From positions 1-64,000 of IMG/VR virus record IMGVR_UViG_3300033149_005152: a stretch of 64,000 nt of DNA, one strand, 5' to 3'. Under the pieces are notes generated by a model that saw only the letters and a program-made list of their open reading frames with translations, had not been told where the DNA came from and did not search any database. Positions within the stretch are counted from its first letter, which is position 1, and the number at the start of each line of letters is the position of its first letter. Source of the DNA: a virus. Of this stretch, positions 1-64,000 are shown in pieces. The position numbers were made by a program, and so were the translations under genes.

Positions 1-192
1 ATTAGTATTCATATGTCCTATTAAGATCATTTTTCCCTCATCTCTTATTATTGTACCTACAGTAAAATTCTTTTCTAAAAACTGAAAATGCTCAGTTTCT
101 AGTTTACAATTACCATGCACATTTTCCAACTTCAATTCTTCAGGAAAAATAAACTTTTCAAATTTCAAATCACTTATTTCAAATAAACTCAT
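1..192 (-). CDS. Hypothetical protein, 3' end outside window
   Basis: The frame is open from the ATG at 190-192 to the left edge, so only the first 64 codons are visible. The product starts MSLFEISDLKFEKF. Its first residues and its whole ribosome-binding/start region match those of the phosphoribosyltransferase gene just upstream (25 identical bases). No family recognised. Confidence 0.6.
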   Translation of the reverse strand, partial: MSLFEISDLKFEKFIFPEELKLENVHGNCKLETEHFQFLEKNFTVGTIIRDEGKMILIGHMNTN

Positions 193-205
193 GTTTTCTT
201 TCTCC
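181..205 (-). repeat. 25-bp direct repeat covering a start codon (copy 1)
   Basis: The 25 bases at 181-205 are identical to 597-621. In both places they hold the ribosome binding site, the ATG and the codons for MSLF of the following gene. This looks like a duplicated translation-initiation region. Confidence 0.7.
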
Positions 206-233
206 AGTCCAGCAAATGTTTATTCATGTTTTA

Positions 234-608
234 TTATCCTATATTCCATATCGCTTTAATCCAAAGTTCTCTAATTTTGTTTCTGGCAAAAATAACAAGA
301 CCACATTGGTCGTGCCATTCATCATGCAATCTATCAGCCATAGTTCTCAAACTATTTCCAGTTGTATAAACATCATCTACAATCAATTCCCTATTGACTC
401 CATCCGACTTATATTTTCTCAACTGTTTAGCAAACCTCAAACCACCTTCTGGAATACCCACAACCGAATCAAAAGATGGTAACAAGTAATTCGCCGCAAT
501 ATGAGCTAATGTTTCCAAATCTTCATCTGTAAGAGCACCACAATCAATCAACCAATCAGAATATGAACCACTGTGCAATTTAAAATCACCTAACTTAAAT
601 AAACTCAT
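234..608 (-). CDS. Phosphoribosyltransferase-like protein
   Basis: 124 aa. Residues 74-87 (ELIVDDVYTTGNS) form the PRPP-binding signature of type I phosphoribosyltransferases (two acidic residues, then TTG), preceded by a VVGIPEGGLRFA loop typical of the orotate phosphoribosyltransferase fold. The protein is shorter than cellular PyrE (about 200 aa), so it is a minimal PRTase domain; the acceptor base cannot be told. It probably acts in nucleotide salvage, in line with thyX downstream of the same transcript direction. It starts within the 25-bp repeated initiation region. Confidence 0.75.
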   Translation of the reverse strand: MSLFKLGDFKLHSGSYSDWLIDCGALTDEDLETLAHIAANYLLPSFDSVVGIPEGGLRFAKQLRKYKSDGVNRELIVDDVYTTGNSLRTMADRLHDEWHDQCGLVIFARNKIRELWIKAIWNIG

Positions 609-621
609 GTTTTCTTTCTCC
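597..621 (-). repeat. 25-bp direct repeat covering a start codon (copy 2)
   Basis: Second copy of the sequence at 181-205, here giving the RBS and start of the phosphoribosyltransferase-like gene. Confidence 0.7.
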
Positions 622-625
622 TTCT

Positions 626-1381
626 TTAATACTTCCTATGTTTCCTTTTGTAAACATAATCTTTCAAATTTCTAAGTCTTTCAGCCCTTTCTATTAAATA
701 TTCATCTATTTCCAACCTTTTTCTAGCCGCAACACTTTTAAATATAGGATGCCTAGATAAAGAATCTACTATTATTTTAATACCATGCTGATCTTTTATC
801 TGTTTCCTAAGTTTTCTCCCCGTCAAATTATTTTCATATAACATATTATTTTGTAATTTAGTGGAAACAACTTTGTTGCCGCCAACCCACTTTCTAGAAG
901 GATTTATTATCCGTACAAACGTTCTTTTCTGTGGAGAAATTATATCCGCAACCCTTACTCTCTGAATATCATTATTTATCAAATCATCTAAAGTGGGGAT
1001 TAATTTACCACTAGGATGATTATGAAACGTCCAAGTTATTCCTTTTTTATCTTGCACTGATTTCCACATTAATTTTTTAAACTTTTTATCACCAACCCTA
1101 ACCTCACTTCTTTTTCCCTGTGAAAAAAACCTTCCAACGGATTTTTTACCTTTTCTTGGAACATTAACATACATCCCCTCATAAAACCTACTCAACACTT
1201 GAGACTCTGGACTTTTTACAAATTTTGATCTATAATCTGGAAATCTTTTTAATACTTCTTTTTCAACTATTCTATCTACTTCCCTAGGAGACATCCTCCT
1301 CAAGCGGGAAATACCTCCGGAAAAACTAGGTCGTTTTTTAATAAGTATATTATATAACTGCTTAAAAGACAATTTTCGCAT
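626..1381 (-). CDS. JAMM/RadC-like domain protein
   Basis: 251 aa, very basic. The central segment TFHNHPSGKLIPTLDD fits the zinc-binding signature HxHP-x6-[ST]-xx-D of JAB/JAMM (MPN) metalloproteins, and HNHPSG is the RadC form. The flanking N- and C-terminal regions are Lys/Arg-rich and match nothing I know. A tail- or head-associated isopeptidase-like enzyme is possible. The upstream catalytic Glu of JAMM proteins cannot be assigned with certainty. Confidence 0.55.
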   Translation of the reverse strand: MRKLSFKQLYNILIKKRPSFSGGISRLRRMSPREVDRIVEKEVLKRFPDYRSKFVKSPESQVLSRFYEGMYVNVPRKGKKSVGRFFSQGKRSEVRVGDKKFKKLMWKSVQDKKGITWTFHNHPSGKLIPTLDDLINNDIQRVRVADIISPQKRTFVRIINPSRKWVGGNKVVSTKLQNNMLYENNLTGRKLRKQIKDQHGIKIIVDSLSRHPIFKSVAARKRLEIDEYLIERAERLRNLKDYVYKRKHRKY

Positions 1382-1408
1382 TAATTAACAACTCACCCAC
1401 TTTTCTAG

Positions 1409-1507
1409 TTATAATTTCATCCTTGCTCTTCGTAAAGCTCTACGTATTTTAGAACCTTTTTTTCTCCTACCAGCTTTTTTAGACCTAGGGCCAACCCATT
1501 TGCTCAT
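1409..1507 (-). CDS. Small basic protein
   Basis: 32 aa (MSKWVGPRSKKAGRRKKG...), about half Lys/Arg. A GGAG box lies before the ATG, inside the end of the upstream gene. Possibly nucleic-acid binding or a virion-packaged peptide; no family recognised. Confidence 0.5.
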   Translation of the reverse strand: MSKWVGPRSKKAGRRKKGSKIRRALRRARMKL

Positions 1508-1510
1508 ATT

Positions 1511-1858
1511 TTAACTCCACATATATCCAATTAAAGGTATTGCAATTTGGAATAAAGAATAATCATCATTTATTTCAGAAATAGCTTTCCACACAGGAGC
1601 ATAACTTCCCATTCCATCATCTTCTTTTGCTAATTTAGCTAAAAATCTTCTTAGATCATCTGCTATTTTTTTAGCATATCGTTGATTTTTTTCATTCTCC
1701 GCTTCCCTAAAACCATACATCTTTCTCCACACATCCGTTAAAAATTCTTGAATTGGAAGAGCATTATCTTCTATTATTTTATCTGATATATCTATATTCC
1801 AACAATCTATCAATTCAACAAAATCATAACCATCAAATTTATATTCTTTATTTTCCAT
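1511..1858 (-). CDS. Hypothetical protein
   Basis: 115 aa, mixed charge, predicted mostly helical, with GGAGGAAAAT before the ATG. It ends in a hydrophobic stretch (FQIAIPLIGYMW). Not recognised. Confidence 0.7.
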   Translation of the reverse strand: MENKEYKFDGYDFVELIDCWNIDISDKIIEDNALPIQEFLTDVWRKMYGFREAENEKNQRYAKKIADDLRRFLAKLAKEDDGMGSYAPVWKAISEINDDYSLFQIAIPLIGYMWS

Positions 1859-1913
1859 ATTTTCCTCCTTTTTCTATTCATCAGATAATAAAGAATTAAA
1901 ATAATCACAACGG

Positions 1914-2063
1914 TTACTTATTATTTTTTTTCTCCTTATCACATTCCGGTTGTTTCTGGTGATAAATATCTGTTACAATATGCACAGGATTAGAAGGCCA
2001 TTCTTTTTCACACTTTTCTATAACCTCATCAACATCATCAAAAAAATTACTATCATGCTTCAT
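1914..2063 (-). CDS. Small acidic protein
   Basis: 49 aa. The start ATG (2061-2063) overlaps the TGA of the upstream gene (2060-2062), the ATGA coupling seen throughout this genome. No family recognised. Confidence 0.6.
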   Translation of the reverse strand: MKHDSNFFDDVDEVIEKCEKEWPSNPVHIVTDIYHQKQPECDKEKKNNK

Positions 2064-2314
2064 TCATAATCACCCTTACATAAAGATATATTTTCTTCCA
2101 ATCCGTACATATTTCCTCCTTTTTCTCTTGAGCTATCCGCATATAAAGCATCTATGATAAGCACATATTTGCCTTCCATATTAATTATTTTAATAGAATT
2201 TACTTCTGGAAAAATTGGATGATTTATGCAAACTGCTACAGTTTCTTCCCCCAAATCCTCCTTAAAAAAAGAATTTATTTTTGTAATCAATTGAGTAAAT
2301 TCATTCAAATTCAT
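2060..2314 (-). CDS. Hypothetical protein
   Basis: 84 aa from the ATG that follows AGGTGATAAAT. A GTG three codons earlier is open too but lies on top of the Shine-Dalgarno. Not recognised. Confidence 0.7.
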   Translation of the reverse strand: MNLNEFTQLITKINSFFKEDLGEETVAVCINHPIFPEVNSIKIINMEGKYVLIIDALYADSSREKGGNMYGLEENISLCKGDYE

Positions 2315-2331
2315 ATTTATCACCTAACTTT

Positions 2332-2562
2332 TTAATCTGTTGGATGAAATGGTAATTTTTCATATACCGCAACAAAAATATCATCAGGACAAATAAAATA
2401 ACCATCGGGATCAACACGAACAATATATTGATTACGCTTAAAATCACGTATTTCTCCCTGCATATTAATTGTACAATCAAAAGGAACTTTCACAGCTTGT
2501 ATTACCGGATGTTTTCTTCTATATTCTGTCCAATTTATCATATCTAAATTTATTTCATTCAT
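2332..2562 (-). CDS. Hypothetical protein
   Basis: 76 aa from MNEINLDM. The start was chosen because GGAG lies six bases upstream, at the end of thyX; the TTG four codons earlier would sit inside that site. No domain recognised. Confidence 0.7.
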   Translation of the reverse strand: MNEINLDMINWTEYRRKHPVIQAVKVPFDCTINMQGEIRDFKRNQYIVRVDPDGYFICPDDIFVAVYEKLPFHPTD

Positions 2563-2563
2563 T

Positions 2564-3208
2564 TTATTCTCCAAATATTACAGGTAATTTTTTAACAAAT
2601 TCCTCTCTTAAAGGTACCATTATCTCTCTCATTTGAGGATGTGCCTTTTCAGAACACCTTAAATCAAAAATATGCTTCCATTCCCTTAAATTTGCAGTCA
2701 TAACTATTTCTGTTTTTAAACTATTAGGCAATACTGAACGTGCTTGTTGGGGAGACCAACCATTACTTATCATATTTTGATAAGCACATTCACAATTAAG
2801 CATATGACAAAACCACTGATACTCAGGACTATGATCTTCATCATAATGATTATAAAAAAAATGGTATTCGCCAGGCTCGGTTTTCATCCAAGGTGGTATA
2901 ATAAATGTTACACCACCACTATAATTGCAAAAACGTGTACTCTCCTGAGAGTAAGAAGCTAATCTATGTCTCACCAACTCATGAGTTACACCACGATCAC
3001 AAATAATCTTTACGGTTACATTACAATGTTCTATCACGCTCAAATGGCCTTTTTTAATTATCCCTTTTATAAATTTTTCTGCCGATTCTTCCGTTATTTT
3101 ATTTTCACTTTTATAACAAACTCTCCCCGCTCTTTCTATTCTCTCGAGCATTAATTTAAATTCTTCATCTGTTGTCCAAATCTCAAAAGAAGGTTTTATT
3201 AATCTCAT
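2564..3208 (-). CDS. thyX: Flavin-dependent thymidylate synthase
   Basis: 214 aa, close to the usual ThyX length. ThyX makes dTMP from dUMP using methylenetetrahydrofolate and NADPH with FAD. Residues 80-92 carry the ThyX signature RHRxxSxxxxSxR (RHRLASYSQESTR), and HLSVIEH precedes it as in the family. Together with the class II ribonucleotide reductase it supplies DNA precursors for the phage. The gene overlaps the RBS of the next gene. Confidence 0.95.
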   Translation of the reverse strand: MRLIKPSFEIWTTDEEFKLMLERIERAGRVCYKSENKITEESAEKFIKGIIKKGHLSVIEHCNVTVKIICDRGVTHELVRHRLASYSQESTRFCNYSGGVTFIIPPWMKTEPGEYHFFYNHYDEDHSPEYQWFCHMLNCECAYQNMISNGWSPQQARSVLPNSLKTEIVMTANLREWKHIFDLRCSEKAHPQMREIMVPLREEFVKKLPVIFGE

Positions 3209-3219
3209 ATTTTTATCCC

Positions 3220-3660
3220 TTAAAATTCTATTTGTCTTAAAAGTTCACCATTATTATTCTTTTTTAGTTTTTCTATTATATCTACTTTTTCTTCTACAGG
3301 CGGTTCTGACCCTGCAACACCTTCATCATGTGTAACCCAACCAAAAAAATGATCAGGAGAAAGGATAGTACTAGGAACGGTAGCAGTAATAATAGGAAGT
3401 TCATTATTAGAAGCATCTATTGGTCTCGTATCAAAAGGAATAACATTTCTAGACGGAACTTCCTCTTTCTCTATAAGTGCTTTTTTACGTCTTTTTTTGG
3501 TTATAGTTCTTTCGATCTTATTTTTTGCAATATAACGCTTAAACATCCTTCGGTTTGCCTCTTTAATTCTTTCATTCCTTCTTCTCGTTTTCCACAACCG
3601 TAATTTATTTAATAAATTATTCGTAAATTTATTTATCCATTTTACGACCTGTACCATCAT
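3220..3660 (-). CDS. Hypothetical basic protein
   Basis: 146 aa with an Arg/Lys-rich N-terminal half and an acidic C-terminal half. The start ATG lies 32 bases inside the end of the preceding membrane-protein gene. Not recognised. Confidence 0.65.
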   Translation of the reverse strand: MMVQVVKWINKFTNNLLNKLRLWKTRRRNERIKEANRRMFKRYIAKNKIERTITKKRRKKALIEKEEVPSRNVIPFDTRPIDASNNELPIITATVPSTILSPDHFFGWVTHDEGVAGSEPPVEEKVDIIEKLKKNNNGELLRQIEF

Positions 3661-3853
3661 GATACCTTTCCCATATTTTAATCCATTTATTTAAAAGCAT
3701 TGAATTGACTATCACCTTCAACTTAAGCCCCTCAAACTCATGAATTAAAATATACAAATCTTTCTTTATCTTATTTACCTTATTAATTTCCTTTTGTACT
3801 TTTAATATTATAGCTATTCCTATACAAATTCCAGCAAAAATAAACAAATACAC
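3629..3853 (-). CDS. Small membrane protein
   Basis: 74 aa from GTG (a TTG two codons later has the better-spaced GGGG box). Residues 1-17 form one hydrophobic helix, followed by a Lys-rich predicted coiled coil. The type II topology resembles phage lysis accessory or inner-membrane proteins, but no family can be named. Confidence 0.6.
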   Translation of the reverse strand: MYLFIFAGICIGIAIILKVQKEINKVNKIKKDLYILIHEFEGLKLKVIVNSMLLNKWIKIWERYHDGTGRKMDK

Positions 3854-3877
3854 CCCAAATCAACCATCCCCTTTTAA

Positions 3878-4534
3878 TCAATTTTTCACTTTTATTATTA
3901 TTTCTTTAACTTTGGCTCTTTCTAATTCTTTTTCAAACTCGCATTTAGCACGTTCTTCATATTTTTTAACCATTTTGGGAAGAAATTTCTTCTGAATTTC
4001 TTCAACTGATCGAGGGACAAATTTTTTAGTAACTCTTCCTGGCTTCTTTCTCTCTGCTATTTCTTTTTCAGATAAAGGCTTATTTGCTTCAAATTCATCA
4101 GGCCATACGTACGAATCTGGTAAAATATTCTTTCCCCCCGATATATCCTCTACTTGCTCTTCTACCGATAAATCCAACCATCTTTTAGGAAGAGCCTTAG
4201 CTTTATATGCCTTTTTATAATCATAACGGGTATCAGAATCTTCTTCAATCTCACATGTTTTTAACCATTCATCATACTGCATACCATGCTCATGCACAGC
4301 AAGGGCACCAGGAGCAATCACTGTAATGTTATACTCACCATCTTTCTCCTTTTTTACCTCAATAACTTCATGTAAAAAAGGAGGAGCTTTTTCATTTATT
4401 TCCTTACTTATCTCTAACGTTATAATTTTTGCCAAGTTATTTGCGTCCTTCTTTAATTTCTTAGGTAAATCTTTTTCAAAAAATTTACCCAATTTTTCTA
4501 ATTTATCTATTCCAGGACTTGATTTAATAGGCAT
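3878..4534 (-). CDS. Possible HK97 gp10-like tail completion protein
   Basis: 218 aa, Lys/Glu-rich. The motif ALAVHEHG, preceded by amphipathic helices and a short beta hairpin, resembles the core of HK97 gp10-like neck proteins. The rest is a long helical extension. Position on the distal side of the connector genes is compatible. The assignment is tentative. Confidence 0.35.
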   Translation of the reverse strand: MPIKSSPGIDKLEKLGKFFEKDLPKKLKKDANNLAKIITLEISKEINEKAPPFLHEVIEVKKEKDGEYNITVIAPGALAVHEHGMQYDEWLKTCEIEEDSDTRYDYKKAYKAKALPKRWLDLSVEEQVEDISGGKNILPDSYVWPDEFEANKPLSEKEIAERKKPGRVTKKFVPRSVEEIQKKFLPKMVKKYEERAKCEFEKELERAKVKEIIIKVKN

Positions 4535-4581
4535 TATACATCATCACTTCCTACTGAAAAACAATTAGTTGTATTTTCATT

Positions 4582-5475
4582 TTATACTCCAAATTTGTCT
4601 AAATCCACCCAATTCATATTTATTAAAGACCAAAAATCCCTGGCTAAGCCCTTTAATAAATATTTATAGGGTAACATTCCATAACCGTTATTCCCCCAAT
4701 GTTTGCCCCAAGAATTTCTAATCAAAAAAGCACCAGTTGTTGCCACTTGATTCCTCTCATTTAAAATTATATAATTGTCATCGTAACCAGCTATCATTAC
4801 AGCGTGACCCCATTGTGCCTTCTCGTCATTACAGGGATAGGGAATATCTCCCTCAAATCCTCCCTCATTAAACGAATCAAATCCATAAAAACCACATACA
4901 GCAGGAACACCATATGATAACCATATTTTTACTCTTTGCAAAACATCTTCCCTGTTAATATCAGGAAAATCATGTCTAAAATAACAAATTGATTCGTAAT
5001 TATCAGCTACAGCATATACAAAAGCAGGAGGTTCCTCATCAATATAATTTGCATGTTCATAATAATCCCAATATTTATTTGGAGGTGCGCCGCATAATGC
5101 AATAGCTCCCATCGTAGACCTTAAATAAGCTCCCGTATCACCCGTTACTTTCATTAAATTTCTTGTCGTTTTATATATAAATAATTTAGAAGTTTGCAAA
5201 CATTTTCCAAACATCCTATTTTGAAAATACTCAATCATACCACCTACAGCATGTGCAGTACAAGAACCAATACTTCCCTGGTTTTCTATTGGGGAACAAT
5301 ATTTTGTTAAATCTACCTTAGAAAGTAATTCGGCAGGTTTTTCCTCATTAATTTTATGACTAATTGTGATTGATCGTAATTTATCATTATATTCATGATA
5401 ATCTCTTAAATCAGGCAAATCTGGAATCCAGCCATTCAAAATCATTCTCTCAGTTTCAACATTAATTCTACTCAT
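4582..5475 (-). CDS. Papain-like (C1) cysteine peptidase
   Basis: 297 aa. The full papain triad is visible: oxyanion Gln66 and nucleophile Cys72 in ENQGSIGSCTAHA, His224 in WGHAVMIAGY, and Asn254 in RNSWGKHWG. The N-terminal LPDLRDY segment is typical of bacterial C1A enzymes. There is no signal peptide, so it acts in the cytoplasm or travels in the virion. Its start overlaps by 8 bases the end of an HExxH protein gene, so the two peptidase-like genes are translationally linked. Target unknown. Confidence 0.9.
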   Translation of the reverse strand: MSRINVETERMILNGWIPDLPDLRDYHEYNDKLRSITISHKINEEKPAELLSKVDLTKYCSPIENQGSIGSCTAHAVGGMIEYFQNRMFGKCLQTSKLFIYKTTRNLMKVTGDTGAYLRSTMGAIALCGAPPNKYWDYYEHANYIDEEPPAFVYAVADNYESICYFRHDFPDINREDVLQRVKIWLSYGVPAVCGFYGFDSFNEGGFEGDIPYPCNDEKAQWGHAVMIAGYDDNYIILNERNQVATTGAFLIRNSWGKHWGNNGYGMLPYKYLLKGLARDFWSLINMNWVDLDKFGV

Positions 5476-5848
5476 TTTTATCCTCCTTAAATTCTAAAAG
5501 GAAAACTTTATTTTCTAAAAATCTTACAACTTCGTGAATCGCTTCTCTGCACTCACTTTCAGTAATATATCGAGAATTTGCTAAAGCATCCAACCTGCCT
5601 AAAAACACATGAGCTACTTCATGAAAAGCTGAACGGCTAAGATTTTTTAAATTGGGTTCTATCGGCCATTTTTTACCAAGGGTAATAGACGCTGTAGCTC
5701 CACTCAAATTAAGAGTAAACATAGCAAGAGCTTCTCCTACATTATCATGAAAATAGTATACTCTCCACCTTCCAAGATCAAAAAATTGCAACCATTTATC
5801 AGCTTCTTTTTGAAATATTTCAAAATGACCGTCATTTACAACATACAT
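5468..5848 (-). CDS. HExxH zinc-metallopeptidase-like protein
   Basis: 126 aa. Residues 76-80 read HEVAH, the zinc-binding HExxH of zincins, in the context AFHEVAHVFLGRLD. This small, SprT-like arrangement is common in phages. It overlaps the papain-like peptidase gene by 8 bases. Substrate unknown. Confidence 0.7.
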   Translation of the reverse strand: MYVVNDGHFEIFQKEADKWLQFFDLGRWRVYYFHDNVGEALAMFTLNLSGATASITLGKKWPIEPNLKNLSRSAFHEVAHVFLGRLDALANSRYITESECREAIHEVVRFLENKVFLLEFKEDKNE

Positions 5849-5864
5849 TTTTAATACCTTTTCC

Positions 5865-6047
5865 CTATTTTTTCTTTTTCTTGTTTTTCTTTTTAATTTT
5901 AGAATTTTTACGTAAGCCTAATTTACCGCCCATCATGGCTCCTTCTCCTTCTTCATCTTTAAGAGCGTGGAAACCTTTTCCTCTACCTCTACCATCCCGT
6001 GGGCCTCTTGCATCCCTGGGTGGGCCAGTTTTGTTTCGTCTCGGCAT
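5865..6047 (-). CDS. Internal in-frame ORF: Gly/Arg-rich small protein
   Basis: 60 aa starting MPRRNKTGPPRDARGP. The ATG at 6045-6047 follows GGAGGT with a six-base spacer, an ideal start inside the methyltransferase frame. The sequence resembles the DUF5320-type MPR-DGTGP opening of small bacterial proteins and ends in a poly-Lys tail. It is either expressed separately as well as in fusion, or is a once separate gene that lost the upstream stop codon. Confidence 0.5.
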   Translation of the reverse strand: MPRRNKTGPPRDARGPRDGRGRGKGFHALKDEEGEGAMMGGKLGLRKNSKIKKKNKKKKK

Positions 6048-6830
6048 AGTATTACCTCCATTCACATATATTCTTTTTTTTGCTATATCATAATATTCCT
6101 TCGATATTTCACTTCCTATATATTTTCTATTAAGCAAAATCGCCGCTTCAACAGTCGTTCCGCTTCCCATCATTGGATCATATACAACATCTCCTTTATT
6201 AGACCAACTAATGATATGATCTTTAGCTAACTGAATAGGAAAAACAGCAGGATGTTTATAAACAAATTTCTTCTCGTGTCCAACTTTACATAACCATATA
6301 TTATATCTTTGACCATAGGGAACTATAATTTTTTTAGAACTTTCTTTCATACTCCCGTCTTTTTGTCTTGTAACGTTTTTCCCCCATGAACCAATATGCC
6401 CCTCATAAACGTTTTTCCTGTCTTTAATGGGATTAAAAGTATTAGGTTTTCCTTTAGAAAATACAAACATATATTCAAATATTTGATGATACCTATTAGA
6501 AGAAGGTTTTGAAAAATTATTTTTCTGATATATCATTGTATCATGTAGATTAAAACCGATTTTCTTAAAATAAAGTGCTTGTTTAAAACTTGTTCCTGTT
6601 TCACTTCTATTTATTACAGCATCTCCAACAATCCAAACAACAACACCACCCTGCTTAGTAACTCTAAATAACTCTTTTGCTATTTTCTCAAAATCAAAAA
6701 AAGAATGACATCCCCCATAAGTTCTTAAATCATCATAAGGAGGAGAAGTAACTACCAAATCAACAAAATTATCAGACATTCTTGACATCGTTATCAAACA
6801 ATCTTCATTATAAATTTTGTTTATTTCCAC
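5865..6830 (-). CDS. DNA methyltransferase with C-terminal Gly/Arg-rich extension
   Basis: 321 aa. Residues 28-32 (TSPPY) are the catalytic motif IV of amino-methyltransferases (N4-cytosine or N6-adenine). DPMMGSGTT (about 218-226) is the AdoMet-binding motif I placed C-terminally, giving the beta-class order. It probably protects phage DNA from host restriction; no cognate nuclease is nearby. The enzyme domain ends near residue 255. The last 60 residues are a different, Gly/Arg- then Lys-rich domain with its own perfect ribosome binding site (see 5865-6047). Confidence 0.9.
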   Translation of the reverse strand: MEINKIYNEDCLITMSRMSDNFVDLVVTSPPYDDLRTYGGCHSFFDFEKIAKELFRVTKQGGVVVWIVGDAVINRSETGTSFKQALYFKKIGFNLHDTMIYQKNNFSKPSSNRYHQIFEYMFVFSKGKPNTFNPIKDRKNVYEGHIGSWGKNVTRQKDGSMKESSKKIIVPYGQRYNIWLCKVGHEKKFVYKHPAVFPIQLAKDHIISWSNKGDVVYDPMMGSGTTVEAAILLNRKYIGSEISKEYYDIAKKRIYVNGGNTMPRRNKTGPPRDARGPRDGRGRGKGFHALKDEEGEGAMMGGKLGLRKNSKIKKKNKKKKK

Positions 6831-6835
6831 TTTAT

Positions 6836-7255
6836 TTAAGCTCCAAATTCATAAAAAACAAACAATTTCCCTTTTTTTATTCCAAATTCCTTCGCATCCT
6901 TAAGATCAGCAAACCAAATATCTACCCAATTCTTTTTTCTTTTATGCATAGTATCTTCTACAATATAAAAACCACTCCGATATTTATTTTTTCCAACAAT
7001 ATCCAAATATACTTTTGTTCCGTAAGGAGCAATTTTTAAAATATCCCTGGAAACAGCTATGTAACCATTTTGAACTCTTTTATTAGATGCAGTTATAAAT
7101 GGCGTATTATCTGTTTCGCATTCTCTAGAAGTATATGCAGTTACAATTACTTTACCAACTGAATATTGATAAACAACACCATAATTTGTTGCTGTAGTTA
7201 CTGGAGAAAATAAGACGAAAAATAAAATTAAAATGTATAAAATTAGTTTCCCCAT
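6836..7255 (-). CDS. Secreted 3D-domain protein (cell-wall hydrolase-like)
   Basis: 139 aa. Residues 1-22 form a signal peptide or anchor. VTAYTSRECETDNTP followed by DTMHKRKKNWVDIWF matches the 3D domain (three conserved Asp, double-psi beta-barrel) found in Gram-positive cell-wall hydrolases and Rpf/MltA-type proteins. It probably acts on peptidoglycan outside the membrane, in lysis or envelope remodelling. Glycan specificity cannot be told. Confidence 0.75.
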   Translation of the reverse strand: MGKLILYILILFFVLFSPVTTATNYGVVYQYSVGKVIVTAYTSRECETDNTPFITASNKRVQNGYIAVSRDILKIAPYGTKVYLDIVGKNKYRSGFYIVEDTMHKRKKNWVDIWFADLKDAKEFGIKKGKLFVFYEFGA

Positions 7256-7267
7256 TTCATCAATCCT

Positions 7268-7666
7268 TTATTCTTCATCATAATCAAAATATTTTTCCCT
7301 TAAAATTACTTTATCATCCTTTTTAACATAAAAAGAATAACCTTCCTCTCTTAAACGCTCTATTTCTGCATCCAAACAACGAGAACATATATTTTCCTCA
7401 ACAATTCTATATATTCTAGTTTCAATATCGTAATCCTCCCCTTTTATTTCAAATTCAGCTTCTTCCCATTTACATATATCGCACAACTGTTTTTTCACTT
7501 TATTTACTCCTCTACGAGCATCATCCATTATTCTTTCAACAACTTTATTTATTTTAGGAGTTGGAACTGGCCCTATTGGATTTTTTAATCCTTCTTCCAC
7601 CTTTTTAAGAAATTCTTTAGATTCCTTGATGTTTAGTCGTGGTGTGGGAGTTATTGGTAATGCCAT
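7268..7666 (-). CDS. Zinc-ribbon-like protein
   Basis: 132 aa. Two CxxC pairs (CDIC and CSRC, about 30 residues apart) suggest one structural zinc site. The N-terminus is Pro/Lys-rich, the C-terminus acidic. RBS GGAGG lies before the ATG. Function unknown. Confidence 0.65.
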   Translation of the reverse strand: MALPITPTPRLNIKESKEFLKKVEEGLKNPIGPVPTPKINKVVERIMDDARRGVNKVKKQLCDICKWEEAEFEIKGEDYDIETRIYRIVEENICSRCLDAEIERLREEGYSFYVKKDDKVILREKYFDYDEE

Positions 7667-7677
7667 TTTTTATCCTC

Positions 7678-7998
7678 CTAATCAAATTCTATAGCTCTTA
7701 ATAATTTTTTTGACTTTTCCATTTTGGAAGAGTTAATACCCGCTGATCTATCATCTATTAAATAAGCAACCTCTGTATATTGTGTACTATCTATATCCGA
7801 AGCATAATTTAACCTAATGCTAAGCATATCCCCATCCCTTAGAACAATATTACGACCAAGCTCACACGCATGTCCTCCACTGGTTAAGATAACAGTATAT
7901 AATTCAGGAGCGACTTTCTCAAAAGTTAGGACTTTGTGCACATTACTCATTCTCTTTTCCTCAGATTCTATAAGTTCTCTTAACTCATCTTCAGTCAT
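7678..7998 (-). CDS. Hypothetical protein
   Basis: 106 aa from MTEDELRE. The GTG four codons earlier overlaps the GGAGG box, so the ATG is preferred. N-terminal helix, then beta-rich. Not recognised. Confidence 0.7.
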   Translation of the reverse strand: MTEDELRELIESEEKRMSNVHKVLTFEKVAPELYTVILTSGGHACELGRNIVLRDGDMLSIRLNYASDIDSTQYTEVAYLIDDRSAGINSSKMEKSKKLLRAIEFD

Positions 7999-8047
7999 TA
8001 AATCCTCCACCAGATTTCCTTTATTTTATTTTCTCATTTACCTCATA

Positions 8048-8164
8048 TTATGCTAAACATGATCCAAAAGCCCATAACCAAAAACACGTATAAACAAATA
8101 ATACAACAATTACAATAACAGCCACCATAATAAAAATAATTACTGTATCCCTTAAAGTTATCAT
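8048..8164 (-). CDS. Small membrane protein
   Basis: 38 aa with a single hydrophobic helix covering most of the protein (about residues 8-26) and an aromatic C-terminus. The RBS is weak. Possibly a holin-like or regulatory membrane peptide. Confidence 0.5.
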   Translation of the reverse strand: MITLRDTVIIFIMVAVIVIVVLFVYTCFWLWAFGSCLA

Positions 8165-8189
8165 TATCCTAATATATATCCCCCATTAT

Positions 8190-8363
8190 TTATTCCCTTT
8201 CTTCTTTCCTCAAAATTTTACCTAATTCAAATGAACCATGTTGTAAACTAGACATCTCATCTTCTAATATAATAATTCTTTTCATAAGTTCATTTACCAC
8301 TATATATAATACCCCCAATAAAAACAACACTCCCAGTAAAACCAATGTAATTATTATCTGCAT
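8190..8363 (-). CDS. Small membrane protein with coiled coil
   Basis: 57 aa. Residues 3-23 are a transmembrane helix, then a Glu/Lys-rich helix. GGGGAAAATTGAG precedes the ATG. The bitopic layout resembles i-spanin or Rz-like subunits, but this is not firm. Confidence 0.55.
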   Translation of the reverse strand: MQIIITLVLLGVLFLLGVLYIVVNELMKRIIILEDEMSSLQHGSFELGKILRKEERE

Positions 8364-8375
8364 CTCAATTTTCCC

Positions 8376-8546
8376 CTATTCTAAAACAATAATAATCTTT
8401 CCAACATAATCATCACGTTCAATAAAACCAACAATTCCATGATATTCTACATCGTTATTCGTATAGTGATCATAATAATCAATCCATCCTATTTCAAACT
8501 CTGGATCATATTCTTTTAATTTTTCAATAGCCTCTTTAACCTTCAT
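8376..8546 (-). CDS. Small acidic protein
   Basis: 56 aa (MKVKEAIEKLKEYDPE...). The opening, a helix followed by EYDPE and alternating strands, is shared by many small phage proteins of unknown function. It overlaps the end of the upstream gene by 4 bases. Confidence 0.6.
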   Translation of the reverse strand: MKVKEAIEKLKEYDPEFEIGWIDYYDHYTNNDVEYHGIVGFIERDDYVGKIIIVLE

Positions 8547-8794
8547 TTCTTTTTTCCTTTTGATTTTTTATATCCTTCAGCTAATTTTTCTTTAAATGAC
8601 TCACTCATAAAAGAATTAGCTAAGAAAAACTCGAAAAATTTAACACCATTTTCAAAGAAAACCAAGGGACTACAAGTATTATTATCAGCATCCCAAAACA
8701 TGCATTCCTCACCATGACAAAATTGTGGTTCTCCATATGATCTGTGCATAAAGGGACAAGTAGTTACAGCAGGACTTTTCTTTTTTTTACTCAT
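8543..8794 (-). CDS. Cys-rich small protein
   Basis: 83 aa. Four Cys (residues 13, 26, 31 and 41) plus a His suggest a zinc site. Lys-rich at both ends. It overlaps the upstream gene by 8 bases. Confidence 0.6.
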   Translation of the reverse strand: MSKKKKSPAVTTCPFMHRSYGEPQFCHGEECMFWDADNNTCSPLVFFENGVKFFEFFLANSFMSESFKEKLAEGYKKSKGKKK

Positions 8795-9026
8795 TTTTGT
8801 TTTCTCCTATCATGTTATATTCTGATAATACAGTATACATATCATTATTTTCTCTTTTCATAATTTTTACCAGATTTTTATCAACAACCAAATAATAATC
8901 CCAATCGAACCTTTTTAACATAATTGCTGGAAGTCTATTAAAATCCTCAATAGATTCTACATAATATATTGCATCTTCAAACTTCACAAACATACTTTCC
9001 ACATCTTTTAATTCCACAAACTTCAT
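8787..9026 (-). CDS. Hypothetical protein
   Basis: 79 aa, mixed alpha/beta, with a good RBS (AGGAGAAAGC). Start overlaps the TGA of the zinc-finger gene upstream. Not recognised. Confidence 0.65.
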   Translation of the reverse strand: MKFVELKDVESMFVKFEDAIYYVESIEDFNRLPAIMLKRFDWDYYLVVDKNLVKIMKRENNDMYTVLSEYNMIGENKNE

Positions 9027-9190
9027 TTTTGCTTTCTCCTATTTTTTTCTGCTTTTTTATTTATACATTTAGGACATAAATATTTAATTGGAAAATGAAC
9101 TGAATCCAAAATATGTGTATTTTCATTTACTTTAAAAGTTAAAGTCTTGTATTCATTACACTTATCACATATTCTTCTTACTTTTACCAT
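9023..9190 (-). CDS. Small zinc-finger protein
   Basis: 55 aa with CDKC at residues 8-11 and CPKC at 39-42, a simple four-Cys zinc ribbon, followed by a basic tail. The stop overlaps the next ATG (ATGA). Function unknown. Confidence 0.6.
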   Translation of the reverse strand: MVKVRRICDKCNEYKTLTFKVNENTHILDSVHFPIKYLCPKCINKKAEKNRRKQK

Positions 9191-9264
9191 TTTTTAATCA
9201 TCCAAAAAGTTATAATCCCCATAATAAATCCTATAGTATAAACAATCAACAAATCAATAGACAT
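9184..9264 (-). CDS. Membrane micro-protein
   Basis: 26 aa, almost all one transmembrane helix, preceded by AGGAGAATAAAA. It overlaps the zinc-finger gene start by 7 bases. Confidence 0.45.
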   Translation of the reverse strand: MSIDLLIVYTIGFIMGIITFWMIKKW

Positions 9265-9306
9265 TTTTATTCTCCTATTATCAATAATAATCTTTAATTC
9301 GTTATC

Positions 9307-9489
9307 TCAATGTTTGTTTTTGTTTTCATCTTCTTTATTTCTGTTATAAAATTCTAAAATTGAAGCTCTACATTCAAGCACAATTCCATAATCTCGATCT
9401 ATTCGTAAATTAAAAAAATCTAAATCATAATCCCCATAAGTTTGAATAGTATTTTCTATAATCTCCCTTAACTCGGATGCTTTAGGCAT
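9307..9489 (-). CDS. Hypothetical protein
   Basis: 60 aa, acidic with a Lys/Asn-rich tail. No family recognised. Confidence 0.55.
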   Translation of the reverse strand: MPKASELREIIENTIQTYGDYDLDFFNLRIDRDYGIVLECRASILEFYNRNKEDENKNKH

Positions 9490-9521
9490 TAGATTTTACC
9501 TTTCTCTTTTCATTATTTTTC

Positions 9522-9935
9522 TTATATAAAAGGATCAACAAATCTTTTTATACCATCACGATAAGATATTGGTCTCATTTTTACATACGCATTTTTATTT
9601 ATTGCATCTTGCTCTGACAATATTCTTGGTCCACCACCCGAAGCCCCAATACAATACTTATCATCAATACACATTTCAACATGTACTGCTTTCTGACCAT
9701 TAAACCAAAAAACTAAAACACCTGCTTTCGGTACTTCTATTTCTTTCCCGCAAAATTTATTCCAAAATAAATCGTTTGCTGTCCAATCTCCAACATGGGG
9801 AAGAATACCAACCGATTTTAATACTTCGATTACAAGTCCGGAACAATCAAATCCTTTTACTGGATCATCACCCCCCCAAATATATGGGAGACCTAAAAAC
9901 TTCCAAAGTAATTCCATAGCTAATTCCTTCTGCAT
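9522..9935 (-). CDS. NlpC/P60 peptidoglycan peptidase
   Basis: 137 aa from MQKELAME, chosen because GGGAG lies eight bases upstream; an ATG five codons earlier has no RBS. FDCSGLV holds the catalytic Cys and AVHVEM the catalytic His of NlpC/P60 gamma-D-glutamyl-diamino acid endopeptidases. A single catalytic domain without wall-binding repeats or signal peptide fits a phage endolysin or virion-associated lysin. The secreted serine protease gene ends just upstream. Confidence 0.85.
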   Translation of the reverse strand: MQKELAMELLWKFLGLPYIWGGDDPVKGFDCSGLVIEVLKSVGILPHVGDWTANDLFWNKFCGKEIEVPKAGVLVFWFNGQKAVHVEMCIDDKYCIGASGGGPRILSEQDAINKNAYVKMRPISYRDGIKRFVDPFI

Positions 9936-9949
9936 TAACTTATCTCCCA

Positions 9950-10795
9950 TTATTTATCAAGTCGTTTCTTCTTTTCTATTTCTTTCTTACGTTCTACCAT
10001 ACAATCACTTTCTGTTTTTGTCGTATCCCAAATAAATTCAAAATGTTCTTTCTCAAGCCAATTATAAATTCTTCTTATAGGAATAAAATAACCCATATGA
10101 GTAATGGGAACACCCCAACCAGTCACATTCACCATCGAAGGAATTCCAATAAAGTCACCATTTACCAAAAACATAGCTCCGCCACTATTTCCATAAATCA
10201 ATTGAGATGAGGACATATTATACATATAAGAATCAACTGTATGATTTTGTCTGGTAATTACGCCAACGGTAGGCAATGGGGGTAAGAGTAAAGAACATCC
10301 TACAGCTACAGTCTCATCCATCACGTGAATATCGTTTAATTTGTTTCTCGGATATAAATCAGCAACATATTTGTAAGGCTCCTCAGACCTTAACTTCAAT
10401 AATGCCATATCCTCCACACGATTATAAGCTACAATATCTGCTTCTACTTTTAAAGCTCCAATTGGAATTGATATATTTTTATATTTAAAAATCTCAACAT
10501 ACATAACAGATAACTTTTCCTTTTTAACATTTTTCTGTAAATCACGATCCCATTCATCCTCTATTTTTATAGAGGCAGCTATAACATGATGATTAGTCAA
10601 AACATATGTTGACTTATCCTTAGAATAAATAACAGTTCCAGAACCCCCCCTAGAAGAACTATCTGTTATCCTAACTACAGGATAAATATATTTTTCATGA
10701 GCTAATAATCCAGTCAAAGCTGAAAACACTGTAGTATGTGATAAAAAGATAGTAATCAATACCACCATAAAACCAACAAATATTTTAGATTTCAT
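9950..10795 (-). CDS. Secreted trypsin-like serine protease
   Basis: 281 aa. Residues 1-26 form a clear signal peptide (Lys, hydrophobic core, VFSA). The chymotrypsin-fold triad is His70 (VLTNHHV), Asp129 (EDMALLKL) and Ser204 (GNSGGA), as in HtrA/S1 peptidases, without a PDZ domain. The enzyme should act outside the cell membrane. Such an exported protease is unusual in a phage. The C-terminal tail is highly charged (Lys/Glu). Confidence 0.88.
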   Translation of the reverse strand: MKSKIFVGFMVVLITIFLSHTTVFSALTGLLAHEKYIYPVVRITDSSSRGGSGTVIYSKDKSTYVLTNHHVIAASIKIEDEWDRDLQKNVKKEKLSVMYVEIFKYKNISIPIGALKVEADIVAYNRVEDMALLKLRSEEPYKYVADLYPRNKLNDIHVMDETVAVGCSLLLPPLPTVGVITRQNHTVDSYMYNMSSSQLIYGNSGGAMFLVNGDFIGIPSMVNVTGWGVPITHMGYFIPIRRIYNWLEKEHFEFIWDTTKTESDCMVERKKEIEKKKRLDK

Positions 10796-10797
10796 TA

Positions 10798-11304
10798 TTA
10801 ATCCTCCTCTCTATCTATCATTTTATATTTTTGAACACATTTTTGACACCACCAAGGACTCTCGAAAACATCGGGAAAATGCTTTAATTGCTCTGTTGTA
10901 CCTACTGTTACACCACAAAGGGAAGTACAAAACCTTCTTCTTGACCTATTAAACCACCTATTATATATGTGAATAGTTGGATGCCCACCAGCAGAATATT
11001 TTCTACCCAACAGATGTTTTAATTTCTGCATTTTTACATATTCTATTTTCCTTATTTTTAATTCTAATGGAAAATCATATCTCTTATATTTCTTATTATC
11101 TACTTTTACTATTACATCCCCATCATGCGGTGTTAATTCAAAAAAATCACATTCATTATGAAACTTATTTAATTTTAATTCCCTATAATGACTATTCCTC
11201 CATCTCATCATATAACACGTCAATGGACTCACCACAGCCACGCCTTTTATTTTACACGGAATCACGGCATTATCTCTTAACCACAACGTTGTAGATTCAG
11301 ACAT
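10798..11304 (-). CDS. Hypothetical protein with paired cysteines
   Basis: 168 aa from MSESTTLW, which has AAGGAAGG upstream; an earlier ATG (11356-11358) lacks an RBS. Beta-rich middle, then CTSLC and WWCQKC, which could bind zinc. Located between connector genes and the protease; may be structural. Not recognised. Confidence 0.6.
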   Translation of the reverse strand: MSESTTLWLRDNAVIPCKIKGVAVVSPLTCYMMRWRNSHYRELKLNKFHNECDFFELTPHDGDVIVKVDNKKYKRYDFPLELKIRKIEYVKMQKLKHLLGRKYSAGGHPTIHIYNRWFNRSRRRFCTSLCGVTVGTTEQLKHFPDVFESPWWCQKCVQKYKMIDREED

Positions 11305-11361
11305 AGCCAATTCCTTCCTTATAATTAAAAAATATCCACCTAACATACAAATTTTCATACA

Positions 11362-11715
11362 TCAATTAAGCGTTACATTTACTTCTCTTATAACCGGCCC
11401 CTCATCCGGATGGTGAAAATCCTGAAAACTTACTATTCTACCAGATGTTAATATTGTATTACCGAAATTATCTTGACCGTCAGACACCTGAAAACCTATC
11501 ATATTAGAAAAAGAATTTAAAGTTGTGGCATTAAAAATTATTCTATAATTATGCTGAATTTCCACCCCCTTATTATCTACGGTTCTACGCCTATCCCCTT
11601 GAATTAGGCATACTACAGAATTAATAACAGTACCCATTATCTTATCACCATGCGCATCTTGACCAGTTACAGGGGTTATAGAAATTTTATGTGTTAAAAA
11701 ATGATCAAAATCCAT
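11362..11715 (-). CDS. Head-closure / head-tail joining-like protein
   Basis: 117 aa, beta-rich, with RRTVDNKG and a closing beta segment typical of small head-completion (stopper) proteins. It directly follows the adaptor-like gene. The assignment rests on size, composition and position. Confidence 0.5.
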   Translation of the reverse strand: MDFDHFLTHKISITPVTGQDAHGDKIMGTVINSVVCLIQGDRRRTVDNKGVEIQHNYRIIFNATTLNSFSNMIGFQVSDGQDNFGNTILTSGRIVSFQDFHHPDEGPVIREVNVTLN

Positions 11716-11717
11716 TT

Positions 11718-12257
11718 CTATCCCCTCAATATCCTAGGCCCTACTCGATAAGCAGCCAAAAGAGAAGAAGCTTCAGGACATAATCTATTTATTCCGTCTC
11801 TATAACTATAAGATTCAGACACCCCACCAGCAGATTTACTCACCGAATAAATACCTTGAGATTTAAATTCTTGATGTATTGTTCTCTTACCAGAATATTT
11901 TAATATAAATAATGCTTGGTAACAACATGCTTGTTCAACAGTTCTTTTCATTTCCGCCTGATAAATGTTCCAAGTACTAGTAGCACTTATGACCTGTCCC
12001 CAAGGGAAAGGTTCTTCACCAGGTGGAATACGTGGAAACTCAAGAATTTGGTCATAATATAATCTTTGACCATCATAATTATAGGCATTAATATCATAAG
12101 TTGCGAGTATCAAGGCTTTAGCTCGTGTATCAGTTGTAGCAACAGTCCAAGCATCATCATCTATAATGGTATTGGAAACAAAACTAGTGGCATCTGTTAA
12201 AGACACGTAACAATTATCACCAGAACCCCCCCAAGAAGCTACTAGTGTAATAGCCAT
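11718..12257 (-). CDS. Head-tail adaptor (DnaT-like connector) protein
   Basis: 179 aa. It begins with SYVSL-type sequence (NCYVSLTDATSF), followed by a helix bundle with ALILATYDI and LEFPRIPPG. This is the pattern of the 'DnaT-like' phage adaptor family that docks on the portal. The next gene resembles a stopper, giving the usual adaptor-stopper order. Confidence 0.65.
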   Translation of the reverse strand: MAITLVASWGGSGDNCYVSLTDATSFVSNTIIDDDAWTVATTDTRAKALILATYDINAYNYDGQRLYYDQILEFPRIPPGEEPFPWGQVISATSTWNIYQAEMKRTVEQACCYQALFILKYSGKRTIHQEFKSQGIYSVSKSAGGVSESYSYRDGINRLCPEASSLLAAYRVGPRILRG

Positions 12258-12294
12258 TAATCAATCACCTCGTATTTATTCTCGATGTATTTCT

Positions 12295-12612
12295 TCATTT
12301 ATTTAATCCCCTCTTAATCAACTCATCAGGTCTAACTACAATATCTCCTACTTCTTTATTAGAAGGTCTGTCTTCTTTTTTTAATCGTTCTACTATGCTC
12401 TTAGGAGGTTCTCCCCCTCGTGCATCCCAAGCGTGCCATACCCTACTTTGATTATTTTTCATATTAATTTGAATGTGTCCTGGTCGGGGAAATGGGAGTC
12501 TCTTAGCATTACCCCCACAAGGACATAAAATATACAAAGGCGAATCTTTCACAGAAAAATACATATCCCTTATCTCATCACATTTTTCACATCTAAATTC
12601 ATATATCGGCAT
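12295..12612 (-). CDS. FmdB-type zinc-ribbon protein
   Basis: 105 aa from MPIYEFRCEKCDE, the standard opening of FmdB regulatory zinc ribbons, with a second Cys pair at CPCGG. The start has GGAGGT seven bases upstream and overlaps the previous gene by 14 bases. Role in the phage unknown; may be a small structural or regulatory factor. Confidence 0.75.
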   Translation of the reverse strand: MPIYEFRCEKCDEIRDMYFSVKDSPLYILCPCGGNAKRLPFPRPGHIQINMKNNQSRVWHAWDARGGEPPKSIVERLKKEDRPSNKEVGDIVVRPDELIKRGLNK

Positions 12613-12883
12613 GAACCATACCTCCACCATATTGAGATTCCAATTTTGTAACATCTTCTATAAATTGCTCATCTCTTTTATATTTGTCTTTGGTTGGAAT
12701 TTTATGAACCATCTTTTTAGGAACTCTATTTAATTCCACATTCTTTCTAATACATTTACAAACTATTGCCCTTTTAACATTATCTTCTATAATATATCCT
12801 ATTCTACCCAAACCATAACAAAATTTACAGGAAGGTTTGGCATATTTTAAATATTTAGTAGGCACTTCCACATATTTCTTCAT
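12599..12883 (-). CDS. DnaJ-type zinc-finger protein
   Basis: 94 aa. CKFCYGLGRIGY ... CKC is a half DnaJ-like CxxCxGxG zinc motif. Such short proteins occur near head genes of phages with unknown role. The start overlaps the glycosyltransferase stop. Confidence 0.55.
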   Translation of the reverse strand: MKKYVEVPTKYLKYAKPSCKFCYGLGRIGYIIEDNVKRAIVCKCIRKNVELNRVPKKMVHKIPTKDKYKRDEQFIEDVTKLESQYGGGMVHADI

Positions 12884-13956
12884 TTATTTAATACCCTCTC
12901 ACATACTTTTAGAAACTCTTTAGCTGTATTATTTATATCAAACTGTTTTTTTGCTAAAAGATATTGTTTTTTTCTTAATACTTCTCTATTTTTATGTGTC
13001 TTGAGCCACACCCAAGCCTTTTCAAGAGCATCACATACAGAAGTTGCCCATCCAAATTTATATGTAAAAAATCCAAAATTATCACAACAATCAGGAACCA
13101 CTACCTGGCATCCGCAAGCCATAGCTTCTTTTTGAACCCTACTATGTGTAATAACAGAAGATAATACAATATCAGCACTTCTTAAAAATTTCTCACATTC
13201 AGGAACCATTGCGTTAATAGAACCTATACCATCTTCCATATTATAATTTGATATGTAAGAGGCCCATATTTTAAATTCTCGCTCTTTCAATTTTCTATGT
13301 GGTGCTCCAAACAAGTGTAATCTCGCCAAAGGATATTTTTCCCAAAATAACTTGTATCCCATTAATGGGACAAATGGGTCTTTATTTTCTCGCCATACAT
13401 CAAATAAAGAAACAGTTGGGCTACCGGATAAAGGAAAGGATATTCCATTATAATTATACTTTTTTAAATCAATACCAGGTGGAAGTAAACAAATATTTAT
13501 ATCTTTTCTTTTATAACATATAGCTTCAAGAAAAGGAAGATGCCTTTTCCACATAGTAACATATGCTTTCACATTTTTATTTCTGACCAAGTTAATTACA
13601 GTAGAAAATGGAGCAGGATTATTCTTATCAAATTGGTATAATTCTGTTCTCATCAATGCTTCTGGCATCGAGTGTCCAAACATGATAATCGGTGTTCCGT
13701 CCATGTTGTAAGGATTAGGAACAATTGTATGATTTATATAAAGATCAGCACTTAACGGTTGACCAACCAAAGGATCAGTATAAAAATTATCTGCAATTTT
13801 ATCGCCACCCAAAGGGCCATTATATCCTGGACTCACTATAGGAGATACTATCCTATGATCCACACCCAATCTTCTCATCGCCAAAGCAAGATCACGTGTT
13901 GTCTCATATAAACCGGAACGATTAGGACCATACATAGCAAAACTAATTATTTTCAT
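12880..13956 (-). CDS. Glycosyltransferase, GT4-like
   Basis: 358 aa of two Rossmann-like halves. The N-terminus (ISFAMYGPNRSGLYETTRDLA) is the acceptor-side loop of GT-B enzymes, and KEAMACGCQVVVPDC (about 275-290) is the nucleotide-sugar binding E-x7-E-type region, with a preceding Glu. It transfers an unknown sugar. It lies between head and connector genes with a second GT4 enzyme at 16140-17171, suggesting virion protein glycosylation. Confidence 0.8.
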   Translation of the reverse strand: MKIISFAMYGPNRSGLYETTRDLALAMRRLGVDHRIVSPIVSPGYNGPLGGDKIADNFYTDPLVGQPLSADLYINHTIVPNPYNMDGTPIIMFGHSMPEALMRTELYQFDKNNPAPFSTVINLVRNKNVKAYVTMWKRHLPFLEAICYKRKDINICLLPPGIDLKKYNYNGISFPLSGSPTVSLFDVWRENKDPFVPLMGYKLFWEKYPLARLHLFGAPHRKLKEREFKIWASYISNYNMEDGIGSINAMVPECEKFLRSADIVLSSVITHSRVQKEAMACGCQVVVPDCCDNFGFFTYKFGWATSVCDALEKAWVWLKTHKNREVLRKKQYLLAKKQFDINNTAKEFLKVCERVLNK

Positions 13957-13979
13957 TTTATATTCCTAATCAACTAATT

Positions 13980-14252
13980 TCATTTCTTATTAACTTTTGT
14001 TCCTAATTCTTTATCTATCGTAAACCCATAAACAGCATAATAAACATCACGCATTTCCTTTACCAATTTCTCAACTTCCTCGACATTAATTCTGCCATCC
14101 CGCATTGCATCCTCTATACAAGCAATAACTTCAGTTACTTCCTTCAAAACTTTTTTTACTCTAGAAGAAATAATGTAGAACTTACGGAGATAAACACCTC
14201 CCACAACAATTCCTAAAGTTAAAACCAAACTTGCAATTTCAAACCAGTCCAT
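13980..14252 (-). CDS. Holin-like small membrane protein
   Basis: 90 aa from MDWFEIAS, with GAGGAGG upstream. Residues 5-22 form one transmembrane helix with a short outside N-terminus, followed by a charged helix with DGRINVEEVEKLVKE, a pattern common in phage holins of Gram-positive hosts. A holin role is likely but unproven; the candidate lysin lies 4 kb downstream. Confidence 0.5.
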   Translation of the reverse strand: MDWFEIASLVLTLGIVVGGVYLRKFYIISSRVKKVLKEVTEVIACIEDAMRDGRINVEEVEKLVKEMRDVYYAVYGFTIDKELGTKVNKK

Positions 14253-14256
14253 ATTT

Positions 14257-14859
14257 TTAATCCTCCTCTCTATTATAAATAAAACGAGTGTAAATAAATC
14301 TCCCGTAATGAAAATCATATTCTGAATAAATTCTTTTAAATCCCAAAAAACGCATAAGAATATCTAAATCCGAAATTTTTATAAAATTATCTATTATTTG
14401 TTTTTGTTCTTGAGGAACATCATGCAAGGGTATACTTATCATAAATCTACCACACTGCTTCAATCCCTTAGATAATTTATGTATTAAAAGATTCCGATGA
14501 TTAACTTGAATATGTTCTATTACATCAAATAAATATATCACATCATATTTTTGTGTAAGAAGTTGCTCCCTGAAATCGTAACGTTGAAAAAAAATTTCCG
14601 GATTCAAATTTTTAGCTACTTTTATACACCTGTCAGAAATATCTACACCATGACACTTTATTCCCAAAGAATGGGTATAAGATGTTATAATGCCAATCGA
14701 ACATCCAAAATCAAGCACAACATCTTCTTTTCTTACAGTACGACAAATAAAAGATTTAAGTGCCTGTATTCGATCATTAGCTTTCTGTTTAAGAAAATGA
14801 GGCACAAATCCATCATAAAAAGAAGCCACATCCTTAGAAGTTATATTTTCTATTTCCAT
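14257..14859 (-). CDS. SAM-dependent methyltransferase
   Basis: 200 aa. VLDFGCSIGIITSY is the AdoMet-binding motif I of class I methyltransferases, GVDIS motif II, and DVIYLFDVIEHI the UbiG/small-molecule type motif. No DNA-recognition region is present, so the substrate is probably a small molecule, sugar or protein. Its place between two glycosyltransferases suggests methylation of the glycan. Confidence 0.8.
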   Translation of the reverse strand: MEIENITSKDVASFYDGFVPHFLKQKANDRIQALKSFICRTVRKEDVVLDFGCSIGIITSYTHSLGIKCHGVDISDRCIKVAKNLNPEIFFQRYDFREQLLTQKYDVIYLFDVIEHIQVNHRNLLIHKLSKGLKQCGRFMISIPLHDVPQEQKQIIDNFIKISDLDILMRFLGFKRIYSEYDFHYGRFIYTRFIYNREED

Positions 14860-14862
14860 TCA

Positions 14863-15285
14863 TTACACCATTGATAACAATACAGCCACCCAATTAAAAA
14901 ACTCTGGTGCATACAATTTTATAATATCAATTACCGGTTTTGAAAAAAACCTATTCCTATAACCCCTCATTTCTCCTAATTCATCAATGGTTAATTCCCG
15001 TGTTAAAGCTATTCTACCTAATCTTTCATAATCATTCAACAATTTAACAGATTCATGATTTAACAAACTTAAATTAATACCTAACGATTTCTTCAATACT
15101 ATTGATTCATAAGCAGCTACCTTAGCTAATTTCCTCATCATTTCAATATCATTTTCTATAAAAGTTATATATTGCTGGTTTGCGATAACTAACATATTTG
15201 ACAACTTTACATCATTCGATGTTGTAGTACATCCTAAGAAAAATACGGACAATAATATTGTAACACCTATGACCAAAATTTTCAC
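14863..15285 (-). CDS. Lipoprotein
   Basis: 140 aa from GTG, whose position within ATGTGA couples it to the upstream phosphoesterase stop. Residues 1-19 are a lipoprotein signal ending in a lipobox (LSVFFLGC), so Cys19 should be lipidated and the protein tethered to the outer face of the membrane. The rest is helical and ends in a short hydrophobic segment. Could serve superinfection exclusion or lysis; unproven. Confidence 0.65.
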   Translation of the reverse strand: MKILVIGVTILLSVFFLGCTTTSNDVKLSNMLVIANQQYITFIENDIEMMRKLAKVAAYESIVLKKSLGINLSLLNHESVKLLNDYERLGRIALTRELTIDELGEMRGYRNRFFSKPVIDIIKLYAPEFFNWVAVLLSMV

Positions 15286-16094
15286 ATCAACCCCCCCAAT
15301 TTGGATAATTTCCATTTTTTATATTTATGAGTTATCTTGCTATCTTTAATCGTTATTTCAAAAATTGATTTCTCTTCGGGAGTCCTACCAGCAGCATGTA
15401 TTAAAGGAATTCCTTTTATATTATTCCATAATCCATCAACATGACGATGTCCAAACAACACAACATCAACCCGTCCATATAAAACTTTCCACAACTCTTT
15501 TGCATCCTGTAATTCCATAAAAGGTTCATTATGAATAAAAGGATGATGATGCAAATACACAATTATGATTTCTGACTCTTTCATTAAATTTAAGGTTCCA
15601 TCTAAAATAAAATTTAAATTCTCTAATTGTTCGGTTCCAATTCTACCACAAGCAAAATCAAAAGGATGATAAGTGCGAATACATGAATTTAATCCGATTA
15701 ACATAATTTTTTCTGTTTTCGTAGTTATATAAGTAACTCTTGGTTCATCTCCAAAAGAAACTCCAACATTTTTACTAAAATAATTCACAAACTCGTCTGC
15801 ATTTTCTTTTGATTCATCATTATAAAATATCCCTACAGCACCTTCATCGTGATTACCCTGAATTGGAAAATATTTACCTTTCCACTTCTCCATCGCTTTC
15901 CGAACCTCTTCAAATTCATCCCTATATCCATTATGGGTTATATCTCCAGTATCAACAATATACACATTCTCATTTTGCTTCTTCTCAAATTCCATATCTA
16001 AAAAATCTGAAAATAATTGCAAGTTATTTATATCTTCATTTGAAAAACTAAAAAGCTTCTGATGTCTGTCACTTATATGCCATAACCTAATCAT
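15282..16094 (-). CDS. Calcineurin-like metallophosphoesterase
   Basis: 270 aa. The family motifs are in order: ISDRH, GDITHNG, GNHDEG, HHHPF and GHRH, giving the two-metal site of CpdA/Mre11-type phosphoesterases. The substrate (cyclic nucleotide, phosphodiester or phosphoprotein) cannot be told. It lies in the glycosyltransferase cassette and is distinct from the SbcD-like gene at 36161. Confidence 0.85.
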   Translation of the reverse strand: MIRLWHISDRHQKLFSFSNEDINNLQLFSDFLDMEFEKKQNENVYIVDTGDITHNGYRDEFEEVRKAMEKWKGKYFPIQGNHDEGAVGIFYNDESKENADEFVNYFSKNVGVSFGDEPRVTYITTKTEKIMLIGLNSCIRTYHPFDFACGRIGTEQLENLNFILDGTLNLMKESEIIIVYLHHHPFIHNEPFMELQDAKELWKVLYGRVDVVLFGHRHVDGLWNNIKGIPLIHAAGRTPEEKSIFEITIKDSKITHKYKKWKLSKLGGLM

Positions 16095-16138
16095 AATTTA
16101 TCCCCTACATTATCTTTATAAACCCCAAATTTCCCCAT
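16091..16138 (-). CDS. Possible 15-residue peptide
   Basis: MGKFGVYKDNVGDKL, with GGGAG seven bases upstream and a stop that overlaps the next ATG (ATGA). It fills the only gap between the glycosyltransferase and phosphoesterase genes. It may be a coupling ORF only. Confidence 0.3.
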   Translation of the reverse strand: MGKFGVYKDNVGDKL

Positions 16139-16139
16139 C

Positions 16140-17171
16140 TCATATCTCCCTTAAGATATATGCTACAGCATCCTGGGATAACTTTTCAGCATCCCTACTT
16201 TGACAAACCATCTCTCTACATTTACTAGATAAAAAAGTCATATCCTTAATTCTCATCTCTTTTACAACTGATCTAAAATTACCAATCAATTCTTCAAATC
16301 CCTTAAAAATAAATTCAGAATATATATCTTCTGCACCTTTCCAACAATGCACCATAGGAATACATCCGCATGCCATAGCTTCCATTACAGAAGCATGATA
16401 ACCTTCTTCATTTGATAAACTCAAAAAGAAATCTACGTTTTGATAAAATTTTGACATATCTTGAATATGCCCCAAAAAATTCACACGATCTTGTAAATTT
16501 AAAGCAGTAATTAAGTCTAGACAATTTTGATAATATTCAACATTTCCATAACCAGAAAAAGGATTAGCATAACTACCAGCAATATGTAATTCATATTGTA
16601 ATTCTGGTTCCTGATAATAACTAGTCATTTTTTCTCTTTGAGCGTAAACTATATCTCCTAAAAGCTGAATGGCAGTATAAAATCTTTTTTTAGGTACAAT
16701 TCTGCCAGTCATTCCTATTTTTAATGGTAATTTATAAGTTCTTGGTGTCTCTGGCATAACAAATTTAGAAATATCCACCCCCTCAGGTAATACGACCATC
16801 TTTTGGGGCGAATATTTCAAACTATACTTAGTTTGCTCTTCAAACCTTTGTTTCACATGATCGGCAATAAATATGAGTAGATTGACCTTACTCCAATCCC
16901 AAGAACTTATCTGAGAATTATAAACTTCAATCCTATGAAGACGAACGACAATAGGCTTATCACAATATTTTAATAAATCGGATAAGGGGTCTTGAGCAAA
17001 ATCAACAAATACAAAATCACACCAATTAGTTAACCGGCCAATCTGTAAATAATTAAATTTAACATCAGTTGTATGATTATATTTTTGTATTTCGCAGCCA
17101 GCATTTAAAAACGCCTTTTCTAAATTTCCAAAAAAATTAGTATTAGTAGAGATTAAAGCCATCTTTTTCAT
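16140..17171 (-). CDS. Glycosyltransferase, GT4 family
   Basis: 343 aa, GT-B fold. KIGMTGRIVPKKRF is the start of the donor-binding half, and EAMACGCIPMVHCWKGAEDI is the E-x7-E region of retaining GT4 enzymes. It follows the head-fibre gene directly and probably glycosylates a virion protein or an envelope component. Donor sugar unknown. Confidence 0.88.
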   Translation of the reverse strand: MKKMALISTNTNFFGNLEKAFLNAGCEIQKYNHTTDVKFNYLQIGRLTNWCDFVFVDFAQDPLSDLLKYCDKPIVVRLHRIEVYNSQISSWDWSKVNLLIFIADHVKQRFEEQTKYSLKYSPQKMVVLPEGVDISKFVMPETPRTYKLPLKIGMTGRIVPKKRFYTAIQLLGDIVYAQREKMTSYYQEPELQYELHIAGSYANPFSGYGNVEYYQNCLDLITALNLQDRVNFLGHIQDMSKFYQNVDFFLSLSNEEGYHASVMEAMACGCIPMVHCWKGAEDIYSEFIFKGFEELIGNFRSVVKEMRIKDMTFLSSKCREMVCQSRDAEKLSQDAVAYILREI

Positions 17172-17194
17172 ATACTAAATCTCCCATAAATTAT

Positions 17195-17752
17195 TTACTT
17201 AGGAACAACAAATACACCAAAAGTTCCATTATCATCAGCATGAGTTATGATGCAAGAATCAGCACTTCGTGAACTAATATAAGGCGGAGGATTACTTTGC
17301 ATCATCGTGGCAGCACCAGAATTAAGAGGAATCAACATCACAAAACCATCAACTCCAATATTTGCATTCACAATGGAATCTGAAGTACCAGAAAAAACCA
17401 CACTAAACATTTGTAAATCGTCAAAATCCATAACCCCAGTCATTGTTCCACCAGCAAGAGGTAACATACCGTCAGTAGTAGCTTCGACAGAAGTCAACTT
17501 AGCAGAAGCGGTATCCAAAGTTGTTTCAACAGATGAAGCTTTAGTAACAGCAGTATCTAAAGTTGTTTCAGTAGAAGTAACTTTTTCAGATACAGTATCT
17601 AAAGTAGCTTCGATACTATCGGCAGTAGCCTCTATGGAAGTCAACTTTTCAGAATCACTTTCTAAAAATGTACCCAATTTAGGACCAAATTCTCCGCCAA
17701 GTGCGGGACACGCATGATTCAAACGATCAATTAGGTCAGCAGTCCAAGCCAT
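17195..17752 (-). CDS. Head-fibre-like protein with coiled-coil repeats
   Basis: 185 aa. Residues 31-93 are a run of heptad-like repeats rich in Thr/Ser and TLD (SIEATLDTVSEKV type), a trimeric coiled-coil stalk. LPLAGGTMTG follows, a motif seen at the base of phage tail and head fibres, and then a beta-rich C-terminal head. It lies just downstream of the major capsid gene, hence a capsid fibre or decoration protein. The long open frame on the + strand is a shadow of the repeats. Confidence 0.7.
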   Translation of the reverse strand: MAWTADLIDRLNHACPALGGEFGPKLGTFLESDSEKLTSIEATADSIEATLDTVSEKVTSTETTLDTAVTKASSVETTLDTASAKLTSVEATTDGMLPLAGGTMTGVMDFDDLQMFSVVFSGTSDSIVNANIGVDGFVMLIPLNSGAATMMQSNPPPYISSRSADSCIITHADDNGTFGVFVVPK

Positions 17753-17795
17753 TTATATAAAAACACCTCATCTTTCAAATTTGAAATACGATACA

Positions 17796-18104
17796 TTAAT
17801 ATATATCAAAATTTTGGTCTGGATTCAAAATGCCCAATCCTTTACGCATTTCTTCACGCCAGACATTAAGAGCAATTTCATTGATTTCCCTTCCAGAACG
17901 CATTGTCATTATTCCTATATAAATTTCCCATAGAATTTTAAATGCTTCCTCTACATTCTTCTCCATTTCCATTTTTTCCTCTTCCAACCTGTTCACTTTC
18001 AACATATACAAATCCAATTTTTTTTCGCACTTTTCAATTTCAGAAATATTCTGATTTGATATTTCCTCACCTTTTATAACCCTAACTTTTGTCTTTTTCT
18101 TCAT
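17796..18104 (-). CDS. Coiled-coil protein next to capsid gene
   Basis: 102 aa from MKKKTKVRV, with GGAGG five bases upstream of the ATG. Residues 18-60 form a strongly charged coiled coil. Located between the capsid and head-fibre genes; role unknown. Confidence 0.65.
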   Translation of the reverse strand: MKKKTKVRVIKGEEISNQNISEIEKCEKKLDLYMLKVNRLEEEKMEMEKNVEEAFKILWEIYIGIMTMRSGREINEIALNVWREEMRKGLGILNPDQNFDIY

Positions 18105-18123
18105 AATTTCCTCCAAAAATAAA

Positions 18124-18181
18124 AGGGAGAAATTCATTTATTAAAACAATAAAATTGTAAATATAAATAAAACTTCTCCCT
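18124..18181 (-). terminator. Hairpin and T-run after the capsid gene
   Basis: Downstream of the capsid stop, AGGGAGAA (18174-18181) pairs with TTCTCCCT (18124-18131) across a 42-base AT-rich loop, followed by TTTATTTTT on the minus strand. It fits a leaky intrinsic terminator or an mRNA-stabilising hairpin; the T-run runs into the GGAGG box of the next gene. Confidence 0.45.
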
Positions 18182-18202
18182 GTCTGTCAATCAAATTTCA
18201 AA

Positions 18203-20322
18203 TCAACCAGCATAACCCTTTGCCATACCTTTTTCATTTTTAATTTCCGTAGTGTATTCACCAATAATCATACCCTTCTGTGAATCACCCGTAATAGAAA
18301 CCTTTTTATGAGCAAATGATCTACCCTGTAAATTTAGGACTCTAACTCTAGGAGTCGCAGTAATAATCAAAGAACTTGCTCGCATCCACCGACACAGCAT
18401 AACTTCCAACACACCAAAAGTTCCCTCGTAATAAGAAACTAAATTACGATGTTTCATTTCCGCATTATCGGTACGTGTGCGAGTGCTGTTCCATGTATCT
18501 ATAATACGCTTCCAATTAGCATCCACAGCAATAACATCAATATCACTTCCACCATTATCCCATGCCTTTTTTGTTATACTACCCAACCAAGATTCTGTAA
18601 GAGTAGCAAGAGACTGAGAATTAGTAGAAATCCTACTCCAAAGACCCTGCATTGTCCTATATGCAGTAGCACTACCAAGAGTATTACCAGATAAAACAGA
18701 CAAGAAAGTAGCCTGCTCCAAATCACGAAGCACTTCTCGCATCCTTTGACTCTGCTGATAAGTATACTCAGATGTTATATTACCCAGCTGAGTTACTGCT
18801 TCCTGGGTACCACTGACAATAATATCTTTTTTCATGATCTGGCAATAATTAGTTTTGCGAGACCTAGGTTGCGAAATATCCAGACTTACGTCTGAACCTT
18901 CCAATGCAGTTGAGTGTAAAACTCTAAAACTTTGACCCGCAGCATAAGAGGAAGCAACAGTTCCCCCAAAACTACGAGTTACAGTAAGAGTATTAGTTGT
19001 AGAATTATAAGTTATACTATTAATCCGAACATATTCGGTATTGTCTCCAACTGTAGGCATCATAAGTACATCGCCAGGTTGGAGAAAACGTCCATCGTTA
19101 TTAGTAAGTGTTACATTATCCTCAGTTGTAGTACCCATAGCAGTTGAAGAAACAACAGTAGCAGGATTCAACACATCTTCTAACCATTCCATTTTTGTTA
19201 CTATTTGCAACTTGCAAACGAAGTAGTCATTTCTGCTACTTTCTACATATCTCTATGCAGATCGGACTATATCATCACCAAATAAGGTGGGAAGCATGTA
19301 GTCTCTGGGCAAAAAGGAAAATAAATCTAATTAATTAAATCAATATCCTTATTTTCTCTAACATTTTTAATTAACTCTAAATCGGTAGTTTCATAAGGAT
19401 GATGGTTAGGTAATTTTAAACGTCTATCACAAAACTTTAAAAGATTTTCAGCTTTATGTTTTTTTCCTACTAAATACGGTATTAATTTAGGGAGAGAATT
19501 ATAACAACGCTTTATACCTTGTATAATAATCTCATATTTAATCTTCCATTCAGGATGCCTATTATTTTTTTTTGATTGCACATAATGAGGAATCCCTAAA
19601 TAATCCAACAATTCAATAGCCTGATTAATTATAATTAAATCAGTATTAACTATAGCTACTCTAGGATTCCATCCATTTTGTTTAACTTTAGAACTGCTAC
19701 GCTTAATAATAGTTACCATCCCCTCACCGTCTATAATACCACCTAACCAAAATAATAAATTTTCCTTTCTTTGCTGCTGATTGTCTAATATCAATTGTTA
19801 TCACCTCATTAGTAAATTGATCTCTAAAGAGTTTCCAGCATATAGCTTCCTTTAATCTCCACAAATTTACCTATGGAGAACATTACGTGCGGGATAAGGA
19901 GCATCACCAATTCTATCAAGAAAAGGAGTTTCATAGGGGCTTATCATCCCTATTTCTTCTGCTACATCCTCAGCAGTAACGTCAAAAACACCACTATCAT
20001 ATAAAGCTTTCAATTTTGTTATCGTGAAATCGTTTAAATTTCACTTCTTATAGTTTCCTATAAGTTCAGACTATTTCTTTCCTTTCGGAGAGGGCACTCG
20101 TGCTGATATTACCGGCATATCAAAAAAATGACTTAGCCTCGATCAATAGTCGTTGAACCCACCTAACAATTTCTTGTAAGGCTTGGCTTAGCGTTACCAT
20201 ATATAAATAAATCTTCATATTTATACTTAGGCTTCCACTAAATTCACCCTCTTTGCATCCATGAGCAAAAATCATATATCAATTTACTCATGATGGGGCT
20301 ATAACTAACCCGTAAAAGCCAA
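18203..20322 (-). CDS. Major capsid protein, split by two group I introns
   Basis: Join of exon 1 (20308-20322), exon 2 (19873-20022) and exon 3 (18203-19189), giving 383 aa. The start is TTG after AGAGGTGA. The spliced product reads MAFTGITKLKALYDSG..., then ISPYETPFLDRIG, and the exon 2/3 junction recreates NVLH|EWLEDVLNP, the conserved HEW(L/Q)xD region of the SU10/DUF5309 HK97-fold capsid family. Splice sites are fixed by P1 pairing with U.G at each 5' site and P10 at each 3' site; both junctions are in phase 0. Portal and an acidic scaffold-like gene lie upstream. Without splicing only short fragments would be made. Confidence 0.88.
19190..19872 (-). mobile_element. Group I intron 2 of capsid gene, with endonuclease
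   Basis: 683 nt. P1 is exon CTCCAT with intron GTGGAG (U.G at the splice site). P3 is GGAAGC with GCTTCC, P8 is CACC with GGTG, and P7 is GACTA (in CAGAGACTACA) with TAGTC (in ATATAGTCCG), the R and S core elements. The last base is the G at 19190. P10 is 4 bp (GAAU with AUUU). The endonuclease gene lies between the P4-P6 region and P7. Confidence 0.88.
19327..19794 (-). CDS. LAGLIDADG homing endonuclease
   Basis: 155 aa from TTG, preceded by GAGGTGAT. Residues 17-26 (LGGIIDGEGM) are a single LAGLIDADG motif, so the enzyme should act as a homodimer. It would cut intronless alleles of the capsid gene at the exon 2/3 junction, and may aid splicing as a maturase. Reading frame intact. Confidence 0.88.
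   Translation of the reverse strand: MILDNQQQRKENLLFWLGGIIDGEGMVTIIKRSSSKVKQNGWNPRVAIVNTDLIIINQAIELLDYLGIPHYVQSKKNNRHPEWKIKYEIIIQGIKRCYNSLPKLIPYLVGKKHKAENLLKFCDRRLKLPNHHPYETTDLELIKNVRENKDIDLIN
20023..20307 (-). mobile_element. Group I intron 1 of capsid gene, ORF-less
   Basis: 285 nt, no ORF. P1 is exon GGGT with intron GCCC (U.G at the cut). P10 is 5 bp: exon 2 start AUAAC with intron GUUAU. P7 is GACTAT (in TTCAACGACTATT) with ATAGTC. P9 is TTATAG-GAAA-CTATAA. A further hairpin GTGAAAT/ATTTCAC lies at the 3' end before the terminal G at 20023. It lies after only five codons. Confidence 0.85.
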
Positions 20323-20383
20323 AAAAATCACCTCTAAATTTTACTTTTCATAATGAAAAATATTGTTATTTTTTATTTTTTTA

Positions 20384-21295
20384 TTAAGTTGCGGCAGCCG
20401 TATCCGCTTCCATTTCCTTTAATGCTCTTTTTTCTTCCATAAACTGAGCCATATGTTCCGGCCTGGTGGGATTATCCTCTGCTATCTTTTTCAATTGTGC
20501 CAATTTAGCCTTTTGAGATTCCAACATAGTAGATTTATCCTCACGTGTTTCTGAAGCACCAGACCCACCCGTTCCTGCCGCCTTTTTAGCCCACTTCGGC
20601 ATATCTTCTCTTATCCCATCAGATACAGATTTCTCTTCACCCTTTTGATTAATATATATCCATTTTTCATTTTCATCATCATATTGTAAATTATCTACAA
20701 ATAATTTAGATACATTACTAATATCTACGGCACCAGCAGCTTCACATGCGGCAGACAATAATCTATCTCTTTCAGCAAGTAAAGATTTTGTCTCAGCATT
20801 TTGTCTCATTTCTTCCGCCATCTGTACTCTTTTTTCCAGCTGTCTTATTCTTTTTGCTTGTTCCTTTTTTTCTCTAGCAGCTTCTTCAGCCTCTATTTCC
20901 CCCAATAATTCCTCTATATCTTCATCATCATAATCTTCTTCATCATCATCGTAATCTTCATCGTCATAATCCTCGTCATCATCATAATCATAATCATAAT
21001 CTTCATCGTCATAATCCTCGTCATCGTAATCTTCATCGTCATAATCCTCGTCATCATAATCTTCGTCACCTAATTCTTCATCCAGAACATCAAAAAATTC
21101 TTTAGATGCTTTAATTATCTCAGCATCATCCTCTCTTTGACTTTGTAATTGTTTTATTAACTTGTCTTGTTCTTTTATAGTCGTTTCTAATTCATCTAGC
21201 TTTTTATTAAACTTTTTATCATCCCCAGCTTCTCCCCTCTCGTCAGCAAGAAATGAATTCTTATAATAATTAAAAATAATATCCCATAAAACCAT
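20384..21295 (-). CDS. Scaffold-like protein with acidic repeats
   Basis: 303 aa. Residues 76-125 are about ten copies of DDEDY, encoded by 15-base repeats (about 20924-21065). They are flanked by coiled coils and an Ala/Glu-rich C-terminus. Position immediately before the major capsid gene, extreme acidity and coiled coils fit a capsid scaffolding protein. Confidence 0.65.
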   Translation of the reverse strand: MVLWDIIFNYYKNSFLADERGEAGDDKKFNKKLDELETTIKEQDKLIKQLQSQREDDAEIIKASKEFFDVLDEELGDEDYDDEDYDDEDYDDEDYDDEDYDYDYDDDEDYDDEDYDDDEEDYDDEDIEELLGEIEAEEAAREKKEQAKRIRQLEKRVQMAEEMRQNAETKSLLAERDRLLSAACEAAGAVDISNVSKLFVDNLQYDDENEKWIYINQKGEEKSVSDGIREDMPKWAKKAAGTGGSGASETREDKSTMLESQKAKLAQLKKIAEDNPTRPEHMAQFMEEKRALKEMEADTAAAT

Positions 21296-21296
21296 G

Positions 21297-21485
21297 TTAA
21301 ATACTTATCCTCCTTAACTTTTTATCCTTTCTTTTAACATCTCTAGGATCATACTCATAAAAATATTTACAACCACACAAACTGCACAACGCAGGTTTTA
21401 TTGTGGCAGACCCCTTTTCCATATGCAAACAATTAATGCACCAATAATATCCCCTTTTATTTAAATAAATATCATAATTAAACAT
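21297..21485 (-). CDS. Zinc-ribbon protein
   Basis: 62 aa with CINC ... CSLCGC, a compact zinc ribbon, and a basic C-terminus. Its end holds the GGAGG box of the scaffold gene. Function unknown. Confidence 0.6.
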   Translation of the reverse strand: MFNYDIYLNKRGYYWCINCLHMEKGSATIKPALCSLCGCKYFYEYDPRDVKRKDKKLRRISI

Positions 21486-21496
21486 AACAAATTACG

Positions 21497-22096
21497 TTAT
21501 CCTATATACACATTACCCATAGGAACACGTATCTTCTTTCCCCGTTCTTTAATTGTAATAAATCTTGGAAACTTAACCTTTCTCGAAACGGATTTTATAT
21601 ACCCAGCTCCAGGTAAATTTTTATAAACAGTACCTTCTCTCCTATATATATCTCCAGGATAAGAACTTTCTAACTTTTTAATGGCAACATCTATATTCTT
21701 AACTTTATGACCAGACATAACCACTTTCTTACCACGAATACGATTAAGAAATTTACGAAAAATGCTCTTATTCTTTTCTGATTTTAACTTTTTCAAATAA
21801 TTTTCTTTCAAAGATTGTTGCCTTTTCATGGATTTAGAGGCTATTAATTGTTTTCCCTTTTTAGAAGAAGAATGATATTTCACATTCTGATTAATAGTAC
21901 CTTTAATCCTACTTAATGCAGCAATAACCCTTTTAGTAGTCCTTAACACAGAACCGTCAGAAAAAATAATCATTCGTGATTTACCTGATTTTTCGACAGA
22001 AGCTATAATCTTACCACGATAGTTTAATCCTTTTAAATGTCTCGAGGCACTTGATTTAATTCGCTTTCTTCTATGTCTGACAAATGATCCTGCCAT
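21497..22096 (-). CDS. Hypothetical basic virion-region protein
   Basis: 199 aa, about 30% Lys/Arg, mostly predicted beta after residue 25. It overlaps the upstream gene by 64 bases in another frame. Lying between portal and scaffold, it may be a minor capsid component. Not recognised. Confidence 0.6.
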   Translation of the reverse strand: MAGSFVRHRRKRIKSSASRHLKGLNYRGKIIASVEKSGKSRMIIFSDGSVLRTTKRVIAALSRIKGTINQNVKYHSSSKKGKQLIASKSMKRQQSLKENYLKKLKSEKNKSIFRKFLNRIRGKKVVMSGHKVKNIDVAIKKLESSYPGDIYRREGTVYKNLPGAGYIKSVSRKVKFPRFITIKERGKKIRVPMGNVYIG

Positions 22097-22557
22097 TCGT
22101 TTTGGCGTCCTTCCCTCCTCAACTTATCAAACAATTCTTTTACATAATAAGGTTTACCCCAGTTTGAAACGTATAATTTTTTAGCTATTTTCTTAACCTT
22201 ACCTTGTCGTCCACGCCCAAAAGATACAATATAAGTATTTTCGTCATGATCTCCCAAAACAACAGGATTTTGCTTTCGTGATTTATGATGAGGTTTCACC
22301 AAATGATACTCGTCCCCAACATCAAACTCATCACTATTTTCCATTTCTTCTTGAATCATCTCAAAGAGAATATCAAGTTCGGTATCCATCTCATGCACTT
22401 TCTGGAAAATACCCCTTAAAAGACGGGCAAATTTCTTTACCTGAAACGGAAACTTATTCAGGTCTTCTTTTTCAGGAACATCTACTTCCAAAACAGGAGA
22501 ATTTGTTCCTTCACTATCACCAATATCATTACTTTTAGTCTTTGTTACCTTGTTCAT
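22033..22557 (-). CDS. Hypothetical protein downstream of portal
   Basis: 174 aa. Acidic N-terminal half with a helix, basic C-terminal half (SFGRGRQGKVKKIAKK). No domain recognised. Confidence 0.65.
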   Translation of the reverse strand: MNKVTKTKSNDIGDSEGTNSPVLEVDVPEKEDLNKFPFQVKKFARLLRGIFQKVHEMDTELDILFEMIQEEMENSDEFDVGDEYHLVKPHHKSRKQNPVVLGDHDENTYIVSFGRGRQGKVKKIAKKLYVSNWGKPYYVKELFDKLRREGRQNEWQDHLSDIEESELNQVPRDI

Positions 22558-22575
22558 ACCTTAATCTCCTTATTA

Positions 22576-24204
22576 TTATGACATTGGAGGAAAAAATCCA
22601 GGTTTTTCTTCCTCATTTATTTCTATCTCAGCGTCAATAACATCAGAAATATCTTGCCTTACTTTTCCAAGCATTTTACGTGCAAGACGTTTTTCAAGTT
22701 CTCTTTTAAATAATTGTGACCTAATTTGTTGTTTAATTTCACTAGAAGCTTTTATATCTTCAGCTAAATTCATTATATCAAAATTATCGGGATAATTAAT
22801 ATATCCTTTCCACTTCCTTCCTATCCATTTTGACCATAATTGATGTATTTTTTCCTCTCCTTCCTCAAGAATATCTGCCTTCTCTGCCAATGTCCTGTTA
22901 GTTTCATTAAATTCACGAGCATAAGCTATACCAGATTGTGATTCCTTTAAAAAACTAATTCCACCACCAAGAACAGCCAATCTATAAATTACTTGCTCCA
23001 TCTTTGAAATCATTTCCAAAATAAACGATCCAGGTTCGCTTGACGGAGTCAAATAAGAAGGAGGCTGATCCCCAGTATATTCCAAAACATTATTTAATGA
23101 CAACTGAACAGTTTTAGCATTAGTTTGTGTCTGTTGCATAAGTAAAACAGAAATGCATTGCTTATAAATATCCTCGTCCACCAAAGACAACCAATTATAA
23201 ATAGCTACATTAATCTTTCCTATTGAAGAAATTGCCGAAATACCGTCCTCAGTGTCCCCCAAAGAATTTCTATTCAAAAATTTAACTAATGGTACTTCAT
23301 TTAATTTATGTGTTCCTCTCTGCACTTCAATTACACATGTACCTTTTTTCTCTTCAATCACAGTATGAACATACCATTCATTTCTAGTCCAAGTTCTGTA
23401 ACGTACTACTTTTTTACCGTGTCTTTCCTCAAATGCTTTAATATTTGAACTTGCCTCTTCTCTAATTCTAACCCATAAAAATTGACCGTCATCATCCAAT
23501 TCCCAATTCACCAAATTCAACGGAGGAATATGAACCAAATAAGGCTTTATACCAGCATCTATTCTTTCTTGTTCCGTCTCTATAGTTCTATCAACTTGGG
23601 GCATGTCCACAAGAACATAACTTTCCCCGTATATAAGATAAGAAACTCCAACCTTTTGCTTCATAAACTTATTTATCGAATCTCCACGTCCGTTACAATT
23701 CTCCCAAAAATCTTTTAATTCATCCGAAATTTCCTGACCAATTCTCATCTTTTTTTTGATCTCATTTGCTCTTTTAATTCTCTCAGCAACATCCGAATTA
23801 ATAATTTCATCCCCGTACATATGAGAATTCTGCTGAGGTACTGACTGTTGAGGAAGAGATTGTCCAACCTGATCAGACTCTATTTTATTTAACTCAGGTT
23901 CTACTTTCTCTAACCTAGCCTTATCTTCAAGCCTCACAATATTCTGCGAAAAAATATAATGCAAATACATATCTATTACGGTAGCACAATAATTAATCCA
24001 GGGTGCTCTCTTTCTTCTATTATCTACAGATAACTTTTCTTCCCGTATATGCCGATATATAAATCGTGTAATATCTCTTCCGTCATACCACGCTCTATAA
24101 TTCTTCCATGCTTGTTCCTGCTTGATATACTCGGGATGTTTTTGTTCTAATATTTTTTTTAAATGCAAATTATCACGAATATCCGTTAATCTCGATTTGA
24201 TCAT
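22576..24204 (-). CDS. Portal protein
   Basis: 542 aa. Long helical protein with SYLIYGESYVLVDMP, a wing-region strand pair, and IYNWLSLVDEDIYKQC, then Gln-rich TQTNAKTVQLSL, the pattern of phage portals. It sits between the terminase and capsid genes at the usual size. It forms the dodecameric DNA channel at one capsid vertex. Confidence 0.8.
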   Translation of the reverse strand: MIKSRLTDIRDNLHLKKILEQKHPEYIKQEQAWKNYRAWYDGRDITRFIYRHIREEKLSVDNRRKRAPWINYCATVIDMYLHYIFSQNIVRLEDKARLEKVEPELNKIESDQVGQSLPQQSVPQQNSHMYGDEIINSDVAERIKRANEIKKKMRIGQEISDELKDFWENCNGRGDSINKFMKQKVGVSYLIYGESYVLVDMPQVDRTIETEQERIDAGIKPYLVHIPPLNLVNWELDDDGQFLWVRIREEASSNIKAFEERHGKKVVRYRTWTRNEWYVHTVIEEKKGTCVIEVQRGTHKLNEVPLVKFLNRNSLGDTEDGISAISSIGKINVAIYNWLSLVDEDIYKQCISVLLMQQTQTNAKTVQLSLNNVLEYTGDQPPSYLTPSSEPGSFILEMISKMEQVIYRLAVLGGGISFLKESQSGIAYAREFNETNRTLAEKADILEEGEEKIHQLWSKWIGRKWKGYINYPDNFDIMNLAEDIKASSEIKQQIRSQLFKRELEKRLARKMLGKVRQDISDVIDAEIEINEEEKPGFFPPMS

Positions 24205-24271
24205 TATTATTTAAAAGCACTTAACCCCCCTTTTTCTTTCAACTGCCTTCTGAAATTATCTATCTCGATAT

Positions 24272-24442
24272 TTAAAAAGCCCCCAATCTTCCCTCTCTTC
24301 TAATTCTATCTAATAATGGAGCTTTATTTCCCTCACAATAAAATTGAACCAACTTATCATCTCCTCCGTACTTAAAAAGATAATTCAAAATCTCATGGTA
24401 TATACCAATTGGATGATTTCTTAATAAATTTATCTTAATCAT
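24272..24442 (-). CDS. Hypothetical small protein, probably frameshifted
   Basis: 56 aa from MIKINLLR (AAGGAG upstream). It ends RREGRLGAF at a TAA inside the run TTTTTAA (24274-24278). In the next frame coding continues to 24207, ending FRRQLKEKGGLSAFK right against the portal start. The two ends resemble each other. One missing T would explain it. Confidence 0.6.
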   Translation of the reverse strand: MIKINLLRNHPIGIYHEILNYLFKYGGDDKLVQFYCEGNKAPLLDRIRREGRLGAF

Positions 24443-24452
24443 CTTATACTCC

Positions 24453-24614
24453 TTACTCTTCATCTAAAGTCAGTGGTAAATCATTTAAAATATTCTCCAA
24501 TGCACTTATAGTTATATGTGCACCTGGCTCATGCTCTCGTAAATATCTTACATACCATTCAAAAACATCTATCGCATCACACCATTCTGCTTGTGTTGGT
24601 TTATCTTCCCACAT
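24453..24614 (-). CDS. Hypothetical small protein
   Basis: 53 aa (MWEDKPTQAEWC...), acidic and helical, with a GGGGG RBS. Not recognised. Confidence 0.55.
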   Translation of the reverse strand: MWEDKPTQAEWCDAIDVFEWYVRYLREHEPGAHITISALENILNDLPLTLDEE

Positions 24615-24616
24615 TT

Positions 24617-26194
24617 TTATATCCCCCTAACACTATACGTTCTATACAAAATTCTTCTTCCTACCCTATCAGAAAAAATTGCATAACGTAAAGCATCTAC
24701 CGAATGGTCATTTTCATCCTTTATAAAATCTTCAAAATCTGGCCTGCCATCAGGCAATTTAGGATGCGAATAACCTTCTAATTCCTCTCTTAATTTTCCA
24801 TTATCTCCCGAATCAATGATAACTCTTAATCTAGGATTCCCTTTTGGAGTAAAAGTCAACAATTCTTTTAACGCATTCACTCCTTCATATCGGGCATTCT
24901 CACATGGGGTTATCAAAAGACCCTTATCTCTCATATCCACAATACTCTGTTTCGCTGACTTATCCCCGTAAATCATTTCTGGAACTCCCCAATATGGAGC
25001 CTTCTTAATCACCTCACTGTGTCCTGAAGTTGTTCTATCCCCCATAATTTGAGAATCCCAATAATACGACCAAAATACCCACCAATTACCAAGAGGATCA
25101 ATTGCACATTTTACATAAGCAAATGTTGAACCAAAATCTAATCCTGATACAAATCTCCAAGTTTTCGGCAACTCTTTTAATTGAGTTATACTTCTAAAAT
25201 CCTCCCAAGTAATAAAATGTTCATCCGTTAAATAATCCCCAAAAACTGTAAAACCACCACTTGGTCTCAAACATAACCACTCAGTAGTCCATGTATCCCA
25301 ATTCATTAAAGTAACTTTATCTATAAAATCTTGTATCTTATACCATCCGCCCCTACAATCATGGGCCTTACCCCCGCACACTAATCTTTCTTCCCTTTGT
25401 TTACCAAATTTCCTTGAATATACAGGACAATCACCATAAACAGGATCACCATGACACTTTCTATGACAAGTTTCTAAAGTTTCCCAAATACAATATTTAT
25501 AAACTTTTATTCCTAAAATTTCAGCTTCGTCTAGTAACCTTTGAACTACACCCCGTGAATGTTGCCGTGTACTCAAGTAAGTATTTTGACCCATAACATC
25601 CCTTTTAGAAATAGACATAGACATAGATGTTTGTAATAAATCCCATGTTAATAACTCAATCTCATCTATTCTTAATTTCTGAGGATGTGGTGATCTAAAT
25701 CCTTTCTCCGATCCCGTAACAACTTCAACAATGGAATTATTGGTTAATTCAGTTCTTTGTTGACTCTTTAACTGCTGCCCCTTTTCCATTTTAATATGAG
25801 GAGCAAATAATTTATCGTTATAAATATTAGTAAAATATCTATAACAACGTCCAGCCTGTGCTTTTGAAGCTCCGGCAGAGCATATTTCAATATCGTCTTT
25901 AAATTCCGCATCAAGATGGTTCAAAATAGCAACATTTAACGTCTTTCCACCAGTTCTATTCGCAAAAGAAAAAGCATTTCTAACCCTCTCAAAAAACATA
26001 TCCGAAATAAACTGAAAAGGAGCAATGTGTCCTTTCGCCACACAAGAAGGATGAACATATTTAGGAATATTCCACCCCAAAAAATATCTAATATAAAAGT
26101 CTAATTCCTCATCATTTTTTATACCTTCTCGTTTAAAATAACTTAATAATGCTTTTTTTTCTTTAAAAGATAATTCATTATTCCTCGTTTCCAT
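24617..26194 (-). CDS. terL: Terminase large subunit
   Basis: 525 aa. The ATPase domain has a Walker A variant at 79-85 (NRTGGKT) and Walker B at 174-178 (LRIDE). The RNase-H-like nuclease domain has Asp353 in SGLDFGS and DENDHSVDALRYA near the C-terminus. Six Cys between 243 and 280 probably make a zinc insertion between the two domains. It pumps DNA into the prohead and cuts concatemers. TerS and portal are neighbours. Confidence 0.93.
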   Translation of the reverse strand: METRNNELSFKEKKALLSYFKREGIKNDEELDFYIRYFLGWNIPKYVHPSCVAKGHIAPFQFISDMFFERVRNAFSFANRTGGKTLNVAILNHLDAEFKDDIEICSAGASKAQAGRCYRYFTNIYNDKLFAPHIKMEKGQQLKSQQRTELTNNSIVEVVTGSEKGFRSPHPQKLRIDEIELLTWDLLQTSMSMSISKRDVMGQNTYLSTRQHSRGVVQRLLDEAEILGIKVYKYCIWETLETCHRKCHGDPVYGDCPVYSRKFGKQREERLVCGGKAHDCRGGWYKIQDFIDKVTLMNWDTWTTEWLCLRPSGGFTVFGDYLTDEHFITWEDFRSITQLKELPKTWRFVSGLDFGSTFAYVKCAIDPLGNWWVFWSYYWDSQIMGDRTTSGHSEVIKKAPYWGVPEMIYGDKSAKQSIVDMRDKGLLITPCENARYEGVNALKELLTFTPKGNPRLRVIIDSGDNGKLREELEGYSHPKLPDGRPDFEDFIKDENDHSVDALRYAIFSDRVGRRILYRTYSVRGI

Positions 26195-26210
26195 TAACCT
26201 TATCCATTAA

Positions 26211-26525
26211 TTATTTTTTGTTCTCTTCTTCCCTTGCCAACTTTAAAACATCGAAATATTTATATTTCCCCTTTTGGTCAGGAGAATATTTTTTTGCTAT
26301 CTCAGGATGCTCATCAAGATATAAAGCAACCGCACAGTGAGTCCTCACCCTATCCTCTAAAATGCAAGCAGATGCAACAAGCGTGGAAATTTCTAAACCA
26401 TATTTACTCCACCATTCTGTCTTTAATGGCCAGTGAAAATGCTTCCATCTCAAAATGTCAGTCTCACTAAAAGAGTTATAAATAACATTAGTCATTTTTT
26501 CTAAACGCTCTTTAAAAGTTGTCAT
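26211..26525 (-). CDS. Hypothetical protein between TerS and TerL
   Basis: 104 aa from ATG (a GTG three codons earlier is an alternative). Trp/His-rich middle. Not recognised. Confidence 0.65.
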   Translation of the reverse strand: MTTFKERLEKMTNVIYNSFSETDILRWKHFHWPLKTEWWSKYGLEISTLVASACILEDRVRTHCAVALYLDEHPEIAKKYSPDQKGKYKYFDVLKLAREEENKK

Positions 26526-26548
26526 AACAAACACCTTTCTCCTTCACA

Positions 26549-27043
26549 TCAACTTTTTCCATTAACCTTATCCATTAATCGTTTTGCATCATCATGATCC
26601 ATCATATAAGTCCAATCCGGATTTACATCATTCTTAATGGCATCTTTGTCAACTTTACTTGCTCTAATTTCCCACGCATCAATATTCTCAAACAATTTAC
26701 TATTAACTTTATATATTAAATCAATAGCTTTTAAAGCTAATTCGTCATCTTTAGTATTCAAAAGTTGTTGATGCCGCTTCATAGCTTTTAAAATTAAAAA
26801 GGAAAATCTTTTAATAACTCTTTCCCTTGACTCATCTAAAATACTTTTTTCCATTTCTAAATACTCTTTATCACTATTAACCATCTCGTGAATAGCTTGA
26901 TAACTATATCCCAATTTGTTTGCTATTTTTTGTTGCGTTTCCCCTTGACAACGTAGCCATACCACTTGTTGTTTTTGAGCTTTTGTAAGAATTTTCTTCC
27001 TTCTTTTATACTTATCAACTTTACTTTTCCTTTCCCTTAACAT
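26549..27043 (-). CDS. terS: Terminase small subunit
   Basis: 164 aa. The N-terminal third is a helix-turn-helix (QQKIANKLGYSYQAIHEMV) with a basic leader, followed by long helices for oligomerisation. This is the usual TerS plan, adjacent to TerL. It recognises phage DNA and starts packaging. First gene after a promoter. Confidence 0.8.
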   Translation of the reverse strand: MLRERKSKVDKYKRRKKILTKAQKQQVVWLRCQGETQQKIANKLGYSYQAIHEMVNSDKEYLEMEKSILDESRERVIKRFSFLILKAMKRHQQLLNTKDDELALKAIDLIYKVNSKLFENIDAWEIRASKVDKDAIKNDVNPDWTYMMDHDDAKRLMDKVNGKS

Positions 27044-27080
27044 CCTAAATAAAACCTCCCAAAATTATATCCTTATTTAT

Positions 27081-27108
27081 AGTTTACCACATTTTTTCAG
27101 GAAGTCAA
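27081..27108 (-). promoter_or_regulatory. Promoter of the packaging/head operon
   Basis: -35 TTGACT (27103-27108), 16-base spacer, -10 TAAACT (27081-27086) preceded by TGG (extended -10). About 38 bases upstream of the TerS start. It shares the core TTGACTTC-TGAAAAA with the + strand promoter at 48329. Confidence 0.7.
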
Positions 27109-27184
27109 GAGGAGGAAACTACAGGTTTTTGTACATTCCCTACCAATATCTCCCTATAGATAAAAATATCTTCTGTTTATAAAC

Positions 27185-30100
27185 TTAAAAACATTCTTTA
27201 CTACCACAAAAATTACAATATGAACAACCATCTGAATCAATATACATCATATTACCACACTTACAAAAAACACCAGACAAAGCATCTTGTTCTATAGGTT
27301 CTTCTTTTTCCAATTGTGATATATCCTCCAAAATAACATCTGCAATGGCATCAGGACCAGAAGAATATATTTTACCATTACTAAAAGAAGTAGCTTTACC
27401 TCCTATACTATCTAATTGATCAACAACATCCCTAACATCAGTCCCATTTTTTAATGCCAATGTAATTAATCTACCAACAGCCTCAGACCACGCCGTAACA
27501 TCTGATCCTCCCTTACCAAAATTCAAAAACGTTTCTCTCAACCTACCACGTCCCTTTAAAATATCACAAATTATTCTCCTATCCTTCTCACATAATGAAT
27601 AATTTTTAGTAACATAAGCATTACCATGCGGACTTTTTACTTTAACTGTCTGACCATACATTATATCAAATCTAGTCTTAAAATCATCTGGTAATACGGA
27701 CTCCCATGCTTGAATTCTACGACTATCCTGTCTATAAACAGTAATCCCTTTCACTCCTTGATCATGAGAATCCATAAAAGCCCTGGATACATCTTCAACA
27801 GTAGCATCCTTAGACAAATTAATTGTTTTTGAGATACCAGAATCAATATATTTTTGAAATACTCCAACCATTTTTACGTGATCTTCGGGCTTAATTTCTG
27901 AAGATTTCACAAAATAAGACGGAAGCTCATATTTACCAGTTTTTTCTCTATAATTCTTTACAAGTGGGTGCAAAACTTTTAATTTATTGTCTATTATATT
28001 CTTAGAAAATTCCCATTCAAAATTAGGTTCAATACCACTTGAACATCCAGCAATTATACTACAACTCCCAGTGGGAGCCATACAAGATACAACGGCATTA
28101 TCCGATCTTCTATAATTATTACAACGCCGTTTAAAAAACTCCATAAATTTTTCAGCAAAATCTATAGACTCTCGAGAACCATATTTTAATCCTAATTTTA
28201 TTAACAAATCTCCCCACCCCATCAACCCCAGTCCAATCTTTCTTGTTTCTTTTGTCATCTTTTCGATCTCTGGAGTAGGAAAAGATGAAACGTCAATTAC
28301 ATTATTTAAAAATTGAATACCAAATTTTATTAATTTGTCAAATAAATCCCAATTTATTGAAGTCATACCTTCAGCCCATACGGGAATATCAACCAATTTA
28401 CTTACGTCTATACTACCAAGATTACAATTATGAACAATAAAACCGTTAGCAATAAAATGTTTAGACTTGGGAATTATAAGGTCATATACCTCACGAAGCC
28501 CAATCTTATTCACACTTTTTATCCTAACTAAATCTTGGATTTTATCATATCTATATTTTGGATTCCAATTAAATTTATTTAATTTATAAGAATTTAAAAA
28601 CCCAATTAAACGCATAAACCTAAAAGCATTTCCCTGAGTAACTGCCAACTTATATTGATTCCTTCTATTCAAACTTTCGTCAAATTTGCTTTCATAAATA
28701 GTAGAATGAATCCCGAATCTAATAAGCAAAATTTGAATATCAATCAAAAATTTCTTACTAGTACTAAATAAAAAAACTTGATTATTTTGTTTACCCGAAA
28801 TAGTACCATCTGCCGTAAATAACCCCTTTAAAAAGGAAATTTGAAAAACGGGATTTTCCATCCATATACATGTTGGTAATCTTCTTTCATATGCCTTTCC
28901 TAATTTAACTCCCAATTTCAATAATTTATCTCGTGCATCTTTTTTACCAGTTTGTAACTGATAATTATTAGGAGTATTATACATAGGGACTATATCATAA
29001 CATTCAAAATAATCCAAAAAAACTGGTAATAATCTATCTTTTACTTCAAAATCACCATCTTTTTCATTAAATGATATGCCAACTATTTTCTCAGTAAACC
29101 AACCGTCCCCATGTATCCAACCCAACATTTCGGCAACCAGATTATTTTCTTTTTCCGGAATAACATAAGAATTTAATGGAATACGAAGCAATTGTTCCTT
29201 ATTAAATTCTGTAACAGGAAGCCAATTTCCATCTTTATCTAAAAATAAATGATCTGAAGTTGTTTTTATTTTATATCCCTCAAAAGTCTCTATTTCATAA
29301 ACCACTTTTTTACCACGTTTTAGACTTTTATAAACTGTTTCATAAAAGGGCATTCCCTCCAATTCAACAGCAACCATATCCCCCTTCTTAACATTCTTTA
29401 TGGCTTTCCAGCCGTCTTCACATAAAATTAAACTATCCTCATCCAAACATGATTCGTTAGGATAAAGAGGAAGCTCAGAACAAGGATTAGTTGCAGTTAT
29501 TAGACCATATTCTTTTAAAAGAGGATTATTTTTATTAATATTATCTAAATAAATTAAGCCAGGTTCGCCATTTAACCAAGCATTTTCACAAATTTTATCC
29601 CATATTTTCTTCACAGGAACTTCTGCAAATCCTCCTCCACCCCATCCATCAAAAAAATCATAACTATCATGAGAAAAAAGTAAATTATTAGTTTTTAAAG
29701 CCTGAAAAAACCATTCATCAACAGCGACAGATATATTTAAATTAGATAAACTATTTTCATTCCTCTTACAATCAATAAATTCCAAAATATCAGGATGCCT
29801 ATAATTTAAAATAGCTATCATCGCTGCACGTCTTAATCCACCTTGTTTTATTTGTTCAGAAAATACATCAAACATATTCATAAAACTCACAGGGCCAGAT
29901 GAAAACCCCATTGTGCTTTTAATTCTTGATCCTTTCGGTCTTAATGGGCTAAAATCTATTCCTACTCCACCACCAACTTTAAATATTTTAGCCGTATCGC
30001 ACAGAGTTTTTAAAATACTTTCTAAAGAATCTTCTATACCTAAAACAAAACAAGCAGATAAATTATTTAGAGGTAATCCTGCATTCATGAGACAGGGAGA

Positions 30101-31636
30101 ATTATGAGTTACAAAACCATTTGCTATATAATTATGAGTTTTATCCACAGTTAGGTCAAATACAGGAGATATGAACTTCTTCCCAATATATATTTTCTCG
30201 TATAAATTATCTTGTAAATCACATAATTTATAAGTATAAGAATCCCTAAAATCAGAAATTTTATTAGCTAATTCCAAACATTTTTCCGTAGAAATAGCAA
30301 TTAAATCTTTATTCTCTTTACGACCACAAAATGGAGAAAACAATCTATAAGTAGCCATTCCCCTATTCTTACTTTGTCTATACCATTCTAAAATTTTATA
30401 CTTTTGATTAGGAATTCTCTGATTACTCTTCCCAACTTTTGAAAGCGAGGATAAAAAAGCTTTTTTACGTTCACTAATAAATCCTATTATCTTCTCAAAT
30501 CGCTCTAAAAAAGAAGAATAAATTCTCAATCTATAACCATTAACTTTACCACATTTTCTTTTTTCGCTAACTTTAGAATAAATACCCACCCCCAACAATA
30601 ATAATTGAACCTGCCTAATAAATTCTTCTGAAGAACTATAAAACTCTATATTTCCCTCAACTGATTTATCTTTATTTATACGTTCTTTATTCACGCAACC
30701 ATCCGCCTCAAATAAACCCCTCAAAAATCCACAAATTGAATCAAAATCACCTTCCAAAATCGCTGGTGGAATTTTCAAATTATCTGATGGCTTAATTAAA
30801 TTATTAATCTCCATAAATTCCCTAAAAGCCACTCGTGCAAACGAGATAACACCACAATTTTTATCTTTGATTTTAGTAAATTTAGGAGTAATCCCAAAAA
30901 TTCTAAAAATCAAATTATTTAAATACTCGCCCAAATCAACATCATCATAAAAATATGCTAACTTCAAATTTGAATTTTTATCTATATGCCCATCACCAAA
31001 ATAATAACCCAATAATTCTGCAAAATAAACATCTATATAATCTGGCAATTCAATATATTTTCTATTTGATCCATATCCATCCAGCGGAAATAATTCTTTA
31101 TTTCCTTTATTCAAAACATACTTTTCACTTCTATTACATAAAAATCCCATTTTTAAAGAAAGATAATCGTATTCTAAATCAATATCTTTTAACATTTTCC
31201 AAAGCAAATCTCCATTTTTATCAACCACCAAAAAACTATGTTCCGGAGTAGCATAAATCTGATAACCCGAAGTGGAAACAATTTCCCAAACTTCTTTTTT
31301 TCCATTTTTCCAAAATTTCCTCAACTCTCCATATCCCACATGAGAATAAAGAGATAAATTACCAAGTTCCTCCAAATCAACAACCCTTTTCAATCCTTTT
31401 CCAGTAGCTATCAATGAATCGGGACCAACACAATTTGGAGTAAAATATAAATTCTTCAATATCCACTGAAATTCTTTTTCTAAACCACCATCTCCATTAG
31501 ATATATGTTTCGCTATTCGGTCAAACATTTGCTCAGGAGTTTCTATAATATTACCTTCAACATCCTTTTGAAGATAACGCTTTTTTAAAACGAGTAAGGC
31601 ATTTTCACTTAAATTTTGCAATATATCACTCTCCAT
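27185..31636 (-). CDS. nrdJ: Class II (B12-dependent) ribonucleotide reductase with two inteins
   Basis: 1483-aa precursor. Removing the inteins (69-512 and 730-1070) leaves 698 aa. Family marks: PNSPCLMNAG, KVGGGVGIDFSPLRPKGS, NPCSELPLYPNES-CNLGSID and MAPTGSCSIIAG. A TSCPD-like domain follows, then a C-terminal zinc ribbon (CKCGNMM ... CNFCGSKEC). No small-subunit gene is nearby, consistent with the adenosylcobalamin class. It reduces ribonucleotides for phage DNA synthesis. Both inteins lie at catalytic or substrate-binding segments. No strong RBS before the ATG. Confidence 0.92.
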   Translation of the reverse strand: MESDILQNLSENALLVLKKRYLQKDVEGNIIETPEQMFDRIAKHISNGDGGLEKEFQWILKNLYFTPNCVGPDSLIATGKGLKRVVDLEELGNLSLYSHVGYGELRKFWKNGKKEVWEIVSTSGYQIYATPEHSFLVVDKNGDLLWKMLKDIDLEYDYLSLKMGFLCNRSEKYVLNKGNKELFPLDGYGSNRKYIELPDYIDVYFAELLGYYFGDGHIDKNSNLKLAYFYDDVDLGEYLNNLIFRIFGITPKFTKIKDKNCGVISFARVAFREFMEINNLIKPSDNLKIPPAILEGDFDSICGFLRGLFEADGCVNKERINKDKSVEGNIEFYSSSEEFIRQVQLLLLGVGIYSKVSEKRKCGKVNGYRLRIYSSFLERFEKIIGFISERKKAFLSSLSKVGKSNQRIPNQKYKILEWYRQSKNRGMATYRLFSPFCGRKENKDLIAISTEKCLELANKISDFRDSYTYKLCDLQDNLYEKIYIGKKFISPVFDLTVDKTHNYIANGFVTHNSPCLMNAGLPLNNLSACFVLGIEDSLESILKTLCDTAKIFKVGGGVGIDFSPLRPKGSRIKSTMGFSSGPVSFMNMFDVFSEQIKQGGLRRAAMIAILNYRHPDILEFIDCKRNENSLSNLNISVAVDEWFFQALKTNNLLFSHDSYDFFDGWGGGGFAEVPVKKIWDKICENAWLNGEPGLIYLDNINKNNPLLKEYGLITATNPCSELPLYPNESCLDEDSLILCEDGWKAIKNVKKGDMVAVELEGMPFYETVYKSLKRGKKVVYEIETFEGYKIKTTSDHLFLDKDGNWLPVTEFNKEQLLRIPLNSYVIPEKENNLVAEMLGWIHGDGWFTEKIVGISFNEKDGDFEVKDRLLPVFLDYFECYDIVPMYNTPNNYQLQTGKKDARDKLLKLGVKLGKAYERRLPTCIWMENPVFQISFLKGLFTADGTISGKQNNQVFLFSTSKKFLIDIQILLIRFGIHSTIYESKFDESLNRRNQYKLAVTQGNAFRFMRLIGFLNSYKLNKFNWNPKYRYDKIQDLVRIKSVNKIGLREVYDLIIPKSKHFIANGFIVHNCNLGSIDVSKLVDIPVWAEGMTSINWDLFDKLIKFGIQFLNNVIDVSSFPTPEIEKMTKETRKIGLGLMGWGDLLIKLGLKYGSRESIDFAEKFMEFFKRRCNNYRRSDNAVVSCMAPTGSCSIIAGCSSGIEPNFEWEFSKNIIDNKLKVLHPLVKNYREKTGKYELPSYFVKSSEIKPEDHVKMVGVFQKYIDSGISKTINLSKDATVEDVSRAFMDSHDQGVKGITVYRQDSRRIQAWESVLPDDFKTRFDIMYGQTVKVKSPHGNAYVTKNYSLCEKDRRIICDILKGRGRLRETFLNFGKGGSDVTAWSEAVGRLITLALKNGTDVRDVVDQLDSIGGKATSFSNGKIYSSGPDAIADVILEDISQLEKEEPIEQDALSGVFCKCGNMMYIDSDGCSYCNFCGSKECF
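28427..29449 (-). mobile_element. Intein 2 of the ribonucleotide reductase
   Basis: 341 aa (precursor residues 730-1070). It starts with Cys (CLDEDSLI) and ends in FIANGFIVHN before extein Cys1071 of CNLGS. DOD endonuclease motifs are at 837-847 (MLGWIHGDGWF) and 936-946 (LKGLFTADGTI). All splicing residues are present. Confidence 0.93.
30101..31432 (-). mobile_element. Intein 1 of the ribonucleotide reductase
   Basis: 444 aa (precursor residues 69-512). It starts with Cys (CVGPDSLIATGKG), has the TxxH-like B block (ATPEHSF), and ends in YIANGFVTHN before extein Ser513 of SPCLMNAG. LAGLIDADG motifs are at 208-218 (LLGYYFGDGHI) and 305-315 (LRGLFEADGCV), so the homing endonuclease looks intact. 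Confidence 0.93.
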
Positions 31637-31644
31637 TAATTATT

Positions 31645-31893
31645 TTACAAATCACTAAAATCATCTTGTTTTACTCCTATTATACTTTTAACTATCCCCC
31701 TTTTTACTTTTTTCTTTGCCCTTTTCCTTAAATATTGATCTATTTCGCTAAAAAATTCCTGAATAACTTGTGTTCTATTTTCCTTACTATTACTGCTTAT
31801 TTCAACTTCAAAACCTAATTCATCCCCAATAGAACTATAATCTTGAGATAATTTATAACTAGAATTCACGAAAACTTTTACCACCTTAGCCAT
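31645..31893 (-). CDS. Hypothetical small protein
   Basis: 82 aa, beta strand then Lys-rich helix. The ATG overlaps the stop of the NYN-domain gene by one base. Not recognised. Confidence 0.65.
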   Translation of the reverse strand: MAKVVKVFVNSSYKLSQDYSSIGDELGFEVEISSNSKENRTQVIQEFFSEIDQYLRKRAKKKVKRGIVKSIIGVKQDDFSDL

Positions 31894-32384
31894 TATCTTT
31901 TCCTCCGCAATAATACTTTATTGTCCAATATTTCATAAAAATCAGTTGCAATCAACAAATCACGATTAAAACTATCATGAAATGCAAAGACTCCCACCTG
32001 TTTTCCTTTTTTCTTCAAATATTTACAAAATGGTAAAAAATCGCCATCTCCACTAGCAATAACAATCACATCATAATCAACAGCAAAATTATTCAAATCA
32101 TTAAACGTAGCTTGATCCGTATCTGTGTCAGACAACTTCCCATCTTTCTTCTTTATTTGTACAACATTTGTTTCATATCCAATATATTTAAGCATCCCTT
32201 TAAAAGACTCTAAATTTTCCCCTAAATGATTAAAATAAGCAATAGAATAAATCTCAGAATATCCCCGACACTTTTTCATAACCAATCTTCTCAGTTTCAT
32301 AAAATCAATTCTCGACTTAAACCCATACAAGTCTCTCGCAGAATAAAAAAGATTTGGAACATCAACAAGAAACAATACTTTCAT
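31893..32384 (-). CDS. NYN/PIN-like domain protein (putative ribonuclease)
   Basis: 163 aa. LVDVPNLF (Asp8, Asn11), DTDTDQA and ASGDGDFLPF (about 110-118) are the acidic metal-binding motifs of the NYN domain (LabA/DUF88 type), related to PIN nucleases. It likely cleaves RNA, perhaps host or early phage transcripts. Overlaps the preceding nuclease-like gene by 4 bases. Confidence 0.8.
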   Translation of the reverse strand: MKVLFLVDVPNLFYSARDLYGFKSRIDFMKLRRLVMKKCRGYSEIYSIAYFNHLGENLESFKGMLKYIGYETNVVQIKKKDGKLSDTDTDQATFNDLNNFAVDYDVIVIASGDGDFLPFCKYLKKKGKQVGVFAFHDSFNRDLLIATDFYEILDNKVLLRRKR

Positions 32385-32968
32385 CGTTCTTCTCCAACTT
32401 CCCTTAAATATCTTTTCCTATATTCCACCAAAGTATCTTTTTTTACACAAGCAAAAAAATCTTTTAATAATATAAATGTCAAACTTTGATCTTTAAACCA
32501 ACATCCCAAATCCGCATATATAGTAAGAAGTAAACCATATCTTTGAGGAAGTAAAATTCTAGCCAATTCATCTGTATCACTAACATCAAAAAATATCTCA
32601 AGTGGAAATAAAAGAATATCGGGAAAATAATTCTTTGTAAAAATAAACATAGGAAAAAAATTAACTGTATTCGCATTGTTTAAACATTGTTTTAATCCCT
32701 CTATAATAAATGGAGATTTTGGATACCGCAATAATTCATCTATTGACCAATCTTCCCAATGTTTAGTTTCAACTGAAAGACAATAATCAGGAACACTTTT
32801 CGCAGGAACTATATCCCCTGGAAAAATACCTTGATGAGTATGTATACGACTACCTGAACCAGGAGCATGAACAAGAGCATTCTCATCACCACACCACCAC
32901 TTTCCTATTTTCTTAGCAATTTTTTTTTCATATCTCGTTCCCTTAGCTTTACAAGCCCCACCTTTCAT
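32381..32968 (-). CDS. PD-(D/E)xK nuclease-like protein
   Basis: 195 aa. KGTRYEKKIAKKI followed by GDIVPAK and SVETKHW fits the order Glu ... Asp ... ExK of the PD-(D/E)xK fold, as in phage Holliday-junction resolvase-like enzymes. The location with recombination genes supports this. Exact DNA substrate unknown. Confidence 0.6.
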   Translation of the reverse strand: MKGGACKAKGTRYEKKIAKKIGKWWCGDENALVHAPGSGSRIHTHQGIFPGDIVPAKSVPDYCLSVETKHWEDWSIDELLRYPKSPFIIEGLKQCLNNANTVNFFPMFIFTKNYFPDILLFPLEIFFDVSDTDELARILLPQRYGLLLTIYADLGCWFKDQSLTFILLKDFFACVKKDTLVEYRKRYLREVGEER

Positions 32969-33017
32969 TATCTATTCCTCCGCATTTTTCATAATTATGA
33001 ATATTTGAAACAAGCAT
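32949..33017 (-). CDS. Possible 22-residue peptide
   Basis: MLVSNIHNYEKCGGIDNERWGL, with GGAGTAGAGAAT before the ATG. It overlaps the next gene start. It may only serve translational coupling. Confidence 0.3.
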   Translation of the reverse strand: MLVSNIHNYEKCGGIDNERWGL

Positions 33018-33033
33018 ATTCTCTACTCCATAT

Positions 33034-33564
33034 TCATTTTCTTACCTTCGCCTTCTTCTTTTTAATTACTTCCTTTATATCCTTCTTACCCATGCCTTCA
33101 GATAATGCAATCACATGAGGCCACTGATTCGGAGTTAATCCAAATTTCTTTATTTCCTCTTCAAATGCCTCCACTTCTATATCATGAGGATTAATAAAAA
33201 TTTTAACTCTGCCACAATCGTCCAAAACTAAATCCCAAGCAGAATTAACCTCCACTCCGCAATGAAACAATTCATGCCACAATAATCTTCGTTTTTGTTC
33301 TTCACTTGACTCGAGCCAAAACGGTTTAAAAATTTCTATTAAAAAATCAAAATGGAATAAATCACGGTATTTAGCAGGAATTTTAATACATTCTCCCAAA
33401 ACCATCTCACCAGATTTTTTAAATTTAGGTTTATGTCTAAACGCAAAATATATTTTTACATTTTTTAAAAGCTTAAAAGCAGAATCTTTAACAATAATAT
33501 CTTGTGCTAAATTTATGACATCACTTGTAGCAGGTTGAAATTTATTAGGTATTTTCTGATCCAT
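33034..33564 (-). CDS. Phage zinc metallopeptidase-like protein
   Basis: 176 aa. LLWHELFHC (His97, Glu98, His101) is an HExxH motif, followed by INPHDIEVEAFEEEIKKFG, the third-ligand region of the putative phage metallopeptidase family, and a Lys-rich tail. Related members occur in many phage genomes without a known substrate. Confidence 0.7.
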   Translation of the reverse strand: MDQKIPNKFQPATSDVINLAQDIIVKDSAFKLLKNVKIYFAFRHKPKFKKSGEMVLGECIKIPAKYRDLFHFDFLIEIFKPFWLESSEEQKRRLLWHELFHCGVEVNSAWDLVLDDCGRVKIFINPHDIEVEAFEEEIKKFGLTPNQWPHVIALSEGMGKKDIKEVIKKKKAKVRK

Positions 33565-33565
33565 T

Positions 33566-33759
33566 CTATAATTCCTCCTGAAAATCTTTAAAATCTCTAG
33601 TTCTCATTTTTGCTCTCACCTTTTCATAATATTCGTCCGTATATACTATTATTTCTTCAATATCAATCTCATATCCTTCACAAAAACACAACTATAACCA
33701 GCAATATTACCATGCTCATCAACAAATTCATCCATTTTGTTACCATACTTACAATACAT
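33566..33759 (-). pseudogene. Frameshifted zinc-finger-like small gene
   Basis: The frame from ATG at 33757-33759 starts MYCKYGNKMDEF, ends after 36 codons, and loses its second Cys pair. A one-base slip at the five-T run (33682-33686) joins it to the following frame, giving SCVFCEGYEIDIEE and ending at 33566 just before the next start. Either an assembly error, a real lesion or recoding. Confidence 0.55.
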
Positions 33760-34075
33760 CTATTCCTCCAATTAAATGTCTTTTCTCAACTATTTCTTCT
33801 CCCTGCTTCTTTTCACCCCCTATTAAATCAGCAAGACTTTTCATACCGATGGCATTTAATCCCATTAATTCTAAAATTTCACTACTAGTATCAGGCCGTT
33901 CCTCCAAAATAGCCATAACACTATAATTCAATGCTGCTGAATTTTTCAGAAGCACTCTAATCGCCATTGTTTTTAATTGATCATCCTTTCTATAATCATA
34001 TATTTCAGAAACAAAAAACGAAGTTACAAATACATTTACAACTACCATTATGAATATAATTATTTTAAATCTCAT
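33749..34075 (-). CDS. Membrane-anchored hypothetical protein
   Basis: 108 aa. Residues 1-23 are one transmembrane helix or signal anchor, followed by a helical soluble domain. It overlaps the next gene by 11 bases. Function unknown. Confidence 0.6.
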   Translation of the reverse strand: MRFKIIIFIMVVVNVFVTSFFVSEIYDYRKDDQLKTMAIRVLLKNSAALNYSVMAILEERPDTSSEILELMGLNAIGMKSLADLIGGEKKQGEEIVEKRHLIGGIDVL

Positions 34076-34091
34076 TCAGTCTTTCCCCCAT

Positions 34092-34379
34092 TTATCTAAA
34101 ACGTCTCTCAATACTCTTTAACTGCCCTTTTTCAAACACAACCTCATATTCTATCCAGCCATAATTAGGATAATTCGTATAAAAAGTTATCTTTCTCGTT
34201 GTCCTAATAAAACTTTGTTCATTATCCTCCTCTTCTCTAAAAAGCAAGCCATCTTTAGTAATGGTATATTTCTTCATCAAACAATCTAAATTTTTTGTCT
34301 GAAACGCATGCGTTTGTGCTACTTCAAATGGCAAATCGGGTAAGGAATATTCACTAACAATCGTATCATACAATCCCAT
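34092..34379 (-). CDS. Conserved small protein (MGLYDTI type)
   Basis: 95 aa. The opening MGLYDTIVSEYSLPDLP matches a widespread phage and bacterial family of small beta-rich proteins starting MGMFDxIxxxYPLP, of unknown function. The later half is a beta meander. Confidence 0.65.
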   Translation of the reverse strand: MGLYDTIVSEYSLPDLPFEVAQTHAFQTKNLDCLMKKYTITKDGLLFREEEDNEQSFIRTTRKITFYTNYPNYGWIEYEVVFEKGQLKSIERRFR

Positions 34380-34392
34380 TTTATCTACTCCC

Positions 34393-34452
34393 CTAAATAA
34401 AATCTTTAACTTTCATTACAGATTGAATTTTTGGATATTCTATAAAATCCAT
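34393..34452 (-). CDS. Possible 19-residue peptide
   Basis: MDFIEYPKIQSVMKVKDFI, with GGAG at the right spacing before its ATG, fills the gap downstream of the SbcC-like gene. Low confidence. Confidence 0.3.
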   Translation of the reverse strand: MDFIEYPKIQSVMKVKDFI

Positions 34453-36150
34453 TTATTTCTCCAATCTTGAAAATCCAAAAGGGGTATTAGGTTCTTTTAC
34501 CACTTTATAAATTTTAGGAAAAAAAGAAGCTAATGCTTCATTATGAGACATAACAAAAATAGATTCTATATTCATATTCAAAAATAAATTAACTGCTTTC
34601 TCCGTTGTCTTTTCATCTAACCCCTCAAACGGCTCATCCAAAATTAGAATATTAGGTTTAACTCCTATCCTATTTGCAGCTATATCAAGTAAAGCACAAC
34701 CTACAGCTAAATCCTGGCATCGCCTTTCTCCACCAGATAATTTCTGGTACGTTCGCCTCTCAAAATCAGATACACACGTAAATCTACCATTTTCAGAAAT
34801 TTCAAATTTTATATTTGGTTCACCCAGATCATTCAAATAACAATTAACAGTCGAATTAAAAGAAGGCAAATACTTCTCAATAAACAAAGTTCTTAATCCA
34901 TATCTCCCAAATGTACTTACAGCAAAATCACCTATTTCCTTATTTTCCTGTACTTTAATCAATTGTTTCCTTTTACTCATTAATTCCTTGTTTATCTCTT
35001 TAATTTTATCATTAAAGAACTCAATCTGCTTTCTAGGTTGTTCTTTCCTAATTTTATCTGCTTTATCAAGAAGAGCTATCTCAAAAATAATACCATCCAA
35101 CGTTGATGAAAGATAATCATATGCGATTAAAGCTTTATCCCTTTCAGCAATTACCTGCAATCTATATTTATCCACATTATCTTTCTTTATCTTCTTAACA
35201 TCACCTTTTTCTATCAACGCATCAATCTTAATTTTTTCCTTCTTCAAAAATGCTTTTTTCCATAGTTTGTCTATTTCCCTCTCACAGAAAGGGCAAATAC
35301 TTTTTTCACCAACCTCAACCATTCTAAGTTTTCGTGCTTTTATTACCTTCTCGTTCTCTTCGATTTCTTCCAACAGAGAATAAAATTGTGAATCCAATCT
35401 AGATATATTATCTTCATGCCCTTTTAAAACCTTTTTTAAGTCTTCAACTTCTTTCTGTCTCTTATCCCTCTCTATCCCCAATGCTTCCCTATTCTTTTTA
35501 ACTTCCCTCAAACTTTCTTTAATTTCCTTTCGTATTAATCCTATTTGCTCTTTCAAATTTTCCTTTTCCTGTTCTAATCCTTGTATTTCAAATTCTACAT
35601 CCAATTTTCTCTGGGTACTTTCGGCTAAATATACTTTAGCTTTATCAAGAGCAGAATCAAATATATCTAAACCAATAACAGATTCAAATATATTTTTTTG
35701 TTCTGCATCAGCATAGCCAGAAAAATATTTTTCCACTCCCTGACCAAATACTATCGAATTACGAAATGTTTCAAAATTAAACGGCAACAATTTTCCAAGA
35801 AATTTCTCAGCTTCCGTATTAGTGTTAAAATGCATATATTCATCATCAAATATTACCTCTAAACCGTGATGATCTTTCATACCTCGTCCAACAGAAATAT
35901 TACAATTTTTCTTATCCAACTCAAAAGATAAATCAACCTTACAATTTTTCTTTTCTACCCAATTTATAACATGATCTGCTTTTATACCCTTCAAAGTTTT
36001 TCGATATAAAGCAAAAGAAATAGCATCAAATATAGATGATTTTCCACTTCCCTTTTTGCCCATAATAAAAACCAAACCTTGGTTTTTAAGTTCAAAATCT
36101 AATTTTCTCCAACTCCTGAAATTCCGCAACCGGACTTCCCTTAAATACAT
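34453..36150 (-). CDS. SbcC/Rad50-like recombination endonuclease subunit (gp46-like)
   Basis: 565 aa. Walker A at 31-38 (GKKGSGKS), a long antiparallel coiled coil with the zinc hook CPFC in the middle, ABC signature LSGGERR and Walker B ILILDEPFEGLD. Shorter than SbcC, similar to T4 gp46. With the SbcD/gp47-like partner immediately upstream it should form the Mre11-Rad50-type nuclease that resects DNA ends for recombination-dependent replication. Confidence 0.92.
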   Translation of the reverse strand: MYLREVRLRNFRSWRKLDFELKNQGLVFIMGKKGSGKSSIFDAISFALYRKTLKGIKADHVINWVEKKNCKVDLSFELDKKNCNISVGRGMKDHHGLEVIFDDEYMHFNTNTEAEKFLGKLLPFNFETFRNSIVFGQGVEKYFSGYADAEQKNIFESVIGLDIFDSALDKAKVYLAESTQRKLDVEFEIQGLEQEKENLKEQIGLIRKEIKESLREVKKNREALGIERDKRQKEVEDLKKVLKGHEDNISRLDSQFYSLLEEIEENEKVIKARKLRMVEVGEKSICPFCEREIDKLWKKAFLKKEKIKIDALIEKGDVKKIKKDNVDKYRLQVIAERDKALIAYDYLSSTLDGIIFEIALLDKADKIRKEQPRKQIEFFNDKIKEINKELMSKRKQLIKVQENKEIGDFAVSTFGRYGLRTLFIEKYLPSFNSTVNCYLNDLGEPNIKFEISENGRFTCVSDFERRTYQKLSGGERRCQDLAVGCALLDIAANRIGVKPNILILDEPFEGLDEKTTEKAVNLFLNMNIESIFVMSHNEALASFFPKIYKVVKEPNTPFGFSRLEK

Positions 36151-36160
36151 TTTATTCTCC

Positions 36161-37222
36161 CTAAATAAACTTTTTCATTATTTCATAATACTCTTTCACC
36201 TTTTTTTCTTCAACATTGTGTCTTACATAATCTAACAAAATTTTACTAACGTCCATATTCCCATTCTTTAATTTTGAATTATTATCAGGTAAATAAACAA
36301 TCTTCACTTCGGGCTTCACAAATCTCGCTCCTAAAGACAAAAATTCATCTCTTACCAATTTCCAATTATCCCCCACTTTATACTGTAATTTTATAAAATT
36401 ATTATTAATAAGTGAATATGCTTCAAAATTAGTCAACTTTTGATCGAAATCTATTGTTACAAATTTAGGAGCCTTCACTGGAATTTTTTTAATTTTCCAT
36501 AACTTTGTATCAAAAAGAATAAAATATTTATCTATTCCTTCATCGCCCCAATTAAGTTGCAATGGAGAACCTATAAAATAACATTTATTTTTAATCTTCC
36601 TGAAATTATGAAAATGACCAAAAAAATTCCAACAATTCTTAGGGATTCTTCCAGCAGGCATTGATATATCAAAATAATGAAACCCTTCTACACCACAATG
36701 CCAAAAAACAACATCTACATCAAGTCTTTCTATCTTTTCAGCTATTTCTACTAACTTTTCACTACCATTCTTAATATAAGGAACAAATACCACTCTTAAT
36801 TCTTCACCATTTTCACTACGAAGAAGCCAGGTTAAATTATTAATATCATCATCCTCCTCAATGGATTTTAATTGATCTGAATAACTTAATCCTTTAAATT
36901 CTTTCCATAAATCAAATATAGAAGTATTCCCATAAAGACTTATATCATGATTTCCCACATTTACTAATAATCTATCCCATATATCATGATTTGAAAGTAA
37001 TTTACCCATAGTCATATCAACTAATTCAGTCCTTATAATACTCCTTTTATGAAATAAGTCGCCCCCAAAAATTATAAAATCAGCTTTATATTTTTCCTTA
37101 CATTCAAATAACTGATCCAACACATTCATTGAATCAAGAAATCTAGTATTATCATTTTTTTCTCCATAACTACAATCCAACCAATCATTAACGTGTAAAT
37201 CAGAAAATATCAAAAGCTTCAT
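36161..37222 (-). CDS. SbcD/Mre11-like nuclease subunit (gp47-like)
   Basis: 353 aa. Phosphoesterase motifs: FSDLHVNDW, GGDLFHKR, NVGNHD, WHCGVEG and FGHFHNF, giving the two-Mn site of Mre11. Partner of the Rad50-like gene 10 bases downstream. Confidence 0.92.
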   Translation of the reverse strand: MKLLIFSDLHVNDWLDCSYGEKNDNTRFLDSMNVLDQLFECKEKYKADFIIFGGDLFHKRSIIRTELVDMTMGKLLSNHDIWDRLLVNVGNHDISLYGNTSIFDLWKEFKGLSYSDQLKSIEEDDDINNLTWLLRSENGEELRVVFVPYIKNGSEKLVEIAEKIERLDVDVVFWHCGVEGFHYFDISMPAGRIPKNCWNFFGHFHNFRKIKNKCYFIGSPLQLNWGDEGIDKYFILFDTKLWKIKKIPVKAPKFVTIDFDQKLTNFEAYSLINNNFIKLQYKVGDNWKLVRDEFLSLGARFVKPEVKIVYLPDNNSKLKNGNMDVSKILLDYVRHNVEEKKVKEYYEIMKKFI

Positions 37223-37770
37223 TTTTCTTCCTCTAGTTCCATAACATTATTCTCTAACCTATATCCTCTAGCATTTAACTCATCCTCCCAATTTTTTAAT
37301 TCATTTTTCCAACCATTTAATTCATTTTTCCAACCTTCTAATTTATTTTCCTTATTCTCTAACTTATATTCTTTATCATTTAATTTTTTTTCTCTATTAT
37401 TTAGTCTGTTTTCCCAATCAATCAAGACATCTTTTCTATCATTTAGTAATTTTTCTCTATTCTTTATATCATCTTCCTTATTTTTAACTTCATCTTTCTC
37501 ATTTTTCACTACCTCTATATCATCACAAAAGCGCATCACTTTTTCCAAGGATAAATCTGTTTTCCTTATTGCATCACACAATACATTATACAACACGTTC
37601 CCGTGATACAATACACTCCCCTGGTATTCACCATCTCCTATCTTAATATACCACGTATCCCCAATTATATAACAATAAATCTTAAAACCATATTCCACCT
37701 CAGTTTTTTCATCAATTTGTTTATTAATCTCTTCTCTACTTTTACGTGCATCAGATTTTGTTTTTCTCAT
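37219..37770 (-). CDS. Coiled-coil repeat protein
   Basis: 183 aa from MRKTKSDA (GGAG upstream). The C-terminal half is a run of seven-residue repeats of the kind LNDRKD/LENKEN/LNGWKNE, a long coiled coil. The N-terminal part is a small globular domain. It lies between RecA and SbcD genes; possibly structural or a replisome accessory. Confidence 0.65.
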   Translation of the reverse strand: MRKTKSDARKSREEINKQIDEKTEVEYGFKIYCYIIGDTWYIKIGDGEYQGSVLYHGNVLYNVLCDAIRKTDLSLEKVMRFCDDIEVVKNEKDEVKNKEDDIKNREKLLNDRKDVLIDWENRLNNREKKLNDKEYKLENKENKLEGWKNELNGWKNELKNWEDELNARGYRLENNVMELEEEK

Positions 37771-38854
37771 TAATCTTCTCCTCAATTTTCCCATAAGATT
37801 TAATAAATCCTCTTTTTATTGCCTCAGTCAATAACAAATCCCTAAACTTATCACAACCGCCCTTTTTTTCTACAAAATCTTTCCACTTTACTTTTCCTAT
37901 TTTATCATTTTTATAAATAAAACTCCTTCCTTCTTCCCTTATGTATCCTATTTTTAATGCACCATCATACAAATCTTCAAATTTATCTATACCACTTTTA
38001 AACAACAAACCAAATTGACTTTTTTCTTCAGGAGCCGCCATATCATTCTTTTCAATCCTAGTCCTTATAATTCTTCCCAACACTTTTCCATTTTCCTCTA
38101 TTTTAGAACTTTTTGCTAATGATATTCTTACTGAAGTATGATATTTAGGAGATTCTCCCCCAGAAGATTCCAAATCAGCATCAAACCGTGCTTGCCATCC
38201 TGTTTTTTTGAAATCATGCTTAACTTGATTTAATAAAACTACCAATATTTTTTGTTCGGCTACTTGTCTCACAAACTTCTTAAATGCCCTTGACAAAGCT
38301 CTCGCTTGGTTTCCAGGTAAATTATCTTCATAGCCACCAGCTAAATCAGCTATGGTAGCCGCACCACCAATAGAATCTATTACTATTGTCATTGGTGTTT
38401 TATAATCATGAACTGCCCTAATTGTTTGAATTAAATCAGCACACACCTTAAATGCAGTTTCTAAAGTATCAGGCTGTAACAAAAACAATTCTTTGCCAAA
38501 ATTAAACAATCCCATCATCCTATCACGATCTATCTTATGTTCTATCTCGCAAAGAACCGGAATACCTTCTTTCCTTTTTGTCTCATGTAAAATATGATAA
38601 CCTAAAGTTGATTTAGCAGCTTGATTTTTACCCATAATCTCAACAATTCTACCTACGGGCAAACCAGGACGCCCTATAGTCAAATCTAAACACAATGATT
38701 GCGTTGAAATACCGTATGGAACATAAGACAAAAATGTTCTGTCATCGTCCATCCTAGTTACTGTAAATTCTCCATATTTTTTCTTTAATTCTTTAACGAT
38801 AGATTCCTTATCCAATAAAAGATCAACTTGATCAGAATGGAATATCGTCTTCAT
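37751..38854 (-). CDS. RecA/UvsX-like recombinase
   Basis: 367 aa from MKTIFHSD; the ORF opens 15 codons earlier, but that part is a shadow of the SSB acidic tail. Walker A is the unusual GKNQAAKST, Walker B MTIVIDSIGG, and the loop NQVKHDF follows. SGGESPKYHTSVRISL matches RecA C-core. It catalyses strand exchange in recombination and replication restart with the SSB, SbcCD and helicase encoded alongside. It overlaps the SSB gene by 23 bases. Confidence 0.9.
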   Translation of the reverse strand: MKTIFHSDQVDLLLDKESIVKELKKKYGEFTVTRMDDDRTFLSYVPYGISTQSLCLDLTIGRPGLPVGRIVEIMGKNQAAKSTLGYHILHETKRKEGIPVLCEIEHKIDRDRMMGLFNFGKELFLLQPDTLETAFKVCADLIQTIRAVHDYKTPMTIVIDSIGGAATIADLAGGYEDNLPGNQARALSRAFKKFVRQVAEQKILVVLLNQVKHDFKKTGWQARFDADLESSGGESPKYHTSVRISLAKSSKIEENGKVLGRIIRTRIEKNDMAAPEEKSQFGLLFKSGIDKFEDLYDGALKIGYIREEGRSFIYKNDKIGKVKWKDFVEKKGGCDKFRDLLLTEAIKRGFIKSYGKIEEKINEKNKI

Positions 38855-39650
38855 CTTCCCATCTTTTTTCCCATTCTTCTTCATCTTCTTCATCATCATC
38901 CTCCAATTTCATTTCCTCCTCATCTTCCCATTCCTTTTCATCTTCTTCTTCATCATCAACCAAACTCATATCGTAAATCCCTAATATTTTCTTTTGTTCT
39001 TTCTCATCTACCATAGTTACAATTTTATCCAAATCATGTAATTCAGTAAGAAATGAAAGAGGAATAGCTGAAGGATTTTTTTCTAACCGCACATCCTTAT
39101 ATTTGGCCCCTATAGTACCAGGATTTACACATCTAAATTTCAAATTGTATCCCTCTTTTGGGTCTGTAAAATCCCCATAATCATTGTCGTTGTAGAATGA
39201 AAATAATGATGATATAATAGTTTCAGGACATTTAAAAATACGTGGCCCTAATTGAATTGTTTCCTTTGAAGTCATATCCAAAACATTTACCCAATAACAA
39301 ACCCGCAACTTTAAACGGTCAACCAGCCTCGTAGCACGTGGCGTCCCCTTAAGACATAATCTCTCGACAAAAGCACCTATTAAATCTCTTCCAACAGGTT
39401 TAACAAATCCTCTTTTTTCTATAAAATAACATTCTTCTTCCTTTATAAAACTACCATTCTTCTTCCACGAAGGTAATATGCGAATTAAATTTAATTCTTT
39501 TGGTTTATACCTTATAGATAATCTTTTTTCCAAAGAAATCCGTTGTTTTTGTATAACATCTTTATTTGGACGATACCACACATTTGATTTTGCGTTTGAT
39601 TTTGTGTTTGGCTTTACACTTGACTTTCGCCTTTTTATTTTTACTGACAT
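38832..39650 (-). CDS. Single-stranded DNA-binding protein (gp32-like)
   Basis: 272 aa. Basic N-terminus, a beta-rich core with FKCPETI and LKFRCVNPG, and a very acidic C-terminal tail ending DEDDIPF. That tail is the SSB/gp32 hallmark used to recruit partner proteins. Sits between DNA polymerase and RecA genes. Assignment is by architecture and context. Confidence 0.75.
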   Translation of the reverse strand: MSVKIKRRKSSVKPNTKSNAKSNVWYRPNKDVIQKQRISLEKRLSIRYKPKELNLIRILPSWKKNGSFIKEEECYFIEKRGFVKPVGRDLIGAFVERLCLKGTPRATRLVDRLKLRVCYWVNVLDMTSKETIQLGPRIFKCPETIISSLFSFYNDNDYGDFTDPKEGYNLKFRCVNPGTIGAKYKDVRLEKNPSAIPLSFLTELHDLDKIVTMVDEKEQKKILGIYDMSLVDDEEEDEKEWEDEEEMKLEDDDEEDEEEWEKRWEDEDDIPF

Positions 39651-39909
39651 TTTTTTCCTCCAATTTTCTTTTAACGCAATATTTTATACAATCCCTCAAC
39701 TTTTCGGAATCATATCCACCCAATTTACATAAAACCTCAAAATCAGTTAATTTCTTTCTACCTTTAACAAATATCCAATTTTGAGCACTAATATATTCAT
39801 TACTAGCTAAATTTAATTCCGACAAATTAACAAAATCCTGAATAGCTCTCAATATAACCTTGTCTAACAAATATACAGCCTTATATTTGTCAACTTGTTC
39901 ATTTTCCAT
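39562..39909 (-). CDS. Hypothetical protein with basic tail
   Basis: 115 aa. Helical N-terminal domain and a Lys-rich C-terminus that overlaps the SSB gene by 89 bases in a different frame. Lies just after the polymerase gene; perhaps a DNA-binding accessory. Confidence 0.6.
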   Translation of the reverse strand: MENEQVDKYKAVYLLDKVILRAIQDFVNLSELNLASNEYISAQNWIFVKGRKKLTDFEVLCKLGGYDSEKLRDCIKYCVKRKLEEKNVSKNKKAKVKCKAKHKIKRKIKCVVSSK

Positions 39910-39910
39910 C

Positions 39911-42391
39911 TTAATCTCGCACCTTCACCTTTTTTGCATTTCTTTCCGCTATAGACCAATTTTCTCCCTCCCCAATCTCAAATAAAAATTTATGATTGCC
40001 CAATTCAGGAATAGATTTCCCCATTTTCTCAATCATAATATCCCTAACTTCTTCAACCAATTCAACAGGAGTTTCCACCATTAACGAATCATAAACGATA
40101 TTAACAGGATATGGAATTTCCATAAGGGACCTAGAAGTTAATTTTCCATTTGCAAACCTCCTTTCAAATTCATGAACTATATTATAATTAGCATCTTTTG
40201 TAACCTCAACAGCACAATGTTGAGGCAAAATATTTAATACCTGATTTCTCTGATGGAAATCTTTAATATTAAAATCAGGAAATCTCCTTTTATACCCAAA
40301 AGGAGTTACTACATACCCATTCTTTTTAACCTTCTTTAAAAGATTAGTCTGAAAATCGGGTATCTTAGGATAATGGGAATAAATTCTATCCTTAATTTCT
40401 GAAACCTTTTCAACATCTATCCCCAAACTACGAGCCATACCTGCATCCGTGCTACCATAAATAAGTCCAAAATTAACTATTTTAGCATCCCTCCTTATTT
40501 TCTTTAACTTATTATAAATATATATCTTTTTCTTATCGTTCTCATCCAACTTTTTAAATTTGTCAGTAGCACTTATTCTTTTTAATTTCAAATATTCTTC
40601 ATCATAAATAGCTATTGCCGTTTCATGATGAGCATCCCCTTCCCCCCCATACAAATTCTGAATTATTTTCTCTTCACCGCAAAGGACACCCAAAATAAAA
40701 ATCTCTATCTGACTATAATCAGCAACTATAAAAGTATATCCTTCTTTTGCCACAAATAAAGACCGAATTGAAATAGACTCTTTCTCATCCCCTAAATCAA
40801 TTTCCCCATCAGCAGGAATGTTCATAATATTAGGATCACTTGAAGAAGGTCTCAATGTAATAGTACCAATATCGTTAATATTGGTATGAATCCTACCATC
40901 AGGAGTCTTTGAAAATTCAATTAATGCTTTTATATCCTTCGTCAACAATTTGTTTATACGTTTATATTTTGAAATGTAAGAAACAACGGGGTGCTCATCC
41001 ATTAATGCATTCAAAACCTCTTTATCCGTTGAAGGAGCACCTTTTTTCGTATATTTAACCTCAGTCAAATCAAGATCATCAAATAACAATTTCCTTACTT
41101 GTAGATGTGAATTTGGATTAAATTCGTCATCACCAGTTTCTAACTTTATTTTATTTAAAAAACCATCTTCCGCCCTTTTCAATTTCCTTTGCACATTTTT
41201 AACCTGGGATAAATTTATTCCTATTCCTCTCAATTCCATCTTCAAAGATACAAGTAAATTTCTCTGCATCCTTTTCTGAAAATAGGGCCAAACTTTTTCA
41301 GTTCTCATTTTAGAAACTATTTTTGGAAATATCCTCGCTAATGCATCAACATCACTTGCACCATAATTTATTAAAATATCCTTCGGTGCTTCAACCATTT
41401 TCTTTTTATACGCCTCGACAGGAAGCCAATAAAAACCCATCTCAGGAGCAAATAAAGAAACCAATGTATCTAAATCACGACTTCCACTTGTATTTTCATC
41501 AGTTAAATAATACATGGACAAAGTATCAAAAAACTCTCTTAAAGAAAATACATCAAAACCATTCTGGTATAAAAATCTTAAATCAAACTTAATATTTTGG
41601 CCTACAAGTTTATTTTTACTAATCAATTTATTAATCAATCTTATTAAAGTCGGATTAATTCCCAACCTATAAACAGGATAAATATATCCCACTCCCGATT
41701 TTTTAGTAAATTGAATAGACAATATTCCATTATCCCAATAAGTTAATCCGGTAGTTTCTAAATCAAAAAACAAAAATTCATTCCTTTGAGTCAATTCAGT
41801 AACTATTCTATTTAATTCTTTATTACTTTTTATCAAAATAGGTTTAGTAACAACAGAGGGTATTATTTTTTCTCCCAAATAAACCTTATAAGCAAATTTT
41901 AAATCCTCATACATCAGATCAACTTGATAAGGTTGACGTGCGGCAGGATGATATGTAGCAATAAGTTTAGCACCCATATATTCATATATCTGCCCTCTTG
42001 AATTCTTAATTTCTGCTTTACGTGTAAAAACTTTTAAAGCGCAAGCTCCTAATGCAATAATTAATTTAGGTTTTATTTTATTTATAACAAAATCTAAATA
42101 TGGTTTACACTGTTTACACACTTCATCATCCGGTTTTTCATTTCTCACATTGTAACACTTCACCACATTATCAAAAAATAATTCAGAAATATTAAAACCA
42201 GCTTTTTTTAATCCAGCCCTTATTCTTCCACCAGCTTGTCCATCAGGATGAAACGGTATATTATGTTCAGCCTCATTTGCACCAGGATTTTGACCCACCA
42301 CCATCACCTCAGCATGAATATTCCCTTTTCCCCAAACAGCCTTATTGAATTCATATTGACAATCATGACAATATTTTCTTAACTTTTTCAT
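39911..42391 (-). CDS. DNA polymerase I fused to uracil-DNA glycosylase domain
   Basis: 826 aa. Residues 1-170 are a family 4/5 UDG-like domain (CHDC pair, VVGQNPGANE, PFHPDG, LIIALGACAL, TYHPAA), as in the SPO1 polymerase. A DnaQ-like 3'-5' exonuclease follows (FFDLETTGL), then a family A polymerase: VADYSQIEIFIL (motif A), RRDAKIVNFGLIYG (motif B) and IVYDSLMVETP (motif C, where the usual HDE is YDS). It is the replicative polymerase. Its start overlaps the RemA-like gene stop (ATGA). Confidence 0.95.
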   Translation of the reverse strand: MKKLRKYCHDCQYEFNKAVWGKGNIHAEVMVVGQNPGANEAEHNIPFHPDGQAGGRIRAGLKKAGFNISELFFDNVVKCYNVRNEKPDDEVCKQCKPYLDFVINKIKPKLIIALGACALKVFTRKAEIKNSRGQIYEYMGAKLIATYHPAARQPYQVDLMYEDLKFAYKVYLGEKIIPSVVTKPILIKSNKELNRIVTELTQRNEFLFFDLETTGLTYWDNGILSIQFTKKSGVGYIYPVYRLGINPTLIRLINKLISKNKLVGQNIKFDLRFLYQNGFDVFSLREFFDTLSMYYLTDENTSGSRDLDTLVSLFAPEMGFYWLPVEAYKKKMVEAPKDILINYGASDVDALARIFPKIVSKMRTEKVWPYFQKRMQRNLLVSLKMELRGIGINLSQVKNVQRKLKRAEDGFLNKIKLETGDDEFNPNSHLQVRKLLFDDLDLTEVKYTKKGAPSTDKEVLNALMDEHPVVSYISKYKRINKLLTKDIKALIEFSKTPDGRIHTNINDIGTITLRPSSSDPNIMNIPADGEIDLGDEKESISIRSLFVAKEGYTFIVADYSQIEIFILGVLCGEEKIIQNLYGGEGDAHHETAIAIYDEEYLKLKRISATDKFKKLDENDKKKIYIYNKLKKIRRDAKIVNFGLIYGSTDAGMARSLGIDVEKVSEIKDRIYSHYPKIPDFQTNLLKKVKKNGYVVTPFGYKRRFPDFNIKDFHQRNQVLNILPQHCAVEVTKDANYNIVHEFERRFANGKLTSRSLMEIPYPVNIVYDSLMVETPVELVEEVRDIMIEKMGKSIPELGNHKFLFEIGEGENWSIAERNAKKVKVRD

Positions 42392-42627
42392 TTATTTTTT
42401 CCTAATCTAGAATGAGTCAATTCATGAGGAGATAAAGCCGAAAGATAGACGTGCCCATTAGTCATAATTATAACAGACATAGTAGGTTGATCTCTAGAAC
42501 ATGAATAAAGTATATTTTCTTTTCTTGCTTGTTTTATAACTCTCTTAATTGGATTACTATTAGGTTCTAAAATAGATTCTATACTACTTATTTTCAAATG
42601 ACAATCATATCCTATATTGACCATCAT
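42388..42627 (-). CDS. RemA/DUF370-like DNA-binding protein
   Basis: 79 aa. VNIGY, SIESILEPNSNPIKRVIKQAR, SVIIMTNGHVYLSALSP follow the RemA pattern almost throughout (NIGxG, PxSAPIKR, VIIMDSxHVILSAxxPE). The DNA-contacting DATYGRRTR loop is replaced by SCSRDQPTM. RemA is an LytTR-like ring-forming transcription activator of biofilm genes in Bacillota. In this operon, upstream of the polymerase, it may be a regulator or a decoy subunit. Confidence 0.8.
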   Translation of the reverse strand: MMVNIGYDCHLKISSIESILEPNSNPIKRVIKQARKENILYSCSRDQPTMSVIIMTNGHVYLSALSPHELTHSRLGKNK

Positions 42628-42683
42628 AATCCCCTCCTAATCAAATCCCAAAAATCTCAAAATCTTCCTTCCTTATCACATCC

Positions 42684-43526
42684 TTATATGGGAGAAAATC
42701 CATCCCAAAACTCAGTTGATTTTATTTTTCTTCTTAAATCGTCATATTCCCAATCATCAGGTTGCGGACGTTCTTTTGATAACTTTATTACTTTTACCTT
42801 AAACTGCTTAAACAATTTCCTCGCCGCTTTATAAGTTTCCTTTTCAGCACCATAATCCCATAACAAAACTATTTCATCAAATCCTTTATTCACCAATTTC
42901 TTTATTTGAATATCAGATAATGAACATCCAAAACTTGCCATAAATCCAAATTGAATAGCAGGAAATACTCCCTCCACTATCACACCCAGATCATTTCTTT
43001 GATTATCTATATTATAGATATAATGACTCACTTGAGAATTTTTTGAAAATAAATATTTTGTTTTCCGTTTCCCACTCAAATCTCTGGCTACAAAAAAAAC
43101 CATATTTCCTTTATCATAAATGGGAACTATCACCATATCTATATAATTACCACCATAACAATATAAAATATTCCTACTTTCTATTTCTTCTCTTGAAATG
43201 TTCCTATTCTCTAAATATTTTAAAGCTCTCCTACTTTTTAAAGCAGATACAACAAAATCCAACTTTAAATCATCTATACCTTCTTGTTTTGCTATATTTT
43301 TAAATATAGAAACTTGATCTATCTGTTTTATTAATCCTAAACTTCTCATCAATTCCATAAAAGAAATTTTTTCCTTACACCTTTGACAATAACCTACTTT
43401 TTTATAAATATTAAAATATAAATGTTTGGGCTTATTACATTTAGGGCAAGTTAATATAATTTCTCCATGCGAATTAGGAAATGAAACATCTATTCCCCTT
43501 TTTTGTAACAATTCAACCAAATTCAT
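42684..43526 (-). CDS. DnaG-like primase
   Basis: 280 aa. N-terminal zinc finger CPKC ... YCQRCKE (CHC2 type). TOPRIM-like region: VIVEGVFPAI (acidic motif), then VLLWDYGAE in place of DxD. It makes primers for the adjacent DnaB-like helicase. The annotated frame ends ...WDGFSPI; a one-base shift near 42688 continues as YKDVIRKEDFEIFGI to 42641, filling the gap, so the true C-terminus is probably longer. Confidence 0.88.
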   Translation of the reverse strand: MNLVELLQKRGIDVSFPNSHGEIILTCPKCNKPKHLYFNIYKKVGYCQRCKEKISFMELMRSLGLIKQIDQVSIFKNIAKQEGIDDLKLDFVVSALKSRRALKYLENRNISREEIESRNILYCYGGNYIDMVIVPIYDKGNMVFFVARDLSGKRKTKYLFSKNSQVSHYIYNIDNQRNDLGVIVEGVFPAIQFGFMASFGCSLSDIQIKKLVNKGFDEIVLLWDYGAEKETYKAARKLFKQFKVKVIKLSKERPQPDDWEYDDLRRKIKSTEFWDGFSPI

Positions 43527-44859
43527 TTCTTATCCTTCGGGATAATTTTCTATAAAATTGCCCTTTCACAAAATTAGTATAAATAGGAATCTGTATACCT
43601 GCCCTCTCATTTCTATTTTTACCAAGATATATCCTTATTTTACTTTCTTTTTCCTCGTCCTTCGTTTGATTCAAAGAAATCATTACGTCAGCTATCGCCG
43701 GTTTTAAACGACTTGCTCCACAATCACCCATAGTTAATATTTCCTTATCCTCTGTTCCACTTTTAGTCCATGCGGCAGTCCATACAGCAGAATTATATTT
43801 TTGACCAAATCCCTTTAATTCTTGATAAATATCACCTTGTTCCCTATGAATAGAATAAGCATCAGAAAATCCCCGTGAACTCATGGACATCATTAAATCA
43901 GCAGAATCTATTACAATTAAATCCGGACTAAAACCTTTAGACTTCAATGATCTAATAATTTCATCCATATTTTTAACAGAAAATCCGGTAGGATATGAAC
44001 TTATTATCAAATTACCATTATATACTTTTGAAAACCTATCTATTTTTTTTGAAAATAATCCCTGTTCACTAATTAATTCATTAATTTTCACGCCAGTAAA
44101 CGCAGAATCCATTCTCATCGCAATAACGTCATAAGGCATTTCCAAGGTTATAAACCAAACTTTTAAATTTTGTAATATTCCTGCTTTTGCAACATGAACG
44201 AGAAAAAAGGTCTTTCCTACATTTGGATGAGCCAATACAAAACCCAATTCTCCTCTTGCTAAACCATTCAACAACAAACATTGATCCAATTCTGTAATCA
44301 ACGTACGAATAGCTCTTATTGGATTTTTTAATCTACGAACCATACGTTGTTTTATATCTTCAAAGTAATCATAATCTTCAGATCTAATCATAGCTATCCT
44401 AAAAGAATTATAGAAATGATTCTCTAATTCATCTATATCTTCATTAGTTAAATCTTCTATTCGACCGCTGAGTAATTGACCCGCATTATAAATAGAATTA
44501 CGAATTGCTTGAATTCTAATCCATAACAAAATTCTATCATTAATATACTTTTCTTCAAATTCAGAGACAGGATTAGAAATTCTTCTAAAAATTTTAAGCC
44601 ACATCTCTTTATCTTCAATAGTATCTACTCGATCAAGAAATTTAGATTTTAGTATCTTCCAATCGGGATAAATACCATATTGTTTACTAAGAGATGTCGC
44701 TTCTTCAAATATTATACCCAATTCTCCAACAGAAAAAAAATCTTTTGTTATATATATATTTATAGGTAAATTAACCTTATTCTTCAAAATTAAATTTATA
44801 AACTTATACTCATAATCAGATGTAAGTTCCAAATCACTTCGTCCTCCCTTAAAGAACAA
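43513..44859 (-). CDS. DnaB-like replicative helicase
   Basis: 448 aa. RecA-fold: Walker A at 209-217 (LAHPNVGKT), VIDSADLM Walker B, and an N-terminal helical primase-interaction domain. It unwinds the fork with the primase just downstream (14-base overlap). The start is doubtful: only TTG codons (44859 or 44832) are in frame, while an ATG with AGGTGGT at 44934 starts MRNKLQ in another frame that a one-base correction would join to this gene. Confidence 0.88.
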   Translation of the reverse strand: MFFKGGRSDLELTSDYEYKFINLILKNKVNLPINIYITKDFFSVGELGIIFEEATSLSKQYGIYPDWKILKSKFLDRVDTIEDKEMWLKIFRRISNPVSEFEEKYINDRILLWIRIQAIRNSIYNAGQLLSGRIEDLTNEDIDELENHFYNSFRIAMIRSEDYDYFEDIKQRMVRRLKNPIRAIRTLITELDQCLLLNGLARGELGFVLAHPNVGKTFFLVHVAKAGILQNLKVWFITLEMPYDVIAMRMDSAFTGVKINELISEQGLFSKKIDRFSKVYNGNLIISSYPTGFSVKNMDEIIRSLKSKGFSPDLIVIDSADLMMSMSSRGFSDAYSIHREQGDIYQELKGFGQKYNSAVWTAAWTKSGTEDKEILTMGDCGASRLKPAIADVMISLNQTKDEEKESKIRIYLGKNRNERAGIQIPIYTNFVKGQFYRKLSRRIRNEFG

Positions 44860-44948
44860 ATGATACTGTCTCCCTTTCTTCGATCCTAAATCCTTTTTCC
44901 GTGCTTTCCAAACATAATTTGTAACTTATTTCTCATAATTACCACCTT

Positions 44949-45338
44949 TTAATAATCAAAAATTTGAATTGCTTTTTCAACAGAAATTGACCAAATATCA
45001 GCTAAATATTCTATTTCCTCTCTTACTTCTTTTTCACTTATTGGTTTAACGACAATGTAATTAGGATTTCCGATATATTTGAAATAAATATCAAAACTAT
45101 TTTTAGAGAGTAATTGTGAAGGATATAAATACTTCTTATAAATCTTATAATGGGCCTTTATATACTTTATTAAATCTATTTCTTTATTATTTTTACGCTC
45201 GTAATCTTCTACTCTTTTAATCAACTTCTCGAATATTTCTAATCCTTTTTCCCTTTTCCTACCATACTTCCATCTGTTATAATTCAATTCCCCATACTCT
45301 AAAAAAAATCTGTGAAGAAAAACAGCATCTCTTTTCAT
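44949..45338 (-). CDS. Hypothetical protein
   Basis: 129 aa, Tyr/Lys-rich and mostly helical. Start overlaps the stop of the membrane-protein gene by one base. Not recognised. Confidence 0.65.
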   Translation of the reverse strand: MKRDAVFLHRFFLEYGELNYNRWKYGRKREKGLEIFEKLIKRVEDYERKNNKEIDLIKYIKAHYKIYKKYLYPSQLLSKNSFDIYFKYIGNPNYIVVKPISEKEVREEIEYLADIWSISVEKAIQIFDY

Positions 45339-45751
45339 TATTTTTTATCTAACTGTTGCAATTCCATTAACAAACTCATTATTTCCATTGATTCATTATC
45401 ATGATCAGATTTTTCTTCGAGTTTATTATGTAAATAATTCAATGCGGATGTCGGCAATGTTATAACTTGTTCATTTCTTAAAATTTTAGGAACCAAATAA
45501 ATAGCTAACATCCAATTCTTATTTGGTAAAAATAAATTAATTAATAAAAATATACATAAAGCTATTATTGATTTCTTAATCAAATTTTTAGCATTTGCCA
45601 TATCCTTCTCTAACTTCCCACCGCAATTACTAAAAGCGGCTATCCAATAAACAATTGACACAATAATTGCAAATATCGAAAATACAACAAAAAGACTATT
45701 CAATTGTTGTATCTGACCAAGAAAAAACCACAAATAAATCAACAATTCCAT
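45338..45751 (-). CDS. Membrane protein with two to three helices
   Basis: 137 aa from MELLIYLW, with GGAGG upstream. Hydrophobic helices at about 18-40 and 62-78 plus a short one at 82-92; the C-terminus is acidic and soluble. It may anchor replication components to the membrane. Not assigned. Confidence 0.6.
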   Translation of the reverse strand: MELLIYLWFFLGQIQQLNSLFVVFSIFAIIVSIVYWIAAFSNCGGKLEKDMANAKNLIKKSIIALCIFLLINLFLPNKNWMLAIYLVPKILRNEQVITLPTSALNYLHNKLEEKSDHDNESMEIMSLLMELQQLDKK

Positions 45752-45753
45752 GA

Positions 45754-47187
45754 TCAATCCTCCATCAAATTAATCTTAAATCCTTCATTTTCATAAATTC
45801 TCAGTCTCTCTTCAGAATGTTTTTCACAATAATACTGTTGATGATCATAAAAGTCTATTACCTCAAGCTCATTATTATTCTCTTTCCTTCTCATTCCCCT
45901 ACCTGGCCTCTGTATCGCTTTTATCTCTGATTTTTCTCCACCAGCCAAAACCAAACAATTAATTTTAGGAATGTCAATACCCTGGTCAAATATCGTTGTA
46001 GTAATAACAACTTTATTTTTACCCTGTCTAAAATCTTTCCTCACTTTGTTACGAAAATCCATATCATCTTGACCATGAATATATTCTACATCAATCCCTT
46101 TCTCCCATAATTTATTTTGTAATATTCTACCATGTTCCACTCTTAAACATAAAATCAAAATATGTTTTCCTTTTTTTAACCTATCAATTACCTTTTCCAC
46201 AAGCAAATTATTTCTTACTTCATTTTCCACAATAGCAATATTATAAATTTCATGATAATCACCCTTTCTAGGTAATCCAACAGGCTCATGAACAGGAAAC
46301 ATATTAACAATTACACTTGATAAAATACCCTTTTTCATTAATTCTTCGGATGTTATTTTATCTAACAAACCTCCTACCCATCCCCTTAAATACCAATCAC
46401 ATATATCTTTTCTCTTAAAAGGAGTACCAGAAAAACCAAATCTATAATAAGCGTTTGGCATAAAACGCATTATTTTATAATAAGTAGCATCATTAAAAAA
46501 ATGACATTCATCTATAATTACACAATTCACTTTATCTAAAAATTCAATTATTTTTTTATCTTTGTTTTTTAATAAAGATGCGAGAGTTTCCACCATACCA
46601 ATCGAAACTTTCTTCTCCGTCTCCCTTCGAGACCCCGCTATAACTCCAGGAATAAACCCAAAATGATTAAATTCATCTTCAAATTGACTTAATAAATCTC
46701 TTTTATTGAGAAATATAACAGTATTTACATTAAAAGATCGTGCAATTAAAAAAATAGCCCCTGTCTTACCAGAACCAACCGGATACTGAAAAACTCCCCT
46801 ATTCCAATTCATATTCCTAAACTTCTTAGATTTAGCTATCTCCCACGCATTATATTGTATTCTTGCAATATTGTCATTAAATTTGTTACCAAAAATCCTT
46901 GATAATAAATCACACCAATCGTCAAAAGAAATCTCATTAAATTTATTATTTTGAAACTTCCTTCTATCCTCTAATTCAAACTCTATGTTTTTCTTTCCCA
47001 AATAAGGAAGAAATCCAGTTGGAAATTTATTCCAATCAAAAAATCTTTTATATCCATCCCATCCGCACTTGTATGCATTTGTATATGGAGCACTAGGAAT
47101 AAAAAATGAGAGAGATTCATAAATTCGTTTTTTTTCTTTTAAAGTACCAATTACTTTAACATAATCGTTATTCACCAGCATTTTCAT
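45754..47187 (-). CDS. UvsW-like DEAD/DEAH-box helicase
   Basis: 477 aa from MKMLVNND, since an earlier in-frame start lies inside a hairpin. Superfamily 2 motifs: QYPVGSGKTGAIF (I), IIDECHF (II), FSGTPFKRKD (III), and in the second domain TTIFDQGID and QRPGRGMRR (VI). This is the UvsW/ComF-like arrangement. It probably drives branch migration and processing of recombination intermediates. Confidence 0.88.
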   Translation of the reverse strand: MKMLVNNDYVKVIGTLKEKKRIYESLSFFIPSAPYTNAYKCGWDGYKRFFDWNKFPTGFLPYLGKKNIEFELEDRRKFQNNKFNEISFDDWCDLLSRIFGNKFNDNIARIQYNAWEIAKSKKFRNMNWNRGVFQYPVGSGKTGAIFLIARSFNVNTVIFLNKRDLLSQFEDEFNHFGFIPGVIAGSRRETEKKVSIGMVETLASLLKNKDKKIIEFLDKVNCVIIDECHFFNDATYYKIMRFMPNAYYRFGFSGTPFKRKDICDWYLRGWVGGLLDKITSEELMKKGILSSVIVNMFPVHEPVGLPRKGDYHEIYNIAIVENEVRNNLLVEKVIDRLKKGKHILILCLRVEHGRILQNKLWEKGIDVEYIHGQDDMDFRNKVRKDFRQGKNKVVITTTIFDQGIDIPKINCLVLAGGEKSEIKAIQRPGRGMRRKENNNELEVIDFYDHQQYYCEKHSEERLRIYENEGFKINLMED

Positions 47188-47206
47188 TTCAATTACCCAA
47201 ATAATA

Positions 47207-47232
47207 GAGCGGGACAAAAACTTATCCCGCTC
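47207..47232 (-). terminator. GC-rich hairpin upstream of the UvsW-like gene
   Basis: GAGCGGGA and TCCCGCTC form an 8-bp stem around a 10-base loop, followed by TATTATTT on the minus strand. It lies after the AT-hook gene and may terminate or attenuate that transcript. Confidence 0.6.
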
Positions 47233-47249
47233 TTATTAATTTATTAAAT

Positions 47250-48071
47250 TTAATCAGAATCAACTTCCCGCATTTTTATTCCAGCAGCTAACAAACCCTT
47301 TTGCGTATAGGCAGCATTGAATTTTTTTCCAGCCTTCCCCGAAAATTTCAACTCAACCTTTTTTGGAGAAGGTTTCCTTACAACTTTCCCCTCTATTATC
47401 TCATCCTTATAATTCACATAAACAGAAGTATGTTTATCAAGCATATCAATTTCAGCTGGAACTAAATCATCAGGCTCATCCTCTTCATCAGGCTCATCTT
47501 CTTCATCAAGCTCATCTTCTTCATCAAGCTCATCTTCCTCATCAGGCTCATCTTCTTCATCAAGCTCATCTTCTTCATCAGGCTCATCTTCATATTTAAC
47601 TTCAATCCCAAATTCATTATAAGCTTCTTCGTCATAAGTTTCCACATCATCATCATCCCACTCAATAGTAACCACCCTTTTATTCCTCTTTCCTCCTCCC
47701 TCAACGGCCGTAACCACACCCATCTGTCCAGTATTTGGGTCTCTTACAATATCATCAACCTCCAATTCTGAAAAATCAGGGTGTTCAAAACTAATTCCCC
47801 CTTCATCAGTCTCATCTTCCCCATTATCCCCACCAAGATCAGCATTATAAACATCTTCTTCAATATCAAGATCAGGAGGCTCAACATTAGAAAGAACTTT
47901 AGCAAGACTTTTAAATGATTTTTCAGTTCTCTCCGATAATTTATCCACTAAATCAATTAATACAGTCAATGATTCCTGAATCGTCTCAAAAACACTTTTC
48001 TCAACATTCCTTTCTACATTTTTCATAATAGATTTTTTTTCAGCTACCTTAGGTCTGCCCCGTTTTGCCAT
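47250..48071 (-). CDS. AT-hook protein with acidic repeats
   Basis: 273 aa. AT-hook MAKRGRPKV at residues 1-9, a helical region, a Tudor/KOW-like segment (DIVRDPNTGQMGVV ... VTIEWDDDDVETY), then about eight DEEDE[LP] repeats encoded by 18-base DNA repeats, and a basic beta C-terminal domain. First gene after the promoter at 48129-48156. It may bind AT-rich phage DNA or serve as a histone-like or transcription factor. Confidence 0.65.
   Translation of the reverse strand: MAKRGRPKVAEKKSIMKNVERNVEKSVFETIQESLTVLIDLVDKLSERTEKSFKSLAKVLSNVEPPDLDIEEDVYNADLGGDNGEDETDEGGISFEHPDFSELEVDDIVRDPNTGQMGVVTAVEGGGKRNKRVVTIEWDDDDVETYDEEAYNEFGIEVKYEDEPDEEDELDEEDEPDEEDELDEEDELDEEDEPDEEDEPDDLVPAEIDMLDKHTSVYVNYKDEIIEGKVVRKPSPKKVELKFSGKAGKKFNAAYTQKGLLAAGIKMREVDSD
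47468..47590 (-). repeat. 18-bp tandem repeats within coding sequence
   Basis: About seven imperfect copies of an 18-base unit (TCATCAAGCTCATCTTCT on the + strand) encode the DEEDE[LP] repeats. A coding repeat, not a regulatory array. Confidence 0.75.
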
Positions 48072-48128
48072 TATTTTTCTCCTTCTGTAAATTAAATTGG
48101 TGAAAATATAAAAACATCCAATACTATT

Positions 48129-48156
48129 ACTGTACCATATTTTTTCCCAATGTCAA
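48129..48156 (-). promoter_or_regulatory. Promoter of the replication operon
   Basis: -35 TTGACA (48151-48156), 16-base spacer, -10 TACAGT (48129-48134) preceded by TGG. It drives the AT-hook gene and the replication genes to the left. Related to the promoters at 27081 and 48329 through the GAAAAAATATGGTA core. Confidence 0.7.
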
Positions 48157-48328
48157 GAACTATCTTACCTCCTCTCTCCAAACGTCAATATTATTAACTA
48201 CTTATCAAACAACCCTACCTCTAACCGATAAAAATATCAAAAACGTTTCAAAGTTCATAAACATGCAAATTTAGCTCATATTTTAATCATTAACGAGCTA
48301 TTCCACAATAATCGTTATTTCCACATCC

Positions 48329-48356
48329 TTGACTTCTTGAAAAAGTATGTTATACT
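48329..48356 (+). promoter_or_regulatory. Promoter facing right, against the early genes
   Basis: -35 TTGACT (48329-48334), 16-base spacer, -10 TATACT (48351-48356), nearly the same sequence as the TerS promoter. It would give an antisense transcript over the 48.4-49.1 kb genes. It is one of very few + strand signals in the window. Confidence 0.6.
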
Positions 48357-48400
48357 ATAACTGGATGGTAGGGGGAGATAATATATCTTCTTCGTTTTCT

Positions 48401-48604
48401 TTATTTAATTTTAAATTTTTCTTGTAATAACATATATTTTCTTTTTCCAAGTACAGCTAAATCATAAAATCCTAATTTATTAGCCAGATCAACAACACAA
48501 TCATAGTCATACATATTACATAAACCACTTTTCCTTATATATTCGTATTGTTTTATAACATTATGCTTGTATTCCTCGTTTTCTTCAACCATATCAGTTA
48601 CCAT
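48401..48604 (-). CDS. Hypothetical small protein
   Basis: 67 aa from MVTDMVEENEE (start uncertain). The segment YDCVVDLANKLGFYDLAVLGKRKY looks like a small helical domain. Last gene of the right-hand block. Not recognised. Confidence 0.55.
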   Translation of the reverse strand: MVTDMVEENEEYKHNVIKQYEYIRKSGLCNMYDYDCVVDLANKLGFYDLAVLGKRKYMLLQEKFKIK

Positions 48605-49115
48605 CTTTTTTTTCTTTACCCTTATCAAAATCGAAATCTTCAAATGGATTTTTTTCTCCTTTAATTACATCCTCATTATATTTTCCAAACAATTCAAGAA
48701 ACTCATTTAAAAACTCGTCTACTTCCACATCTTGCGATTCATCTTTTAACTCCCCCATAATTTTTTCTATGTTGTGTACTCCATTTTTTAATTCTTTCAT
48801 AATTTCTGAATAACGACGTTTTATATCTAAAATAAATAAACGCTTAATAAATTTTACTTCTTCTACCATTTTATCACTATTCGTAACTATTGAAAGATGT
48901 ATTATACTATCTAAAAGAACTAATAGCAACATATCTCTATTAAAACAATAATTTATCATGAAAATACGAAAATAACGATTTTTATCTTCCCTATTTTCAA
49001 GTTCTTCTGTTCTTATAGTCAATTCTTTGTTTTTATTTATTAAAGCAGTTTCAACTTCATTAAATCTTTCATTTATTTGATCTATTACTTTTTGTAATTT
49101 ATCCTCATCTATCAT
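48594..49115 (-). CDS. Helical hypothetical protein
   Basis: 173 aa, almost entirely helical with a coiled-coil N-terminus (residues 5-40), and an acidic/Lys tail. GGAGG lies before the ATG. Function unknown. Confidence 0.65.
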   Translation of the reverse strand: MIDEDKLQKVIDQINERFNEVETALINKNKELTIRTEELENREDKNRYFRIFMINYCFNRDMLLLVLLDSIIHLSIVTNSDKMVEEVKFIKRLFILDIKRRYSEIMKELKNGVHNIEKIMGELKDESQDVEVDEFLNEFLELFGKYNEDVIKGEKNPFEDFDFDKGKEKKDGN

Positions 49116-49139
49116 CTTTCCTCCATTTTTTTAATATTA

Positions 49140-49283
49140 TCAAATTAATCTTACATTTTCGATAAGATAATCAAGAACTTCATAAAAAGTTTGGGTGTCA
49201 TCATCATCAATTTGACAAATATCACAAATACCCTCAGCAATTTCTTTCATTACTTCATTTTCTTCATCTTGTTTTGTTATCAT
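49140..49283 (-). CDS. Small acidic protein
   Basis: 47 aa with a CDIC pair in an acidic helix. AAGGAG precedes the ATG, inside the end of the upstream gene (20-base overlap). Not recognised. Confidence 0.55.
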   Translation of the reverse strand: MITKQDEENEVMKEIAEGICDICQIDDDDTQTFYEVLDYLIENVRLI

Positions 49284-49503
49284 TATTTTCTCCTTTATCT
49301 TTTTCTGATTTGATTCTTTCTATTTCTAATTCAACTTTTTCTATTCTCAAATCAAGAAAATCATTATCATTTCTTAATCCAACAATACTTAACTCGTTTG
49401 CCATAATAGTACCTCTCCAACGATTATAAAACATTATAATTCTAAAAGTAGCATATACATCAGCTATTATAACCAAAATAAGTATTATAACTACCCATTC
49501 CAT
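49264..49503 (-). CDS. Membrane-anchored coiled-coil protein
   Basis: 79 aa from MEWVVIIL (AAGGAG upstream). Transmembrane helix at 2-18, then a charged coiled coil. Resembles spanin-like or phage inner-membrane accessory proteins in layout only. Confidence 0.55.
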   Translation of the reverse strand: MEWVVIILILVIIADVYATFRIIMFYNRWRGTIMANELSIVGLRNDNDFLDLRIEKVELEIERIKSEKDKGENNDNKTR

Positions 49504-49516
49504 TATTTTCTCCTTT

Positions 49517-49666
49517 TTATCCACAATAAGGATTGTCTAAAAGATTAAATCCAGAAATATCAATTGATATTTCCTTCAAAACCTCCGCAACTTTTTCATC
49601 CCACCAATCGCACCATATCTGATCTTTATCTATAATAATCATCATTTGTTCTCTTTTTTTGGTCAT
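49517..49666 (-). CDS. Hypothetical small protein
   Basis: 49 aa, Trp-rich acidic middle (IWCDWWDEKV). AAGGAGTTAAA precedes the ATG. Not recognised. Confidence 0.55.
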   Translation of the reverse strand: MTKKREQMMIIIDKDQIWCDWWDEKVAEVLKEISIDISGFNLLDNPYCG

Positions 49667-49667
49667 T

Positions 49668-49853
49668 TTAACTCCTTAATTTAATGTTATCTACTAACTC
49701 GATATAATATTCCTCTTTTTTACGATGATCTAATTCATCCCCCATTTCTCTCAATATATCATCAATTCGATCATAACAACTACTACCTTCAAAACCAAAA
49801 CCCTCAATAGAAAAATCCCCGTTTTTATCAATAATTATTTCCCAACGTGCCAT
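49668..49853 (-). CDS. DUF2997 family protein
   Basis: 61 aa. IIIDKNGDFSIEGFGFEGSSCYDRIDDILREMG has the family pattern: a beta hairpin with 'GxxxIEGxGFxGxSC', then a helix. DUF2997 genes are typically found beside DUF1257/Ycf35 and Ycf46-like AAA genes, and both are present in this operon. Molecular role unknown. Confidence 0.75.
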   Translation of the reverse strand: MARWEIIIDKNGDFSIEGFGFEGSSCYDRIDDILREMGDELDHRKKEEYYIELVDNIKLRS

Positions 49854-50143
49854 TATTTCATTCCTCCTATCCTTTGCTTATATTCCATTAAAGCTTCATA
49901 TCTTTTTTTATCCCTAATTAATTCTTTATAGCTCCATATCCAAAACCTACAAATATCATGATCATATGTATTACAAATTTCATCAAACTTATATCCATTG
50001 TACCAGCTTAACTCATTTTCTGCATTCATTTTATAACATAAATCAATTAACTCAATTCTTCGCCTAAATACCCATTCATTTCTATACATCATATAAAAAG
50101 CGAAAAGAGTGGAAATACATATTAAAAATATAAATATAAACAT
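49853..50143 (-). CDS. Small membrane-anchored protein
   Basis: 96 aa. Residues 1-19 are a transmembrane helix; the rest is a soluble helical domain rich in Tyr/Arg. It lies between the DUF2997 and DUF1257 genes. Not recognised. Confidence 0.6.
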   Translation of the reverse strand: MFIFIFLICISTLFAFYMMYRNEWVFRRRIELIDLCYKMNAENELSWYNGYKFDEICNTYDHDICRFWIWSYKELIRDKKRYEALMEYKQRIGGMK

Positions 50144-50154
50144 TTTGTCCCTCC

Positions 50155-50529
50155 TTATGCCATTACTTGTAATTTTATCCTACCATTTTCAATTACTTCT
50201 GCATCAGAAAGTGATAATCCTTTTCTAAGAAATTTTTCAGTTAATTCCTCTTTTGTGTAGTTTTGTAAAATTTCTCTCTGTAAATTTTCATTATAATAAG
50301 TATCATAAATCATCTCATAAGTTCCATCCGGCATTAATTTGAAACCAAATTCAAATTCATGATTAAAACGACTATTTCCTTTTACTTTAATATCTACTTC
50401 TTTTGTTTCAGCATAACCTTTAATGGTTAATCCTTCTCCTATTTCAAATTGTAATCCTAAATCTTCCATTACTTTTGAGAGAGTGCTCAAATTACTTATT
50501 CTTGTTTTTGTTAATGTATAATGACTCAT
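50155..50529 (-). CDS. DUF1257 (Ycf35-like) protein
   Basis: 124 aa. Starts MSHYTLTKTRISNLSTLSKV, the hallmark of DUF1257, and continues with the family's two-layer alpha/beta pattern. Ycf35 is also encoded by red-algal plastids and cyanobacteria; its function is unknown. Here it shares an operon with a DUF2997 protein and a Ycf46-like ATPase. Confidence 0.85.
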   Translation of the reverse strand: MSHYTLTKTRISNLSTLSKVMEDLGLQFEIGEGLTIKGYAETKEVDIKVKGNSRFNHEFEFGFKLMPDGTYEMIYDTYYNENLQREILQNYTKEELTEKFLRKGLSLSDAEVIENGRIKLQVMA

Positions 50530-50540
50530 TTTTTATCTCC

Positions 50541-50705
50541 TTATTTAAAAGTATATCTTATTTTTACAAAAACGCTAGTAACTATCCAACAAAATAATAC
50601 TAAAAGAAAATTTATGTAAACATTATTATTAAAATAATCACTTATTATTCCATCTCCTACTATAATCCACATAATTGCTATTATCCAAGCTTTCCAGAAA
50701 GGCAT
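50541..50705 (-). CDS. Small membrane protein
   Basis: 54 aa with two hydrophobic helices (about 5-22 and 31-47) linked by a polar Asn-rich loop. AGGAG before the ATG. Confidence 0.55.
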   Translation of the reverse strand: MPFWKAWIIAIMWIIVGDGIISDYFNNNVYINFLLVLFCWIVTSVFVKIRYTFK

Positions 50706-50714
50706 TTTAATCTC

Positions 50715-51008
50715 CTATATACCTAAAGAATGAAGTATTCGTAAAACATCAAGTACTTGAGAATCTGGTTGACCTTCTTTATCACATCCACAATAAGCAC
50801 ACATTTTATTCTTTTTAGAATGAACAAAATTATAATCTTCACATTCACAATTCCAAAATAATCCAGTTGTAAAAAATGTAAAACCATGTGAATCTATATG
50901 TTCTTCTATTTTTAATTCCTTTTTTAATTTATTATATTCATCATCTTCCGATTTTAAACCATAACTACTAAATCTAGTAAACTTCTTTTTTAATTCTTCA
51001 TACTTCAT
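50715..51008 (-). CDS. Zinc-finger protein of the AAA operon
   Basis: 97 aa from MKYEELKK (GGAG upstream). The C-terminal half has CECE ... CAYCGCD, a probable zinc site. Located between the DUF1257 and wHTH genes. Confidence 0.6.
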   Translation of the reverse strand: MKYEELKKKFTRFSSYGLKSEDDEYNKLKKELKIEEHIDSHGFTFFTTGLFWNCECEDYNFVHSKKNKMCAYCGCDKEGQPDSQVLDVLRILHSLGI

Positions 51009-51019
51009 TTCCAATCTCC

Positions 51020-51259
51020 TTATTCAGTTATATACCAACACCGTTGAATGACAAAACCACATTCACCATAAACTTCCTCATATCTTAATTTACCTTTACT
51101 CACCAAGGTAAATAATCTATCTCGTAAATAAGTTTCATAGGCCTGGCGATCCCCACGTAATTGAGCAAGTTGATGAGTATTACAACCTTGATTATTCTTC
51201 ACCAGTTGTAGCAATTCCTTTTGACGCTTTTTACTATTGTTATGACGAAAATACGGCAT
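51020..51259 (-). CDS. Possible winged-helix protein
   Basis: 79 aa. A basic start, then helix-turn-helix-like LLQLVKNNQGCNTHQLAQLRGD and a beta wing (LVSKGKLRYEEVYG). May regulate the operon or act as a DNA adaptor. Confidence 0.5.
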   Translation of the reverse strand: MPYFRHNNSKKRQKELLQLVKNNQGCNTHQLAQLRGDRQAYETYLRDRLFTLVSKGKLRYEEVYGECGFVIQRCWYITE

Positions 51260-51271
51260 TCTATCCTCCTT

Positions 51272-52225
51272 TTAATCAAATTCTATTTTCCTTTTAAATT
51301 GTCCTGTAATTTTAGAAATATCACTTACAGTCTCTGCCTTTTCTCTTATTCTTGACAATATTTCAGCTAATTCACTTCTTGTTCCCTCATTTTTTTTATA
51401 ATCATAAGAATCTACATTCTTCAAATGTCCCTTTAATTCTTCAAGTTGTTTCTCAACTGTCTCATCACCTACAAAATTCAAACTTTTAAAATACTCAATA
51501 AAATTTTCCATGGTACTAATGTTTTTGTTAGAAATTAATTCATTGTTATCTAATTTCTTTTTAAGCATATCACACAATTCAGTTGTTTGCAAACGCAATT
51601 CAGCGACTATATCATCAATAAATTCATCAATAAGGATTTTAGATTTTTCCCGATATATCTCTGCTAATTTTTCATTTTCTGCCTGCGCCTCTAACGCTTC
51701 ATTATCAGTTACAAATACTCCATCATTATTGGATATAGCAAATAGAATCCAGTCAAAAGAAAATTTAGTTCTTATCCTCTTTGCTATTGGATATAACGAT
51801 CTTATTTTATCCACAATACTTATTCCAGACTTTTTCTCCCATTCCATATATTCCTTTATCATTTCCTCCTGTATTTCTCTATACTCATCAATAAATTCTT
51901 CTACACATTGATAAAATTCAGATTTTAATTCTTCCAACTTAGAAAGTAAATCAGGCAAATTCTTCTTAGGGATAAAATAGTGTTTTCCTATAGGAAACTG
52001 GAAACCATGTTCAGATACACATAATCTTGTCCTCGTATCAATAGAATTAAATTTCCCTACTAGTCCTTTAGGAATAAGACGTTTTCTACCTAAAGAATAA
52101 AATTCAGGAGCTTCATCTAAACCTAAATCTTCTTTATCTAATCTTACCTTTCCTTCCCATTTGGAGATATTAACATCAATCAATACTCCTTCCGTAAATA
52201 ATTTCCCAAAATTTAATTTTTCCAT
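51272..52225 (-). CDS. DUF3150-like protein, partner of the AAA ATPase
   Basis: 317 aa. LIDVNISKWEGKVRLDKEDLGLD followed by YSLGRKRLIPKGLVGKFNSIDTRTRLCV and a long helical C-terminus fits DUF3150 proteins, which occur next to MoxR/AAA+ genes. It lies directly downstream of the AAA gene and is probably its substrate adaptor or regulator. Confidence 0.65.
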   Translation of the reverse strand: MEKLNFGKLFTEGVLIDVNISKWEGKVRLDKEDLGLDEAPEFYSLGRKRLIPKGLVGKFNSIDTRTRLCVSEHGFQFPIGKHYFIPKKNLPDLLSKLEELKSEFYQCVEEFIDEYREIQEEMIKEYMEWEKKSGISIVDKIRSLYPIAKRIRTKFSFDWILFAISNNDGVFVTDNEALEAQAENEKLAEIYREKSKILIDEFIDDIVAELRLQTTELCDMLKKKLDNNELISNKNISTMENFIEYFKSLNFVGDETVEKQLEELKGHLKNVDSYDYKKNEGTRSELAEILSRIREKAETVSDISKITGQFKRKIEFD

Positions 52226-52306
52226 TATTTACTCCTAGTCGTTCATTTTTAATAATAAATAATTCCTCTATAAGCATCAAATTTTCTTTTTATAATTAAA
52301 TCCCCC

Positions 52307-53866
52307 TTAAAGTTCTATTTTTCTCCCTGATTTTTCTTTCTTTACTTCCTCAACAACATTAGCCGAAACTGCAATACCATCCAATCTTTTACGCATGTGA
52401 TCTAAATCATTTCTCATCGCAATAGATATTGGTTTTATATTCTCATAAGCATCTGCTATAAATTCAGTATTAACTTCCTTTCCCCTATCAAAAGCCTCGA
52501 ACATAGCTTGTATAATACCTTGCTCAATTTCGGCACCTACAAAGTTATTAGATAAACCAGCTAACAATTTTAAATCAAAATCCTTTGGATTTCTATTCCT
52601 TTTTCTAATATGAATAGAAATAATCTCCATTCGCCCCTTATATCCTGGCAAATCCGCCCAAAATATCTCATCGAATCTACCTTTTCGTAAAAAATGTGGT
52701 GGTAATCCTTTAATATCATTTGCAGTAGCCACCCATATAATAGGATCAGTAGATTCTTGCATAAAAGTTAAAAACATTCCTATGATCCGAGCAGTAGTTC
52801 CAGAATCGCTTCTACCCGATGATTCAACCCCCTGAAAGGCCTTATCAAACTCATCAGCGAATATAACAACAGGAGCTATAGCTTTAGCTAGTTCAAAAAA
52901 CCGTTTTGTTTTTCCTTCAGATTCTCCATAAATTCCCGTAACAATATCGGCCATAGTAAATTTTAATAAAGGCATACCAAATTCATTTGATATAGCCTTC
53001 CCTATAAGAGATTTTCCTGTACCAGCAATTCCTACAATAAGAATGCCTTTTGGGAAGGGCAAACCATAATCTCTTGCCTCTTTAGACAAAATACTCTTTC
53101 TTTTTTTACACCAATTTTTAATATTTACTAAATCTCCTACGTCCGACATTTTCTCGTCAGTAGCATAATAATCTACACCAGACTTCTTTAAAGACTTTAT
53201 TTTTTCCTCTTGAACCATTTGAATACCTTTTTCTTCAAACCCTTTTTTACCTTCTCTTGATATTATATACGAAAGAGTATTTTCCATTTCTTCAGTAGTC
53301 AAACCTATTCCCGCATAAGACATCTTTTCCTTAACTTCATCAGTTATTTTTATTTTTGCATCTTCACCTCCACCTTTTTCGGCAATAATTGTATTAGCAC
53401 TTTCTATTACGTATTCTACTCTTTCTTTTAAATCATCTCTTGAAGGAAGAGCATATTCAAGTAATACAATTTGTTTTTCTAATTCTTCTGGTATTTTTAC
53501 AACGGATGACACAATTATTATACTTCTTTTTGTTGCTTTCAAGATATAAGATACATCTTTAAATTCTCTAGTTAAAATATTGTCCTTTTCTAAATAAGGA
53601 TGAAAATCCAATAGGACAAATATAGCTTTTCCATCATTTAATTCTTTTTTTTCTAAAATTTCCTTAATTATTCCCTTAGGATTACCGATAGAACTTTTTT
53701 TCTCATCATCCCATCCATCAGTAATTTTCCAAATAAAGATTTCTCTTTGTAGTTCTTCTGCTATGGCTTTGATCTCAGCTATTACTTTACTTTCTTCCCA
53801 TGTTCGCACCCACAAAAAAGGAAAGGAAGCCTTTATATATCCCTTCAAATTATCATAAAATCCCAT
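52307..53866 (-). CDS. Ycf46-like AAA+ ATPase
   Basis: 519 aa. Residues 1-150 are the Ycf46-type N-terminal degenerate AAA-like domain (IKASFPFLWVRTWEE, FVLLDFHPYL). The C-terminal AAA+ core has Walker A at 279-286 (GIAGTGKS), Walker B/DEFD at 337-341 (ADEFD), and an Arg-finger-like GRFDEIFWADLPG. First gene after a consensus promoter. Likely a remodelling ATPase acting with the DUF1257, DUF2997 and DUF3150 proteins. Confidence 0.88.
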   Translation of the reverse strand: MGFYDNLKGYIKASFPFLWVRTWEESKVIAEIKAIAEELQREIFIWKITDGWDDEKKSSIGNPKGIIKEILEKKELNDGKAIFVLLDFHPYLEKDNILTREFKDVSYILKATKRSIIIVSSVVKIPEELEKQIVLLEYALPSRDDLKERVEYVIESANTIIAEKGGGEDAKIKITDEVKEKMSYAGIGLTTEEMENTLSYIISREGKKGFEEKGIQMVQEEKIKSLKKSGVDYYATDEKMSDVGDLVNIKNWCKKRKSILSKEARDYGLPFPKGILIVGIAGTGKSLIGKAISNEFGMPLLKFTMADIVTGIYGESEGKTKRFFELAKAIAPVVIFADEFDKAFQGVESSGRSDSGTTARIIGMFLTFMQESTDPIIWVATANDIKGLPPHFLRKGRFDEIFWADLPGYKGRMEIISIHIRKRNRNPKDFDLKLLAGLSNNFVGAEIEQGIIQAMFEAFDRGKEVNTEFIADAYENIKPISIAMRNDLDHMRKRLDGIAVSANVVEEVKKEKSGRKIEL

Positions 53867-53869
53867 TGA

Positions 53870-53908
53870 TCAATTTCCTCCTTGTACTTCTCCATTATTT
53901 TCCATCAT
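53870..53908 (-). CDS. Possible 12-residue leader peptide
   Basis: MMENNGEVQGGN, with GAGGAGG before its start, lies between the promoter and the AAA gene. It may be a translated leader or only a spare RBS. Confidence 0.3.
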   Translation of the reverse strand: MMENNGEVQGGN

Positions 53909-53925
53909 TCGCCTCCTCATTAAAT

Positions 53926-53953
53926 ATTATACTATCTCTAAAAATTTTGTCAA
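53926..53953 (-). promoter_or_regulatory. Consensus promoter of the AAA/DUF operon
   Basis: -35 TTGACA (53948-53953), 16-base spacer, -10 TATAAT (53926-53931). A perfect sigma-70/SigA hexamer pair, 60 bases upstream of the AAA ATPase start. Confidence 0.88.
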
Positions 53954-53962
53954 GAAAAATCT

Positions 53963-54301
53963 CTAGCTGAACCTTATGTTCTTAGAAATATTAATTTTTC
54001 CTATCTTTTCCAATTCAACTTCTGTCAAAAATCTTTTCGCCTGTGTAATTGAAACGGAAACTGAAGCAAGTAATTTATCATGAGTAATGATAGGATGTTT
54101 ATCGTACAAATAAGGATCAATTGTCAACCTCTTTGTTTCAATTAACTTACAAGTACCAAAATGCTTACTTTGTTTTTCTTCAATTCCCATTTTCTCCATT
54201 TTAGAAATCAAACGTTTAGACAATTCTTTATCTTTTTTATCTAAAAGATTTTTTTCATTTCTAATATCTTTTAATTGTTTCATCATATCTAACAAATTCA
54301 T
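53963..54301 (-). CDS. Hypothetical coiled-coil protein
   Basis: 112 aa. Residues 8-40 are a charged coiled coil, then a beta segment (GTCKLIETKRLTIDP). The plan resembles phage proteins preceding recombination genes, but no name can be given. Confidence 0.65.
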   Translation of the reverse strand: MNLLDMMKQLKDIRNEKNLLDKKDKELSKRLISKMEKMGIEEKQSKHFGTCKLIETKRLTIDPYLYDKHPIITHDKLLASVSVSITQAKRFLTEVELEKIGKINISKNIRFS

Positions 54302-54323
54302 CTTTTAATCCTCCTTATAATAT

Positions 54324-54533
54324 TTACCCCCTGTTATAAATTGCTTCTATTAAGCTAAAATCACACTCAAAAACTTTATCGTACTCTCCATCATTTTTAA
54401 AATCAGAACGATCACATATATACATATTAACTCCTCTATTAGGATACATAGACATGGCAAAAACATCATCATCAATTATTACCGTATATCTATCACATGT
54501 CTTTCCACCGTTATCATAAATTTCTACTTTCAT
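54324..54533 (-). CDS. Hypothetical small protein
   Basis: 69 aa, beta-rich and acidic (MKVEIYDNGGKTCDRYTVII). Many phages carry similar small proteins without known role. Confidence 0.6.
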   Translation of the reverse strand: MKVEIYDNGGKTCDRYTVIIDDDVFAMSMYPNRGVNMYICDRSDFKNDGEYDKVFECDFSLIEAIYNRG

Positions 54534-54544
54534 TTTTAGTTCTC

Positions 54545-54763
54545 CTATTCATCTTTGTTACCTATTACAATTTTGTATGAAAAATCACGTACAAGCTTTT
54601 CTAATATAATCATAACATGACTATTTAACTTTTCCCATCTTGTTAAAATATGTTCATTTAAATTCATATATTCTTCATCTCGACCATACAAATCTTCAAT
54701 CCACTTTTTTAGGCTTTCCTGAACTTCTTTTGGGATTTTTTCTACCCTGTTTTCTTGTAGCAT
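54545..54763 (-). CDS. Hypothetical helical protein
   Basis: 72 aa from MLQENRVE (AAAGGAGG upstream). Overlaps the preceding gene by 68 bases in another frame. Not recognised. Confidence 0.6.
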   Translation of the reverse strand: MLQENRVEKIPKEVQESLKKWIEDLYGRDEEYMNLNEHILTRWEKLNSHVMIILEKLVRDFSYKIVIGNKDE

Positions 54764-54890
54764 TTTTCTTTCCTCCTTTTGGCTTTTCTTTTTCACTCCC
54801 ATTCCAATAATCAAGAGCAATATTTAAAACAATAGCAATAAAATCTATTACTTTTACAATAGGATTCAAAGCTTTTCCAAAATCTTGCAT
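54696..54890 (-). CDS. Small protein with hydrophobic helix and basic tail
   Basis: 64 aa. Hydrophobic segment 10-29, then a Lys/Arg/Gly-rich tail encoded where the next gene begins. GGGAG before the ATG. Not recognised. Confidence 0.5.
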   Translation of the reverse strand: MQDFGKALNPIVKVIDFIAIVLNIALDYWNGSEKEKPKGGKKNATRKQGRKNPKRSSGKPKKVD

Positions 54891-54914
54891 TTTTTACTCC
54901 CTCTCTTTAATAAT

Positions 54915-55145
54915 TTATGATCCTTTTACTAAATCATCAACAATATATAACACATCACCTTTATAATCATCATCTCTAATTTCCACGATCGCCTTATCAT
55001 CCCAAATAACATCTCTATCCAGCAAATTTTCACCCTCGTCAGATTCGGAGAGCATCACTAAGAGGTTATCTGGATCGTAGGTATAATCTCCATCATTAAG
55101 ACGGACGCTGTCTGGCATTTGATTTAATACGTCTTTGAGTTTCAT
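54915..55145 (-). CDS. Small acidic protein, atypical composition
   Basis: 76 aa. The DNA is visibly richer in G+C than its neighbours. The end IVDDLV, and 17 bases of DNA (54928-54944), repeat at the end of the next gene upstream (55231-55247), so the two genes may share ancestry or have recombined. Confidence 0.6.
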   Translation of the reverse strand: MKLKDVLNQMPDSVRLNDGDYTYDPDNLLVMLSESDEGENLLDRDVIWDDKAIVEIRDDDYKGDVLYIVDDLVKGS

Positions 55146-55217
55146 TTTAATTCCCTTTCCAAATCCATCGTCATCCCATATACTAAATGCTGGCGATGTT
55201 GATCTTTGTCGCCATCT

Positions 55218-55406
55218 TCATAAATCTACTACTAAATCATCAACAATCTCATACAACTCTCGTTTGAGATTGCATTTTAAATCTAACCAATCAAAATCTG
55301 AACCGCTTTTTCGTGCTTCTTTAACCTTCTCCATTGCTTCCTTAATATCTCCTATAATTGATCTTCTTGTAGTTTCCCTAATAAAGGACATATCAAAAAT
55401 ATCCAT
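55218..55406 (-). CDS. Small protein, probably frameshifted at its end
   Basis: 62 aa ending EIVDDLVVDL at TGA. Changing one T near 55222 would continue as YEDGDKDQHRQHLVYGMTM... with a stop that overlaps the next ATG (ATGA). This fills the 72-base gap, so the true gene probably runs to 55142. Confidence 0.55.
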   Translation of the reverse strand: MDIFDMSFIRETTRRSIIGDIKEAMEKVKEARKSGSDFDWLDLKCNLKRELYEIVDDLVVDL

Positions 55407-55476
55407 TTTCTTTCTCCTTTCTTTAATGGTTTGTATCTTTCAACCATTATTTTAACACAACATACCTTTCTTTCAT

Positions 55477-56046
55477 TTACTCAAAAGTACTCTTACGGGA
55501 CATCAATAGGGCTAAATGGTCAGGCTTTTGGAACATTGCCATAGGAGCACTTTCTTTGGATCTTTGATGAAGAGTAATATCGTAATCACCCTCACCAATA
55601 TCCATAAAGAATTTATATTCAAAATAATAAGAAGAATCTAATCCCATTAATCGGGAAAATTTATTATAAGTTTGATCATTAATTGCTACTTGTCTCAACT
55701 CAATTTTAAGTCCATTCGTTGGAATAATACTTTCCCATTTAAATACATCAATATTTTCCTTCCTAACTCTTTTTAATGCAACTTGTGTTTTTGTGTTTAT
55801 TTCAACTTTATATTGCCCCTCTGGATATCCCATTCTTGTTTTGAACGCATGAAGTCTAAATCTATCCGTTCCTACAAAATATCCTTTATCATAGATTAAA
55901 TAACTATATCTTAAATCACGTTTGTTAATCGCCCTAACTACCCACAACACACCTTCAACATCCACCATTTCTGAATGTTTCTCTTTTTTAAACATAAACA
56001 TTTCACCCATATCTATTTTCCCTTCCTCTCTTTTAATGTTTTCCAT
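55477..56046 (-). CDS. Possible sliding-clamp-like protein
   Basis: 189 aa. VVRAINKRDLRYSYLIYD ... YFVGTDRFRLHAFKT ... YPEGQYKV resembles the beta-clamp module 'xATDGHRLH...LPxGxYxV' found in shortened phage clamp proteins, and the end MAMFQKPDHLALLMS resembles a clamp C-terminus. No other clamp gene is seen in the window. Tentative. Confidence 0.4.
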   Translation of the reverse strand: MENIKREEGKIDMGEMFMFKKEKHSEMVDVEGVLWVVRAINKRDLRYSYLIYDKGYFVGTDRFRLHAFKTRMGYPEGQYKVEINTKTQVALKRVRKENIDVFKWESIIPTNGLKIELRQVAINDQTYNKFSRLMGLDSSYYFEYKFFMDIGEGDYDITLHQRSKESAPMAMFQKPDHLALLMSRKSTFE

Positions 56047-56085
56047 TTTCTTCCTCCCTTTCCTAAAATTTTTTATAATTAATCT

Positions 56086-56448
56086 CTACCCCCAAAAAGA
56101 TTGACCATCAAATTCAACTTCAGTATAATTCTGCTTTAATTGTTCCGCCGCCGCATTCCAATCAATATGATTTGCAGGCCAATTTTGATTTCTATCAATA
56201 GCTCCAACATCTTCAGCAAGTTCTTGTGCATATTCTTCAAAATAATCATCATTAATAAGGCAAACTCCATATTTCATTACTTCTGCAGAAAAAGTCTCCT
56301 CTATTTCGTTCTTAAATTCTTTTAATTTTTCTAATTCCTCTTTATCTTCATCAAAAGATTCATCATTTATCACATCTTCAAGGTATTCTATATACTCAAT
56401 AAGGTCTCTACTGTCAATAATTTTATCGCAATTAGTAATCTCTCTCAT
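56086..56448 (-). CDS. Conserved phage/plasmid protein (LINDDYFEEYA type)
   Basis: 120 aa. The C-terminal half (DDYFEEYAQELAEDVGAI ... WPANHIDWNAAAEQLKQNYTEVEF) matches a common small protein of phages and plasmids, often annotated with antirestriction genes. Function unproven. Confidence 0.6.
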   Translation of the reverse strand: MREITNCDKIIDSRDLIEYIEYLEDVINDESFDEDKEELEKLKEFKNEIEETFSAEVMKYGVCLINDDYFEEYAQELAEDVGAIDRNQNWPANHIDWNAAAEQLKQNYTEVEFDGQSFWG

Positions 56449-56450
56449 TT

Positions 56451-56648
56451 CTAATCCTCCTTGTCCTCGCCATAAGTTGTAACTATATCAATAACACCAC
56501 CTTCTTTACGAACATCAATATCCATTTTTACAACATCCTCCTTATCATCTCTATATATAAGAATATCAAATAACATATTACCACCATCATAAATAATTAT
56601 TTGTTTCAATTCAGTTCCACTATGCACATGAATAACACGAGTATTCAT
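56451..56648 (-). CDS. Hypothetical small protein
   Basis: 65 aa, beta-rich and acidic at the end. Two bases from the next gene. Not recognised. Confidence 0.55.
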   Translation of the reverse strand: MNTRVIHVHSGTELKQIIIYDGGNMLFDILIYRDDKEDVVKMDIDVRKEGGVIDIVTTYGEDKED

Positions 56649-56650
56649 TT

Positions 56651-56875
56651 TTAATTCTCCTCACCGTTTTTAATATTTACTTGATTAAAAGAAAATTCAT
56701 AAATTTCAGAACCTTCTTTTCCACAATTCTCACAATGAAATTTATACCCAGGAATATTAAAATCCCAACATCCATCTGCAACATATTCACTCCCACAATA
56801 AGGGCATATCCCTGCTTCATAATTTACATATACCTTTCCTTCTCCAGGAATTATACGTAAATTTTCCTCTCTCAT
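56651..56875 (-). CDS. Zinc-ribbon protein
   Basis: 74 aa. CPYCGS ... CENCGK is a clear four-Cys zinc ribbon as in the phage Lar-like/restriction-alleviation and related small proteins. Function unknown. Confidence 0.65.
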   Translation of the reverse strand: MREENLRIIPGEGKVYVNYEAGICPYCGSEYVADGCWDFNIPGYKFHCENCGKEGSEIYEFSFNQVNIKNGEEN

Positions 56876-56897
56876 TTTTAATTCTCCTTTTCATTTA

Positions 56898-57806
56898 TCA
56901 GTCTATTTGGCCGTCCACCGTCCAACTTCCCAAATGGGTTGATTCAACAGCCAAATGCCAAGTTTCCCCTAATTTAAGCATTTTGTGATCTCCGTTCCTA
57001 TGCCTTACAGTACCTCTTACTAATACAGATTTACCTATTGAGACCCAATCTCTAACCATATGATTACGATCATATTTACCATTTAAATGTGTTTGTTTTA
57101 CTATATCTTTTTTCATTACATGCTTTGTTTTCTTACTCAAGTTATTTACAGGAACAAAAAACCACTCTCCTTGTCTCTTATACGAATATTTTCTCTTTTT
57201 AACAATTGGAGGAACAAGAGAATCAAATGCTTCTTTTATAGTAGCTACCTTGTGAGGAAGCATAGTTAAAAAATAGTTATAATTCTCCATTGAAGATAGA
57301 TAATATTCATCATCACCATGACGAGAATATTTTAGGACACAAGTCTCGGGACGATACTCTTTTTTATATTCATCACACACCGATATTTGTTTAACAGATA
57401 AAAAATCATACAAATCTTGGGAAATTCTTTTTCCAGTTTTCTTATGAACATAATCCCATTCTAAAGCTTCATGACTATTATAATAATCAACTAAGGATAC
57501 TTTTCCGGCAAGAAGTATATCATCAACAAGACGAGAAATACCAGCACGAAAAGCCCTCTGCAAAGCACTAAATGGAATTTGAACCGTTGCATATTCAAAA
57601 CAGGAAGATTGATGACTACTCGTAGTTACACTATACTTATCTGCATTTAATAAAAATTTATCCTTACCCCAATTTCTCATTCTAACCAACAATGGAAAAT
57701 GGTATCCATAAGAATATAAAACATCTCCGCTAATGAACATGTGTCCAGATTTACCATTTTCTCCCCCAATAAATCTTTTTATAACTTCACTATTTGTTAA
57801 CTTCAT
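56898..57806 (-). CDS. Conserved hypothetical protein
   Basis: 302 aa. YSYGYHFPLLVR and LLNADKYSVTTSSHQS mark a family seen in various phages and plasmids without assigned function. The C-terminal third is basic and beta-rich. It overlaps the next gene (upstream) by four bases. Confidence 0.7.
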   Translation of the reverse strand: MKLTNSEVIKRFIGGENGKSGHMFISGDVLYSYGYHFPLLVRMRNWGKDKFLLNADKYSVTTSSHQSSCFEYATVQIPFSALQRAFRAGISRLVDDILLAGKVSLVDYYNSHEALEWDYVHKKTGKRISQDLYDFLSVKQISVCDEYKKEYRPETCVLKYSRHGDDEYYLSSMENYNYFLTMLPHKVATIKEAFDSLVPPIVKKRKYSYKRQGEWFFVPVNNLSKKTKHVMKKDIVKQTHLNGKYDRNHMVRDWVSIGKSVLVRGTVRHRNGDHKMLKLGETWHLAVESTHLGSWTVDGQID

Positions 57807-58003
57807 CTTAATTCTCCTTTCTTACTTAGGATGTTATTGTATGATCTCACTGTATGTTTACATCTATTACAAGTAATAGCCCAAGTTATACGCCTATAAA
57901 TTTTTCTTCCACAATCACATTTTTCATAAACAGTAGGCAACGGAGGCCACATATCAAACAATATATGAGCTTTCCATGCTCGTCTATATTCAGATATTGT
58001 CAT
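57803..58003 (-). CDS. Zinc-ribbon protein
   Basis: 66 aa with CDCGRK ... CNRCKH. The GGAGG site lies before the ATG. Unknown role; possibly a DNA-binding accessory of the 302-aa protein whose start it overlaps. Confidence 0.6.
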   Translation of the reverse strand: MTISEYRRAWKAHILFDMWPPLPTVYEKCDCGRKIYRRITWAITCNRCKHTVRSYNNILSKKGELR

Positions 58004-58021
58004 TTTAATTCTTCCTCCTTT

Positions 58022-58147
58022 TCAAAATAGGATATTGTTATAATCTCTAATCGAATTTACCATTAAGAAGTAAAGAAAAGGTAATACATTAATAACAAAT
58101 CCACATCCTAATATACCGTAAAAAAGATAATCTTCCCAATTTTCCAT
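58022..58147 (-). CDS. Small membrane protein
   Basis: 41 aa with one hydrophobic helix (residues 10-30), after AAGGAGG. Not recognised. Confidence 0.5.
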   Translation of the reverse strand: MENWEDYLFYGILGCGFVINVLPFLYFLMVNSIRDYNNILF

Positions 58148-58234
58148 TAATCGTTTACCTCCTTATTTTTGTGTAAATAACTTTTCATTTTCTTAACTTT
58201 TTCTCTCAATACACAAATCCAACCAGCTCATCAT
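58147..58234 (-). pseudogene. Frameshifted small gene
   Basis: ATG at 58229-58231 begins MSWLDLCIERK and stops at once. One base fewer in the five-A run (58198-58202) joins it to VKKMKSYLHKNKEVND, ending at 58147 next to the following start. It fills an otherwise empty 83-base gap. Confidence 0.45.
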
Positions 58235-58431
58235 AAATCAATATCTTCCAAGTATGATATTATTATTTTAATAATGATATACCTCTTTCCATAATTATTA
58301 CCATAATATTCAACAGCATTTAATAAATCTTTTTTACTTGTACGTTTTAACCATTTTTTAAAATCACTTATATTCCCATTAATTAGAGTATCAATAGCTT
58401 CCTCTGCTGATCTTTTCGTATCTTTTTTCAT
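58231..58431 (-). CDS. Conserved small helical protein
   Basis: 66 aa. INGNISDFKKWLKRTSKKDLLNAVEYYGNNYG is a pattern found in many small phage proteins of unknown function. Confidence 0.6.
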   Translation of the reverse strand: MKKDTKRSAEEAIDTLINGNISDFKKWLKRTSKKDLLNAVEYYGNNYGKRYIIIKIIISYLEDIDL

Positions 58432-58443
58432 TTTAAACCTCCG

Positions 58444-58635
58444 TCAATAAGTTCTCCCACAATCTACTTCATCAAATCCATTTATTCTTATTCTTTCCTT
58501 TAAAACCTTAAAATATTCCTGCCTCTTAAATAAAAATTCTTTTTCTTCTTTTGATATAGAGACAAACTTGCCCCTTTTCGTTCCAAACAATTTCCCGTCT
58601 TTTCCTTTAACAACCCTACATTCAAATATATTCAT
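58444..58635 (-). CDS. Hypothetical small protein
   Basis: 63 aa, basic, with AGGGAGGAAG before the ATG. Not recognised. Confidence 0.55.
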   Translation of the reverse strand: MNIFECRVVKGKDGKLFGTKRGKFVSISKEEKEFLFKRQEYFKVLKERIRINGFDEVDCGRTY

Positions 58636-58656
58636 CTCAATCTTCCTCCCTTACCT

Positions 58657-58746
58657 TTATAAACAACTAAAAGTATGGCGTGGCTGTTGACTTTGTTCTA
58701 CCACAAAACCCCTCATACAGAAGATTTTTTTAAGAAATCTTAACAT
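58657..58746 (-). CDS. Possible 29-residue basic peptide
   Basis: MLRFLKKIFCMRGFVVEQSQ..., amphipathic and basic. The RBS is weak. It occupies a 130-base gap. Confidence 0.3.
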   Translation of the reverse strand: MLRFLKKIFCMRGFVVEQSQQPRHTFSCL

Positions 58747-58767
58747 CTTTTTAATCACTTTTCAACT

Positions 58768-58917
58768 TTAATCCTCTTTTTTAATCAAACTTTCCTTCAA
58801 AAAATCAGGCCACGACTTCAATATTTTCCCATTGATATTATTTTTACCTCCATGTTCTTGAACAAACTTATACCAAATCTTCATTATTAATTTTACATTT
58901 TTTTCAATATCAGTCAT
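58768..58917 (-). CDS. Hypothetical small protein
   Basis: 49 aa (MTDIEKNVKLIMKIWYKFVQ), helical, after AAGGGGGGAAATC. Not recognised. Confidence 0.55.
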   Translation of the reverse strand: MTDIEKNVKLIMKIWYKFVQEHGGKNNINGKILKSWPDFLKESLIKKED

Positions 58918-58953
58918 TGATTTCCCCCCTTTTTATAATATGCGTTAATTATT

Positions 58954-59160
58954 CTATCCTTTTAAATTTAATACTTCAACATTCGTTATTTCCTTAACAT
59001 TTATCTTTCTACAAGCGGTCTCTATTTTAATATCAAAAACATCAACTTTTTTTTGTGTTATTGTCAATTCGTGTTTTAAATTTCCAAGATAAAGGTGAAG
59101 ATTTAAAATATCTCCATCTTTAAAATCATCAACATCATCACAAAATCTCAACATATTCAT
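58954..59160 (-). CDS. Hypothetical small protein
   Basis: 68 aa, beta-rich. GGGAG precedes the ATG. Not recognised. Confidence 0.55.
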   Translation of the reverse strand: MNMLRFCDDVDDFKDGDILNLHLYLGNLKHELTITQKKVDVFDIKIETACRKINVKEITNVEVLNLKG

Positions 59161-59178
59161 TTTTATCTACTCCCTATA

Positions 59179-59352
59179 TTAATTAGCATATAAAACATAT
59201 TGCCTCCCACGCAACCCAGGAAACAACATCCTTTCCTCGTGCCCTATCTTAAATATAGGATTTCCATATACATCCTTTTCGTCAAACTGGCCTATTTTAT
59301 ACAAATATTCAAAATAGGCCCTATAATCTCCTTTAAATTTTAATTCTATCAT
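59179..59352 (-). CDS. Hypothetical small protein
   Basis: 57 aa (MIELKFKGDYRAYFEYLYKI...), after GGGGAAG. Mixed alpha/beta; no family known. Confidence 0.6.
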   Translation of the reverse strand: MIELKFKGDYRAYFEYLYKIGQFDEKDVYGNPIFKIGHEERMLFPGLRGRQYVLYAN

Positions 59353-59385
59353 AACATCTTCCCCTAATTCAATTTAGTTGTTTAT

Positions 59386-59676
59386 TTAATCAATTACACC
59401 ACCAATAACATATTCATCGGGTGCAGAATATAAACAACTTGCCGCACTAACCTCTGCAATCTCTCTTAGTTCCTCTGCGCATGTATCCATAATGTACTCA
59501 TGCGCAAACCAAGGAGTCTTCATTCTCTCCGCTTGTTCAAATGCTTTATCTATTTTGTCTTGCAATTCCTCATCAAACATTAAAAATCCCTCAACTATAT
59601 CCTGTAATAACCTGTTTAAGAAAATTTTAACAGCCTTCTCTTTTTGTTTTTCTGTTAATTCACTATAACTTTTCAT
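59386..59676 (-). CDS. Conserved small protein (MKSYSELTEKQKEKA type)
   Basis: 96 aa from MKSYSELT (GGAGGG upstream). The whole length follows a widespread phage/bacterial family: helix start, QDIVEGFLMFDEELQDKID, TPWFAHEYIMDTCAEEL. Function unknown. Confidence 0.7.
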   Translation of the reverse strand: MKSYSELTEKQKEKAVKIFLNRLLQDIVEGFLMFDEELQDKIDKAFEQAERMKTPWFAHEYIMDTCAEELREIAEVSAASCLYSAPDEYVIGGVID

Positions 59677-59710
59677 CTTAAACCCTCCAATAATCATTTA
59701 GTTGTTTTTG

Positions 59711-59845
59711 TCAGGCAAGAATATATCTGTAAAAACATTTGTCATATATCCTTGCTATCTTCCATGCTGTTTTTAACTTTAACCCACAATCACGCAATCT
59801 ACAAAATACATGTTGTGGGTTAAAATAATGTCTTATTGTATCCAT
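59711..59845 (-). CDS. Conserved small protein
   Basis: 44 aa. FNPQHVFCRLRDCGLKLKTAWKIARIYDKCFYR resembles a recurrent small phage/plasmid protein (NPLHVYCRLRD). The coding sequence contains a 12-bp inverted repeat. No function known. Confidence 0.5.
   Translation of the reverse strand: MDTIRHYFNPQHVFCRLRDCGLKLKTAWKIARIYDKCFYRYILA
59778..59824. repeat. Perfect 12-bp inverted repeat
   Basis: TTTAACCCACAA (59778-59789) and TTGTGGGTTAAA (59813-59824), with a 23-base loop. It could form an mRNA hairpin or an operator. Confidence 0.7.
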
Positions 59846-59873
59846 GACATTCCCTTAATTCTTAATTGTTTAA

Positions 59874-60869
59874 TTATGCTGACCAAATAGCCGACAACTT
59901 TCGGATTAACCAATTTCGTTTTTCTGCTTTCTTATTAACTCTACGATTCCCGTTATTAACCTTATTGTTAACCTTATTATCATTATAAGGTTTAGTTGTC
60001 CGGTTATTTTTGTTACATCCTTCATGTGCCGCATAATATCTTCCCTTATACCTCCATAATTTTCCAGTTCCTTTCTTGACAATACCGCCACAATAAACGC
60101 AGTTCGTATCATATTTCGTAGTCCATTTTCCACCATTACCGTTAACTTTTGCAGTACTATTTTTTGCAGTTTCCTTTACCGGCTTGTTTTTACTTCCCAC
60201 AGGACGACCCCGTTTTTTTACAGTTTCCCTTATTTCTGGTTTACTTTTCCTATTTTTACTTCCTACGGGACGACCCCGCTTTTTTACAATTTCCTTTACT
60301 TCCGGCTTGCTCTTAGGCTTCCTGTCAACCGGTTTAAACCGTGAATAGTTATTGGCAAGACATTCAGCACATACTTTATGCTTACCCTTAAACCGGCCTA
60401 AATTACAAGTTTCAAGTTTTTCGCAAGTTTTTACCTTTGCGACTTTAGCCGTCTTTTTTACTTTCTTACTCATAATTCTAACTCCCTTCTTTTCTTTGCG
60501 GTTAATTTTTTCAACCTTACTCTCAACTGTATGAACAGGTGAAAGTTCGGCAACATCATTGACTTTTGCTTTTGCCTTGACCTTCCTTTTTACCCCTTCC
60601 CTTTTAATAAGTTTAGGCTTTTCAACAATCCGCAAAGTATTATTTCGCATAATGACCTTGCTTTCTATTTTATCGTCCTCATAAACCTTAAAATAATACT
60701 TCCCGTCTTTTGAGAGTTTAAACCCTTCTCTCAATTTAAAATTATCTTCATTGCCAGGTATGCCATATTTTATCAAAGGTTGACTATACTTACAATTGGA
60801 ACACTCATTTATTAATGATTTGCAAACAGCGCACTTATTATCTTTTAACACAATAGTTTCCTTTTTCAT
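59874..60869 (-). CDS. AT-hook and zinc-finger protein
   Basis: 331 aa from MKKETIVL (GGAAGG upstream; an ATG 12 codons earlier has no RBS). N-terminal CAVC ... CSNCKY zinc pair, then a basic linker, a second Cys group (CEKLETC ... CAEC), two AT-hooks KKRGRPVGSKN at about 197 and 219, a third zinc group (CVYCGG) and a basic tail. It probably binds AT-rich DNA, as a regulator or nucleoid-like protein. A second good start (MSKKVKKTAK, 60471-60473, GGGAG upstream) may give a 199-aa form. Confidence 0.7.
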   Translation of the reverse strand: MKKETIVLKDNKCAVCKSLINECSNCKYSQPLIKYGIPGNEDNFKLREGFKLSKDGKYYFKVYEDDKIESKVIMRNNTLRIVEKPKLIKREGVKRKVKAKAKVNDVAELSPVHTVESKVEKINRKEKKGVRIMSKKVKKTAKVAKVKTCEKLETCNLGRFKGKHKVCAECLANNYSRFKPVDRKPKSKPEVKEIVKKRGRPVGSKNRKSKPEIRETVKKRGRPVGSKNKPVKETAKNSTAKVNGNGGKWTTKYDTNCVYCGGIVKKGTGKLWRYKGRYYAAHEGCNKNNRTTKPYNDNKVNNKVNNGNRRVNKKAEKRNWLIRKLSAIWSA

Positions 60870-61253
60870 TTTTTCCTTCCTTTCATCAACGAGACACAAT
60901 CCCATGTTATGCTTTACATCAAAGCACCTCTCTCATACCTATGCACGGTTGAAAGTATCGCACCGTTAAGCCATTTGCTTTCCTAACCGGATACCAAGAG
61001 CAAGGGATAATAGCTCATGACCCCCTATTATATAATAAGGTGTAGCGGCAATATATCTTGTCCACAAAACTATTGAAAAACATACAGAAATACCTATAGA
61101 GAAAAAAAATAAAAAAAATCAAAAAATAATTAATTAAGTGGACAAAAAGTGGACAAAGTTGTGAAATAAATTAATTGATTTATTGGACAAAAAAAGAAAA
61201 GTTATTTAAGGTAAGAAGGGGAAATAATTCAATATTTCCCCTTGTTGATTTGA
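60870..61253. promoter_or_regulatory. Leader/intergenic region of the early block
   Basis: No gene seen. On the minus strand it has a TATAAT at 61027-61032 without a good -35 box, a palindrome TGCTTT-GATGT-AAAGCA (60910-60926), and an ACGGT/ACCGT pair (60945-60966). Four copies of TGGACAA lie at 61058-61064 (inverted), 61139, 61150 and 61184. It may combine promoter, structured 5' leader and an iteron-like site. Confidence 0.45.
61218..61241 (-). terminator. Hairpin after the tail-fibre gene
   Basis: GGGGAAATA and TATTTCCCC form a 9-bp stem with a six-base loop, 13 bases after the stop of the fibre gene. The following minus-strand sequence is T-rich but interrupted (TTCTTACCTT), so termination may be partial. 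It separates virion genes from the early block. Confidence 0.6.
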
Positions 61254-63299
61254 TTAAATGAACCAAGATATTCTATTCGGAACTATCAAAACATTTAATG
61301 CACCAGTAGAAGTGAATGTAATAGCAATTTCTCCACTAATAGCTCGTATACCGGCTATTCTATTAGCAGTCAAAGCGGAAGCAATATCAATATCTCCACT
61401 AATAGCCCACACACCGGCTATCTTATTAGCAGTTAAAGCAGAAACAATATCAATATCTCCCGTTAATTTTTGCGAAAGTTTTAATTTATCCGCAGTTAAA
61501 GAAGAAGTTATAGCAATATTACCTATCATTTCTTTTAAAATCTTTATTTCAGTAGCATTTAAAGAAGAAGTTATATCAATACTACCTGTCATTGCTTTTG
61601 AAAGTTTTATTTTAGATGCAAGTAAATCAGACTCTATTTCTATAATACCATCCATTTTTTTTGAAAGTTTTATAACAGGAGCAGTCAAGGCAGATGTTAT
61701 ATTAATATCTCCGCCTAAGCACCATAAACCAGCCAAATTTGCTTCCGAACTAGATTTTATTATTACACTACCGTCTAATTTTTGCGAAAGTTTTAATTTA
61801 TCAGCAGTTAAAGTAGATTCTATCCCCATATTTCCCGTTACTTTTCTTAATGCCTTCATTCCAGTTGCAGATAATGCTAATGTAATATCTGATGAACCAG
61901 TCATTAAAATAGGAGCTGTACAAATAACAGACAAATAAGGATCATTATCAGTACCTTCATAATCACTTGCACGACACGACATCACATTTACATCTGTAGA
62001 ACCCCATCCAGGATTATCATCACTCAAATCCGCAGCACACCTAATACCATGACGTGTATTACCAGTAGTACTGATGCTATTCTTCCCCGCTGTGTTGAGT
62101 GTTATTTCGTTATAACCATCTGTAACGAAATCGCCATATGCTATGCTCCCAAAGTCTGTTGTACCGAGAGAGTCGAAGTCCCCATCTACTAAGTCGTCAT
62201 CGCTTGCTGGGTTTGACGAAACAATATGCGCCTTACCTTCATCTTCTGTGAAGGATTCTAAAGATTTATAAGTACCCCGCAAATGCCAGGATGCAGCAGT
62301 TACTACCCCAGACAAAGAAGATGTATCTACTACGAGAATTCCACGATACAAGTCGCTCCAATAATTGGTGTGGTTATATTTTCCTACCGCCCGCCACATA
62401 TACATAGCAGTATCAGTGTCATTATTAACATTACCAGACGCACTACGTATTGCAGACCAAGTAAGATCAGTAGACCCCTGTCCCACTTCCCCATCAACCG
62501 TTGTGCCTGGAACAGGATAAAAATCAGTATCACAATAAACAGGAAATACAACATCATCAAAAAAAACAGCAGGAATATATTTTGTTATAATAAGTTTTCC
62601 TTTTTTTAATTTTGCTGTAGTCCGAACAAAAGCACTTTTTCGCTCAATAGGGTTACTATCCCATATTCTTGCTTTTCCTAAAATAATTTCTCTTGATAAA
62701 CTATCTTTTTTCAAAATTGTTAATTTATCAGTTAATATAGTACCAGCTTCAGAAATAGAAATACTAGATGTCCATTCTCCTTGAAAATTAACTTCAAAAG
62801 AAAAAGAAACATCCTTTACCGGAGCCTTATTAATTCTAATTAATTTTCTTAATCTCGGTGGATTTCCATGATGAGAATTTAAAACGTAATCAACACCACT
62901 TCCAAAAGCATCTTTAAATATCACTTTATCTTGTTCTATAATACCACTTACTCTATTAATATCAACTGGCTTAACATCTAATGCAAATTCAGGCTCGTTT
63001 ATGATAGTTTTAGAAGATGCTCTAAGTCTTTCTTTATCAGGAGGAGATATTTTAAATTTACTGTTTGCAGAAAATTGTAAAACTTCATCTGAATTTTTTG
63101 GAAAAACACAAGAAAAAACAGACTTATCCATCTGCCATATTCCAGATTTTTCCTCAACACGCATATCTATATCTCGCCAGTCAGATTCTAAATCTGCAAG
63201 ATAATGAATTTGTTTAATATGAAATTCGGTAGTTAATCCTGGAGAAGTTCTTTTAAAAGTTTTACTATTCCAATTTCTTTTACTTATAATTTCTGCCAT
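61254..63299 (-). CDS. Tail-fibre-like protein with C-terminal repeats
   Basis: 681 aa from MAEIISKR (AGGTGG upstream). The N-terminal half is beta-rich, the middle contains a jelly-roll-like region (YRGILVVDTSSLSG ... DNDPYLSV), and the last 210 residues are about eight repeats of 22-27 residues of the type G-I-I-S-LTA-K-LS, probably a beta-helix or stacked sheet stalk. Probably a receptor-binding or baseplate-wedge protein. Confidence 0.7.
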   Translation of the reverse strand: MAEIISKRNWNSKTFKRTSPGLTTEFHIKQIHYLADLESDWRDIDMRVEEKSGIWQMDKSVFSCVFPKNSDEVLQFSANSKFKISPPDKERLRASSKTIINEPEFALDVKPVDINRVSGIIEQDKVIFKDAFGSGVDYVLNSHHGNPPRLRKLIRINKAPVKDVSFSFEVNFQGEWTSSISISEAGTILTDKLTILKKDSLSREIILGKARIWDSNPIERKSAFVRTTAKLKKGKLIITKYIPAVFFDDVVFPVYCDTDFYPVPGTTVDGEVGQGSTDLTWSAIRSASGNVNNDTDTAMYMWRAVGKYNHTNYWSDLYRGILVVDTSSLSGVVTAASWHLRGTYKSLESFTEDEGKAHIVSSNPASDDDLVDGDFDSLGTTDFGSIAYGDFVTDGYNEITLNTAGKNSISTTGNTRHGIRCAADLSDDNPGWGSTDVNVMSCRASDYEGTDNDPYLSVICTAPILMTGSSDITLALSATGMKALRKVTGNMGIESTLTADKLKLSQKLDGSVIIKSSSEANLAGLWCLGGDINITSALTAPVIKLSKKMDGIIEIESDLLASKIKLSKAMTGSIDITSSLNATEIKILKEMIGNIAITSSLTADKLKLSQKLTGDIDIVSALTANKIAGVWAISGDIDIASALTANRIAGIRAISGEIAITFTSTGALNVLIVPNRISWFI

Positions 63300-63309
63300 T
63301 AAATCCACC

Positions 63310-64000
63310 TTATTTATAAAATGTCATTAAAACTGTTAATCCGTAAGGAGCTACATCAGTCACAGCATCTATATCTACATAAATTATATCTCCTGTTAAC
63401 ACATCATCATTATTGGTATCTATCGTACAAGTAGAAGAACTATAAACATCAACAGCTAATTGAATTTTAGAAGTTAACATATCAACATCAACACCGTTCC
63501 TCCTGCGTCTTAATTGAATATCGGTCGTATTTCCAGTTGTACCAGGTGTATGAACTATTGCTAAAACTTCTATCAAGTTTAATCCGTTTAAATCTGATGG
63601 AATACCCACAGGAATTGTTCCATCTCCCACGGTCACGTAATCATTTGATTTAAATGGAGCAAACGAAACACTTCTTTTTCTTGAGTTAGGATAAACCCTT
63701 CTATCCGAAATATTGGAGCTTTCCATGTAATCTTCATTTGCTGCTATATATACATTCGCAAGAGGAGCACATAAATTCGGAGTATTAGGAACAACGGGAT
63801 CTGCTGCCGGTGTACCTTTTGAAACAACAATTGTTCCATTTTTAGTTAAATAAACCAAATCATATCTTGGATGTGTAGCATCAGCAGTTTCTATTTCTAT
63901 ACTAGCAAAACATGTAGATTTAGATACAGTTAAAATAACAGCATACGCATCAACATAAGCAATATTACAATTTTCGTAATCTTCATTTTGTACAGTATTT
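63310..64000 (-). CDS. Tail/baseplate structural protein, 5' end outside window
   Basis: The frame is open through the right edge. TADATHPRYDLVYLTKNGTI followed by VSKGTPAADP is a common tail-fibre/baseplate pattern (DATxPRxDLV ... KGTPAADP). A GTP-free beta-sandwich domain follows. The apparent TTG start at 63858 is internal; 230 codons are visible. Confidence 0.7.
   Translation of the reverse strand, partial: NTVQNEDYENCNIAYVDAYAVILTVSKSTCFASIEIETADATHPRYDLVYLTKNGTIVVSKGTPAADPVVPNTPNLCAPLANVYIAANEDYMESSNISDRRVYPNSRKRSVSFAPFKSNDYVTVGDGTIPVGIPSDLNGLNLIEVLAIVHTPGTTGNTTDIQLRRRRNGVDVDMLTSKIQLAVDVYSSSTCTIDTNNDDVLTGDIIYVDIDAVTDVAPYGLTVLMTFYK

Follow-up and report, generated by a model that had tools for sequence, protein, structure and literature searches.

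We are confident that the stretch of viral DNA analysed here (the window, 64,000 nucleotides of a metagenomic virus record) carries an SU10-type major capsid gene whose three exons are separated by two group I introns, that would be expressed after splicing as a protein of 379 amino acids, and whose second intron contains a probable homing endonuclease gene. A preliminary description of the window had already proposed the three exons and two introns, and its proposal is supported here by protein homology, by matches to Rfam, by the pairing of the expected helices and by related introns whose ends could be mapped. The exons lie in phase on the minus strand (Table 1).

Table 1. Coordinates of the split capsid gene, its introns and their paired elements in the window.
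Feature	Position	Strand	Basis or remark
Probable ribosome-binding site, AGAGGTGA	20328..20335	-	sequence; 5 nt upstream of the TTG start
Exon 1, 5 codons, (M)AFTG, start TTG	20308..20322	-	homologue start M-x-F-[TS]-G
Predicted intron 1, group I, 297 nt	20011..20307	-	RF00028; Javan576 3' end; gapless homologue N-termini
Intron 1 P1	20311-20308 with 20299-20296	-	pairing check
Intron 1 P3	20251-20247 with 20094-20090	-	Rfam alignment, pairing check
Intron 1 P7, GACUAU with AUAGUC	20151-20146 with 20074-20069	-	Rfam alignment, pairing check
Exon 2, 46 codons, KALYDSG...NVLH	19873..20010	-	homologues
Predicted intron 2, group I, 683 nt, ORF in P6 region	19190..19872	-	RF00028; helices; homologue join
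Intron 2 P3	19850-19845 with 19295-19290	-	pairing check
Intron 2 P5a	19821-19815 with 19796-19790 (span 19790..19821)	-	BpSp comparison
ORF in intron 2, 155 aa, probable single-motif LAGLIDADG homing endonuclease	19327..19794	-	motif WLGGIIDGEG
Intron 2 P7, GACUA with UAGUC	19303-19299 with 19269-19265	-	pairing check
Intron 2 P8	19289-19286 with 19279-19276	-	pairing check
Exon 3, 328 codons and stop, EWLEDVLNP...KGYAG	18203..19189	-	Pfam SU10_MCP; phrog_1328

The open reading frame at 18203-19210 encodes an SU10-type capsid protein that lacks its N-terminus, and the missing part is supplied upstream by 20308-20322 and 19873-20010. As the preliminary description had it, two upstream exons restore this end, the first of five codons; the second has 46 codons rather than the 50 assigned to it. 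Exon 3 alone scores 183.4 bits against Pfam SU10_MCP (PF17236, cut-off 24.1), and a joined form of 383 amino acids, made with the originally proposed splice site, scores 222.2 bits. In PHROGs, exon 3 belongs to the major head proteins (phrog_1328), and its neighbours are the portal and large terminase genes. Five intronless homologues from a scan of viral contigs (L010, L011, L013, L014 and L015) align with the joined protein from end to end at 40-53% identity, the outcome that the preliminary description had named as a check, and we assign the protein to the SU10_MCP family on these alignments and the Pfam score. The exon 2/3 join, VLH/EWLED, matches the intronless homologues exactly, including the LHEWLEDVLNP signature noted earlier, and the exon 1/2 join is predicted as MAFTG/KALYD (N-terminus AFTGKALYD); the peptide NVLHEWLEDVLNP spans a join of the predicted protein.

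A second scan of viral contigs gave 59 homologous loci, and another, of bacterial and archaeal genomes, gave 42, of which 34 are planctomycetes by record title. Altogether 180 homologue loci were examined for the pattern F-[TSN]-G, 0-12 free residues, [KRLIVAM][AS]x[YHF] and a downstream H[EQ]W. Every one of the 58 distinct N-termini that fit has zero free residues, reading F-x-G-[KRL]-[AS] without a gap; the remaining loci have truncated or other N-termini, are uninformative on this point and were not counted. An earlier, stricter pattern had given 65 matches, 57 of them distinct. No group I intron reached the Rfam gathering score in the homologue loci scanned (6, then 20), so neither intron has been seen at its capsid site in a relative. 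One locus considered as an intron-bearing relative, L191, matches residues 1-60 only; it reads through HEWLED before its frame breaks and thus has no intron at the equivalent site. No confirmed relative came out of scans of viral contigs that used the terminase or the endonuclease ORF as query.

Translation of the unspliced RNA would stop at UAG directly after exon 1 and at AGG UAA after exon 2. Since an in-frame stop lies at or one codon past each 5' splice site, such RNA would yield no complete capsid protein, and virion production would be expected to depend on splicing. Group I introns are removed in two steps. According to our reading, one RNA would be transcribed across the three exons, in each ribozyme guanosine would attack the 5' splice site at the U.G pair and the terminal G would serve at the 3' site, and the removal of both introns would produce the mRNA for the 379-amino-acid capsid. 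The intron 2 endonuclease would in turn copy its intron into uninterrupted capsid genes; intron 1 is without such a gene. Splicing, its self-catalysis and the activity of the endonuclease are here inferred from sequence.

With both introns in phase 0 and a length of 138 nt for exon 2, the joining of exon 1 directly to exon 3 would remain in frame and give a protein of 333 amino acids without the N-terminal arm. We consider it unlikely that a notable share of the RNA takes this form alongside full splicing. Exon skipping has been reported for the SIOphi terminase and for Twort orf142 in the relevant passages of PMC11878797, but the arm is kept in all 58 fitting homologues, and every exon with a length divisible by three would allow in-frame skipping as a matter of chance. 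One may further speculate that the introns act as a capsid switch, in which splicing and capsid synthesis compete and the joining of exon 1 to exon 3 supplies a second, arm-less form, an idea to which we give a low probability. The competition would arise because an initiating ribosome on the five-codon exon 1, given the size of its footprint, should cover the 5' splice site. Pairing estimates for the start region show the ribosome site about equally open before and after splicing; most of the first bases of that region are paired in both states and positions 9-15 are freer after splicing, from which we draw no conclusion.

The assignment of intron 1 to group I begins with its match to RF00028, which scores 62.5 bits (E 1.8e-13) over 20047-20325, above the gathering score of 50. 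The alignment contains the core helices and an insert between P7 and P3, a feature of subgroup IA. The U.G at the 5' splice site (GGGU/GCCC), the terminal G and the joins that restore the homologous protein are further grounds for the assignment. The P7, P8 and P9 elements reported earlier were found in both introns, as was P3; a G precedes each 3' exon, and both predicted joins are in phase, likewise as described before. In a search of the whole record, RF00028 returned only the weaker intron 2, and intron 1 appeared at 62.5 bits (20047-20325) with cmscan; an initial whole-record pass can thus overlook strong matches. We saw no endonuclease gene in intron 1, the sole ORF of at least 40 amino acids within it being a 51-amino-acid frame (20120-20275) that we take as chance. 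Unconstrained folding of each intron recovered the expected helices in part, and we do not count it as evidence.

By blastn at E up to 0.1, DNA similar to intron 1 occurs in 219 phage records, of which 132 are by host Staphylococcus and 63 Streptococcus phages, the top match being Streptococcus phage Javan576 (79% over positions 229-297). The hints on the host thus point in different ways, to Staphylococcus and Streptococcus from the relatives of intron 1 and mainly to planctomycetes from the bacterial and archaeal capsid homologues. In the Staphylococcus phage SapYZU04, two successive intron-like 3' domains lie within about 400 nt (L148:560-1000); this unannotated stretch between orf92 and orf93 perhaps holds a tiny exon flanked by two group I introns.

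The 3' splice site of intron 1 had originally been placed at 20023/20022, 12 nt too early. We place it at 20011/20010, after ...AACAAAATTG, at the next in-phase G, because the 58 homologue N-termini are gapless; the joined protein is shortened accordingly from 383 to 379 amino acids. The Javan576 intron provides a second line of evidence. It interrupts the portal gene, and the intronless phiS10 matches the Javan576 locus (L143) up to position 671, and the match resumes at 971 without any gain or loss of bases. Its end, ...ACGATAACAAAATTG (also given as ...CGATAACAAAATTG), is identical to that of intron 1 at the corrected site. The two introns share their 3' domain and last bases and both follow a 5' exon ending in GGGT, whereas the Javan576 intron lies in a portal gene, has 299 nt and aligns poorly over its 5' two thirds. 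In the Staphylococcus phage StB12, the alignment to StB27 resumes immediately past ...CGTAACAAATTTG, with a less exact 5' boundary, at which 21 nt of StB27 are unaligned. That intron 1 instead ends after ...TTTCACG, giving the protein of 383 amino acids with ITKL after MAFTG, is very improbable. This site is also in phase and preceded by a G, and the P10 pairing of the preliminary description (UUAU/AUAA, four pairs with one unpaired A) belongs to it, while inspection by eye gave no P10 adjacent to the corrected site, only one of four pairs (AGUU/AGCU) that is displaced and has small loops, which counts against the correction. ITKL is present, however, in none of the 58 fitting N-termini, and the ends of the bounded Javan576 intron and of intron 2 (...GTAACAAAAATG) argue for the corrected site.

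For intron 2 the Rfam check proposed in the preliminary description, which intron 1 passed clearly, gave a match below the gathering score (34.8 bits against 50, over 19243-19448), with an E of 3.7e-5 in 64 kb. The model aligned the 3' part (P8, the 3' strand of P7, and P9) and placed the 5' part into the ORF; the alignment is broken because this ORF lies in P6. We do not regard the Rfam match of either intron as chance. The strands of P1, P3, P4, P5, P5a, P6, P7, P8, P9, P9.1 and P9.2 were chosen by eye and pair in a scripted check, which leaves the placement of the shortest strings unproven. We classify intron 2 as group I on this by-eye P3-P9 core, the U.G at its 5' site (CUCCAU/GUGGAG, as first described), its terminal G and the exact in-phase join. 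Comparison with the Bacillus phage BpSp adds covariation: the P4/P5 stretch is near-identical, and P5a, although 6 of its 7 pairs are altered on both sides, retains its pairing, as in compensatory change. The gene that hosts the BpSp intron was looked for, and no identification was made. Among the blastn relatives listed for intron 2, matches are weak (E about 0.06), mostly to Staphylococcus phages and in the 3' domain.

The ORF of intron 2 probably encodes a homing endonuclease, although its filing among the known families is uncertain. It matches phrog_5046, a family labelled HNH (E 4.1e-12), falls just below the cut-off for Pfam LAGLIDADG_3 (21.6 bits against 22.5) and resembles I-PanMI weakly (E 0.0033); there was no match in NCBIfam and none by tblastn in phages at E up to 0.01. 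A structure model from the single sequence had a mean pLDDT of 46.6 and was unusable. The TTG start is preceded by GAGGTGAT at 19807-19800 and falls within the 3' strand of P5a, and the first codons overlap strands of P4 and P6. Because of this overlap, translation of the ORF should disturb the ribozyme.

It could also be that the RNA is not spliced at all and that the gene is broken, or that a shortened capsid is made from the ATG (19192) or TTG (19210) before exon 3, but we hold this to be scarcely credible. An open frame of 335 amino acids does begin at TTG 19210 and has an in-frame ATG immediately ahead of exon 3; yet the N-terminus that this frame lacks is kept in 58 of 58 fitting homologues and is encoded in order upstream, and the ribozyme cores sit exactly between the capsid pieces. 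A gene annotated in the Arcanobacterium phage TPWB06 likewise begins with the ATG of an intron-like 3' motif, which by analogy suggests a trap for annotation rather than a start. That unrelated pieces were joined in a metagenomic contig (98,585 bases) has a negligible probability, as the exons are ordered, on one strand and in phase, and the order of terminase, portal and capsid equals that of the intronless L011, where the order portal, scaffold-position gene and capsid is also found. An intein is ruled out by the stop codons between the exons, and a frameshift or simple pseudogene by the ribozyme cores exactly between conserved exons.

Elsewhere in the window, 27185-31636 (minus strand) encodes a class II ribonucleotide reductase (NrdJ_Z, 505 bits) that also contains two stretches each of Intein_splicing and LAGLIDADG_3. 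These are probably two inteins, so that the phage would have at least four self-splicing elements. Two glycosyltransferase-like genes lie among the virion genes on the minus strand, one at 16140-17171 (phrog_2170, E 3.9e-11) and one at 12880-13956 (a weak Pfam match below the cut-off). A weak match to the L20 leader at 47195-47279 (minus strand; 28.4 bits against 58.7, E 0.17) is likely due to chance.

Introns in phage capsid genes, even several per gene, have already been published, and the present case adds one of the SU10 type. The major capsid gene of mycobacteriophage LittleE, as presented in the intron passages of PMC3706429, likewise holds an intron with an endonuclease ORF inside, a G before the 3' exon and a 5' exon ending in U; its authors consider it most likely group I and cite another in Tuc2009. 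Unlike the gene described here, LittleE has one intron of ~819 bp in an HK97-type capsid gene, and its splicing was shown by RT-PCR and N-terminal sequencing. Closer in number are the several group I introns in the capsid gene of the Zeta-group crAss-like phage cMAG OLRF01000054, although that gene, in a phage of another order, is in five pieces, with group I domains in three of four intervening segments, and is predicted from sequence; in Delta-group crAss-like phages group I introns are typical in the capsid gene (capsid passages of PMC7886860). Twort orf142 and the SIOphi terminase also have several group I introns per gene, these being tail tube and terminase genes in which exon skipping was observed (PMC11878797, in part). 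Jug phages carry a mean of 18.5 group I introns per genome, according to the portion of PMC12363816 consulted. An intron-split SU10 capsid gene was not described in the literature searched, mostly at the level of titles and the first lines of abstracts, and the passages of PMC10286775 matched by SU10 major capsid protein and intron were unrelated.

What is unusual in the present gene is its five-codon first exon, together with a second exon that can be skipped in frame. The locus shows how gene finders can mis-call split genes: because intron 1 ends in an in-frame TTG (20011-20013) and intron 2 in an in-frame ATG (19190-19192), exons 2 and 3 each resemble an independent gene that has its own start codon. 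The natural five-codon exon also offers a site for testing competition between translation initiation and splicing. Under the capsid-switch hypothesis, ribozyme splicing would let the phage produce two forms of its capsid or time capsid synthesis. Phages produce capsid protein in very large quantity, and both ribozyme steps would therefore need to be efficient for virions to form.

Follow-up and report, generated by a model that had tools for sequence, protein, structure and literature searches.

Can a phage reductase gene that is interrupted twice still give rise to a working enzyme, and are the interrupting elements intact homing inteins? These questions were raised by a single open frame of 1483 aa (27185..31636, minus strand) in the window, that is, the whole 64,000-nt stretch of the IMG/VR virus record IMGVR_UViG_3300033149_005152 that was analyzed. 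A first-pass annotation had read this frame as a class II ribonucleotide reductase (RNR) with two full-length inteins, whose splicing and endonuclease blocks looked intact. Our analysis upholds that reading. We consider it very probable that both inteins, designated I1 and I2, splice out to leave a 698-aa reductase and carry homing endonucleases.

The nrdJ-like precursor matched the Pfam RNR profiles PF02867 (4.8e-100), PF00317 and TSCPD, with the RNR barrel split over three stretches. The TIGR02504 NrdJ_Z profile scored 505 bits against a cut-off of 399.95; NF006417 gave the best E-value, but its 588.5 bits fell short of its cut-off of 961. Extein 1 (31433..31636, minus strand; 68 aa) ends in FTPN and is covered by PF00317 over residues 8–68. 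Extein 2 (29450..30100, minus strand; 217 aa) begins with SPCLMNAG, contains SACF and NPCSE and ends in NES, and extein 3 (27185..28426, minus strand; 413 aa plus stop) begins with CNLGS and ends in a cysteine-rich tail. When extein 2 was aligned to T. maritima RNR (1xje/1xjk), SACF corresponded to C134 and NPCSE to N320, C322 and E324; the first Cys of extein 3, which is also the +1 nucleophile of I2, corresponded to C333 (1xjk). The NxCxE motif and the redox cysteine pair are all kept. Judged by these profiles and aligned residues, the reductase is a class II, adenosylcobalamin (B12-type) enzyme, as had been claimed. The open frame and the joined exteins (698 aa) also reproduced exactly the coordinates, intein lengths, junctions and product size first proposed. 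The uninterrupted viral reductase L003 is continuous across both sites (PNSPTLMNAG and NESCNLGS), and both inteins are in-frame inserts, the host protein being complete and conserved after joining. No clear ribosome-binding site for the reductase was seen by eye, which says little.

We then considered the integrity of the inserts. Pfam detected Intein_splicing in two stretches of the precursor and LAGLIDADG_3 (PF14528) in two. In alignments of I1 and I2, blocks A, B, DOD1, DOD2, F and G were in the right order, and Cys1, the T..H of block B, the Asp of block F and the His-Asn pair were conserved. Block order and the His-Asn at the C-terminal junctions were the points on which the first-pass annotation had staked its case, and both held for each intein. 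A chance open frame is excluded, because the log10 probability of the frame staying open at each intein's base composition was −19.4 for I1 and −14.6 for I2, and the longest open stretches in the two other forward frames were 43 and 31 codons, respectively. By their sequences, both are complete, intact-looking class 1 inteins with a LAGLIDADG endonuclease, and kin to other reductase inteins. Their best matches were about 30% identical, with cellular reductase genes at least as frequent as phage ones.

Intein I1 (30101..31432, minus strand; 444 aa) was delimited by sequence, profiles, alignment and predicted fold. It runs from CVGPDS to ANGFVTHN, is followed by Ser, and is inserted at PN/SPCLMNAG (slashes mark insertion points). 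Its splicing residues, from sequence and alignment, are C1, T62/H65, H443-N444 and the +1 Ser. The LAGLIDADG motifs are LLGYYFGDG and LRGLFEADG, with DOD aspartates D147 and D244 read in the sequence and invariant in the I1 alignment. The I1 fold is supported in part by its model (pLDDT 59.4): the low-confidence part comprises residues 333–410 (about 80) between the endonuclease and block F, and the Hint and LAGLIDADG parts matched 7qss (Z 20.0, rmsd 9.9, 323 aligned), with further matches to 1dq3 (Z 19.7) and mini-inteins. The nearest relatives, by BLAST (27–29% identity, 137–149 bits) and also by tree path, were the reductase inteins L042-L045 at QGG/TRRGANMG in the phylum of genome G001. 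They have in common with I1 an extra region preceding block F, but occupy another site of the same gene and have Thr instead of Ser at +1. The position of I1 in the tree is not fixed, and its end branch is 1.69. Searches with I1 gave matches in 153 of the 279 genomes of the G001 phylum (best 131.1 bits) and in 28 of 345 in the phylum of G004 (best 69.5 bits), a control that covers I1 only, and sampling may account for the apparent relatedness of both inteins to the G001 phylum. In viral contigs, I1 matched two terminase inteins (33% over 91 residues).

The HN/SPxLMN pattern, representing a filled I1 site, occurred neither in the viral contigs nor in any of the 279 genomes of an archaeal phylum. 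A junction-spanning query matched 107 phage records, and the intein was absent from the three that were read (a Cellulophaga phage, a Geobacillus phage and an uncultured phage, all reductases). The single scan of the 84,980-genome collection concerned the I2 site. That the insertion site of I1 is new is a lead only.

Intein I2 (28427..29449, minus strand; 341 aa), delimited by the same four kinds of data, runs from CLDEDS to ANGFIVHN, is followed by Cys, and is inserted at NES/CNLGS. Its splicing residues are C1, T64/H67, H340-N341 and the +1 Cys (sequence and alignment), its LAGLIDADG motifs are MLGWIHGDG and LKGLFTADG, and its DOD aspartates D115 and D214 were read in the sequence. The predicted fold, a Hint domain with an inserted endonuclease, is well supported by a confident model (pLDDT 81.4, pTM 0.84), whose best chain was 1dq3 (PI-PfuI; Z 25.3, rmsd 5.7, 321 aligned). 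I2 separates the thiyl-radical cysteine (C322 equivalent) from the redox cysteine (C333 equivalent), and insertions at active-site cysteines recur in many reductases. In the tree, I2 clustered with inteins at the C322 and C333 reductase sites of archaea, bacteria and phages (support 97/94), which suggests a single family of inteins at both active-site cysteines, spanning the three groups. With the inteins at C333-type sites (HN/CNLG or HN/CTLG) it formed one clade with modest support (79/78), and its end branch is 1.86. Those compared (L013/L015 from a Candidatus Woesearchaeota archaeon, L044, L009 from a viral contig, and L010-L012 and L014 from bacteria) have the same insertion point and block plan as I2, and most have a GWxxGDGW first LAGLIDADG motif in common with it; they are 25–30% identical to I2, and five lie in reductases read as class I. 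The search for I2 relatives in viral contigs found none.

The selfish elements of the window had further been taken as a sign of heavy exchange with related phages, a suggestion that the data do not bear out. Megablast of positions 24000-33000 found no DNA-level relative in 50,697 phage records, and no close relative of I1 or I2 was found in viral contigs. An argument for recent arrival from base composition was rejected: GC was 29.1 and 29.4% in the inteins and 29.9, 31.3 and 32.7% in the exteins, and third-position GC was 0.203 (I1) and 0.214 (I2) against 0.221, 0.152 and 0.198. Given the distant matches and the similar GC, old or well-adapted residents fit as well as recent arrivals. Against plasmids, the reductase matched 1442 records, the best being about 38% identical along 39% of the query, and none had a place covering 80% of it. 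The terminase had no relatives in viral contigs and one weak match among phage records. The phage is divergent, uncultured and tailed. Its PolA-type polymerase with a uracil-glycosylase domain and its DnaB-like helicase suggest a bacterial host. An archaeal host is unsupported, the terminase being found in 0 of the 279 genomes of the G001 phylum in a search with no positive control. Group I introns do not decide the host, since they are known in archaea too, according to PMC6125680. Purine-rich start leaders were noted in 22 of 30 chosen genes, with no control.

The tally of five selfish elements in the window also stood, comprising two group I introns, one LAGLIDADG ORF and the two inteins. 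One intron (20047..20325, minus strand), already named in the first-pass annotation, lies near the 5' portion of the major capsid gene and scored 62.5 bits with RF00028 (cut-off 50). The second, a partial match (19243..19448, minus strand) upstream of the main capsid exon (18203-19210), scored 34.8 bits, below that cut-off (E 3.3e-6). Both are judged to be real introns, one weakly scored. The ORF (155 aa; 19327..19794, minus strand) lies in the second intron region and matched PF14528 at 21.6 bits, below the cut-off of 22.5. The 98,585-base record holds a sixth element beyond the window, an HNH-type intein in a glycosyltransferase.

From these sequence features we infer splicing, DNA cleavage and homing of I1 and I2. 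The reductase gene would yield one 1483-aa precursor, from which each intein would be excised by standard class 1 protein splicing: Cys1 would undergo an N-S shift, the +1 residue (Ser in I1, Cys in I2) would attack, Asn would cyclize and an S/O-N shift would follow. The two joins would produce the 698-aa class II reductase and thereby dNTPs for phage replication. The unspliced precursor should be inactive, because I2 sets the C322 equivalent apart from the C333 equivalent, and the latter, the redox cysteine, also serves as the +1 nucleophile of the intein. During mixed infection, the two-motif LAGLIDADG endonuclease of each intein would cut the uninterrupted reductase site, and repair would copy the intein into the cut gene. 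Homing is invisible in the sequence, because alleles with or without either intein were absent among close kin in the 50,697 phage records and the viral contigs.

The same absence of allelic variation, the closeness of intein and extein GC and the long end branches (1.69 and 1.86) would also be expected if both inteins splice while one or both endonucleases are dead, leaving fixed, vertically inherited residents. We regard this as possible but rather doubtful: each LAGLIDADG pair keeps both catalytic acids in a full-length domain, and free endonuclease domains, once useless, usually decay. That I2 lies between the equivalents of C322 and C333, and that insertions at active-site cysteines recur, could instead mean that I2 splicing is a switch, which would keep the reductase inactive as long as no redox or cobalamin-rich state allows the +1 catalytic cysteine to react. 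However, homing endonucleases target conserved motifs anyway, no regulatory feature was found and selfish targeting alone accounts for the position, making such a switch very unlikely. A bolder account, in which I1 jumped within the same gene from QGG/TRRGA to an unrecorded site (the reductase serving as a nursery for site-changing LAGLIDADG inteins) and I2 splicing at the catalytic cysteine switches the phage enzyme on, appears improbable. That the frame is an assembly artefact or a pseudogene is barely credible: the record, a virus contig, stems from a metagenomic collection and no point in support was found, whereas the frame has no stop or break, all catalytic residues are kept, and both sites agree to the residue with uninterrupted relatives.

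Two spliceable inteins with homing endonucleases thus remain our preferred reading, and related systems are known. PI-PfuI (1dq3, titled in the PDB as an archaeal intein-encoded homing endonuclease) combines Hint with a two-motif LAGLIDADG domain, as do I1 and I2. The I2 family profile had it as its best sequence match (E 1.4e-19), and it was the best I2 fold match and among the top I1 fold matches. It differs in its low identity (about 23–24%) and in its location on an archaeal chromosome, and we take it to be the Pfu RIR1-1 intein of an archaeal ribonucleotide reductase, at a site other than those of I1 and I2. The Hint fold of NrdJ-1 (8ubs), likewise an intein of a class II reductase, matched I1 and I2 at Z 16; presumably it originates from viral-like environmental DNA and is a split mini-intein without an endonuclease, at a site unlike either. 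Two sources describe phage reductase genes as targets and several selfish elements within a single genome. Their examples are SPbeta nrdE, the nrdA of a Campylobacter phage, which bears two putative inteins, and Pectobacterium phage CB7, which has three inteins along with 23 homing endonucleases (PMC3653736, PMC7344957). These cases concern class I reductases (and a helicase), in contrast to the class II enzyme here. I1 and I2 belong to a well-known kind and leave the concept of inteins unchanged. What they add is a class II reductase with a clean pair of inteins, from a tailed phage that is both divergent and uncultured. In this enzyme one intein, I2, has a catalytic cysteine as its +1 nucleophile and the other, I1, may occupy a new insertion site.

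The reductase precursor is encoded on the minus strand (31636-27185) by one continuous open frame, 1483 codons long, which contains a first intein, I1, at PN|SPCLMNAG (31432-30101, minus strand; precursor residues 69-512, 444 aa) and a second intein, I2, at NES|CNLGS (29449-28427, minus strand; precursor residues 730-1070, 341 aa). Removal of both leaves an extein of 698 aa. These coordinates and lengths are exactly those of the first-pass annotation, and its claim of two full-length inteins is confirmed by their residues. Both inteins begin with Cys, retain the T..H pair of block B and the Asp of block F, and terminate in His-Asn, followed by Ser (I1) or Cys (I2) at +1; each carries two LAGLIDADG motifs, LLGYYFGDG and LRGLFEADG in I1, and MLGWIHGDG and LKGLFTADG in I2. 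The openness of the frame within I1 and I2 is not due to chance, because its log10 probability, computed at each intein's own base composition, was -19.4 and -14.6, respectively. Pfam searches of the precursor detected two intein splicing stretches, two LAGLIDADG_3 stretches, a reductase N-terminal domain, a reductase barrel split over three stretches and a TSCPD domain, and the NCBIfam model of adenosylcobalamin-dependent reductase (TIGR02504) scored above its own cut-off. A viral reductase without these inserts (L003), which shares ~40% identity with the joined extein, reads straight across the two insertion sites (PNSPTLMNAG and NESCNLGS); therefore the joins gain or lose nothing.

Structure prediction also pointed to inteins. 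The I2 model, predicted from an alignment of seven sequences, reached a pLDDT of 81.4 and a pTM of 0.84, and its top solved structure was PI-PfuI (1dq3; Z 25.3, rmsd 5.7, 321 residues aligned). The I1 model was poorer (pLDDT 59.4 overall, falling below 50 at residues 94-132 and 333-410), and its Hint and endonuclease parts matched solved inteins (7qss: Z 20.0, rmsd 9.9, 323 residues aligned; 1dq3: Z 19.7, rmsd 8.8, 323 aligned). Domain placement is probably behind the large rmsd values of these matches. Family profiles built for I1 and for I2 retrieved inteins by sequence as well.

The roles of C134, N320, C322, E324 and C333 (T. maritima numbering) are established for this reductase family. 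An alignment with the class II enzyme of T. maritima (1xje/1xjk) shows all of them retained in the host reductase. I2 is placed after the C322 equivalent and before the C333 equivalent, the latter being its +1 nucleophile, so the unspliced precursor should, judging from this arrangement, be inactive.

Several relatives of I2 were found. One viral contig (L009) matched a degenerate DNA pattern of the intein end plus CNLG, and five places among 84,980 genomes matched a looser one. Of these five, the one from a Candidatus Woesearchaeota archaeon is a class II reductase; the other four, from one Bacteroidetes genome and three Thiotrichales-type bacteria, read from their motifs as putative class I reductases, as does L009. 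The L009 reductase fragment (3-1763) contains two apparent inteins within 587 aa, the second sharing the I2 site. I2 matched 136 of the 279 genomes in the phylum of the archaeon (E <=0.001, inteins and endonucleases generally included). Eleven of the best 12 places were within reductase frames; among these 11, inteins occupied the C333-type site (L030, L031), the C322-type site NP|CGE or NP|CSE (L032-L037, L041) and other sites. In a tree of 34 inteins hand-picked from these loci, SPbeta and a Moorella phage, I2 grouped with the C322- and C333-site inteins (clade support 97/94), and the C333-site inteins alone formed one group with support of just 79/78. Finer placing is unsafe because the end branches are long. 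The Moorella phage MTATph1 (OR602862.1) has a 282-aa intein at NP|CGE of its reductase (L026:2101-2946); its feature table lists the reductase alone and names no intein.

I1 fell outside the C322/C333 clade and was otherwise unplaced. It matched 153 of the 279 genomes in the same archaeal phylum (top score 131.1 bits), compared with 28 of 345 in a control phylum, that of the Bacteroidetes genome (top score 69.5 bits). Its four best places in the archaeal phylum were reductase inteins at a different site, QGG|TRRGANMG, with BLAST scores of 137-149 bits and 27-29% identity. Next came inteins in reductase, SAM synthetase, MutS, MCM and GyrA; the host family was checked for L042, L046, L048, L051 and L052. 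I1's own site was found occupied in none of the viral contigs scanned and in 0 of the 279 genomes. Reductase genes in this phylum (L042-L047, with L044 in genome G229, and L015 in G001) carry inteins at C134, QGG|TRRGA, C322 and C333, and the single gene in L044 bears three. In L047, Lys follows the QGG-site intein, which should block normal splicing.

Inteins are mobile elements, and the first-pass annotation had suggested heavy exchange with related phages. The data support neither this suggestion nor a recent movement of I1 and I2: no DNA match to a related phage was found in 50,697 phage records, and terminase relatives were almost absent from phage records and viral contigs. The base composition of I1 and I2 is that of the host gene, and their relatives are distant (~30%) and occur in cells as well as phages. 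A study in haloarchaea reported that two neighbouring inteins impede one another when both sites are empty (PMC10643990); on that basis this double allele, provided it is live, is expected to enter mainly genes in which one of the two inteins is present already.

Selfish elements also occur elsewhere in the record. The window belongs to a virus record of 98,585 bases, the remainder of which was covered as two stretches. A third intein, of 308 aa and HNH plus NUMOD3 type, lies there, outside the window (84808-85731, minus strand, of the record), with junctions FYG|C...VVHN|CIHEHVE. It sits within the glycosyltransferase 2 domain of a 1286-aa fusion protein that combines a glycosyltransferase, a methyltransferase and a glycosyltransferase 2 domain (L008:2232-6092, record 84232-88092, minus strand). 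Its intein part has weak relatives, none in viral contigs, and literature searches brought up no obvious report of an intein within a glycosyltransferase. Two group I introns lie in the capsid gene, one clear, the other weaker and accompanied by a LAGLIDADG ORF. Immediately upstream of this gene is a 303-aa ORF with a long Asp-Tyr-Asp/Glu repeat (20384-21295, minus strand), perhaps a scaffold-type protein. A uracil-DNA glycosylase domain is fused to a family A DNA polymerase at 39911-42391 (minus strand). A separate locus, L005 (690-2900 and 2189-2689), contains a terminase intein overlapped in another frame by an ORF that looks HNH-like by eye.

The total for the record is thus at least three inteins, two introns and one intron-type ORF, a rich load but not the largest known: Pectobacterium phage CB7 is reported to have 23 homing endonucleases alongside three inteins (PMC7344957). 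In the open-licence literature searched, no earlier report was found in which two full-length inteins interrupt a class II reductase of a phage. Inteins have long been known to target reductase genes; one survey of halobacteria describes five reductase intein alleles, one of them with 55 bacterial members (PMC4071816). The double-intein phage reductase adds another case to this known kind.

Follow-up and report, generated by a model that had tools for sequence, protein, structure and literature searches.

The operon and its gene products

The window analysed here, 64,000 nt of the IMG/VR virus record IMGVR_UViG_3300033149_005152 (98.6 kb in total), harbors in the replication region of the phage, far from the structural genes, an operon that runs on the minus strand from an AAA+ ATPase gene to a DUF2997 gene. 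The genes that the initial annotation had grouped together (AAA, DUF3150, HTH-like, Cys-rich, DUF1257 and DUF2997) indeed form one minus-strand operon in the order described, with successive gaps from AAA to DUF2997, two further small genes included, of 81, 12, 5, 9, 11, 11 and −1 bp. The promoter expected ahead of it, TTGACA-16-TATAAT, is present as an exact match at 53926–53953 (minus strand), some 60 bp ahead of the AAA start codon. This predicted promoter is the sole perfect sigma70 promoter in the 64 kb (spacer 15–19; 0.15 expected by shuffling) and ranks highest among the scored promoter sites of the region. It is followed by a leader ORF of 12 codons (MMENNGEVQGGN; 53870–53908, minus strand), which has its own GAGGAGG, ends just before the AAA start and, as read from the sequence, contains AAGGAGGA of the AAA gene; we infer that it may permit translational coupling to the AAA gene. 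At the other end the run of closely spaced genes on the same strand extends past 49668 to about 48401. The ORFs of 49, 86, 47, 173 and 80 amino acids at 48401–49666 (minus strand), tightly spaced or overlapping, are a probable continuation of the operon; none of them is part of the conserved module described below. Among the terminator-like hairpins of the region, the best one lies at 47233–47206. The terminase of the phage has one distant match among isolates, in Microcystis phage Mvi-JY20 (21.5% identity).

The first gene (52307–53866, minus strand) encodes a 519-amino-acid ATPase with a Ycf46-type N-domain (residues 1 to about 235) and a classical AAA domain (residues 275–404), in which Walker A (GIAGTGKS), Walker B (FADEFDK) and the arginine-finger motif RKGR can be read in the translation. 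Its best Pfam model is AAA (PF00004; 2.8e-26, above the curated cut-off) with AAA_lid_3, no MoxR-type model being matched, and its full length is covered by a match to phrog_8638 (7.9e-118). An HMM built from 75 chromosomal N-domains recognizes the N-domain at 3.5e-47; "Ycf46-type" was assigned via these chromosomal, including cyanobacterial, homologues, the comparison set containing no sequence annotated as Ycf46. With a homologue from Leptolyngbyaceae (cyanobacteria) the protein shares 30% identity over 494 co-linear aligned columns (query residues 16–492). The call of a Ycf46-like ATPase was upheld. The Ycf46-type N-domain was found in 76/76 viral and plasmid AAA proteins tested, and Walker A is kept in 76/76 of these relatives. 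A search of IMG/VR with the window protein as single query found nothing; the relatives were found with an alignment as query. In the AAA tree the branch of the window protein is long and weakly placed.

The second gene (51272–52225, minus strand) codes for a DUF3150 protein of 317 amino acids, the virus-side partner of the ATPase, whose proposed identity was confirmed by Pfam (9.5e-25; 87.8 bits against a gathering score of 24.9, across 253 residues). Its AF2 model (pLDDT 78) predicts an alpha/beta N-terminal part and a long helical bundle, for which no match in the PDB was obtained at E <= 0.001.

The DUF1257 (Ycf35-type) protein (50155–50529, minus strand; 124 amino acids, starting MSH) and the DUF2997 protein (49668–49853, minus strand; 61 amino acids) were likewise correctly identified from the start, both scoring over the Pfam cut-offs: DUF1257 with 4.1e-9 (37.0 bits, gathering score 22.2) and DUF2997 with 1.3e-5 (25.4 bits, gathering score 24.1). 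DUF1257 occurs as a single copy in the whole 98.6-kb record. Its AF2 model (pLDDT 88.6; beta-alpha-beta4-alpha-beta2) has no PDB match at E <= 0.001; the weak matches, to a phosphoglucomutase domain and KA1, give a hint of TBP-like topology, and the best match in BFVD is an unnamed viral protein of 147 amino acids (TM 0.77). The DUF1257 alignment is too variable to serve a pattern scan. DUF2997 contains the motif GxxGxxC with its cysteine kept (GSSC), a residue invariant in 72/72 sequences. Domain fusions among the module families were not found.

Encoded on the minus strand at 51020–51259 is an HTH-like protein of 79 amino acids; the gene is there as annotated, but its designation as winged HTH is weak (HTH_DeoR E = 0.046, below cut-off). 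It is followed by a Cys-rich, zinc-ribbon-like protein of 99 amino acids (50715–51014, minus strand), which belongs to the function-unknown phage family phrog_18262 (3.6e-6). No homologue of either protein was found in about 180 other loci examined (phmmer E <= 0.01), so that the Cys-rich gene exists but does not qualify as a conserved machine part; by this sequence comparison both proteins are outside the conserved module. A membrane-like protein of 54 amino acids (50541–50705, minus strand) matches no Pfam or PHROG family, and a membrane-anchored-like protein of 96 amino acids (49853–50143, minus strand) matches the function-unknown family phrog_25285 (4.1e-9).

Recurrence of the module in phages

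In phages of Rhizobium, Agrobacterium, Rhodobacter, Aeromonas and Pseudomonas, the combination of an AAA gene with a variable partner, DUF1257 and DUF2997 is a recurrent one. The order AAA-X-DUF1257-DUF2997, where X stands for a partner family, is identical in the isolates RHph_I4, L338C, HJ05, JP1 and RcTiptonus; in Pseudomonas aeruginosa phage SM1 one extra ORF is inserted between X and DUF1257. Linkage was examined in 50 IMG/VR genomes, each record being searched in full. The 19 DUF1257 matches that could be placed all share their strand with an AAA gene and are no more than 5.8 kb away from it, against 3.8 expected within 8 kb, and all 15 DUF3150 matches over cut-off lie within 2.7 kb of one. 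DUF1257 and DUF2997 co-occur in viral loci with an odds ratio of 54 (p = 1.6e-10). Random co-occurrence in other phages, which the initial annotation had named as evidence against a common system, was therefore not what the neighbourhood survey found: the genes recur as a unit. That the operon brings together unrelated small early genes, merely co-transcribed, has next to no probability. Early phage operons do mix unrelated genes, and the HTH-like, Cys-rich and transmembrane genes here are non-conserved, but the linkage recurs in unrelated phages, plasmids and chromosomes, which rules out coincidence for AAA, DUF3150, DUF1257 and DUF2997. No description of the AAA-DUF1257-DUF2997 unit was found in the literature searched.

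The viral partner varies by lineage. The partner is a member of one of three interchangeable families: DUF3150, which adjoins AAA in 23 viral loci in the layout of 99 loci, a shorter DUF3150-like family, or family X. The type of partner follows the AAA tree with 2 changes, the minimum. DUF3150 and the short family are likely, though unproven, homologues by sequence (hhalign probability 19.5%, co-linear at the N-terminus). Between family X and DUF3150 there is no similarity in sequence; the designation "equivalent adaptor" therefore refers to position and co-inheritance. A large viral clade with the short DUF3150-like partner, to which Mycobacterium phages belong, is for the most part without DUF1257 and DUF2997. 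Searches of phage isolates by tblastn with the window DUF1257 and DUF3150 found nothing because both are too divergent.

The viral partner families are missing from the 80 chromosomal AAA copies examined. Together with the strong-looking promoter, the early-type gene region and the presence of the module on conjugative plasmids, which are exposed to the same defences, this is what one would expect if the AAA+ ring and its DUF3150 or X adaptor dismantled a host defence complex or enzyme early in infection. We nevertheless consider such a role in counter-defence or host takeover, which the initial annotation had suggested, unlikely, since the engine as such is a widespread cellular one, PADLOC gives only generic AAA similarity to IetA, nothing ties the cassette to any defence, and it is stably kept throughout entire phage lineages and does not belong to a variable accessory island.

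Cellular copies and known systems

The module is not phage specific. It is also found on chromosomes, on plasmids (in the IncC backbone and elsewhere) and inside injection-system loci, and its AAA, DUF1257 and DUF2997 genes adjoin, in bacteria and archaea, the gene of a radical-SAM [4Fe-4S] protein (Fer4_12). The copies include one from a planctomycete, and a Paenibacillus plasmid copy also has the radical-SAM gene next to it. The 80 chromosomal AAA loci comprise 26 with both DUF1257 and DUF2997, 4 with one and 50 with neither within about 8 kb (p = 1.2e-16); the radical-SAM copies are accompanied by DUF1257 or DUF2997 in 16/16 cases. Since 50 of the 80 loci lack the partners and 22 of 35 genomes without linked DUF1257/DUF2997 also lack DUF1257 anywhere (whole-genome search; draft genomes), the module set is not obligatory. 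The radical-SAM Fer4_12 gene was not found in the phage record studied here, which makes the Fe-S link indirect in the phage.

The cellular neighbours depend on the lineage: Hsp70, GrpE, HEAT and WD40 genes, contractile injection systems or plasmid partition genes. In Spirochaetes a trio of radical SAM, Ycf46-type AAA and DUF2997 lies within eCIS loci, together with genes for sheath, tube and eCIS_core, and a related plasmid copy (L090) exists. By analogy to the eCIS ATPases Pvc15/Afp15, which the phage ATPase resembles by locus context (an AAA protein in a phage-derived locus) and of which Pvc15 is reported (PMC11495950) to load effectors, the ring could handle tail or ejected proteins in virion assembly; the cassette does follow tail or lysis genes in Rhizobium phages and Pseudomonas phage SM1. 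We regard this as quite unlikely, because the window cassette is distant from structural genes, tail-less plasmids also carry the module and most chromosomal copies lie outside eCIS loci. Sheath, tube or eCIS_core genes are not among the phage operon genes.

Plasmid copies are near the genes of ParA/KorB (L094), ParB (L093) or ParA/CyRepA (L097), Mycobacterium phage Dylan has a ParB-like gene near the module, and 16 of the loci contain a member of a recurrent DnaB-like helicase family. A role in segregation or replication of large extrachromosomal DNA, to which these neighbours point, seems very unlikely in view of the chromosomal contexts, which also include eCIS, Hsp70 and pilus-ATPase genes; moreover, an IncC essentiality screen lists, as cited in PMC10954446, parA, parB and orf053 as indispensable and not this AAA.

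Close to the phage operon is cluster g of Synechocystis, an operon duf2997-ycf35-fed7 in which Fed7 is a [4Fe-4S] protein that interacts with a DnaJ protein and is required under iron limitation (PMC4284462). Both operons group DUF2997 with DUF1257, and the published cluster has the [4Fe-4S] protein beside them but neither an adjacent AAA gene nor DUF3150; the phage operon lacks a ferredoxin gene and has DUF3150 added. In red algal plastids ycf35 and ycf46 were lost concordantly (PMC5940233).

DUF3150 had been described as accompanying MoxR-like ATPases. This is borne out on plasmid pQBR55, where a CobS-like AAA_5 protein, DUF3150 and a CobT-like VWA protein are encoded together, whereas the phage ATPase is a classical AAA protein. 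The phage operon resembles the MoxR(CobS)-VWA(CobT)-DUF3150 plasmid systems in having DUF3150 beside an AAA+ gene on a mobile element. The ATPase of those systems, however, is of the AAA_5/CbbQ_C type with a VWA partner and not a classical AAA protein with a Ycf46 N-domain; as no MoxR-type (AAA_5/AAA_3/CbbQ) ATPase and, among the ten operon proteins scanned with Pfam, no VWA match was found, membership was rejected. A survey of MoxR-vWA conflict systems (eLife 2020; PMC7159879) makes no mention of DUF1257, DUF2997 or Ycf46.

With IetAS/SgiAT (AAA plus subtilisin-like protease) the operon shares the mobile-element setting and similarity in the AAA domain (IetA HMM, 1.4e-17). The N-terminal half of the AAA protein is different and the operon has no protease family, for which reason an IetAS-type antiphage or addiction system was rejected. 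The AAA domain is best matched by CDC48-type chains and by PAN, CDC48 and FtsH models, all far below the family cut-offs; unlike the CDC48/VCP, PAN and FtsH unfoldases, the phage system has one active AAA domain, a Ycf46-type N-domain and no protease.

Proposed function

The same gene set in many unrelated phages, plasmids and chromosomes probably makes up one ATP-driven protein machine; the "one AAA+ remodelling machine" suspected at the outset is well supported by linkage and co-inheritance. We consider it fairly probable that the operon represents a viral version of an AAA+ module that is widespread and, it appears, undescribed, a portable remodelling engine with a Cys-bearing small subunit and a phage-fitted adaptor. 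The AAA protein would assemble into a hexameric ring and act on protein substrates by pulling or remodelling them, DUF1257 and DUF2997 would be constant co-factors of the ring, and the lineage-specific partner (DUF3150, the short DUF3150-like protein or X) would be the phage's own adaptor that picks the substrate. The thiol of DUF2997 may be the contact point with [4Fe-4S] or redox chemistry, supplied by the adjacent radical-SAM/Fer4_12 protein in cellular copies and by the ferredoxin Fed7 in cyanobacteria; the phage, having no radical-SAM gene, would borrow it from the host. The engine is joined to Hsp70/GrpE/WD40, injection-system, plasmid-maintenance and phage-replication settings, hence it probably serves protein remodelling or maturation in a generic way and is not tied to one fixed pathway. 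In the phage the likeliest use, a guess from position, would be remodelling of protein or nucleoprotein complexes in the replication phase.

More speculatively, and with considerable doubt, Ycf46, Ycf35 and DUF2997 might constitute an unrecognised Fe-S- or redox-coupled class of AAA+ systems, with the invariant DUF2997 cysteine as carrier or acceptor of a group or radical that comes from the [4Fe-4S] partner. Such a class would extend from plastids, bacteria and archaea to plasmids, injection systems and phages, and viruses would have directed it to new targets through adaptors of their own (DUF3150, short DUF3150-like, X).

Ycf46 and Ycf35 have been orphan genes of plastids and cyanobacteria for decades. 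The module links annotations kept separate in databases and suggests one AAA+ engine with interchangeable adaptors for phages, plasmids, injection systems and chromosomes. Its presence in cultured phages (P. aeruginosa SM1-like, Rhizobium and Rhodobacter phages) and in the IncC backbone provides simple genetic systems for the function of Ycf46 and Ycf35.

The operon and other features of the window

The minus-strand operon at 49668–53953 contains, as ORFs of the window, all the genes named in the initial annotation, and AAA, DUF3150, DUF1257 and DUF2997 each scored above the Pfam model cut-off. Along its full length the AAA protein also matched phrog_8638, a phage family of unassigned function. 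The perfect promoter claimed upstream of the AAA gene is exact and the only one in the window (0.15 expected); a leader ORF of 12 codons can be read between the two. Judged by tight gene spacing, the operon probably runs on beyond DUF2997, ending near 48401; among hairpins of the region that resemble terminators, the best lies at 47233–47206. The full virus record has 98,585 bases, of which the window covers 64 kb.

The N-terminal half of the AAA protein is one and the same domain across viral, plasmid and chromosomal copies, and all 76 sequences from viruses and plasmids have it. The window protein could be aligned with a cyanobacterial homologue across 494 columns, the label "Ycf46-type" resting on this common domain architecture and not on proven orthology.

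Several other features were seen. A group I intron (20047–20325, minus strand; Rfam RF00028, 62.5 bits) adjoins a capsid-like gene (18203–19210), and a nearby ORF (19327–19794) has the appearance of a LAGLIDADG-type homing endonuclease. A ribonucleotide-reductase-like ORF of 1483 aa (27185–31636, minus strand) has two apparent inteins, Hedgehog/Hint-type blocks within the frame. Read by eye, 39911–42391 (minus strand) appears to join a uracil-DNA-glycosylase-like domain to a family A DNA polymerase domain, a combination also annotated in Pseudomonas aeruginosa phage SM1. A 273-aa protein (47250–48071, minus strand) contains an acidic repeat (DEEDEPDEEDELDEEDE...) whose units are almost identical, and a second acidic repeat, of Asp/Tyr, occurs in ORF 20384–21295. 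The 684-aa protein at 61254–63308 (minus strand), with repeated units at its end (GSIDITSSLNA...), is probably structural.

Recurrence in phages and plasmids

With the window AAA protein, tblastn matched 114 phage isolates. In Rhizobium phages RHph_I4 and L338C, Aeromonas phage HJ05, Agrobacterium phage JP1 and Rhodobacter phage RcTiptonus the AAA gene is followed by genes for an unnamed protein of 208–243 aa (family X), DUF1257 or a DUF1257-like protein, and DUF2997; DUF1257 was above the Pfam cut-off in RHph_I4 and HJ05, DUF2997 in RHph_I4, HJ05, JP1 and RcTiptonus, and the remaining members were assigned by HMMs built in the present analysis. Phage SM1 has the same gene set with one additional ORF ahead of DUF1257. 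The annotated start of its DUF1257 gene (SM1_029, about 5990–6444) is late, the conserved N-terminus MSHTSSIKSIKI lying in frame upstream.

An alignment-based scan of IMG/VR yielded 80 further AAA loci, and 50 of these records were searched whole with Pfam models. All 19 placeable DUF1257 matches were on the same strand and at most 5.8 kb from the AAA gene (3.8 expected within 8 kb), and all 15 DUF3150 matches above cut-off were at most 2.7 kb away. Matches of both families cluster at the AAA gene, and random co-occurrence in other phages, which the initial annotation had named as speaking against it, was not borne out. IMG/VR and metagenome-assembled records are fragments in which the absence of a gene is uninformative. 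Because the loci are related, Fisher co-occurrence values exaggerate how independent the observations are; stronger evidence comes from the position test and from the fact that isolates, plasmids and chromosomes agree.

HMMs built from the loci themselves were used to map the layout at 99 loci of viruses and plasmids. In viruses three families with little or no relationship to one another fill the partner position beside the AAA gene: DUF3150 in 23 loci, a short DUF3150-like family, which Mycobacterium phage Dylan and related phages also have, in 34, and family X in 11. The first two gave a weak but co-linear alignment. On the AAA tree (113 sequences) partner type required two changes, the minimum possible with three states. 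The surroundings of 80 chromosomal AAA copies contained none of the three families. On plasmid pQBR55, DUF3150 was found beside CobS-like AAA and CobT-like VWA genes, and its partners therefore include AAA+ engines of at least two types.

Plasmids bearing the module include IncC backbones and those of Vibrio, Rhodococcus, Paenibacillus, Bacillus, Treponema and cyanobacteria; four carry a radical-SAM protein with the AAA, and some copies lie near ParA/ParB or rep genes. In the IncC backbone and Vibrio conjugative plasmids (loci L093 and L094, and about 700 plasmids) the AAA, DUF2997 and DUF1257-like genes have no annotation beyond "AAA family ATPase" and "hypothetical" and are a few kb from ParA/ParB-type genes.

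Chromosomal forms

A scan of a genome collection found AAA copies in Planctomycetes, Chloroflexi, Armatimonadetes, Deltaproteobacteria, Spirochaetes, archaea and others. DUF1257 and DUF2997 were both present in 26 of the 80 chromosomal loci and one alone in 4, and wherever a Fer4_12/radical-SAM protein was near the AAA (16 copies) it accompanied DUF1257 or DUF2997. The six fullest sets (loci L101, L107, L129, L167, L170 and L174) all have HEAT/WD40 neighbours, and all except L170 an Hsp70-like protein; a Pfam check of neighbour families covered L101, L129 and L167 and identified GrpE in L167. The combination of AAA, HEAT/WD40, GrpE-like, Hsp70-like, DUF1257, DUF2997 and radical-SAM proteins in these loci (without Hsp70 in L170), and also in L098, looks like a multi-gene cellular system of its own.

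Contractile injection system loci usually contain Pvc15-like ATPases. Two Spirochaete chromosomal loci, L157 and L169, have a radical-SAM/AAA/DUF2997 trio among contractile-injection-system genes, with a sheath gene in both (tube and eCIS_core were checked in L169). On a Spirochaete plasmid (L090) radical-SAM and AAA genes are likewise inside such a locus, in which DUF2997 was not detected.

Proposed mechanism and role

The DUF2997 cysteine, inside GxxGxxC, is invariant in 72 of 72 sequences. DUF1257 is confidently predicted (pLDDT 88.6) to fold as beta-alpha-beta4-alpha-beta2, and no solved counterpart of this predicted fold was found. Synechocystis has the operon duf2997-ycf35-fed7, in which Fed7 is a [4Fe-4S] protein that binds a DnaJ-type protein and is protective under iron limitation (PMC4284462). 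In red algal plastids ycf35 and ycf46 were lost concordantly (PMC5940233).

The sequences show that the linkage is conserved, the ATPase motifs are intact, the viral partners are interchangeable and the cysteine is invariant. We propose that a hexameric AAA+ ring would remodel protein substrates, that the partner (DUF3150 in the window phage) would select them, with DUF1257 and DUF2997 as constant co-factors and the DUF2997 thiol as a putative link to Fe-S or redox chemistry.

In phages the module might serve in counter-defence, as the initial annotation had also considered, in virion assembly or in a plasmid-like maintenance role. Its position among replication genes (translations read at 39.9–47.2 kb of the window gave DNA polymerase, primase and helicase; 16 of the loci contain a recurring DnaB-like family) weakly favours a role of the module in the replication phase of the phages.
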